From a virus, in IMG/VR virus record IMGVR_UViG_3300037189_012624, positions 1 to 24,829 of that record: 24,829 nt of DNA, one strand, 5' to 3'. The position numbers and the translations under genes are program-made. The notes below the pieces were generated by a model. It was given only the letters and a program-made list of their open reading frames with translations. It was not told the origin of the DNA and made no database searches. Every line of letters starts with the position of its first letter. Positions within the stretch are counted from its first letter, which is position 1. This document shows, one piece after another, positions 1 to 24,829 of this stretch.

Positions 1-654
1 ACTAAGAGTCGAGGCTTCATTGCTACGAGGGTGAAGTTTAGGAAGTAGGTCGTTATCTTGAACATACTTAGGGTTGTTTGGTTTACCTGAGCGAACAAGT
101 TTTAGGAAAGCATTGACGCGAGCCATTGCCCAAGAGTTTCTGTTTTGGTCTGGTCGATGAGAAGTTGAGAACGCACCTGCTCCGCGACGATAGACAGCCT
201 TGAGTTTTGCTAGCGTAACCTTACGCCCGTTCTTGGCTTTCTCGTTGTGCTCGGCGACTTTCTTTTCAAGAGCCTTAGTAATTTCGGCAGTAAAAGTAAC
301 GCCTTTACCTGTGTCAGCAGAACCCTTAGCGTTCTTGTCGGAACCTTTGATGTGGTCTTTAGGTGGGGCTGGCTTTGAACCCGCTGTTGCCGTAACAACT
401 ACTCCGTCAGGGATAACCGCAAAGCGACATTTTCCGTCTGGCTCAACTTCGGCGTCAATAATCGCACACTCAGCGCCACCTCGGTACAAAACGCAATTAG
501 AGCATTTGACACCAATAGCGGCAACTTCGTTTGCTTCGGCAGATTCGTAGCCAGCCCATATGCCTGTCTCATCCTCGTTGAACTTGCCATACTTATTAGC
601 GAGCAGCAGTAATGCATCCGCGAGGTCGCGCTCTTCGGGATTCAAATTAGGCAT
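1..654 (-). CDS. Phage protein with Cys cluster and conserved C-terminal domain (partial)
   Basis: The frame is open from an ATG at 654 down to the window edge, giving 218 codons and no stop, so the C-terminus is missing. Near the N-terminus is a four-Cys cluster (C51, C54, C63, C76: CSNC, ECAI, GKCRF) that could bind a metal or an Fe-S cluster. A Lys-rich linker follows. Residues about 148-218 form a compact basic domain (VYRRGAGAFSTSHRP, WAMARVNAFLKL, DNDLLPK) that I recall as a C-terminal module of phage proteins, but I cannot name the family with certainty. It is the last visible gene of the minus-strand block and follows two small membrane proteins. The Shine-Dalgarno is weak. Codon-level coherence and the two domains make it a real gene; the function is unknown. 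Confidence 0.8.
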   Translation of the reverse strand, partial: MPNLNPEERDLADALLLLANKYGKFNEDETGIWAGYESAEANEVAAIGVKCSNCVLYRGGAECAIIDAEVEPDGKCRFAVIPDGVVVTATAGSKPAPPKDHIKGSDKNAKGSADTGKGVTFTAEITKALEKKVAEHNEKAKNGRKVTLAKLKAVYRRGAGAFSTSHRPDQNRNSWAMARVNAFLKLVRSGKPNNPKYVQDNDLLPKLHPRSNEASTLS

Positions 655-672
655 AGTTTTATTGTAAGACTT

Positions 673-921
673 TTAGGACTTAGTGATTTTCTTAGGGGCT
701 GGCTTTTTCTTAGGAGTTGGCTTCTTAGGCTTTTCTTCCTCTTCTGGCTTCTCATAACGCAAAGGGAAAGTGATTACCCAAACGCCAAGAGTGACCATAA
801 TTAGAGTGCCTGTTAGGTCTTTAGCAGACCCCTCAAGTACTAACCACGCTACTGCCATACCAAGTAAAGTCCACGCTTGTCCAATGATGTCCTTTAGCAG
901 TTCTATTAGGAAGTTCTTCAT
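673..921 (-). CDS. Small membrane protein with Lys/Pro-rich tail (holin-like candidate)
   Basis: This 82-aa protein starts at an ATG (921-919) overlapping the TAA of the upstream 71-aa gene as TAATG, which implies translational coupling. Residues about 10-55 contain two hydrophobic stretches (AWTLLGMAVAWLVLEG and GTLIMVTLGVWVITFPL) separated by a short polar loop, consistent with two membrane spans. The C-terminus is strongly basic and Pro-rich (EEEEKPKKPTPKKKPAPKK). Two spans plus a charged tail and a neighbouring small membrane protein fit a holin or holin/antiholin pair, but the only endolysin-like gene seen lies on the other strand near 10.5 kb, so this is inference. The KKPTPKKK tail resembles that of the protein encoded at 8703-9104. 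Confidence 0.75.
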   Translation of the reverse strand: MKNFLIELLKDIIGQAWTLLGMAVAWLVLEGSAKDLTGTLIMVTLGVWVITFPLRYEKPEEEEKPKKPTPKKKPAPKKITKS

Positions 922-1136
922 TATTTATCTTCTCTCTTGCCAGCGAAGTACCCACCGATAATTCCGATAAGTCCAACGAGTGCGTTTTGTACCAGAGCGA
1001 TTGCGTCTGAGTTGGTTCCGTATTTCTCTCCTGAAGTAAATTGTTGAGCAAGCATTGAAGCATACTCACCAACAACTACAAGACCTATGAAGCCTAATAT
1101 GCCTAGGGTAATCGCCCACATTAATTTATCTTTCAT
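921..1136 (-). CDS. Small membrane protein (holin-like candidate)
   Basis: A 71-aa protein with two predicted spans: residues about 6-28 (WAITLGILGFIGLVVVGEYA) and about 47-65 (ALVQNALVGLIGIIGGYFAG), ending in a charged tail (KREDK). The start is ATG at 1136, with AGGAAAG about 7 nt upstream, located in the last codons of the giant upstream gene, whose stop is only 3 nt away. The stop overlaps the next start (TAATG). Size, two spans and the pairing with another small membrane protein suggest a holin or another small phage membrane protein. There is no diagnostic residue, so the functional call is tentative while the gene itself is well supported. Confidence 0.75.
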   Translation of the reverse strand: MKDKLMWAITLGILGFIGLVVVGEYASMLAQQFTSGEKYGTNSDAIALVQNALVGLIGIIGGYFAGKREDK

Positions 1137-1139
1137 TTG

Positions 1140-4100
1140 TTACTTTCCTATTCTTCTTGAACCGCTTGAGCCTGTGGAGCCACCTGCTGAAACGGCTGCT
1201 GATGTAGCAGCACCTGCTGCTGCTTGTACTGCGACACCTGCTGCGACAACAGCAGTGACCACAATCTTCTTAGACTCTTCACGCTTTGCTGGAGACATAT
1301 CCGCACCTGCGTTGCCAAAAAAGTTAATAAGTTCGGCTGCTGCTGCTAAACCTGGAATAGCAGCAAGTTCTGGTGATAGTTCAATGTCATCCTGCTCGGC
1401 AGCAAGGTAGAGAGCATCCAACGCTTGCTCGTATTCTGGAGAGCCAACTTCAGCAGTTTCAAAGGTTTCGAGGGCTGCTGCTACCAATTGGTCTGCCTGT
1501 GCCTCAGTAAGTTCAGTAGGGTCTACTGCTGTGAGGTCGACGCTCATAAGGTTCTCAGCAGAGAGTTCAGCAGGAATTTCTTTAGAGCCCTCTTCTTGTG
1601 GTGCTGGAGTATCAATGATTGTACTTACCTCTGAAAAAGATACTTGGTCAGCAATATCTGTGGCTGAGTTTGTTGAGGCGCTCGCGGTTTGTTGAGTTGT
1701 TGATACTCTGTCTTCCGCTTCTGACTTAGTGGCTAATGCTACAGATTCACTATCAAGTGCTACTTGAAGGTTTGCTTGCTCGTTAGTCAGGGTCTGAGAA
1801 ACTTGGTCTCTAAGAGATTGAGCAGTAGCAACAACTTGGGTCTTAGAGTCAAAATCTGATTGGGCACTTGTTTGTTGAGTAGTAGTAGTGGCAACTACTG
1901 ATTGAGCATCTGCTTTTGTCTGCTCTGCTGATGTCTGCTGTGAAACCGCTTTCACATACTTTGTGTCTTTAGAGGATTCAGTTGCTTGGGCTTCAGAGTA
2001 GTTGGTTTGGGAGGAAGCAACGGCGGCTTCGCCTTCGGCTTTATTACTTAGTGCTATGTCATAGTTGCTAATAGCGTTGTTTAGTTCAACACCTCTTGTA
2101 TCAAAAGTCAACTGGGCTGATTGCTCTGATTCAACTGCTGAATCAACATCTGCTTGTGCCTGTGAGTCTTGAGCGTTGGCTTCTTGAAGTTCTTGTTGGG
2201 TGGTCTGAACTTGGGTGTCTGAGTTCAAGACATCGGAAGCAATAGATAAGTCAATACCTGCTTGCTGAAGTGTGGCGTTTTTAAAACTAGCATCTTGAGT
2301 TGCTGAATCTAAAGAAGTAGTGGCAACTTCTAATGTTTGATTTGCTTGGGCTAGAACTTGACTATCTATTTCTAGTCTGTTTGATAAGCGATTCTGGTCA
2401 GCCAGTGCTGTAGTCAGTGTTTGTTGGGCTGAGGTTTTAGCGTTCTCCGAAGCACACGCTTGTTCGTAGGCTTGGTTGCGTGTAGTTAGTGTTTGGTCGT
2501 AGGAAGACTGAGCGTCTTGTAGTGCTAAGTAAGTAGAGTTTTCTATCTCGGCGTCTGCAATTATTTGATAGTAAAGGTCAGTGGTTAGTTGACCAGCGGA
2601 CTGTTGCCAAGCCTGTGCGTCGTTCCACTCTGCTAATGCTGTTGTGTAAGAAGCAAGGGCAGAGTCATATTCTCCCTGTGCTTGCTGAAGTGCTGGAAGT
2701 AAGGCAGGGTTGTGAATCATTGGGGTTGGTTGGTTCTGGGAGTACCAAGATGCTGGGACTACACCCCAGTTGTTATTTGACTGATAGTAAAGGGTGGAAC
2801 AGGCTCCGCCACCCCACTCAAAGAACCAAGCGTCAATGGCGTATGACTGACCTGCTTGTAGAGAGGTAGAGTTCCAGTTTCCAGCACAACCTTTTAGGTA
2901 CCAGTTATTGATGACATTGGTTCCATTGACATCCATATAGAAGCCATCATCTGCTTGGTTCATCAAATAAGTGATGTTCTCGGTTGGTGTGAGATAGCCA
3001 GTGTAGTGAATCATTACTCTGTCATTGCCACAACCTAAGATGTTTCCGCCACCCCAGTTGGCTTCAATATTGGTAAGAGTTGTGGTTAGACATAGGTTAT
3101 AGGCAGTATCGGAACGCAATGGGTTAGATGTGGGCAGGTTGTTGTAAACCTTGACGGTCAATCCTGCTTGGGTTGGCTGTGCTTGTGAGTTTGGGTCTGG
3201 TATCAGATTGGTATCATAGTTGCTTTGTGCTGTATTTAGATTGCTCTGTGCTGTGTTGTAAGTTTGCTGTGCTGTTTGATGGGCAGACTGCTTGGCTACA
3301 TAGTTGTTGTAAGCAAGTGTGTACTGGTCGATTGCTTGGTTGTATGTGGCAATATCTGTCGAGGTTTTAGCGTGTGCTGAGTCGTAAGCCTGTTGTGCTT
3401 GTTGAAGATTAGATTGGGCAGTCCCTAAAGCGCTGTTCTGTGTATAGAAGACACCCCAATCAATCTGTGCTTGGCTTGTGGTAGTGGCAATGTTTTCTTG
3501 AAGAGTTGGTAGTAAATTATTTTGATTGTTTAGATAATAAGAAGTTGTGTCGTAGTTTGCTTGGGCTTGGAAGGCGTCGCCCTGCGCTGTAGCATAAGCG
3601 TCTTGTGCTACAGATAATAATGTCGCCGCCGTCTGGTATGCGTTTAGTTGCTGGTCATATTGAGACTGAGCATCGGCAACTTGTTGGGTCAAGTCTTGAA
3701 CATTAGCCAATGCTTGTTGATAAGCATTAGTCTTTGTTCCCACTAATAAAGCAGTAAGGGTCTTTGCTTGCTGGGCTGATGTTAGGTCAGACTTGGCAGT
3801 GGCAAGATTGGTGGTGGCTGTGGATAGATTACTCTGTGCTGTTTGTTTAGCAGTGGTGGTTGAAGTTAGTTGAGTACTTGCTGTCTGAAGTTTTTGCTGT
3901 GCTGTGAGCAAGTCAGAGTGTGCTTGTGAAGTAAGTGCCTTAGCGTTGTTGAGGGCGATGAGGGCGTCGTTGGTGATTTCTATTTGAGTAGTCAGAGACG
4001 CGTCGGCAGACGAGAGTTCATCTTTGGCTGTCTGTAATTGTTGCTTGACTAGGTTGAGACTGGTCAGAGACGCGTCAGCGATTTGAGTTGCTGTCGTCAG

Positions 4101-4676
4101 GTCTTGGTTCTTTTGGTCTAGTTCTGCTTGAGTTGTAGTAACTCTGGCTTTGACATCGGTAGTGTTCTGCTGGGCTTGATTGTACTTAGAGAGGGCTGTG
4201 GTTAGGGTGTCTTGGGCTAAGTTATAGGCTTTTAGGTCTGCCTTGGCTGTGGCAATCTTGTCTTCAAGCGTGGCAATGTTGGACTTTACAGACGCTATGG
4301 CTGAATCAAGTTTAGTTTTTAGGGCTGGGTCTTTAGGAGATTGTTGACTTAGGGTTGCCAAAGTTGACTTATATTGTGATAGTCTGGTTTCCAACGCAGA
4401 GATATCTGCCTCAGATATAGGAGTAGAAGATGCAAATTTCGTTTGACGGTTTTGAACTGGGTAGTTTCCTACTGGGCGTAGCGACGCCTTTTGTTGTAAT
4501 GCTGATTGTTGGACTTGCTCAGCAAGCGTTCCAAAAGAAGAAGTAGTAGCCAACGCGCTCTGTGCTAAGCAGAGTGGGGTGGAGAAAATAAGCACTGTCA
4601 GAATAATCTGCGGTGCTTTTCTCTTTCTTCTATTGTTTTGTAAGCGCTCTCCCTCGCCCTTTAGGGGGCGTAGCAC
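1140..4676 (-). CDS. Giant secreted coiled-coil protein with PA14-like domain
   Basis: 1178 aa, starting at GTG (4676-4674) with AGGA about 11 nt upstream; no other start codon occurs in frame before the signal peptide. The N-terminus has a basic region (NNRRKRK), a hydrophobic core (IILTVLIFSTPLCLA) and a likely cleavage after ALA at residue 43, typical of a Sec signal peptide. Residues about 44-500 and 670-1000 are Ala/Gln/Thr/Ser-rich heptad-like repeats of long coiled coil. Between them, about 503-645, is a PA14-like beta domain (GLTVKVYNN, ADDGFYMDVNG, AWFFEWGGGACS) with several Cys. The C-terminus is acidic, then has a hydrophobic Ala/Val stretch (about 1145-1170) and a short basic end. 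PA14 domains usually bind glycans. It may be a tail fibre, a virion decoration or a protein displayed on the infected cell; a cleavable export signal is odd for a virion protein. Confidence 0.9.
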   Translation of the reverse strand: MLRPLKGEGERLQNNRRKRKAPQIILTVLIFSTPLCLAQSALATTSSFGTLAEQVQQSALQQKASLRPVGNYPVQNRQTKFASSTPISEADISALETRLSQYKSTLATLSQQSPKDPALKTKLDSAIASVKSNIATLEDKIATAKADLKAYNLAQDTLTTALSKYNQAQQNTTDVKARVTTTQAELDQKNQDLTTATQIADASLTSLNLVKQQLQTAKDELSSADASLTTQIEITNDALIALNNAKALTSQAHSDLLTAQQKLQTASTQLTSTTTAKQTAQSNLSTATTNLATAKSDLTSAQQAKTLTALLVGTKTNAYQQALANVQDLTQQVADAQSQYDQQLNAYQTAATLLSVAQDAYATAQGDAFQAQANYDTTSYYLNNQNNLLPTLQENIATTTSQAQIDWGVFYTQNSALGTAQSNLQQAQQAYDSAHAKTSTDIATYNQAIDQYTLAYNNYVAKQSAHQTAQQTYNTAQSNLNTAQSNYDTNLIPDPNSQAQPTQAGLTVKVYNNLPTSNPLRSDTAYNLCLTTTLTNIEANWGGGNILGCGNDRVMIHYTGYLTPTENITYLMNQADDGFYMDVNGTNVINNWYLKGCAGNWNSTSLQAGQSYAIDAWFFEWGGGACSTLYYQSNNNWGVVPASWYSQNQPTPMIHNPALLPALQQAQGEYDSALASYTTALAEWNDAQAWQQSAGQLTTDLYYQIIADAEIENSTYLALQDAQSSYDQTLTTRNQAYEQACASENAKTSAQQTLTTALADQNRLSNRLEIDSQVLAQANQTLEVATTSLDSATQDASFKNATLQQAGIDLSIASDVLNSDTQVQTTQQELQEANAQDSQAQADVDSAVESEQSAQLTFDTRGVELNNAISNYDIALSNKAEGEAAVASSQTNYSEAQATESSKDTKYVKAVSQQTSAEQTKADAQSVVATTTTQQTSAQSDFDSKTQVVATAQSLRDQVSQTLTNEQANLQVALDSESVALATKSEAEDRVSTTQQTASASTNSATDIADQVSFSEVSTIIDTPAPQEEGSKEIPAELSAENLMSVDLTAVDPTELTEAQADQLVAAALETFETAEVGSPEYEQALDALYLAAEQDDIELSPELAAIPGLAAAAELINFFGNAGADMSPAKREESKKIVVTAVVAAGVAVQAAAGAATSAAVSAGGSTGSSGSRRIGK

Positions 4677-4687
4677 TATGTTTGTTC

Positions 4688-4924
4688 CTAACTACCTGAA
4701 GTTGGTTCTCCAAATTGATTCGCCCACACTAACTCGCGAACATCGTCTAGCAAGGCAAAAGAAGACTCTAGAAGAGCCTCTGCTTGAAGAAGTAAGTCAG
4801 CCTTTGAGTGTGGGTAAAGTGGGTCAATCAGACTATCGTGGACTTCGTTGACAACCGCAGTGGCTAGTCGTAGACGACGAAGATTCGCCTCTACCAACAA
4901 ATTGTATTCATCTAGACCTGCCAC
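4688..4924 (-). CDS. Hypothetical helical protein, first gene of the leftward block
   Basis: A 78-aa, mostly helical protein starting at GTG (4924-4922), with GAGGTAA about 12 nt upstream. It is rich in Leu, Ala and Glu (LLVEANLRRLRLATAVVNEVH, then ADLLLQAEALLESSFALLDDVREL) with no Cys and no membrane span. It is the promoter-proximal gene of the minus-strand block; its stop lies 11 nt before the GTG of the giant coiled-coil gene. I do not recognise a family. A small helical protein directly before a fibre-like gene could be an assembly factor, but that is a guess from position only. Confidence 0.65.
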   Translation of the reverse strand: MAGLDEYNLLVEANLRRLRLATAVVNEVHDSLIDPLYPHSKADLLLQAEALLESSFALLDDVRELVWANQFGEPTSGS

Positions 4925-5390
4925 TAATCTATTTTACCTCAGAATCTGTGGGTGTTCTTTTAGAGTTATACTATAAAACTTTATGCTTTTCTTATGCTTT
5001 TTTGTAGAAGAATACTATAAAACTTTTGATAGATACTATCGAGGTATAACCTTTTTTGAAAATGTATTTTGAGATAGTATCTTGACTTTATCTAGGGTAC
5101 TGGTACAAATACAAATGTCAAGATACTATCGGCTTTTACAAGTTTTCAAAAAAGATTTCCGATAGCAGGGTAAAAAGTGAAATTCTCGGATACTATCAGC
5201 AAAAGTAGTTTTTCAAAAAAGTTTCTTGATAGTATCCCCTATTCAATAGTATTCAATGATTCATTGAATTGAATTCCCTATACGCGTTAAGAGGTGCTCC
5301 CATGGGTGGCAGGAAACACAATCCAATGAATAGTTGAATCAAATGAGTTTTTAGATAGAGATGAATAGGAATAGGTGCTAGAGTTTAGTT
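4925..5390. promoter_or_regulatory. Divergent control region with palindromic operator array
   Basis: This 466-bp AT-rich gap separates the leftward and rightward gene blocks. It contains five GATAGTATC/GATACTATC sites (5032-5040, 5073-5081, 5122-5130, 5189-5197, 5228-5236) and three relatives sharing the ATAGTAT core (4967-4975, 5011-5019, 5245-5253). Three of the GATAG sites are joined to a TTCAAAAAAG box: in reverse at 5032-5063, and forward at about 5143-5165 and 5209-5236. AAAGTTTTATAGTAT is repeated on the minus strand at 4968-4982 and 5012-5026, where it could serve as leftward -10 boxes. TTGACT at 5082-5087, followed 16 nt later by TACAAA with an upstream TG, is a possible rightward promoter. 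A 19-bp palindrome (ATTCAATGA-T-TCATTGAAT) lies at 5251-5269. Confidence 0.7.
5302..5337 (+). CDS. Possible 11-aa leader peptide
   Basis: ATG at 5302 is preceded by AAGAGGTG at a good Shine-Dalgarno distance and reads MGGRKHNPMNS before a TGA at 5335. It lies just downstream of the operator array and upstream of the first rightward gene, where a translated leader could affect downstream expression. An 11-codon frame can easily occur by chance; the only support is the ribosome binding site. Confidence 0.2.
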   Translation: MGGRKHNPMNS

Positions 5391-5858
5391 ATGGAAAATA
5401 ATTCAAAATCAGTCTTCGACTTTCTAGATTTGAGTGAAGACGAAGCAAAAGAAGTGTCGGAAACAATTGCTAAATCTGGAAACAGAGATGGTCGGATTTG
5501 TATCTGTGGACACGCGATGGGCTACCACGGTTTTATCGAGGGTCGAGGAGTTTACAAATGTAATGCTCAGAAACAGACTTGTCCTTGTAGAAATCCAAGA
5601 CCTGTAATCCTAACTAACAACTCAAGAGCCTTTATGAAGAAGACTCACGGTAGTGCTGGTCTACACGCTTTGACTCAGGGGATTGTTTCAGTGACAACTA
5701 CTGGTGGCTCTGTTGAGTGGACTATCGAAGTCAAGTGCGACAAGTGCGAGGCTGAAGTTCCAGTTGTGCCTTGTCCTGTTACTCAGTCTGGGCAGATTTC
5801 AAATGAGGCAACTGGTTGGGACAAACTACTTTGTAGGGATTGTCGAAGTGGTCGATAG
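5391..5858 (+). CDS. Cys-rich putative zinc-binding protein
   Basis: 155 aa, first gene of the rightward cassette. The N-terminal third is acidic and helical. At residues about 38-68 there is a Cys/His cluster (CICGHAMGYHGF, then YKCNAQKQTCPCRNPRP). A second cluster lies near the C-terminus (VKCDKCEAEVPVVPC and LLCRDCRS), the spacing expected of one or two zinc ribbons. It lacks a known catalytic motif. The Shine-Dalgarno is weak (AGGTG about 16 nt upstream), so expression may rely on the upstream control region. The next gene starts inside its last codons. Probably a nucleic-acid-binding or structural zinc protein; the family is not recognised. Confidence 0.75.
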   Translation: MENNSKSVFDFLDLSEDEAKEVSETIAKSGNRDGRICICGHAMGYHGFIEGRGVYKCNAQKQTCPCRNPRPVILTNNSRAFMKKTHGSAGLHALTQGIVSVTTTGGSVEWTIEVKCDKCEAEVPVVPCPVTQSGQISNEATGWDKLLCRDCRSGR

Positions 5859-6390
5859 CCCTAAAGAACTTGTCTATGAAGTAATCAAGGCGAAGTTAGC
5901 CTGTGAACTAAATGACAAGTGGCATAGTCGATTACCTTACATTCACTGGAGCAATGTTGTTCGGAACACTGCCTATGTCTGTTTCGGGGCTAAGGGAGAA
6001 GACGGTGAGTATGTCGCTGTCGGGATTTGGTCTAGTCCAGTTGCTCAGAATAGATTCAAGTATGGAAAGCAGATGCTTGAGTTGAGACGAATGGCAATCA
6101 GCGATGGCTGTCCTAAGAACACAGCAACTCATATGCTCAGATTTATGCGTCGATGGATTATGGCTAACAAGCCAACTATCGCTATGTTGATTTCCTATCA
6201 GGACACAGAGGTTCATCTGGGAACAATCTACAAAGCAGATAACTGGGTCGAGGCTTCATTGAGTCAAGGTTTAGCGTGGACTACTACAACACGAAAGCGT
6301 AACAAAGAGCAGAGCCTTGCTCCAAAGATAAGATGGGAATACAAGTTGAAGGATTATGAAGAGGTTGACAAAACCGAAGAGAGTCTATAA
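5848..6390 (+). CDS. Mom/XF1762-like GNAT-fold protein (first paralogue)
   Basis: 180 aa from GTG 5848, with TAGGGA about 9 nt upstream, overlapping the preceding stop by 11 bp; ATG 5803 is an alternative, but its added residues look out of frame. The core reads LELRRMAISDGCPKNTATHML, then LISYQDTEVHLGTIYKADNW. The same order of blocks (LxLxRxxIxDGxPKNT, SYxExxxxHxGxIYxAxNW) occurs in the gene at 8062, so the two are paralogues. This matches phage proteins annotated as Mom-like or XF1762-family acyltransferases. Phage Mu Mom modifies adenine in DNA and protects it from restriction. DNA as substrate here is inferred from family, and this copy is the more divergent of the two. Confidence 0.75.
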   Translation: MVDSPKELVYEVIKAKLACELNDKWHSRLPYIHWSNVVRNTAYVCFGAKGEDGEYVAVGIWSSPVAQNRFKYGKQMLELRRMAISDGCPKNTATHMLRFMRRWIMANKPTIAMLISYQDTEVHLGTIYKADNWVEASLSQGLAWTTTTRKRNKEQSLAPKIRWEYKLKDYEEVDKTEESL

Positions 6391-6423
6391 ACTGGTATAA
6401 ACAAAATGACACAGGAGATAAAA

Positions 6424-6978
6424 ATGGGACCAACCCCTTTAGAGAAGAAACTTGGGATAGCCAAGAAACTTTGGACTGACGAAGAACTCGTTCAAGAATT
6501 CCAAGCCTACAACGAACTACAGATTCAAGAGTATGACGCCAAGTTGGAGTGGGAAGTTGGCGGGTGGCGTATGTTTCCTAATCAAATCGGTGGATTCCGT
6601 ATGGTCATTGGATTTGACATTGACTCCAGACCACGCTCTTCCGACAACTACGAGATTGACCCAAAGCCAAGACCTTGGAAGATTTGCTACAAGACCAGTT
6701 GGGATGCCAAGAACTCTGGGCTAATTGGTGGGTATGAGAAGAACTCTTTTGAGACTCTTGAGCAAGCACGCGAGCAATTCGTGGAGACTGCTATGAAAAT
6801 TGAAAGAGAGTTTAGAGATGCTGGAGTTACTGAAAGTACTCCTCGCCAAGCAATCTGCGGTAGTTGCCTAAAACTTCACGACTGGGACTCAGAGAACAAA
6901 AAGTACTTTGGTATGTGGACTCTAACTCCATATCGCCAGTACGATGATACCTATGACGGTTGTAGAGGTTGGGACTAA
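6424..6978 (+). CDS. Hypothetical protein in modification cassette
   Basis: 184 aa. ATG 6424 is preferred because AGGAG sits 6 nt upstream, whereas ATG 6406 has no ribosome site. The protein is soluble and rich in aromatic residues (WEVGGWRMFPNQIGGFRM, WKICYKTSWDAKN) with a helical segment (FETLEQAREQFVETAMKIEREF) and one CxxC near the C-terminus (ICGSC). TTGACA at 6365-6370 with TATAAA 15 nt later could be an internal promoter, although the spacer is short. The stop overlaps the next ATG as TAATG. I do not recognise the family. Confidence 0.75.
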   Translation: MGPTPLEKKLGIAKKLWTDEELVQEFQAYNELQIQEYDAKLEWEVGGWRMFPNQIGGFRMVIGFDIDSRPRSSDNYEIDPKPRPWKICYKTSWDAKNSGLIGGYEKNSFETLEQAREQFVETAMKIEREFRDAGVTESTPRQAICGSCLKLHDWDSENKKYFGMWTLTPYRQYDDTYDGCRGWD

Positions 6979-7292
6979 TGGAAGACCCTGAATTCTTTGA
7001 AGAACTTGTAGACGCAGCATTTGATAATGTCGCTGTCGTTTTTGTACCACTAGAAAACGAGACGATACAAATTACTTCTATGTCTGAAATTCCAGTCGAG
7101 AAGATGATGAACTTTATGTTGGCTGACAACAACGACAAACTAATTCAGATGTTTGGATTGGTAGAGTTGTGTCTTGTTGACCCTAAAGATTTCAATAAGA
7201 TTCAACAGGTCAACACCAAAAAGTTTATGAAGTTCGTAGACGACTGGACTCAGAAGAGTTCCGATGAAGCGATGGGAGACCCATTTGAGTAA
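6978..7292 (+). CDS. Small acidic protein, weakly tail-chaperone-like
   Basis: 104 aa from ATG 6978, which overlaps the TAA of the previous gene and has GAGG about 9 nt upstream; TTG 6969 is an alternative. The protein is acidic and helical, with a hydrophobic beta-like stretch (NVAVVFVPLENETIQI). The C-terminal half (MFGLVELCLVDPKDFNKIQQ, FVDDWTQKS) has the general look of tail-assembly chaperones or similar small phage proteins, but the resemblance is faint and the position does not support it. The next gene starts inside its final codons. Function unknown. Confidence 0.65.
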   Translation: MEDPEFFEELVDAAFDNVAVVFVPLENETIQITSMSEIPVEKMMNFMLADNNDKLIQMFGLVELCLVDPKDFNKIQQVNTKKFMKFVDDWTQKSSDEAMGDPFE

Positions 7293-7953
7293 GCCACATT
7301 ACAACATTTTGATTGCCACCCCCGGTAGAACGATACACGGTGCTTATGTCAAATGTTTAGTTGAGACCACTAAGTGGTTGAACGACAGAGGCCTAACCTA
7401 TAAGTTTCTAAACTATGGTTCCTCTCTAGTTTCTCAAGCAAGAGAATGTACTGCCATAGATTCAGATACATCCAACTGGGAGACACACGAGATTGGTTCG
7501 GGTAAATATACCTATGACCGAATTGTTTGGATTGACTCTGACATCTCTTGGGGAGCCGAAGCATTTGAGAAACTAATCACAAGTGAGCACGAAATCATTA
7601 GTGGTATGTACTACACACAGATTGGCGATATGTCAGTTTCAGTTTCTAAGTTTGCTCCAGATGGAATTAGCCCAATCAACTGTAAAGAATTAGATTTCTT
7701 TTTTGATGAAGAGCCAATCGAAGTCTTTGGAGTTGGATTTGGATTTATCTCGATGAAGTCTGGTGTCTTTGAAAGTATGCAACGACCTTGGTTCCGAATC
7801 GAAAGAATAGACCACCCCGAAAAGAAAATTACATTAGATATTGGTGAGGACTACTCGTGGTGTATGAACGCAAGACGAGCAGGTATGAAGATTATGCTAG
7901 ACCCAAGTATCAAGGTTGACCACCACAAGGAAAGCGTATGGCATCTGAAGTAA
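7285..7953 (+). CDS. Phage glycosyltransferase, GT-A type
   Basis: 222 aa from TTG 7285, with GGGAGA about 5 nt upstream; ATG 7264 is possible but lacks a site. The N-terminus (YNILIATPGRTIHGAY) and SSLVSQARE are typical of GT-A glycosyltransferases in phages that resemble family 2. The DSD at residues 84-86 in VWIDSDISW is the expected metal and nucleotide-sugar site. FGVGFGFISMKSGVF and GEDYSWCMNARRAG follow, and a C-terminal KVDHH may supply a metal ligand. It overlaps the previous gene by 8 bp. Flanked by two Mom-like genes, it could glycosylate modified DNA, but virion protein or host envelope glycosylation is equally possible from sequence alone. Confidence 0.8.
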   Translation: MSKPHYNILIATPGRTIHGAYVKCLVETTKWLNDRGLTYKFLNYGSSLVSQARECTAIDSDTSNWETHEIGSGKYTYDRIVWIDSDISWGAEAFEKLITSEHEIISGMYYTQIGDMSVSVSKFAPDGISPINCKELDFFFDEEPIEVFGVGFGFISMKSGVFESMQRPWFRIERIDHPEKKITLDIGEDYSWCMNARRAGMKIMLDPSIKVDHHKESVWHLK

Positions 7954-8081
7954 GAATCTGCGGATTCTGTATGACTGGGCATCATCACAACTGTAAAAAA
8001 GAAATAAAGTATTATGACAAAATCTGGCTATGCTATTGCCCGATATGTCATAAGCAAGAAGATGAAGACAAGAGTGATTGA
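7938..8081 (+). CDS. 47-aa zinc-ribbon protein
   Basis: This short frame begins at ATG 7938 with AAGGAAAG upstream and overlaps the end of the glycosyltransferase gene. It reads MASEVRICGFCMTGHHHNC and continues with CYCPICHKQEDEDKSD. Cys at residues 8, 11, 19, 32, 34 and 37, with HHH at 15-17, give a compact treble-clef or zinc-ribbon layout. It ends at TGA 8079, overlapping the next gene by 20 bp. The ribosome site, tight overlaps and Cys spacing argue against chance. Role unknown; possibly a nucleic-acid or partner-binding adaptor of the cassette. Confidence 0.65.
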   Translation: MASEVRICGFCMTGHHHNCKKEIKYYDKIWLCYCPICHKQEDEDKSD

Positions 8082-8706
8082 TTACACAATCAAACCCATA
8101 GCGTCAAAAGACGCAAACGAGATGGTGGTTGAGAACCACTATCTCCACCGTCGCGCATCTACAATGTTTGCGTTTGGCTTATTCGACGGTGAAGAAATGA
8201 TTGGTTGCGTTATCTATGGAAAGCCAGCATCACCTAGCGTTTGTGTTGGTGTGTGTGGTCCAGACGAATCTAGTCAAGTCTTAGAACTAACTCGTCTTTG
8301 GATAAAAGATGGAACTCCAAAGAACACGGAGTCTTATCTCATAGGTCGAACCTTGAGACTGCTACCTAAAGAAAAAGATATAGTAGTTTCTTATGCTGAA
8401 ATTCAAGCAGGTCATATTGGAATTGTCTATCAAGCAACCAACTGGATTTACACAGGTGTGTCTGACCGCCATGTTGAGTGGAGACTTGATGGTCTAACTG
8501 GTTCGCACTCTCGCCATATTTTTGATGAGCACGGTGGAGTGAATGGTGCAAAAGCATACTACGGTGATAGACTTGAAAGACACGAGCGACCCCGAAAGCA
8601 TCGCTATGTGTATTTCAACTCTTCTTCAAAACAGAGGAAGAAAGAACTGCTGGATAAGTTGAGATACAAAATCCAGCCTTATCCGAAAAGAGAAACAACA
8701 ATATGA
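8062..8706 (+). CDS. Mom-like DNA modification acyltransferase (second paralogue)
   Basis: 214 aa from ATG 8062; this start fits the overlap with the zinc-ribbon gene better than ATG 8014, which would run through most of it. Family features: an early NHYLHRRAS motif (H26, H29), a GNAT-like strand (FGLFDGEEMIGCVIYGKPAS), LELTRLWIKDGTPKNTESYL, and SYAEIQAGHIGIVYQATNWIYTG near residues 110-132. This is the arrangement of phage Mom-like proteins, which in Mu convert adenine to a carbamoylmethyl-type base and block restriction. It ends in a basic tail (SSSKQRKKELLDKLRYK) suited to DNA contact. The stop overlaps the next start as ATGA. Family assignment is fairly secure; actual modification is not shown. 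Confidence 0.85.
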   Translation: MKTRVIDYTIKPIASKDANEMVVENHYLHRRASTMFAFGLFDGEEMIGCVIYGKPASPSVCVGVCGPDESSQVLELTRLWIKDGTPKNTESYLIGRTLRLLPKEKDIVVSYAEIQAGHIGIVYQATNWIYTGVSDRHVEWRLDGLTGSHSRHIFDEHGGVNGAKAYYGDRLERHERPRKHRYVYFNSSSKQRKKELLDKLRYKIQPYPKRETTI

Positions 8707-9104
8707 GTTGGTTCAAAAACCCATTCAAGCGGAAGCCTCAGCGTCTCCCAGCCCGCGACCACACTGGTCGTTTCCTAACCAACGGTAAAGGCGAAATGCT
8801 TTACAGTGATTCCCCAGCGGAAGAGATTGCTAAGGCAAAAGCAAAAGCGTTGAAGCACGACAAAGAACGAGTAATCGCAAGTATCAATCTCGCAATTGAG
8901 AAGAAGAAAAACTCCAACTCCAATCCCAACTGTGGTTGCGATGTCTCTCTGAAGAAGTGTGGCTGCTCGGCAAAACCAGCACCCGCTAAAAAGGCATCTG
9001 CTAAAAAGGCACCAGCAAAGTCAACTGAAAAGAAGACCGCTATCAAAAAAGATATTGCTGATGCTCCAGTAGCGAAGAAGAAGCCAACACCAAAAAAGAA
9101 GTAG
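8703..9104 (+). CDS. Lys/Ala-rich protein with histone-H1-like tail
   Basis: 133 aa, start ATG 8703 overlapping the previous stop (ATGA). The N-terminus is basic (MSWFKNPFKRKPQRLPARDHTGRF), the middle helical (AEEIAKAKAKALKHDKERV), then a Cys cluster (CGCDVSLKKCGCSAK) leads into a low-complexity tail of Lys, Ala and Pro ending KKKPTPKKK. Such tails resemble histone H1 or bacterial nucleoid proteins and suggest binding to DNA or another polyanion. It is the last gene of the cassette and is followed by a clear terminator. Almost the same tail occurs on the membrane protein at 673-921. Function is inferred from composition only. Confidence 0.75.
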   Translation: MSWFKNPFKRKPQRLPARDHTGRFLTNGKGEMLYSDSPAEEIAKAKAKALKHDKERVIASINLAIEKKKNSNSNPNCGCDVSLKKCGCSAKPAPAKKASAKKAPAKSTEKKTAIKKDIADAPVAKKKPTPKKK

Positions 9105-9128
9105 TTTCAAAAACACTTTTCAAAAAAG

Positions 9129-9169
9129 TCCTCGTAAAATTAGAATCCTTGATTTTACGGGGATTTTTT
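9129..9169 (+). terminator. Intrinsic terminator of the modification cassette
   Basis: TCCTCGTAAAAT (9129-9140) pairs with ATTTTACGGGGA (9152-9163), including G-U pairs, across an 11-nt loop, and is followed by six T. It lies 24 nt after the stop of the Lys-rich gene and separates the cassette from the structured leader downstream. Confidence 0.85.
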
Positions 9170-9189
9170 ATTGTTTGTAAATGAAAAAG

Positions 9190-9365
9190 GTACCCCGGTC
9201 ACTCACCAGGGGCAAAATTTCGCCCAAAGCAGATTTCGCGGATAGCGTATAGTGAGAACTGTCGGATTCTAGTCCGATGGGTAGAGACAACTTCAAACTG
9301 CGAGCGCATCGCAAAGTTATGGGTTGGGCGGTCAGCAGTCTCTCCCCAGACTGGCCGCTCAACTC
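9190..9365 (+). ncRNA. Structured leader upstream of terminase-like gene
   Basis: The 200 bp before the ATG at 9386 carry no gene but four hairpins in series: CCCCGGT/ACCAGGGG (about 9193-9211), TCGGA/TCCGA around TTCTAG (about 9269-9284), TGCGA/TCGCA (about 9299-9313), and a long stem GTTGGGCGGTC...GGCCGCTCAAC (9323-9363), whose upper part AGTCT/AGACT closes on CTCCCC with a 3-nt bulge. There is no T-tract, so it is not an ordinary terminator. It may be a 5' leader or a small RNA. No match to a known RNA family or tRNA cloverleaf was seen. Confidence 0.4.
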
Positions 9366-9385
9366 TTAAACAGAGGACACGATTT

Positions 9386-10306
9386 ATGTCAGACGAACTT
9401 GAGAGAGACCCCTTCTCAAAACCTGAGTTGGAATTACCAGATGTCCAAATCGACACCCCTATCAACCTCAGACCTGACCTCAGCCTCCACGGAATCGAAG
9501 AGACAGACCGTGGCGTATGTCTAGACACATTTGAAAACAGGCAAGCATTGCGTCGAGCGAAGTTCAACTGGCTTCCTGTCTACGCCCTTAATGGCGTTCC
9601 TACTGGTTTGATTCAAGCACTGTCTCCTGAGATGCAATCTCAACAGCGTCTACTTTCTCTTGACGAAAAGGTAGCCATCTTGGTCGAACCTGATGATAAA
9701 AATTCTGATTATATAACTGGCTATAACCTAATAGCCGAGTCAGCAGCAGACTACATCGCTCCGCCTTGGGTACTGGGCGCGACACGCGCTTGGGCTAAGC
9801 AACAGAACTCGGGCGATTTAGCGCATGGAAAAAAGGAACTCCCTCTTCCTAAACGCTGTAAAGCAATCAAAGATGATGGCATCAGATGTCAACTCTGGTC
9901 TGGCGGGCGTGGAGCAGATGACGGTCTATGTCGCGTTCACTTGGGCTCACTAAGGAATAAACCTACCGACTCAGTGGAGCGTGCTCGTTCCCGTTTGACA
10001 CAAGCCACCCCCTCCGCCGTTGATGTTCTCGAACAACTTATGGACAACGCAGAGTCCGAACCCGTCAAACTCAAAGCGGCCACCGAAATCCTAGACCGTG
10101 CTGGTATTCGTGCTGGTATCGACATCAATACCGATGTCACTCTCGATGTCCGCCCTGCTGCCTCAATTATTGCTGAGCGTCTACAACGGTTAGCCACAAA
10201 CGCAATTGAAGCGCAGCGGCGTTTCCAAGCGACCCAAGAGCCAGAGACAGTTATAGTAGAAGAACAAGTCGAAGACGCAGAGGTAGTAGAAGATGACGCT
10301 AAGTGA
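9386..10306 (+). CDS. Putative terminase small subunit / DNA-binding protein
   Basis: 306 aa, ATG 9386 with AGAGGA 9 nt upstream. The N-terminal half is unassigned. Residues about 155-195 hold a short Cys/His motif (KRCKAIKDDGIRCQLW, GLCRVHLGS), seen in actinophage DNA-binding proteins. Residues about 205-250 (SAVDVLEQLMDNAESEPVKLKAATEILDRAGI) match the helical ending common in small terminase subunits of such phages, followed by an acidic tail (VIVEEQVEDAEVVEDDAK). A small terminase would recognise the packaging site and load the large subunit, which is not in the window. Other DNA-binding roles remain possible. Its end overlaps the next gene by 14 bp. Confidence 0.6.
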   Translation: MSDELERDPFSKPELELPDVQIDTPINLRPDLSLHGIEETDRGVCLDTFENRQALRRAKFNWLPVYALNGVPTGLIQALSPEMQSQQRLLSLDEKVAILVEPDDKNSDYITGYNLIAESAADYIAPPWVLGATRAWAKQQNSGDLAHGKKELPLPKRCKAIKDDGIRCQLWSGGRGADDGLCRVHLGSLRNKPTDSVERARSRLTQATPSAVDVLEQLMDNAESEPVKLKAATEILDRAGIRAGIDINTDVTLDVRPAASIIAERLQRLATNAIEAQRRFQATQEPETVIVEEQVEDAEVVEDDAK

Positions 10307-10502
10307 AGTAATAGACCAGATGGTCGACCTCACTAACGGACTTCACGAAGATGTCAAACAAGCATCTAATCGCGTCGAGCACATCAGACTGACGGCACGG
10401 GCAAACGAAGCGGTCAACATTCTTCACGACCTTATGCTTCTCCAGGATGACCGAAACCAGGATACGACAGATGACGAAACCAAAACAGCCGACGGCGAGT
10501 GA
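10293..10502 (+). CDS. Small helical protein overlapping terminase-like gene
   Basis: 69 aa, ATG 10293 overlapping the stop of the previous gene, with GAGG upstream in the acidic tail codons. The sequence is helical and polar (LSEVIDQMVDLTNGLHEDVKQA, ANEAVNILHDLMLLQDDRN), ending in an acidic Thr/Asp-rich tail. There is no recognised domain. The next gene starts inside it, so three consecutive genes here overlap and are probably translated in a coupled way. Its last codons include ACGGCGAGT, a near copy of the dispersed ACGGYNNGC word. Confidence 0.6.
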   Translation: MTLSEVIDQMVDLTNGLHEDVKQASNRVEHIRLTARANEAVNILHDLMLLQDDRNQDTTDDETKTADGE

Positions 10503-11247
10503 ACTCCGCGAGCGCTTCATAAATAAAGCATTAGAGTACACGGGATACGAATCACCCAACGGCATGGAAAATATCTTTGGCCAGCGTCGGGGTCTAAACG
10601 GCAAGCCTTGGAACGGTATCTTTATTGATGTCGTCGCTGGAGAAGCGGGTATCCGTTTACCCGTAGCACACACGGTGTCGACGGTAGCCTTGGGGTTCTA
10701 CCTGGGTAGGGGTTTTTTCCATGTAAGACCACGGCGAGGAGATATAGTCTTCCTTCAAACCTCAACGGCAAGCGAGTTCGGCTCGCCACATATAGGTATA
10801 GTAACGGATACCTCACGGCACGCCACTGACGGTATTATACAAACGGTAGAGGGTATGACGGCAAGCCAAAATCAACGGCAAGCGAAAACCCCAACGGGTG
10901 TCTATGTGCGTACCCGTCATCAGTCTGAGGTTATTGGGTATGGTCGCCCAAAATATGTAACGGCAAGCCAATTAGTAGGAAACCTAGACGCCCCAACGGT
11001 GAGCACTGCACAAGTGCGTAAAGGTATGAAGCATAAGAGCATCATTCTGGTACAACTTGCGTTGACGCAAGTGACTGGGATTACTCGTTTCCAAAGAGGG
11101 CACTTTGATACAAAGACCATACTTGCGTACTCAAAGTTCCAAAGAGACATTGGATATGTTGGCATCTCTGCATCTGGTGATGCTGACTTCAATTCATTGA
11201 AACTGTTGGGCGAACTTACTGGGTTCTTCAACGCAAAACAGACATAG
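10471..11247 (+). CDS. Endolysin-like protein: CHAP-type domain plus peptidoglycan-binding tail
   Basis: 258 aa from ATG 10471 (ATG 10447 also possible). Residues about 10-160 follow the plan of CHAP/NlpC-type hydrolases: GKPWNGIFIDVVAGEAGI, then RPRRGDIVFLQTS, SPHIGIVTD (H107) and IQTVEG. At the place of the catalytic Cys in the usual PWC motif this protein has Asn48. Residues about 181-258 resemble a peptidoglycan-binding helical domain (VRKGMKHKSIILVQLAL, GHFDTKTILAYSKFQRDIGY). It could be a non-canonical or inactive cell-wall protein, or a virion-associated one. The gene holds seven exact ACGGYNNGC words, read as TAS or TVS codons, far denser than its neighbours. Confidence 0.75.
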   Translation: MTKPKQPTASELRERFINKALEYTGYESPNGMENIFGQRRGLNGKPWNGIFIDVVAGEAGIRLPVAHTVSTVALGFYLGRGFFHVRPRRGDIVFLQTSTASEFGSPHIGIVTDTSRHATDGIIQTVEGMTASQNQRQAKTPTGVYVRTRHQSEVIGYGRPKYVTASQLVGNLDAPTVSTAQVRKGMKHKSIILVQLALTQVTGITRFQRGHFDTKTILAYSKFQRDIGYVGISASGDADFNSLKLLGELTGFFNAKQT

Positions 11248-11670
11248 CACGAGGCAGCGACATTTATTTTTGACGCATAATTCCTTATGTTATTCCGGGT
11301 TCCCAGGGTCCCAGGGAAGTTCGGGAAATCGGGAAATGTAACAAATTCATAACGGCTTATGCTTTTAACTTGACAAACGGCAAAAACGACTTTAGACTAT
11401 GTCCCATAGTCTAAAGCGAAAAACTGATACATTTCCCCCGGATTCCCAGTAAACATAAGGAATCGACGGCACGGCTAGAATCCTCAAAATTTTTATAATA
11501 AACTCTTATGCTTTAGTGCTGCGAACGGAACCCGCACGAACGCGCGGAAACGGCGAGCGCTTTCCTCAACGGCGAGCGGGTTCCCTCTTTTTCCATGTGC
11601 ATGGAAAAACGGCTAGCCTGGTGAACGGCTTGCGTTATAGACTAAGAACGGCAAGCGATGACGGCGTGCC
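11248..11670 (+). other. Structured, word-rich intergenic region
   Basis: 423 bp without a convincing gene. It holds nested inverted repeats: ATTCCTTATGTT (11280-11291) with AACATAAGGAAT (11452-11463); GGGAAATGTA (11331-11340) with TACATTTCCC (11428-11437); and centrally CTTTAGACTATG (11390-11401) with CATAGTCTAAAG (11405-11416). TTGACA (11370-11375) with TAGACT (11393-11398) at 17 bp forms a strong promoter whose -10 lies inside the central palindrome. From 11550 to 11669 there are six ACGGYNNGC words and a perfect TTTTTCCATG/CATGGAAAAA inverted repeat (11588-11609). Candidates: replication origin, regulatory RNA or operator. Confidence 0.6.
11370..11416 (+). promoter_or_regulatory. Promoter with -10 inside a 12-bp-arm palindrome
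   Basis: TTGACA at 11370-11375, a 17-bp spacer and TAGACT at 11393-11398. The -10 box lies in the left arm of a perfect palindrome (12-bp arms, 3-bp loop, 11390-11416). A protein bound there would block transcription, or the transcript would start inside the hairpin. No gene with a ribosome site follows closely. Confidence 0.6.
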
Positions 11671-11940
11671 ATGTCGAAGAGAAAGATAACGGATATGGAT
11701 TTTGAGGACTGGTTGAAGATTGGGTATGACAACGGGTGGGTTGGTGCCCCCGTATGTGACACACATGACGGCGTGCCAATGACGGCAAGCGAAGAGAAAG
11801 AATTTGAAGAGGGAGACCCGTGTATCAACATACTGCGTCTGTACTCAACGGTAGAGGAAAAGATGCAGGTAGAAGAGAACCACTCTCCATCTGTTTGGCG
11901 TGCAAGTAACCGTGGACTTGGTATCTCAGAACTGGAATAA
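11671..11940 (+). CDS. Conserved phage hypothetical protein (DFEDWLKIG...WVGAPVCDTHDG)
   Basis: 89 aa of a type I recognise as common in actinophages: MDFEDWLKIGYDNGWVGAPV, CDTHDGVPMTASEEKEFEEGDPC, INILRLYST. Two Cys and one His (CDTH, DPC) may bind metal. No function is known. There is no Shine-Dalgarno; the ATG instead follows directly after two ACGGYNNGC words (11648-11656 and 11661-11669), the second one base before the start codon. Two more copies lie inside the gene at 11768 and 11782, encoding part of GVPMTAS. How translation starts here is unclear. Confidence 0.75.
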   Translation: MSKRKITDMDFEDWLKIGYDNGWVGAPVCDTHDGVPMTASEEKEFEEGDPCINILRLYSTVEEKMQVEENHSPSVWRASNRGLGISELE

Positions 11941-11982
11941 ATTCCCAAAATCACACATCTCGTGATGTTTTATGATAAACCT

Positions 11983-12192
11983 ATGAGACACATTGAGATG
12001 CACCTGATAGAAAATAGCAAGGATGTTCAGTCAGCAAATACTGTTGGACTGGAAGTTGACCCTAACGAAACTTGCGAAGAATGTTTCGAGGCTGTTGGCG
12101 AGGTAAATGGAACCTTTGTTCCTTTCGTCTTGCTCCTCGATGACGAGGCAGAGTGGGTTGTTTGCGCTGAGTGCGCGAGTCCTGTGCTCTAA
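11983..12192 (+). CDS. Small CxxC/CxxC zinc-ribbon-like protein, possibly leaderless
   Basis: 69 aa from ATG 11983 (GTG 11962 and ATG 11965 are alternatives). The sequence has two CxxC pairs (ETCEECFEAVGEVNG and EWVVCAECASPVL) framing a hydrophobic beta segment (TFVPFVLLLDD), the layout of a small zinc ribbon. TATGAT at 11971-11976 lies 6 nt before ATG 11983, so a transcript would begin at or next to the start codon. There is no Shine-Dalgarno and no clear -35. A long terminator follows. Confidence 0.65.
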   Translation: MRHIEMHLIENSKDVQSANTVGLEVDPNETCEECFEAVGEVNGTFVPFVLLLDDEAEWVVCAECASPVL

Positions 12193-12208
12193 CTCCTGAG
12201 GTCCCTCC

Positions 12209-12272
12209 ACCTGGGCTGCTCTTTTTTCCATGCAGAGATGTTGCATGGAAAAAGCGCAGACCCGGGTTTTTT
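12209..12272 (+). terminator. Long intrinsic terminator with CCATGCA/TGCATGG stem
   Basis: ACCTGGGCTGCTC followed by TTTTTTCCATGCA pairs almost completely with TGCATGGAAAAAG followed by CGCAGACCCGGGT (arms 12209-12234 and 12242-12267, loop GAGATGT), ending in a run of six T (12267-12272). It closes the unit ending at 12192. The upper stem is the TTTTTCCATGC word met elsewhere in the window. Confidence 0.8.
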
Positions 12273-12337
12273 GCTTCTGACGCGATTCTCTTTTTGCTTA
12301 TGTTCTTCCGGGATGGGCTTCTCGAAGATTTCGCTGT

Positions 12338-12378
12338 GAGCGAACAAACTTGACATTGGGAATAATTTACGAAACAAT
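12338..12378 (+). promoter_or_regulatory. Promoter for the 12418 gene
   Basis: TTGACA (12350-12355) begins the shared block TTGACATTGGGAATAA; AACAAT (12373-12378) sits 17 bp downstream as a weak -10. GAGCGAACAA (12338-12347) directly upstream recurs before the TTGACATT promoters at 17139 and 19824. Confidence 0.6.
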
Positions 12379-12417
12379 CTAGTTATCAGTAGTATGACAA
12401 ATGACAAAGGAGACGCA

Positions 12418-12651
12418 ATGTCCACACCAAAGTATCCACACATCAAGGTGACTACCCACCATCGAGCAACTGACCCTATGGCAGTTCTTATGGCAGTGTC
12501 GCACGCAATGAAAGACGCTGGGGTTCCGACCTCTGACTGCATCGAGTATCTCGACAATGTCATGGGTATCATTCAGAATAGTGAGACCAATGCAAAGCGA
12601 GCAGTCGCTGTAGCAAAGGAATCACTCAAGTGGGTAGCACTCACTGATTAA
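12418..12651 (+). CDS. Hypothetical protein
   Basis: 77 aa from ATG 12418, chosen over ATG 12394 because AAAGGAGA lies at the right distance. It is helical (AVLMAVSHAMKDAGVPTSD, NAKRAVAVAKESLKWVAL) after a His-rich N-terminus (YPHIKVTTHHRATDP), and has a single Cys. No known family. It is a single-gene unit with its own promoter at 12350 and is followed by another promoter at 12720. Its stop is followed by a weak CACTGA/TCAGTG hairpin with no T-tract. Confidence 0.75.
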   Translation: MSTPKYPHIKVTTHHRATDPMAVLMAVSHAMKDAGVPTSDCIEYLDNVMGIIQNSETNAKRAVAVAKESLKWVALTD

Positions 12652-12719
12652 ATGTCAGTGGGTGTCTATACACTCAAAAGAGTCAAGCAACACGCCAAAA
12701 AAGATTTTTGGAAATGTAC

Positions 12720-12797
12720 TTGACAAGCGATTGAATCTATGGTTCAATTTCTAATAACAACAAAAAACAGTGTTCTAACTAAGGAGACCAAAACACT
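12720..12797 (+). promoter_or_regulatory. Promoter and hairpin leader of the 12798 gene
   Basis: TTGACA (12720-12725), 17 bp, TTCAAT (12743-12748); ATTGAA/TTCAAT arms flank the spacer. AGTGTT (12769-12774) pairs with AACACT (12792-12797), placing the AAGGAG site in the loop and the base of the stem directly against the ATG at 12798. Confidence 0.6.
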
Positions 12798-13301
12798 ATG
12801 AACGCAAAGACAGAAAAGGACTGCGCTGGCAAGGCGCTGTACCTAGAGTTCCGCAAGGAGAACTACACCTATCAGGTGATAGTAACTCCACCTGCCATCG
12901 ATGTCGAGGGCAACTATGTTCCTGCTAGCGTGATGGAACGACGCATTTCGTCGTGGCATCCTCGTCGCAACTGGAACTTCAGTTCGATTCCGACTAACGC
13001 AGAGTTCGCTATTCAGCGCACTGCTGTTGGTGGATTCGAGCAACTAGATGTAGAGACTGCTCAACACAAAGGTGCGCAGCACATCAATCGTCTGCTTGCT
13101 CGCACACTAGACTCTCTCTTCCACAAGGGTTGGACTTTGTTCCAGCAAGCAGTGGCAGTAGAGACCACTTACAAAGACTTGGAACTAATCAAGTCTGGTA
13201 AGACTTCCAATGACCTTGTTCGACGCATCGAGCGTTCACGCAAGTCATTTGGATTCCCAGATGCTTTGTTCGCAGAGCCAGTCGTAGCACCAGTAGCGTA
13301 A
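12798..13301 (+). CDS. Hypothetical protein upstream of MoxR-like ATPase
   Basis: 167 aa, ATG 12798 with AAGGAGA upstream. The first half is beta-rich (ALYLEFRKENYTYQVIVTPPA, SSWHPRRNWNFSSIP), the second helical (HINRLLARTLDSLFHKGWTLF, DLVRRIERSRKSFGF). No catalytic motif and no match to a family I know. It lies 21 bp before the AAA+ gene with no visible terminator between, so it may share its transcript and work with it. It ends in an Ala/Val/Pro-rich tail (AEPVVAPVA). Confidence 0.75.
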   Translation: MNAKTEKDCAGKALYLEFRKENYTYQVIVTPPAIDVEGNYVPASVMERRISSWHPRRNWNFSSIPTNAEFAIQRTAVGGFEQLDVETAQHKGAQHINRLLARTLDSLFHKGWTLFQQAVAVETTYKDLELIKSGKTSNDLVRRIERSRKSFGFPDALFAEPVVAPVA

Positions 13302-13322
13302 TTAGTTAGGAGACCATACATT

Positions 13323-14348
13323 ATGACTACACCAATCGCAGGAACCCCACAAGCGTGGGTCGCTGACCAAGTTCGTTTCAACGCGAACCTACCTACTCTG
13401 CTCAACGCAGTTGTAGGACAGACTCTCAACTCAGTTGTTGCGTCTGACCTTAACCTTGTATTTGACGACAAAACCGGGAAAGCAGTTATTCGCAATCGCG
13501 ATGGCGCTGCCCCAGCGAGGAACAAGATGAAAGCAGTCGATGCTCTTGAGGGCGAGGCATTTTACTTACGACCAAATGGTCACAAGTATTTCACTCGTGC
13601 TTGGGGTCAGCACACTGATGTTGAGGTTGCTCGCAACCAGCGCATCAGCGAGCGCGGAAAATCCATCTTGCTCTATGGCGCACCGGGCACTGGCAAGACT
13701 GCTATGTTCGAGGGCGCTTTTGGCGACGAACTAATCACTGTTCTCGGAACTGGCGACACTGAAGTTGGCGACCTTGTTGGTGGCTATGTTCAGACAATCG
13801 CTGGTGGATTCGAGTGGGTCGATGGTCCACTTGTCCAAGCAGCAGAGCAGGGTAAAGTCTTGCTCATTGACGAGATTGGTCTGATTGACCCTAAGGTCTT
13901 GTCTGTTGTTTATGGCTTGATGGATGGTCGTAAGGAACTCAAAGTAACTGCTAACCCTGAGCGAGCAATCGTAAAGGCGAAAGATGGTTTCTTTGTAGTT
14001 GCTGCGACTAACCCTAACGCGCCGGGAGTTGTTCTCTCTGAGGCACTTCTATCTCGTTTCGGAATCCAAGCAGAAATGACAACTGACTGGACACTCGCAA
14101 CCAAGTTGGGAGTTCCATCACTCGCTGTTACTTGCGCTCAGAACCTTGCAAAAAAGCAGAAGAGCGATGAAGTTTCTTGGGCGCCGCAGATGCGTGAACT
14201 CTTGGACTTCAGAGACATTGCTGAAGACCTTGGAACTGAGTGGGCTATCAGCAACTTGATTGCTCAAGCACCTTTCGAGGACAGGGCAATCGTGGCAGAT
14301 GTCTTCACTCGCGTGTTCGCGATGGAAGTAAAGCCAGCCAAAATCTAG
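13323..14348 (+). CDS. MoxR-family AAA+ ATPase
   Basis: 341 aa, ATG 13323 with AGGAG 10 nt upstream. The N-terminal about 110 residues are unassigned. The AAA+ core has Walker A GAPGTGKT (119-126), Walker B VLLIDEIG (179-186), sensor-1 AATNP (227-231) and arginine-finger region LLSRF (242-246), with GDTEVGDLVGGY between them. This is the MoxR/CbbQ type, which couples ATP hydrolysis to remodelling of a partner, usually encoded beside a VWA-domain protein. The next gene is exactly such a VWA protein. The target in phages is unknown; a role in remodelling virion or host complexes is inference. A GGGAGTGGG/CCCACTCCC hairpin follows. Confidence 0.9.
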   Translation: MTTPIAGTPQAWVADQVRFNANLPTLLNAVVGQTLNSVVASDLNLVFDDKTGKAVIRNRDGAAPARNKMKAVDALEGEAFYLRPNGHKYFTRAWGQHTDVEVARNQRISERGKSILLYGAPGTGKTAMFEGAFGDELITVLGTGDTEVGDLVGGYVQTIAGGFEWVDGPLVQAAEQGKVLLIDEIGLIDPKVLSVVYGLMDGRKELKVTANPERAIVKAKDGFFVVAATNPNAPGVVLSEALLSRFGIQAEMTTDWTLATKLGVPSLAVTCAQNLAKKQKSDEVSWAPQMRELLDFRDIAEDLGTEWAISNLIAQAPFEDRAIVADVFTRVFAMEVKPAKI

Positions 14349-14383
14349 GTCTCCCCTAATCGAGATTTTGGTTGTAACAAGGG

Positions 14384-14413
14384 GGGAGTGGGTTGACGAA
14401 AGTCCCCACTCCC
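14384..14413 (+). terminator. GC-rich hairpin after AAA+ gene
   Basis: GGGAGTGGG (14384-14392) pairs perfectly with CCCACTCCC (14405-14413). A T-tract is missing and an A-run follows, so termination may be partial or factor-dependent, allowing some read-through to the VWA gene. Confidence 0.5.
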
Positions 14414-14438
14414 TCTCAAAAAAACTTGGGGAATAAAC

Positions 14439-14467
14439 TTGACAAAACTTTAGTTATACCTAATAAT
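14439..14467 (+). promoter_or_regulatory. Promoter of VWA gene
   Basis: TTGACA (14439-14444), 17-bp spacer, AATAAT (14462-14467). Upstream is GGGAATAAAC, the sequence also found immediately before the -35 boxes at 24236 and, as AATAAAC, at 17514 and 19931. Confidence 0.75.
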
Positions 14468-14497
14468 AGATGTAACGACAAAAGAAAGGCGACTCAA

Positions 14498-16378
14498 ATG
14501 AGCCACCACACACTTAACTCTCGACCAGTAGGTCGCGTAGATTACGCTTGGCTAGGCGTGAACGCTAGCGTTGGCAAACTTGTCAACCAGTGGTCACTGC
14601 GCCAAGACCTAGTAGTCGCGCTCGCCGAAGTCACCACCATTGGCGCACCTGCTTGTTTCAATCCTGCGAGCGCAGAGATTGAAGTATCAATCCCTAAGGC
14701 TTTTGGTGCTGGCATCACTCCAGACCAAGTTGGCGAAATGACTCTTCGTAAGAATCAACTCAAGCACGCTGTTGGTGCTGGTGCGATTTACCACGAGGCA
14801 CTTCACGCTCGCGTATCGCGCTGGTCATTAGAGCAAGCACACAAAGACCTAAGCGCTCGCGAACTCCGATTCATCAACGCGATGGAAGAGTCTCGCATCG
14901 AATACTGGGGCTGTGTCTTCCTACCAAAGAATCGTTCACTGCTACGCGCTTGTGCGATTGAAATTGTTATGGATGAACTTGACGAGCAAGCCAAGAATGT
15001 TTCCAAGGTTGACGCTGCTGCGTTCCTTGCTCTACTAACTTTGGCTCGCGTTGACGCTGGCGTTCTTGACAAGCGCGACATCGTTGACTCAGTTCAGGAA
15101 ATCATCTCTGAAGTTTTGAGCGACGAAGTTGTTGCTAAGTTGCGCGAAGTGTGGAAAGACTTCCAGACTCACGACGACCACGCTAACGCTCTTCCACTCT
15201 ACGACCTAACTCGCGAGTTCCTAAAGATTCTCGACGAGCGCAAGGAAGAGACTGGCGAAGACGAGGGTCAAGAGCCAGAGGGCGGTTGTGAAAAGCCGGG
15301 TGGCGAGGGTGGAGAGCCGGGAACTGGAACTGGTAAGGGTCAACCTACACCAGAGCAGATTGAAGAGTTCAAGGACTTCATCGAAAAAGTCAAAGAGGCA
15401 GTCAAGGAAAACCAAGAGGCAGTCAATGTTTCTAACCAGACTGAACTCGACGACGAAATCGAAACTGAAGAGCGCAAGGAAGAAGTCGAGGCTCACAACG
15501 AGGCTAAGCAAATGCGCGACGAGCGCAAGGACTTGGCTGACAAGGTGTTCAACCAAGACGATGCTATTGGTTCTCATGTTTCTGGTGAGAAGACTCGCTC
15601 TCGTCTGATTGACACTCGTCTTCCAACTGGCGAAGAACTTGCTAGCGCGAACAAGATTGCTAACGCTCTGCGTAAAGCAAAATACCGCGAGCGCTCTCAG
15701 ACTCGTATCGCCAGCGTTGTGCCTCCGGGTCGTCTGCGCTCACGCGCTTTCATTCAGGGTCAAGCACAAAAGGCTCGTGGCATCAACGCACCAGTCGAGG
15801 CTTGGCGCACAACCAAGCGCAAGACCACTGAAGACCCAACTCTAAATGTTGGAATCATCGTGGACATCTCTGGTTCGATGAAGTCAGCAATGACTCCAAT
15901 GGCTATCACTGCTTGGGTTATGAGCGAGGCTGTTCGCCGAGTTCAGGGCAAGGCTGCGATGGTCTACTGTGGTCAAGATGTATTCGCCACTCTAAAGCCG
16001 GGAAAGCGTCTGAGCAAGGTTTCGACCTACTCCGCGTCTGACTCAACTGAAGAGTTTGACAAGGCGTTCAAGGCTCTTGATGGTGCGATGAACCTGACTC
16101 ACGCTGACGGTGCGAAGTTGCTTGTGGTCGTCTCTGACGGACACTACCGCTCTGACCAGAAAGACCACGCTCGCAAGTTGCTACGCGACGCTGACAAGAA
16201 CGGTGTCGCAATCTTGTGGCTAACTTTCGATGGCAAGGTAAGCGAGCCATCGGACTTGCTCAAGGGAACTGCGGGCAAGGTTGTTGACCTGAAGTCAACG
16301 GAGTCGCCAACCACCGCGTCTGCCATCATCGGAGACGCAGCGGCTAAGGCTCTATCGGCTATCGGCTCGCGGGTCTAA
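14498..16378 (+). CDS. VWA-domain protein with HEXXH motif, partner of MoxR ATPase
   Basis: 626 aa from ATG 14498, with AGAAAGG upstream; the longer frame from 14393 crosses the promoter and is rejected. Residues 99-103 are HEALH followed by HARVSRW and, about 30 residues on, AMEESRIE, a zincin-like arrangement common in phage and bacterial VWA partners. Residues about 250-400 are acidic and low in complexity (GEDEGQEPEGG, EGGEPGTGTGKGQP), probably flexible. The VWA domain starts near 449 with the MIDAS motif DISGSM (D456, S458, S460) and later VVVSDGHY (D about 546). CobT-like and MoxR-associated proteins share this plan. Peptidase activity is unproven; the HEXXH may be structural. Confidence 0.85.
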   Translation: MSHHTLNSRPVGRVDYAWLGVNASVGKLVNQWSLRQDLVVALAEVTTIGAPACFNPASAEIEVSIPKAFGAGITPDQVGEMTLRKNQLKHAVGAGAIYHEALHARVSRWSLEQAHKDLSARELRFINAMEESRIEYWGCVFLPKNRSLLRACAIEIVMDELDEQAKNVSKVDAAAFLALLTLARVDAGVLDKRDIVDSVQEIISEVLSDEVVAKLREVWKDFQTHDDHANALPLYDLTREFLKILDERKEETGEDEGQEPEGGCEKPGGEGGEPGTGTGKGQPTPEQIEEFKDFIEKVKEAVKENQEAVNVSNQTELDDEIETEERKEEVEAHNEAKQMRDERKDLADKVFNQDDAIGSHVSGEKTRSRLIDTRLPTGEELASANKIANALRKAKYRERSQTRIASVVPPGRLRSRAFIQGQAQKARGINAPVEAWRTTKRKTTEDPTLNVGIIVDISGSMKSAMTPMAITAWVMSEAVRRVQGKAAMVYCGQDVFATLKPGKRLSKVSTYSASDSTEEFDKAFKALDGAMNLTHADGAKLLVVVSDGHYRSDQKDHARKLLRDADKNGVAILWLTFDGKVSEPSDLLKGTAGKVVDLKSTESPTTASAIIGDAAAKALSAIGSRV

Positions 16379-16518
16379 CGGCTCGCGTAGGGGGTGGGCT
16401 TGCGTAAACGGCAAGCCTACCTCTATAATAGAAACACGGTAAGCCTAACGGCTCGCCTAAGAGACAAAGAGACGGCGTGCGTAAACGGCACGCCATAGAG
16501 AGATAAAGGAGATTGACG
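16378..16518 (+). repeat. Cluster of six ACGGYNNGC words
   Basis: Exact copies start at 16378, 16408, 16436, 16448, 16472 and 16485, all on the plus strand, packed in 116 bp between the VWA gene and the next gene; the first overlaps the VWA stop codon. A TATAAT at 16424-16429 with TTGCGT 18 bp upstream could be a promoter inside the cluster. Spacing between copies is irregular (12-30 bp start to start), unlike a CRISPR array. Confidence 0.75.
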
Positions 16519-16923
16519 GTGGGTCAGTATCACATTTTAGTAAACCTAGATAAGCAGGAGTGGGTAGACCCTCACGGCTTAGGTCTGGGGTCAAAGCAAT
16601 ACGAACACGCTGGGTTCGAGGCATCGCTAGCAGACGCTATGTATGTTCTAGTTATGTCGAGTCCTGCTGGTGGTGGTGGAGACTTTCCTCACACTGACAT
16701 TTCAGGTCGTTGGGTTGGAGACAGAGTTGTGATTGTGGGAGACTACACTCACAAAGACGCTATCCCCGGAATCACTGGGGCTGATGCGATTTACTCGTTG
16801 GCTCAAGCCCAGTATGGAAACATAACTCCTGAGGTTCGCACTGCTTTCGAGAAGATTTTCAACATTGCCTATGGCACAAAAGAAGTTGGGACTCACACTT
16901 TTTGGAGTCGAGTTCTAGCGTAA
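16519..16923 (+). CDS. Conserved hypothetical protein (MGQYHILVNLDK family)
   Basis: 134 aa. GTG 16519 is chosen because AGGAG (16507-16511) is 7 nt upstream; TTG 16513 would be only 1 nt away. The start MGQYHILVNLDKQEWVDPHGLG and the block GRWVGDRVVIVGDYTHKD match a family I recall from Streptomyces and actinophages with no known function. A Gly-rich loop (SSPAGGGGDFPH) precedes the conserved core. The gene has its own terminator, and the ACGG word cluster lies in front of it. Confidence 0.8.
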   Translation: MGQYHILVNLDKQEWVDPHGLGLGSKQYEHAGFEASLADAMYVLVMSSPAGGGGDFPHTDISGRWVGDRVVIVGDYTHKDAIPGITGADAIYSLAQAQYGNITPEVRTAFEKIFNIAYGTKEVGTHTFWSRVLA

Positions 16924-16940
16924 GAACCAAAGAAGATAAG

Positions 16941-16969
16941 CCCCTCAGCAATGAGGGGTTTATTTTTTT
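16941..16969 (+). terminator. Intrinsic terminator
   Basis: CCCCTCA (16941-16947) pairs with TGAGGGG (16952-16958) over a 4-nt loop, followed by TTTATTTTTTT. It ends the unit of the gene at 16519-16923. Confidence 0.9.
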
Positions 16970-17120
16970 CCACGCGAGGCGCATGGAAAAAGATAGAACC
17001 TGTGAAAATAGGGTTGCCTATTTTTCCATGCAGGATGCTGACGCATCTCGCGCTTCGCGCTCAACGCTTATGCGATAACTTTTGCTGATGGGATACTCCT
17101 GTTCTCTCAGGGCGAACAAG
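16963..17120 (+). other. Intergenic region with TTTTTCCATGC words
   Basis: No gene seen. A TTTTTTTCCACGC/GCATGGAAAAA imperfect inverted repeat (16963-16991) overlaps the preceding T-tract. A second word is GGGTTGCC followed by TATTTTTCCATGC (ending 17031). GCGC-TTC-GCGC forms a short hairpin near 17050, and GGCGAACAAG (17111-17120) precedes the next promoter. Confidence 0.6.
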
Positions 17121-17138
17121 AAAGTTCTATAAAAACTA

Positions 17139-17166
17139 TTGACATTAGGAATAAATGTCATACGCT
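17139..17166 (+). promoter_or_regulatory. Promoter of WGR gene with inverted repeat
   Basis: TTGACA (17139-17144), 16 bp, TACGCT (17161-17166). The -35 is part of an inverted repeat TGACATT...AATGTCA (17140-17161) that spans the spacer, a plausible operator. Confidence 0.6.
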
Positions 17167-17206
17167 TGTAGTTATAGTTAGTAATGACGAAATGAAGGAG
17201 ATACAG

Positions 17207-17494
17207 ATGTCATTTAAAACAGAGGGCAACAAGACCACAGTTCTAATGTTCAATGCCTCACAAGGCGAGCGTGGAGAAGAGGGTCGTCGCAAGGGATACA
17301 GAATAGATGTATTCCAAGGCACAATGAACGACCTACCAGTTTGGTATGTCGCAGTTCGTTGGGGTCGCGCTGAGCAGTCCCAGAGTTGGTGGCAGGTTCA
17401 GGTCAAGGACTTTCAGACTGAACAGCAAGCAATGATTTTTGCGTGGGAGAAATACTACGCAAAGACTGACAAGGGCTACGAAGTCTTCGAGTAA
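17207..17494 (+). CDS. Stand-alone WGR-domain-like protein
   Basis: 95 aa from ATG 17207, with AAGGAG at correct distance; ATG 17192 is too early. The sequence VWYVAVRWGRAEQSQSWWQV, followed by KDFQTEQQAMIFAWEKYYAK and GYEVFE, has the WGR signature: a WGR tripeptide in a beta strand, a K-F element, a conserved A-x-x-F helix and a terminal K-G-Y. WGR domains occur in PARPs and bacterial MolR-like regulators and bind nucleic acid. Here the domain stands alone. Binding to phage or damaged DNA is inference. Confidence 0.75.
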   Translation: MSFKTEGNKTTVLMFNASQGERGEEGRRKGYRIDVFQGTMNDLPVWYVAVRWGRAEQSQSWWQVQVKDFQTEQQAMIFAWEKYYAKTDKGYEVFE

Positions 17495-17513
17495 GACACG
17501 CCAAAAAATAAAC

Positions 17514-17581
17514 TTGACATTCGGGAATAAATACTGAATAATCATAGTTGTAGTTATTATAGAAGTTCTCTTGAAGGGAGA
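17514..17581 (+). promoter_or_regulatory. Promoter and SD hairpin of 17586 gene
   Basis: TTGACA (17514-17519), 17 bp, AATAAT (17537-17542). In the leader, TCTCTT-GAA-GGGAGA (17567-17581) can fold so that the Shine-Dalgarno is paired. The same element occurs at 18287, 24275 and 24526. Confidence 0.7.
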
Positions 17582-17585
17582 CAAA

Positions 17586-17840
17586 GTGAAAAATGTAATC
17601 AAGGTTATGGTTCAAGATGTTCCAGTAACAATCACAAAGCGTGAGCGCGACTACGAACTGTCTTGGACTGATGGCGTTGCTAACGACTGGCAGGAGTATT
17701 ACCCACTGCTATCGCTGGCTCTCGCTCGATTCGCCACTCTTGTTGCGTGCGCTGAGGCAGACTGGAACAAGGGATTTGTAACCAGCAACAACGACTTCGT
17801 TCTAAACGCAAGTCTCTTCCTAGAAAGCGAGGCACGCTAA
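17586..17840 (+). CDS. Hypothetical protein
   Basis: 84 aa from GTG 17586, with AGGGAG about 4 nt upstream. The N-terminal half is basic and beta-like (NVIKVMVQDVPVTITKRERDY), the middle is Trp-rich (ELSWTDGVANDWQEYYP) and the second half helical (LLSLALARFATLVACAEADW). No recognised family. The stop overlaps the next start as TAATG, coupling it to the zinc-ribbon protein that follows. Confidence 0.75.
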   Translation: MKNVIKVMVQDVPVTITKRERDYELSWTDGVANDWQEYYPLLSLALARFATLVACAEADWNKGFVTSNNDFVLNASLFLESEAR

Positions 17841-18217
17841 TGAGCGACCTACGAACCCACCCTTGTCCAACTTGTGATGGGCAGATTCCGAACAACGAAA
17901 CTCCGGGAGCCTACTCAGGTGCTATCTCACGCAAGGACAACAAGACTGAAATCTGTTCTGCTTGTGGAACGAAAGAGGCGCTCGCGGATTTCTTTGGAGT
18001 TAAGGAACATCAACACACTTGGGGAGTCGATAACCTATCTGACGACCACGAAGTAATCTGCTTGGTCTGCCAAGTAGTAAAGGTGGAAGAAGTTATCTGC
18101 CCTCAGTGCGACGAGCCAACTACAAAAGAGGCTCTCGCTCAGTGGGAGATGTGCCACGACTGCGACAATCAAATGTGCGCCGAGTGTGGACAGATTGACT
18201 GCGACCACGAGTTCTAA
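17840..18217 (+). CDS. Multi-zinc-ribbon protein
   Basis: 125 aa, ATG 17840 overlapping the preceding TAA. It contains five CxxC pairs: CPTC near residue 9, ICSACG near 39, CLVC near 74, CPQC near 87, and CHDC...CAEC near 104-115, with a terminal CDHEF. The first segment (IPNNETPGAYSGAISRKDN then TEICSACGTKEA) is a pattern I know from many phage and bacterial small zinc proteins. The rest looks like successive zinc ribbons. Likely a nucleic-acid or protein-binding adaptor; no enzyme motif is present. Confidence 0.8.
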   Translation: MSDLRTHPCPTCDGQIPNNETPGAYSGAISRKDNKTEICSACGTKEALADFFGVKEHQHTWGVDNLSDDHEVICLVCQVVKVEEVICPQCDEPTTKEALAQWEMCHDCDNQMCAECGQIDCDHEF

Positions 18218-18236
18218 AAACTTAGGCGTGTTGGGC

Positions 18237-18301
18237 TTGACAAATGTCAGCCCAGCGCCCTATACTAAATAAGTAATAATAAAAGTTCTCTTGAAAGGAG
18301 A
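18237..18301 (+). promoter_or_regulatory. Promoter with TGACA-AA-TGTCA operator and SD hairpin
   Basis: TTGACA (18237-18242), 18 bp, TATACT (18261-18266). The -35 forms the left arm of TGACA-AA-TGTCA (18238-18249). The leader holds TCTCTT-GAA-AGGAGA (18287-18301), 8 nt before ATG 18310. Confidence 0.8.
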
Positions 18302-18309
18302 CTCGCCTT

Positions 18310-18717
18310 ATGGCAAACTACTACGAATCAGCACGCACCAACTACTTCTTGGTCAAGGACATTGACGCGTTCAAGAAAGAACTTGAAATGGTCAAGTCTC
18401 TTGAAGTGTGTGTCGAACACAAGAACCTGAAAGATTATGTCTGCTTACTCGCTGACAGCGAGAGTGGATTTGCTTTCGACTACTACGACGACAGCCTAGA
18501 AGATTACATTGAAATCGACTGGGAAGGCATTTTCAAAAAGCACCTACAAGACGACTCAGTGGCAATCATCATTGGCTCTGGTTCTGAGAAACTCCGCTAC
18601 ATTCGTGGATACGCTTTTGCGTTCAACAGCAAGGGCGAGACCAAGTTCCTCAGTCTTGACGACATCTACGAAATGGCTAAGCCTCTTGGCTCAGACATTC
18701 AGAAAGCAGAATACTAA
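18310..18717 (+). CDS. Hypothetical protein
   Basis: 135 aa, ATG 18310 downstream of a strong promoter and a structured ribosome site. It is acidic and mixed alpha/beta (DIDAFKKELEMVKSLEVCVE, DYYDDSLEDYIEIDWEGIF, VAIIIGSGSEKLRYIRGYAF). It lacks membrane spans and metal motifs. No family recognised. It is followed at 2 bp by a short CxxC gene, with which it probably forms a two-gene unit. Confidence 0.75.
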   Translation: MANYYESARTNYFLVKDIDAFKKELEMVKSLEVCVEHKNLKDYVCLLADSESGFAFDYYDDSLEDYIEIDWEGIFKKHLQDDSVAIIIGSGSEKLRYIRGYAFAFNSKGETKFLSLDDIYEMAKPLGSDIQKAEY

Positions 18718-18718
18718 G

Positions 18719-18949
18719 ATGGCTGACTTTTACTTCGCCAGTGATGGCTCTTATGGAAGTGCCGAGGGTATGGAAGTCCACGACACTGACAACTGGACTG
18801 ACGCAATGTGGCAGGAGATTGAAGAGGCGACAGACAATCGTCGCCCATCACTCTCCGACCACTTCGCCGAGAACAAGCACGAACTAGATGGCGACAAGCA
18901 GTGCGTCGAGTGTGGTCTTGGTGGCTCTGACTTGCCACCTAAGGACTAA
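18719..18949 (+). CDS. Small acidic CxxC protein
   Basis: 76 aa from ATG 18719, two bases after the upstream stop; the longer open frame from 18509 lies antiphase within the upstream gene and is not real. The protein starts MADFYFASDGSYGSAEGMEV, is acidic, and ends HELDGDKQCVECGLGGSD, giving one CxxC with nearby His. No known function. There is no clear Shine-Dalgarno, so translational coupling to the upstream gene is likely. Confidence 0.7.
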   Translation: MADFYFASDGSYGSAEGMEVHDTDNWTDAMWQEIEEATDNRRPSLSDHFAENKHELDGDKQCVECGLGGSDLPPKD

Positions 18950-18957
18950 ACTCACTC

Positions 18958-18999
18958 TTGACAGCAAGAGCCACCTACCCTACACTTGTAGGTAGGTGG
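18958..18999 (+). promoter_or_regulatory. Promoter with -10 inside a long palindrome
   Basis: TTGACA (18958-18963), 17 bp, TACACT (18981-18986). The -10 lies in CCACCTACCCTACA (18971-18984), which pairs with TGTAGGTAGGTGG (18987-18999) with one bulge. CTCTTG/CAAGAG also flanks the -35. The hairpin may instead act as a weak terminator of the previous unit, but it lacks a T-tract. Confidence 0.6.
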
Positions 19000-19072
19000 T
19001 TACTTGCTACCAAAACACCACTTTTCAAAGTGATGTAAAATGATTTATAGAAAAAGAAAGAAGGTTTCCGAA

Positions 19073-19321
19073 ATGGAAAAGTTCACAATCGTCGCACAAG
19101 TGCGATTCGACATTGAAGATGTCGACCTAGCAAGAGCAAATCGTCAGGCAATGGCATCTATTGCTCTACTAACCAAGGGCGTCAACCCAATGGAAGACGA
19201 ATACCCCAACCTAAATGCGCCTTATTCAATCGCTGGGGATTACTCAATCCTTGACGAAGATGGCAAAGTCTTGAAAAAGAGTAGCCACGCAGAAGAAGAA
19301 GACGCACCAAAAGCAGACTAA
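19073..19321 (+). CDS. Hypothetical acidic protein
   Basis: 82 aa from ATG 19073, with AAGAAGG about 7 nt upstream; ATG 19040 has no site. The protein begins MEKFTIVAQVRFDIEDVDLA, with a helix (ARANRQAMASIALLTKG) and an acidic C-terminus (SHAEEEDAPKAD). It has no Cys and no span. It sits before the ClgR-like regulator at 30 bp with no terminator between them, so the two may be co-transcribed from the promoter at 18958. Family unknown. Confidence 0.7.
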   Translation: MEKFTIVAQVRFDIEDVDLARANRQAMASIALLTKGVNPMEDEYPNLNAPYSIAGDYSILDEDGKVLKKSSHAEEEDAPKAD

Positions 19322-19351
19322 ACCCTGCCCTAACGAAAGACAAAAAGACAA

Positions 19352-19645
19352 ATGAATCTAGCAATCGCTCTTGGCGACTCGATTCGCGTTATGCGAATGG
19401 AAAAAAGTATGACCCTGCGTGACCTAAGCGCTAAGTCACACATCTCGCTGGGCTACCTTTCCGAAGTAGAACGAGGCACGAAAGAAGTGTCCTCCGTTGT
19501 TTTGGATTGTGTTGCTCAGGGGCTTGATGTTCCTCTTTATGTAATCATTGAAGAGGCTTCACGCAAGATGCGCGACTCCGAAGAGTTCAACTACATCACA
19601 CGAAGTGTTGAACTTGACCACATGGAAAAAGTTCTAGTCTGGTAA
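19352..19645 (+). CDS. ClgR-like XRE-family transcription regulator
   Basis: 97 aa, ATG 19352. Residues about 6-62 form a Cro/C1-type helix-turn-helix: LGDSIRVMRMEKSMTLRDLS, then HISLGYLSEVERGTKEVSSV and DCVAQGLDVPL. SLGYLSEVERGxKE is the recognition-helix signature of actinobacterial ClgR and related regulators, which control Clp proteases and stress genes. A phage copy could redirect host proteolysis or regulate phage promoters such as the TGACA/TGTCA family. The C-terminal tail (ASRKMRDSEEFNYITRSVEL) is short. The family call is strong; the target is unknown. Confidence 0.9.
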   Translation: MNLAIALGDSIRVMRMEKSMTLRDLSAKSHISLGYLSEVERGTKEVSSVVLDCVAQGLDVPLYVIIEEASRKMRDSEEFNYITRSVELDHMEKVLVW

Positions 19646-19661
19646 AGCATAGGAGAAAATG

Positions 19662-19799
19662 ATGAATACATTACTGATGTTGTCCAACGAATCCACTGTT
19701 GAAATAAACCTGCTCGCTGAGAGCAAGGAACTATTCGACCTAATCAAAAAGAACACACCTTACGCCGAACTTCTGGCTTGGGTGAACGAGAACTTCTAG
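19662..19799 (+). CDS. 45-aa hypothetical protein
   Basis: ATG 19662 has AGGAG 6 nt upstream (ATG 19659 is only 3 nt away). It reads MNTLLMLSNESTVEINLLAE, continues with a helix (SKELFDLIKKNTPYAELLAW) and ends at TAG 19797. It follows the regulator by 16 bp and precedes two promoters. The good ribosome site and composition like its neighbours support it; no family is known. Confidence 0.6.
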   Translation: MNTLLMLSNESTVEINLLAESKELFDLIKKNTPYAELLAWVNENF

Positions 19800-19808
19800 T
19801 TCTCTCAC

Positions 19809-19960
19809 AGCGAACAAGAAACTTTGACATTTCGGAATAAAATGTCTTTGTATCGTGTTATAGTTTATGTATCAAGCAAATGCGAGATACAGGGTCTCAA
19901 AAGGCGTTATCAAGTTGTTATCTAATAAACTTGACAAATGTCAGAGGGATACCCTAAGGT
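19809..19960 (+). promoter_or_regulatory. Tandem promoters of the 20021 gene
   Basis: First: AGCGAACAAG (19809-19818), then TTGACA (19824-19829) in TTGACATTTCGGAATAAA with arms GACATTT/AAATGTC. Second: TTGACA (19931-19936), 18 bp, TAAGGT (19955-19960), with TGACA-AA-TGTCA over the -35 and AATAAAC upstream. A 31-codon frame from about 19869 lies between them but has no ribosome site. Confidence 0.6.
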
Positions 19961-20020
19961 AGTAAGTATCAGGTCAAAAGATTTGATAAATGACACAATG
20001 ACTAGAAAGAGGTGAGGTCA

Positions 20021-20344
20021 ATGGCAAAAGCGCTGACCCCAACTATCAAAGGCAAGACAGTCGAACTTGGTTTCGACGCTGAGGCACGCGAGGCTCTACG
20101 AGTCTTCAAGGAGTCTCTACAAATCAAGAAAGACGCTGACAAGGCTAAGGCTGAGGCAGAGGCTGTTCTTCGTGCAAAACTAGGCGACGCCGAGTTCGCA
20201 ACTATCAGTGGCTCAATCAACTTCAAGATTGCTAAGGTCTCGAAGATGAACCCTGACCTTGCTAAGTTGCTCGCAGAGTTTCCTGCGGTCTACGAGGCGA
20301 TTATGGTCGACGGCTCTTACGACTTCATCAAGACCGTCAACTAG
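20021..20344 (+). CDS. Small coiled-coil protein, resembles C-terminus of YqaJ-type recombination proteins
   Basis: 107 aa from ATG 20021, with AGAGGTGAGG upstream. The first half is helical and charged (DAEAREALRVFKESLQIKKD, ADKAKAEAEAVLRAKLGDAE); the second (ATISGSINFKIAKVSKMNPD, LAKLLAEFPAVYEAIMVDGS) follows the order seen at the end of phage YqaJ-like exonucleases (Gly-turn, strand, Asp-Leu-x-x-Leu, F/HPxxYE). The nuclease core is absent, so this would be a stand-alone accessory domain. The resemblance is from memory and weak. It has two promoters and is followed by heavily structured non-coding DNA. Confidence 0.65.
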   Translation: MAKALTPTIKGKTVELGFDAEAREALRVFKESLQIKKDADKAKAEAEAVLRAKLGDAEFATISGSINFKIAKVSKMNPDLAKLLAEFPAVYEAIMVDGSYDFIKTVN

Positions 20345-20352
20345 CACACAGA

Positions 20353-20550
20353 CTTGACGGGTGCGGTGTCCCCAAACACACCGCCTCGTCAACCTGCTGG
20401 TTATGAGTGATAACAAGTAACCGCTACGGTAGCCCGTAGCGACCAGCACGGCGAGTCGTATCCGATTCAATCCCCCCATTGCCTAACGGATACGGCTCGC
20501 CTCCATAAGCACCCCCCAACTTACCTAATGTGGTAGGTCGGGGGGTTCTT
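20353..20550 (+). ncRNA. Candidate structured RNA with three-way junction
   Basis: Directly after the 20021 gene the sequence folds into successive elements. TTGACG...CGTCAA encloses GCGGTGT/ACACCGC (20353-20391). TGCTGGT (20394-20400) pairs with ACCAGCA (20442-20448), partly overlapping an inner GTTAT/ATAAC hairpin and enclosing CGCTACGG/CCGTAGCG (20422-20441), like a three-way junction. GGCGAGTCGTATCCG (20450-20464) pairs with CGGATACGGCTCGCC (20487-20501), one G-U pair. CCCCCC...GGGGGG with inner CTTACC/GGTAGG (about 20512-20546) ends as a terminator with a poor T-tract. No tRNA T-loop is present and the junction is too short for a tRNA. Confidence 0.5.
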
Positions 20551-21131
20551 ACTTTAACGGCTAGCCCTTGACGGACAAACGGCAAGCGCAAACGGCAAGC
20601 GTGTAATAGATAAATCTTTATGCCCTAACGGATAAGCCCCGAAGAGATTGACGGGTCGTGTTTATAGGAGAGGTGGGTAAATGCCAACGGTAAGCATCTG
20701 AGGAGAAATGGAAGAGAGGAAAAGCGTAAGGAGATGCAGAGGGAAAAATAGGGAGGTAGGTCTTTCCATGCAGATGCGAAGAGGAGAAAGACGAGATGCA
20801 GGAAGCGAAGGCGCATGGGGGAAAAGCATAAGAGATAAAGGAAAAGATGCAGAGGAACAAATCACATTGCGAGGAAGAAAGTTATTCGCGTCTGAGGCAA
20901 AGTTTTTCGCAAGATGCGTGCATGGAAAAACATGGGACTTGACTTTTTTGGATTTCTGTTTTTTGGATTTCTTTGATTTCTTTTTTCGAGTCGAACTTTC
21001 TTATGTTTTATTTTTGTCATCTGAGTCATCAAATCTTGTTCGCTCAGAGCAAACAAATAAATCTAATGTATTAGGAAGAAAATGTCTGTCCACTAGGTTA
21101 TTATTTATGTAGGCAATGGGAGGTGATTATT
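20551..21131. other. Non-coding region of dispersed words
   Basis: About 580 bp without a convincing gene. It has four ACGGYNNGC words (20557, 20579, 20592, 20687), a purine-rich stretch (20697-20900) with repeated GATGCAG, GAGGA and GCATAAG, CTTTCCATGC (20762-20771), GCATGGAAAAA (20920-20930), and a tandem 14-bp repeat TTTTTTGGATTTCT (20944-20957 and 20959-20972). TTCGA-G-TCGAA is near 20985, and CTTGTTCGCT (21035-21044) is the reverse of the GCGAACAAG element. The open frame at 20708 is a by-product of purine richness. Confidence 0.55.
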
Positions 21132-21278
21132 ATGAAAACAAAAGTCTGGATTCACAACAGATTTGATGGCTCTAACAAAGTCATTGAGTTTGATGATTTC
21201 TGGGTTGCTCGTCAGTGGGTTGAGAACTTCAACTCAGACTGCGACCTACCATTCCACGCTTCAATAGAGGCAGAGTGA
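21132..21278 (+). CDS. 48-aa hypothetical protein
   Basis: ATG 21132 follows GGGAGGTGA at good distance. The frame reads MKTKVWIHNRFDGSNKVIEF and ends FHASIEAE before TGA 21276. An aromatic, acidic centre (DDFWVARQWVENFNSDCD) suggests a small folded protein. No family is known. It is well separated from the preceding non-coding zone; the strong ribosome site supports it. Confidence 0.65.
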   Translation: MKTKVWIHNRFDGSNKVIEFDDFWVARQWVENFNSDCDLPFHASIEAE

Positions 21279-21336
21279 ACCTGCGACCTGAGCAAGTCCT
21301 AAAACTGCTCACACACAAAACTACATAGGAGACAAA

Positions 21337-21573
21337 GTGCCAAAAAGAAAACTAGAACTCGACAGAGAAGTTATCGACTACACATTGGAGATTCTCGCAG
21401 AGATTCTTCACGCAAGTCAGCAGATTGAAGAAATCGCAAAACAGCGTGGGAAAAAAGTTCCAAAGAAGTTCGAGCGCAAAGTCGGAAAAGTTCTGATTGC
21501 CCACATGATGTTGAGCAAAGCAAATCGAGAAGTCGAAGTTGCTGAACTTGAAGAAATGTTCAATCGAGAATAA
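21337..21573 (+). CDS. Small basic helical protein
   Basis: 78 aa from GTG 21337, with AGGAG (in ATAGGAGAC) 7 nt upstream. Almost wholly helical and charged: REVIDYTLEILAEILHASQQ, then EEIAKQRGKKVPKKFERKVG and an acidic end. The basic centre may bind nucleic acid, but no helix-turn-helix signature is clear. Followed 17 bp later by an intrinsic terminator. Function unknown. Confidence 0.7.
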   Translation: MPKRKLELDREVIDYTLEILAEILHASQQIEEIAKQRGKKVPKKFERKVGKVLIAHMMLSKANREVEVAELEEMFNRE

Positions 21574-21590
21574 AACTGAAAAAAGAAATG

Positions 21591-21619
21591 CACCTCAGGG
21601 AACTGAGGTGTATTTTTTT
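21591..21619 (+). terminator. Intrinsic terminator
   Basis: CACCTCAG (21591-21598) pairs with CTGAGGTG (21603-21610) over a 4-nt loop and is followed by TATTTTTTT. A CTTTCCATGC...GCATGGAAAAA inverted pair (21643-21684) lies just beyond. Confidence 0.9.
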
Positions 21620-21734
21620 ATCTTTTTTAGTGGGTTGCCAATCTTTCCATGCGCTTCCCTTTTAGCCTCCGGGGCATGGAAAAACACACCACCCCGGTCT
21701 GCATCTTCTTCCTCAAAAAACTTTGCTGAAATGC

Positions 21735-21762
21735 TTGACAAAAGACTTGCGTTTGGTATCCT
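21735..21762 (+). promoter_or_regulatory. Promoter of membrane protein gene
   Basis: TTGACA (21735-21740), 16-bp spacer, TATCCT (21757-21762). It lies about 45 bp before the ATG at 21807. Confidence 0.55.
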
Positions 21763-21806
21763 TGCTATGTGGGTTGATTGACTCACGCTTTCGATTGGAG
21801 ATTGAA

Positions 21807-22046
21807 ATGGAAATCAAGTTCGTAGTTCGTAGATTCTTTGCTGGGTTACTGACGCTACCTTTTGCGCTCGCGGGATACTTTGTCGCATACGCGTTGTTGG
21901 TAATGCTAGGCACAGGTCCTATTGGTTCGTGGCGAGACCCTGTTGCCAACTTCCCACTCATCTCGTTTGTGTGGATGTTGTTCTGGGTGTTCCTGCCTAT
22001 CATCTGGCGTTTCGCTGGGGCAGAGGGACAGAGCGTAAAGAAGTAG
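21807..22046 (+). CDS. Small membrane protein with two spans
   Basis: 79 aa from ATG 21807, with TTGGAG upstream; the longer frame from 21723 crosses the promoter. Two hydrophobic segments, residues about 11-36 (GLLTLPFALAGYFVAYALLV) and about 52-68 (LISFVWMLFWVFLPIIW), are separated by a short loop with GTGPIGSWRDP. The N-terminus is basic and the C-terminus short and charged. It could be a holin, a superinfection or host-envelope factor, or another small phage membrane protein; sequence does not decide. Confidence 0.75.
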   Translation: MEIKFVVRRFFAGLLTLPFALAGYFVAYALLVMLGTGPIGSWRDPVANFPLISFVWMLFWVFLPIIWRFAGAEGQSVKK

Positions 22047-22066
22047 AAAAAGTTTTACGACACGCC

Positions 22067-22096
22067 TTGACAAATGTCGGGGCGTTGTCGTATACT
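22067..22096 (+). promoter_or_regulatory. Promoter with GACA-AA-TGTC over -35
   Basis: TTGACA (22067-22072), 18 bp, TATACT (22091-22096), nearly identical in its first 12 bases and -10 to the promoter at 18237. Confidence 0.8.
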
Positions 22097-22134
22097 TTAT
22101 CTTGTTGGAACTTTTATTTTAGGAGATGATGCAA

Positions 22135-22596
22135 ATGACCAACTTTTCACCTGCGAGCGAGCGCCAAGTCTCGTTCCTACAATCACTACTCGCCGAGCGC
22201 GACAACGCTCTCGTAGTCGAGTTCGCGGGGCTTACCTCAAAGCAAGCCTCAGAGTTCATTGGAACTCTCATCAACGCACCTAAGCGTGTCGCTGGCGTTC
22301 GCGCTGACTTCCCTGTCCTTGAAGGTATGTATCGCGACAACGCGGGAATCATCTACAAGGTTCAGGCATCACGCGAGACAGGTCGCCTCTACGCCAAGCA
22401 CCTCGATGTCGCCGAGCGCAAGTTCGAGTTCGAGGCTGGGGCTATGCGCCACCTCACCGCCGAGATGCGTATGACCATTGCCGAGGCTAAGGCTTTCGGT
22501 GTTGAATACGGTTTCTGCGTTGTGTGCGGTAAGTTCCTTACCGACGCTCGTTCCGTTGCTGACGGAATCGGTCCTGTCTGTGCGAGGAAAGTCTAA
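22135..22596 (+). CDS. Protein with C-terminal zinc-finger motif (DUF6011-like)
   Basis: 153 aa from ATG 22135, 9 nt after AGGAG; ATGs at 22126 and 22129 are too close to the site. The N-terminal part (SERQVSFLQSLLAERDNALV, TSKQASEFIGTLINAPKRV) is helical. The C-terminus FCVVCGKFLTDARSVADGIG followed by PVCARKV is the CxxCGxxLTDxxSxxxGxGPxC signature I associate with DUF6011-type zinc modules common in actinobacteria and their phages. The central part is basic/aromatic (GIIYKVQASRETGRLYAKHL). Possibly nucleic-acid binding. The stop overlaps the next start as TAATG. Confidence 0.8.
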   Translation: MTNFSPASERQVSFLQSLLAERDNALVVEFAGLTSKQASEFIGTLINAPKRVAGVRADFPVLEGMYRDNAGIIYKVQASRETGRLYAKHLDVAERKFEFEAGAMRHLTAEMRMTIAEAKAFGVEYGFCVVCGKFLTDARSVADGIGPVCARKV

Positions 22597-22745
22597 TGGG
22601 CGCGACACGGACAGAGCCGAAGTCGGTCTGCTGTAACGCCGACTACCTTTGGTTGCGGTGCGACGAGTGCGACGAGTCGGTCAACGAGGGCGAGGGACAC
22701 GACTTCGCCACCTGCTCTTCGTGCGGTGCTGACATAGACGACTAA
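22596..22745 (+). CDS. 49-aa zinc-ribbon protein
   Basis: ATG 22596 overlaps the TAA of the preceding gene. The frame reads MGATRTEPKSVCCNADYLWL, then RCDECDESVN and ATCSSCGADIDD, ending at TAA 22743. Two CxxC pairs plus an N-terminal CC make a classic small zinc ribbon. It is followed 13 bp later by a strong terminator, so the pair 22135/22596 forms one unit. Function unknown. Confidence 0.75.
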   Translation: MGATRTEPKSVCCNADYLWLRCDECDESVNEGEGHDFATCSSCGADIDD

Positions 22746-22758
22746 CGGCACGGATAAG

Positions 22759-22790
22759 CCCCCGCTGGATAACGGCGGGGGTTTTCTTTT
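22759..22790 (+). terminator. Intrinsic terminator
   Basis: CCCCCGC (22759-22765) pairs with GCGGGGG (22775-22781) over a 9-nt loop, followed by TTTTCTTTT. The loop end contains an ACGGC word. Confidence 0.9.
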
Positions 22791-23766
22791 ACCCTGACGG
22801 CTGGCACGGAACACGGTTCGCTTGTTCTGACGGCTGGGCTTGTATAGACAGACGGCTAAGGGTTGACGGCTGGCTTGTATAAGCAAACGGCAAGTCCTAA
22901 CGGCTTGGGTTTTATCGGTATGTAGGTAAGCACACCCAAGCCCAACGGTGAGTGTTTTTTGAGTGGTATGTATGTAGGCGTGGAAACCATTGACGGTGAC
23001 TCTTTTTGGAAGGAATCGTAGATGGAAGCAAATGCAGTGGAAGGTGCGAAAAGCATAAGAAGGCTCATCAAAAGCATAAGAGGCTGTGAAGAAGCGAAAA
23101 AGAGGGAAGGTTTGATGAGTTCAGAAGAAAAAGTGTGGGAAATCAAATCAGGTTGGCTGTTTTTCCTTGTTTTGCAGAAAGAAAGAGTTTTCCTGCTGAG
23201 GAAGACGCATGGAAAATTTAAGGACTTGACTTTTATGCACGCATCAGGATTTCTAAAACTTATGAACTTCTGAGGAAAAAGTCTTTCTTCTGAGGCAATG
23301 TGCGTTGTAAAACGCGTTGAAGGTAGGCTTTGCAGAGCCTTTCTGGGTCGAAAACCTGAAGAGTGGGCTATTCCTCGCTAAAACTTGACTTTCTGAGGAA
23401 AATGTGTGGGAACTTTTTTCTGGAAAATGCAGAGGAAGCAAACAGGTGGCCAGTTTTTCCATGCGCCTTATGTTTTATTTATTCAGTTTGGGACCTCAGG
23501 CATCAGAACTTTCTTGTTTTTCTGACGAGGAAGCAGGTTCGCGAAGGCTCATCTGCAAATAAAAACATAAAGACTATGTAATAACGCAACCAGGTCATCA
23601 CGCTTCTCTGCATTTGTCAAGTTTTTTTGCAGGTTTGTCCCAATGTGTATAGTTTTTCGCGATTTCTTTACAGATTCCTCATCAGGTCGAACAAGTGTTC
23701 GAGAAGCAGGACTCCTCTGCTGACCGGGTGGCCGATTTTTCCATGCTGGGAGGTTGGCTATTGGGC
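22791..23766. other. Large non-coding region of dispersed words
   Basis: Nearly 1 kb without a supportable gene. The left part has three exact ACGGYNNGC words (22797, 22813, 22866) and several near copies to 22994. The middle is rich in GCATAAG, GAGGAA and TCTGAGG(A/C)AA (about 23262, 23290, 23393), and holds GCATGGAAAA (23207) and TTTTTCCATGC (23454-23464, 23736-23746), the last two preceded by GGTGGCC. TTGACTTT occurs at about 23224, 23385 and 23767. AGGCT/AGCCT (about 23325-23340) and TCGAAC-AAGT-GTTCGA (about 23688-23703) are short hairpins. The frames at 23022 and 23363 look spurious. Confidence 0.55.
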
Positions 23767-23802
23767 TTGACTTTCTCCTCATCACTTCGTATGCTGGGAC
23801 TA
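23767..23802 (+). promoter_or_regulatory. Promoter giving a leaderless mRNA
   Basis: TTGACT (23767-23772), 17-bp spacer, TATGCT (23790-23795), then six bases to the ATG at 23802. Transcription would normally start 6-8 nt after the -10, at or next to the A of the start codon. No Shine-Dalgarno is present. Confidence 0.75.
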
Positions 23803-24233
23803 TGAAAAAACTATTAGTGCTTCAGGGTCTCCCGGCTTCAGGCAAATCGACTCATGCAAAGGAACTCCTCGCGCTCGCCGAGGAAGGAACAGCCTTGCGT
23901 ATCAACAATGACGAACTGAGTCTGATGTTGCATGGAAGAACCTTTACCCCCGGCGATTCAAAGGCTTCTCAGTTGTTAGGAAAGATTCGGGCTGAGATTA
24001 TTCGCAATGCGTTCAGGCTGGGGTATCAGTTGGTCATCGTTGATAACACCAATCTTTCTCCGAAGACTTTCAAATCTTTACAGCGTATCGCCGAAGATTG
24101 CGAAGCCGAGTTTGAGTGCGACAATTCTTTCTTGGCTGTTCCGATTGAAGAGTGTCTTCGCCGAAACGCAATGCGAGAGAATCCCGTGCCAGAAAAAGTT
24201 ATTTGGGAAATGGCAAAACTAATTCGGGAATAA
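23802..24233 (+). CDS. Polynucleotide-kinase-like P-loop kinase
   Basis: 143 aa from ATG 23802. The upstream extension to 23754 would translate the promoter and is rejected. MKKLLVLQGLPASGKSTHAK has the P-loop GLPASGKST at residues 9-17; RINNDELSLMLHG carries the Asp expected in the acceptor site, and VIVDNTNLSPKTF and RNAMRENPVP match the kinase half of T4-type polynucleotide kinases, which phosphorylate 5'-OH ends of DNA or RNA. The phosphatase half is absent. A role in repairing cleaved tRNA or DNA ends is the usual family role and is inferred here. It has its own promoter and a probable leaderless start. Confidence 0.85.
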   Translation: MKKLLVLQGLPASGKSTHAKELLALAEEGTALRINNDELSLMLHGRTFTPGDSKASQLLGKIRAEIIRNAFRLGYQLVIVDNTNLSPKTFKSLQRIAEDCEAEFECDNSFLAVPIEECLRRNAMRENPVPEKVIWEMAKLIRE

Positions 24234-24235
24234 AC

Positions 24236-24289
24236 TTGACAAAGTTCTAGTTGTATGATTTAGTATAAGTAGTATCTCTTGAAAGGAGA
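24236..24289 (+). promoter_or_regulatory. Promoter and SD hairpin of 24295 gene
   Basis: TTGACA (24236-24241), 17 bp, TTTAGT (24259-24264). The leader contains TCTCTT-GAA-AGGAGA (24275-24289), 5 nt before GTG 24295. The -35 begins 3 nt after the stop of the kinase gene. Confidence 0.7.
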
Positions 24290-24294
24290 CCAAA

Positions 24295-24480
24295 GTGATT
24301 GACTTCACAAACATCAACATCGTTGCTGGGTTAGTTGGACTGAACCAGAACAACACCGAAACCTGCCCTAAGTGCGAGAGCATTATCAACGCCGACAATC
24401 CACTCATCGACGCCGAGCGTTATTGGGTCAATGACTTTACTGGCTACTGCCTAGATTGCTACGACCCAACTCCGTTATAA
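24295..24480 (+). CDS. 61-aa zinc-ribbon-like protein
   Basis: Start GTG 24295 with AGGAGA 5 nt upstream. The N-terminus is hydrophobic (FTNINIVAGLVGLNQ), then ETCPKCESIINADN and GYCLDCYDPTPL give two CxxC pairs 30 residues apart, typical of a small zinc ribbon. Own promoter and regulated-looking leader. It resembles in size and layout the other small Cys proteins of this window. Function unknown. Confidence 0.75.
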   Translation: MIDFTNINIVAGLVGLNQNNTETCPKCESIINADNPLIDAERYWVNDFTGYCLDCYDPTPL

Positions 24481-24486
24481 ACAAAC

Positions 24487-24540
24487 TTGACAAAGATGTC
24501 GTAGGTATGCTTTACTATACAAGTATCTCTTGAAAGGAGA
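24487..24540 (+). promoter_or_regulatory. Promoter and SD hairpin of 24546 gene
   Basis: TTGACA (24487-24492), 18 bp, TTTACT (24511-24516); GACA-AAGA-TGTC covers the -35. The leader has TCTCTT-GAA-AGGAGA (24526-24540), 5 nt before ATG 24546. Confidence 0.7.
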
Positions 24541-24545
24541 AACCA

Positions 24546-24824
24546 ATGAAACTAACAATCGAACACAATGACGCGGGACAGAGAGTAGTAGGGGGCGTTC
24601 CTTACACCAAACTAACTCCGTCAGACCTCATTACTTACTGGGGAGCAATCGTAGGCTCGAACTCCGATGGCGACCTTGCTGTCTGGGATGGAGAGGCAGA
24701 TGTAATTCACATCTTCAACGCTAACGCCGATGGGACTTACGACTACTCCACCGACATTGAAGAAGACCTAGCAGGGCGAGACCTCGCCTTTGTGATGGAA
24801 CTAACCGAACAACTATTCATCTAA
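24546..24824 (+). CDS. Hypothetical acidic protein
   Basis: 92 aa, ATG 24546 after a strong ribosome site. Acidic, alpha/beta (MKLTIEHNDAGQRVVGGVPY, TYWGAIVGSNSDGDLAVWDG, IEEDLAGRDLAFVMEL), with no Cys, span or known motif. It is the last complete gene; GGAGA following its stop is probably the ribosome site of the next gene outside the window. Confidence 0.75.
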   Translation: MKLTIEHNDAGQRVVGGVPYTKLTPSDLITYWGAIVGSNSDGDLAVWDGEADVIHIFNANADGTYDYSTDIEEDLAGRDLAFVMELTEQLFI

Positions 24825-24829
24825 GGAGA

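Follow-up and report, generated by a model that had tools for sequence, protein, structure and literature searches.

Why should the gene for a phage lysin be crowded with a four-base DNA word? The question is raised by IMG/VR fragment IMGVR_UViG_3300037189_012624, whose positions 1 to 24,829 (24,829 nt) were analyzed in full and are called the window here. This DNA is a piece of an actinobacteriophage genome of ~135 kb. Its relatives among viral contigs measure up to 135 kb, the cultured ones are Microbacterium phages with genomes of 186-195 kb, and the assembled freshwater phage DSL-LC01 is nearer to the window than the cultured phages are. The gene in question is the following.

10447..11247, + strand: lysin (endolysin-family) gene, inside ACGG island 1; matches endolysin PHROGs (best E=5.8e-18)

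The interval 10471-11247 carries 18 copies of ACGG on the + strand and three of CCGT, which is ACGG on the - strand. From base composition 2.9 copies are expected, and recoding this protein with the codon usage found in neighboring genes gives 4.0, with a maximum of nine in 2000 such draws. Thus, the excess described in the original prediction is borne out (18 versus 3-4 expected). The exact word ACGGCAAGC, said to occur seven times in this interval, is found only five times, and the pattern ACGGCNNGC has six matches. Most exact copies had also been placed in the frame that encodes Thr-Ala-Ser. This holds for three of the five + strand copies (10765, 10858 and 10960) but not for those at 10598 and 10875, which are read in the other two frames. 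Across the window there are ten copies of ACGGCAAGC, all on the + strand. The lysin peptide includes TAS four times and TVS twice, and threonine is encoded by ACG at 13 of 25 positions, versus 2 of 70 in neighboring genes.

These repeats had been taken as the mark of a DNA-level signal that shaped the protein. When 34 homologous lysins were aligned, the four TAS positions proved to be conserved in the close clade only, and outside it all four are variable (for example NVM, TGE, VNS and RKI). Retention of TAS in homologues that lack the word would have refuted the proposal; this was tested and did not occur. Alignment columns that lie under ACGG in the window are not more conserved than others (0.374 versus 0.390), and the same comparison among homologues with few words gives 0.348 versus 0.394. 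Many homologues at 30-50% identity keep 13-25 words, of which just 0-8 sites are common with the gene in the window. A high word number combined with so few common sites indicates turnover under selection on number, and this turnover, together with the variable TAS columns, supports the view that the signal acts on DNA. The core of the word is ACGG itself, and its islands also run through non-coding DNA and further genes.

The feature is therefore wider than the lysin gene to which it was first assigned, and it comprises four islands on the + strand, set apart by DNA in which the word is missing. These islands and the DNA that separates them are arranged as follows.

10186..11851, + strand: ACGG island 1, with 38 ACGG; covers the 3' part of the small terminase (TerS) gene, the lysin gene and then non-coding DNA
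11852..22507: inter-island DNA (gaps 1-2, 2-3 and 3-4), without a single + strand ACGG and almost free of CCGT
13323-14348, + strand: AAA-ATPase gene, whose body lacks ACGG and CCGT
14393-16378, + strand: VWA/CobT-like protein gene, whose body lacks ACGG and CCGT and whose 3' end is inside island 2
16107..16577, + strand: ACGG island 2, with 12 ACGG; covers the end of the VWA gene plus intergenic DNA
20310..20690, + strand: ACGG island 3, with 13 ACGG; starts at the end of ORF 20012-20344 and is mostly non-coding
22508..22996, + strand: ACGG island 4, with 16 ACGG; covers the end of ORF 22126-22596 plus non-coding DNA

Island 1 consists of two dense runs, at 10186-10999 and 11352-11851. Where near-complete relatives have clean islands, their words are restricted to one stretch of ~13 kb in genomes of 132-135 kb, and outside it ACGG occurs about 2.7 times per kb on both strands. 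The islands of relatives are located at the same genes (TerS-lysin, the end of the VWA gene, and one or two others), and these positions are kept even where the AAA-ATPase is just 58-68% identical. In the close clade the word can be written YRACGGCNNGC, whereas in distant relatives ACGG alone is common. Strictness also varies, from clean islands with an ACGG-free AAA-VWA body in some relatives to weak or absent islands in others.

Spacing between ACGG copies peaks at 13-14, 22-23, 28, 34 and 36 nt, which comes partly from shared descent, and no clean helical phasing was found. Among genes that might track with the islands, the family of ORF 20012-20344 and an XRE/ClgR-like gene do best, yet both are present in relatives without islands. 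No Rfam family was matched by any part of the window. Hairpins whose loops contain a run of C (TCCCCC, CTCCCCTA and CAATCCCCCC) recur near islands in several relatives, and examples are located at 14335-14374 and 20450-20501 of the window, at 56522 and 61627 of relative G006, and at 50118 of relative G005.

The absence of the word between islands is as strong a feature as its abundance within them. With seven relatives pooled and with protein and codon usage preserved in synonymous-codon shuffles, 0 ACGG are observed in inter-island DNA versus 105 expected, and CCGT is observed 13 times versus 91 expected (about 7-fold avoidance). The near-cognates GCGG, TCGG and CGGT show a four- to five-fold deficit, and CCGG shows none. 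This graded avoidance, present on both strands and weaker on the - strand, suggests recognition of DNA, not of mRNA alone, with a polar effect. Because the word itself defines the islands, the term inter-island is circular, and we rechecked the result on segments defined by genes. The AAA plus VWA body contains 0 ACGG versus 51.8 expected in ten strict lineages, although these were picked as clean and the count is descriptive. In the early genes of the window, Asn, Asp, Tyr and His codons that precede a GG codon end in T in 10 of 10 cases, whereas elsewhere they mostly end in C. Together, the lysin and the excluded genes provide a clear example of a DNA signal overwriting protein sequence, and the effect can be measured by codon shuffles.

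The avoidance also has a direction. Among + strand genes, ACGG has an observed/expected ratio of 0.79-0.88 in the 20 kb upstream of TerS and of 0.00-0.09 between islands. In the 15 kb past the last island it is 0.34-0.40 in the close group and, in the distant group, 0.46, 0.58 and 0.83 with distance. The CCGT word is mostly normal again past the last island. The gradient of ACGG ratios around the islands indicates that the avoidance is one-sided and extends rightwards.

That only the sense word is avoided past the last island could point to RNA, for instance if ACGG in early mRNA were bound or cut (by Rho-like loading or a T4 RegB-like RNase) and the islands were regions of 3' processing or termination. 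Non-coding island RNA does fold better than shuffled sequences (z -2.4 to -5.6). However, the avoidance between islands also extends, at about 7-fold, to CCGT, a word that does not read as ACGG in mRNA, and ACGG occupies no fixed position in predicted structures, so that we regard an RNA-level signal as improbable. RNA hairpins that present ACGG in the loop were considered as a candidate motif; they occur in a few places, but no constant place emerged over 1,034 sites.

An explanation by restriction avoidance or compositional artefact, in which ACGG would resemble the palindromes missing from the early region, is already disfavored and appears barely tenable. GTAC, ATAT and other palindromes are indeed missing from the same early zone. 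Yet dense islands cannot arise by avoidance, the exclusion of ACGG ends at the last island while the palindrome-free zones extend up to 18 kb more, and any compositional cause is countered by the control for protein and codon usage. Evasion of a Type III restriction system was rejected separately, as forward sites are hyper-enriched in islands and absent between them, not merely uniformly oriented. None of the Chi-like, uptake-sequence or Type III ideas explains the exclusion between islands.

What, then, reads the word? The position of island 1 offers a clue, as it begins inside a small-terminase ORF, which is the adjacency expected of a packaging start site. Two features precede the lysin gene.

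9317..9369, + strand: conserved inverted repeat with an 18-bp stem, the loop CAGTCTCTCCCCAGA, and CTCTCCCC at 9340; predicted site of the left physical end of the packaged genome
9386..10306, + strand: small terminase (TerS), 306 aa, with a DUF5763-like zinc finger; candidate reader of the word array

ORF 9386-10306 is the ortholog (38%) of gene 1 of phage Pumpernickel, and gene 1 of phage Cece is annotated as terminase small subunit. The TerS family profile matches a solved small terminase, 7joq (E=0.00046), and a fold search with the TerS model (pLDDT 73) gave no significant match. The DUF5763-like zinc finger is located at residues 158-186 and is matched in 26 of 32 relatives.

The four cultured relatives carry exact terminal repeats of 19,963 bp (Pumpernickel), 18,079 bp (Cece), 15,503 bp (A3Wally) and 17,079 bp (Zooman). 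These repeats start before TerS, by 61 bp in Pumpernickel and by 62 bp in the other three, and CTCTC is present within a few bases of the cut at three of the four left ends. In the family of the window, the loop motif was found upstream of TerS in 30 of the 32 relatives scanned, with a long stem in 29 of those 30, and the hairpin mostly lies 40-60 bp upstream of the small-terminase ORF. The stems of relatives measure 13-21 bp and differ in sequence while covarying, whereas the loop pattern CTCTC[CT]CC is kept and CTCTCCCC is near-invariant. CTCTCCCC is rare overall (34 occurrences in 638 kb). From these sequence patterns, the hairpin is likely a genome-end or cleavage element of the whole family. 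In the freshwater phages, no second CTCTC hairpin was found for the right border of the repeat.

The cultured phages have an array of their own at this place, made of a different word. Over TerS-lysin in the four Microbacterium phages, AACCG is observed 92 times versus 42.7 in codon shuffles, with 7 copies reversed, and this one-way array is located in the first 2.7 kb (L129, L175, L176 and L177). Measured from the true end, its density peaks at 1-2.5 kb and is gone by 3.5 kb, a profile that resembles that of ACGG measured from the hairpin in freshwater phages. The cultured relatives have this single island, at the genome end, and islands 2-4 are absent. A post hoc scan of TerS-lysin across clades found + oriented words that include ACGG, GACGG, AACCG, GCGG, ACCGG and others, and such clade-specific words suggest a phage-encoded, co-evolving reader. 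Cultured genome ends before TerS, the AACCG array and the hairpin in the family of the window together imply that the ACGG array probably marks the left packaged end. An array at the physical end of packaged DNA is observed in four cultured relatives, and for the clade of the window it is inferred from synteny and the hairpin. By the same inference, the end of this genome would be near 9330-9345 and the islands inside its terminal repeat, although no sequenced end is available for the phage of the window.

Our leading explanation, which we hold tentatively in the absence of binding or cleavage data, is that the words form an oriented recognition array, acting at the DNA level just inside the packaged left end, and that a phage-encoded protein reads it, with TerS as the likeliest candidate. 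It builds on direct observations (the array, its orientation and conservation, selection at the DNA level, the exclusion, the coincidence with the ends of cultured relatives, and the covarying hairpin). The phage would have a long direct terminal repeat, itself inferred, that contains the ACGG islands. The terminase, whose binding as the reader is likewise inferred, would assemble on the dense same-direction words beside the CTCTCCCC hairpin, cut at or near this hairpin, and then package rightwards. Extra words just downstream would mis-engage the terminase, and they would be purged from neighboring genes, most strictly in the packaging orientation. Islands 2-4, whose role is also a matter of inference, might guide the right-end cut as waypoints, or they might serve this protein in a second use. 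A packaging-start array explains the place, the polarity, the swaps of word between clades and the one-sided DNA-level avoidance. It is the best supported reading but is not proven, as the packaging function is itself inferred.

Repeated words at the small-terminase gene are already known. The pac sites of headful phages SPP1 and SF6 include direct repeats in and before this gene (PMC4737164), and the ACGG array is similar in that short repeated words at or in the small-terminase gene lie beside an end of packaged DNA, with the small terminase as proposed reader. However, the pac region of SPP1 is short, has a few boxes and shows weak specificity, whereas the ACGG array extends over 1.7 kb, both coding and non-coding, and repeats a 4-bp word up to 38 times in one orientation, with further islands, strict exclusion and an inferred long direct terminal repeat. 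In SF6/SPP1, the best-studied case for comparison, the small terminase shows little sequence specificity when it binds pac (PMC4737164), which counts against our explanation, as does the lack of a significant fold match for the TerS model. The hairpin, moreover, is also present in relatives with weak arrays. The weak point of the packaging explanation is islands 2-4, which are located 6.8-13.7 kb inside, at gene ends, where a simple packaging start needs none.

All supported early genes in seven genomes are co-oriented with the words, so packaging and transcription polarity are inseparable from sequence. Thus, we cannot set aside a polar transcription roadblock, wherein a word-bound regulator stops RNA polymerase one way so that islands insulate or terminate early operons and the lysin stays silent early. 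Oriented multi-copy sites of this kind are known from the stoperators of mycobacteriophage L5 and cluster A, which are 13-bp sites, dispersed at more than twenty per genome and bound by a known immunity repressor; the L5 sites are asymmetric and run with transcription, and they no longer repress once their orientation is reversed (PMC9283540, PMC6550527). Like them, ACGG words are numerous asymmetric sites in an actinobacteriophage, often in intergenic gaps, and are co-oriented with transcription. The location of islands 2-4 at gene ends and in non-coding gaps, the co-orientation of the supported genes of the region in seven genomes, and the sense-only avoidance that goes on in genes past the last island would all fit. 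However, no consensus of ~13 bp is common to the words, which share only ACGG, and this 4-bp core is packed in dense islands of up to 38 copies with exclusion between them. No early repressor is recognizable, and no repressor-like gene tracks with the islands, as the XRE/ClgR-like gene occurs without them too. In addition, avoidance covers only part of the early zone, and in cultured relatives the array is at the genome end only, not at the ends of early operons. A stoperator-like block accounts for the polarity and for islands 2-4. It leaves unexplained why the array is terminal and why it covers TerS and lysin, two genes that must be expressed although they lie under island 1. We consider such a block unlikely, while still a serious competitor.

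A third use of such sites would be in replication, if islands were one-strand starts for a primase, nicking or strand displacement that duplicate the long repeat. To our knowledge, how long terminal repeats are duplicated is an open question, and a strand-specific 4-nt word in spaced islands within the inferred terminal repeat, with a hairpin at the border, would suit this role. Additional sites should then be harmless, yet they are excluded, the reverse orientation is avoided too near islands, and cultured relatives have one island only. This makes the proposal distinctly unlikely, though with the transcription roadblock it is one of the two main competitors.

If the packaging explanation is extended, a four-base word that is meaningless alone would become a positional address through kilobase one-way arrays and strict exclusion, marking the start of the terminal repeat and internal waypoints, with the word swapped between clades along with its reader. 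This extension is doubtful, but if true it would represent a previously undescribed form of DNA recognition, by repeat density and polarity. In a limited literature search, we found no published account of one-way tetranucleotide arrays on a kilobase scale that are paired with strict exclusion zones. How a terminase locates the genome start, and how very long terminal repeats are marked and duplicated, are poorly resolved. Here the address (array, polarity, exclusion zone and hairpin) is visible from sequence alone, and the natural word variants make the reader and the cut site directly testable.

The early region has further peculiarities. Several 4-bp palindromes that occur often in the rest of the genome (GTAC, ATAT, ACGT, TGCA and TTAA) are missing from it, which leaves a restriction-site-free zone of 12-27 kb with sharp borders that starts just past island 1. 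Such zones cover 12500-24829 of the window, 72.9-90.1 kb of relative G001 (L104 and L105), and 24.2-50.2 kb of the reverse complement of G004; another is present in G007, where up to ten palindromes are missing. In phage T5, the first-step-transfer region is early, terminally repeated and without EcoRI sites. The zone in the window is similar in that it avoids restriction words found elsewhere in the genome, and this likeness concerns the palindrome-free zone (up to ten 4-bp palindromes missing), not the ACGG islands. AGCT and GATC have 0 copies in the whole window and in whole genomes of 100-135 kb (G001, G002, G006 and G004), some of which also lack ACGT. The window encodes two Mom-family DNA modification proteins (5704-6390 and 8014-8706), and the early region of the phage still avoids palindromes.

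Repeated -35-like boxes of the ACTTGACAAA type are located at 11369, 12719, 14438, 18236, 19930, 22066, 24235 and 24486. Several have sigma-70-like spacing, and judged by this the boxes are probable early promoters. Another word, GCATGGAAA, has 14 copies on both strands of the window, mostly in the early region (11590-11612, 12220-12256, 16955-17031, 20771, 20920, 21652-21674, 23207, 23464 and 23746). Some copies form inverted pairs with TTTTTCCATGC, and the word looks like an operator or terminator family.
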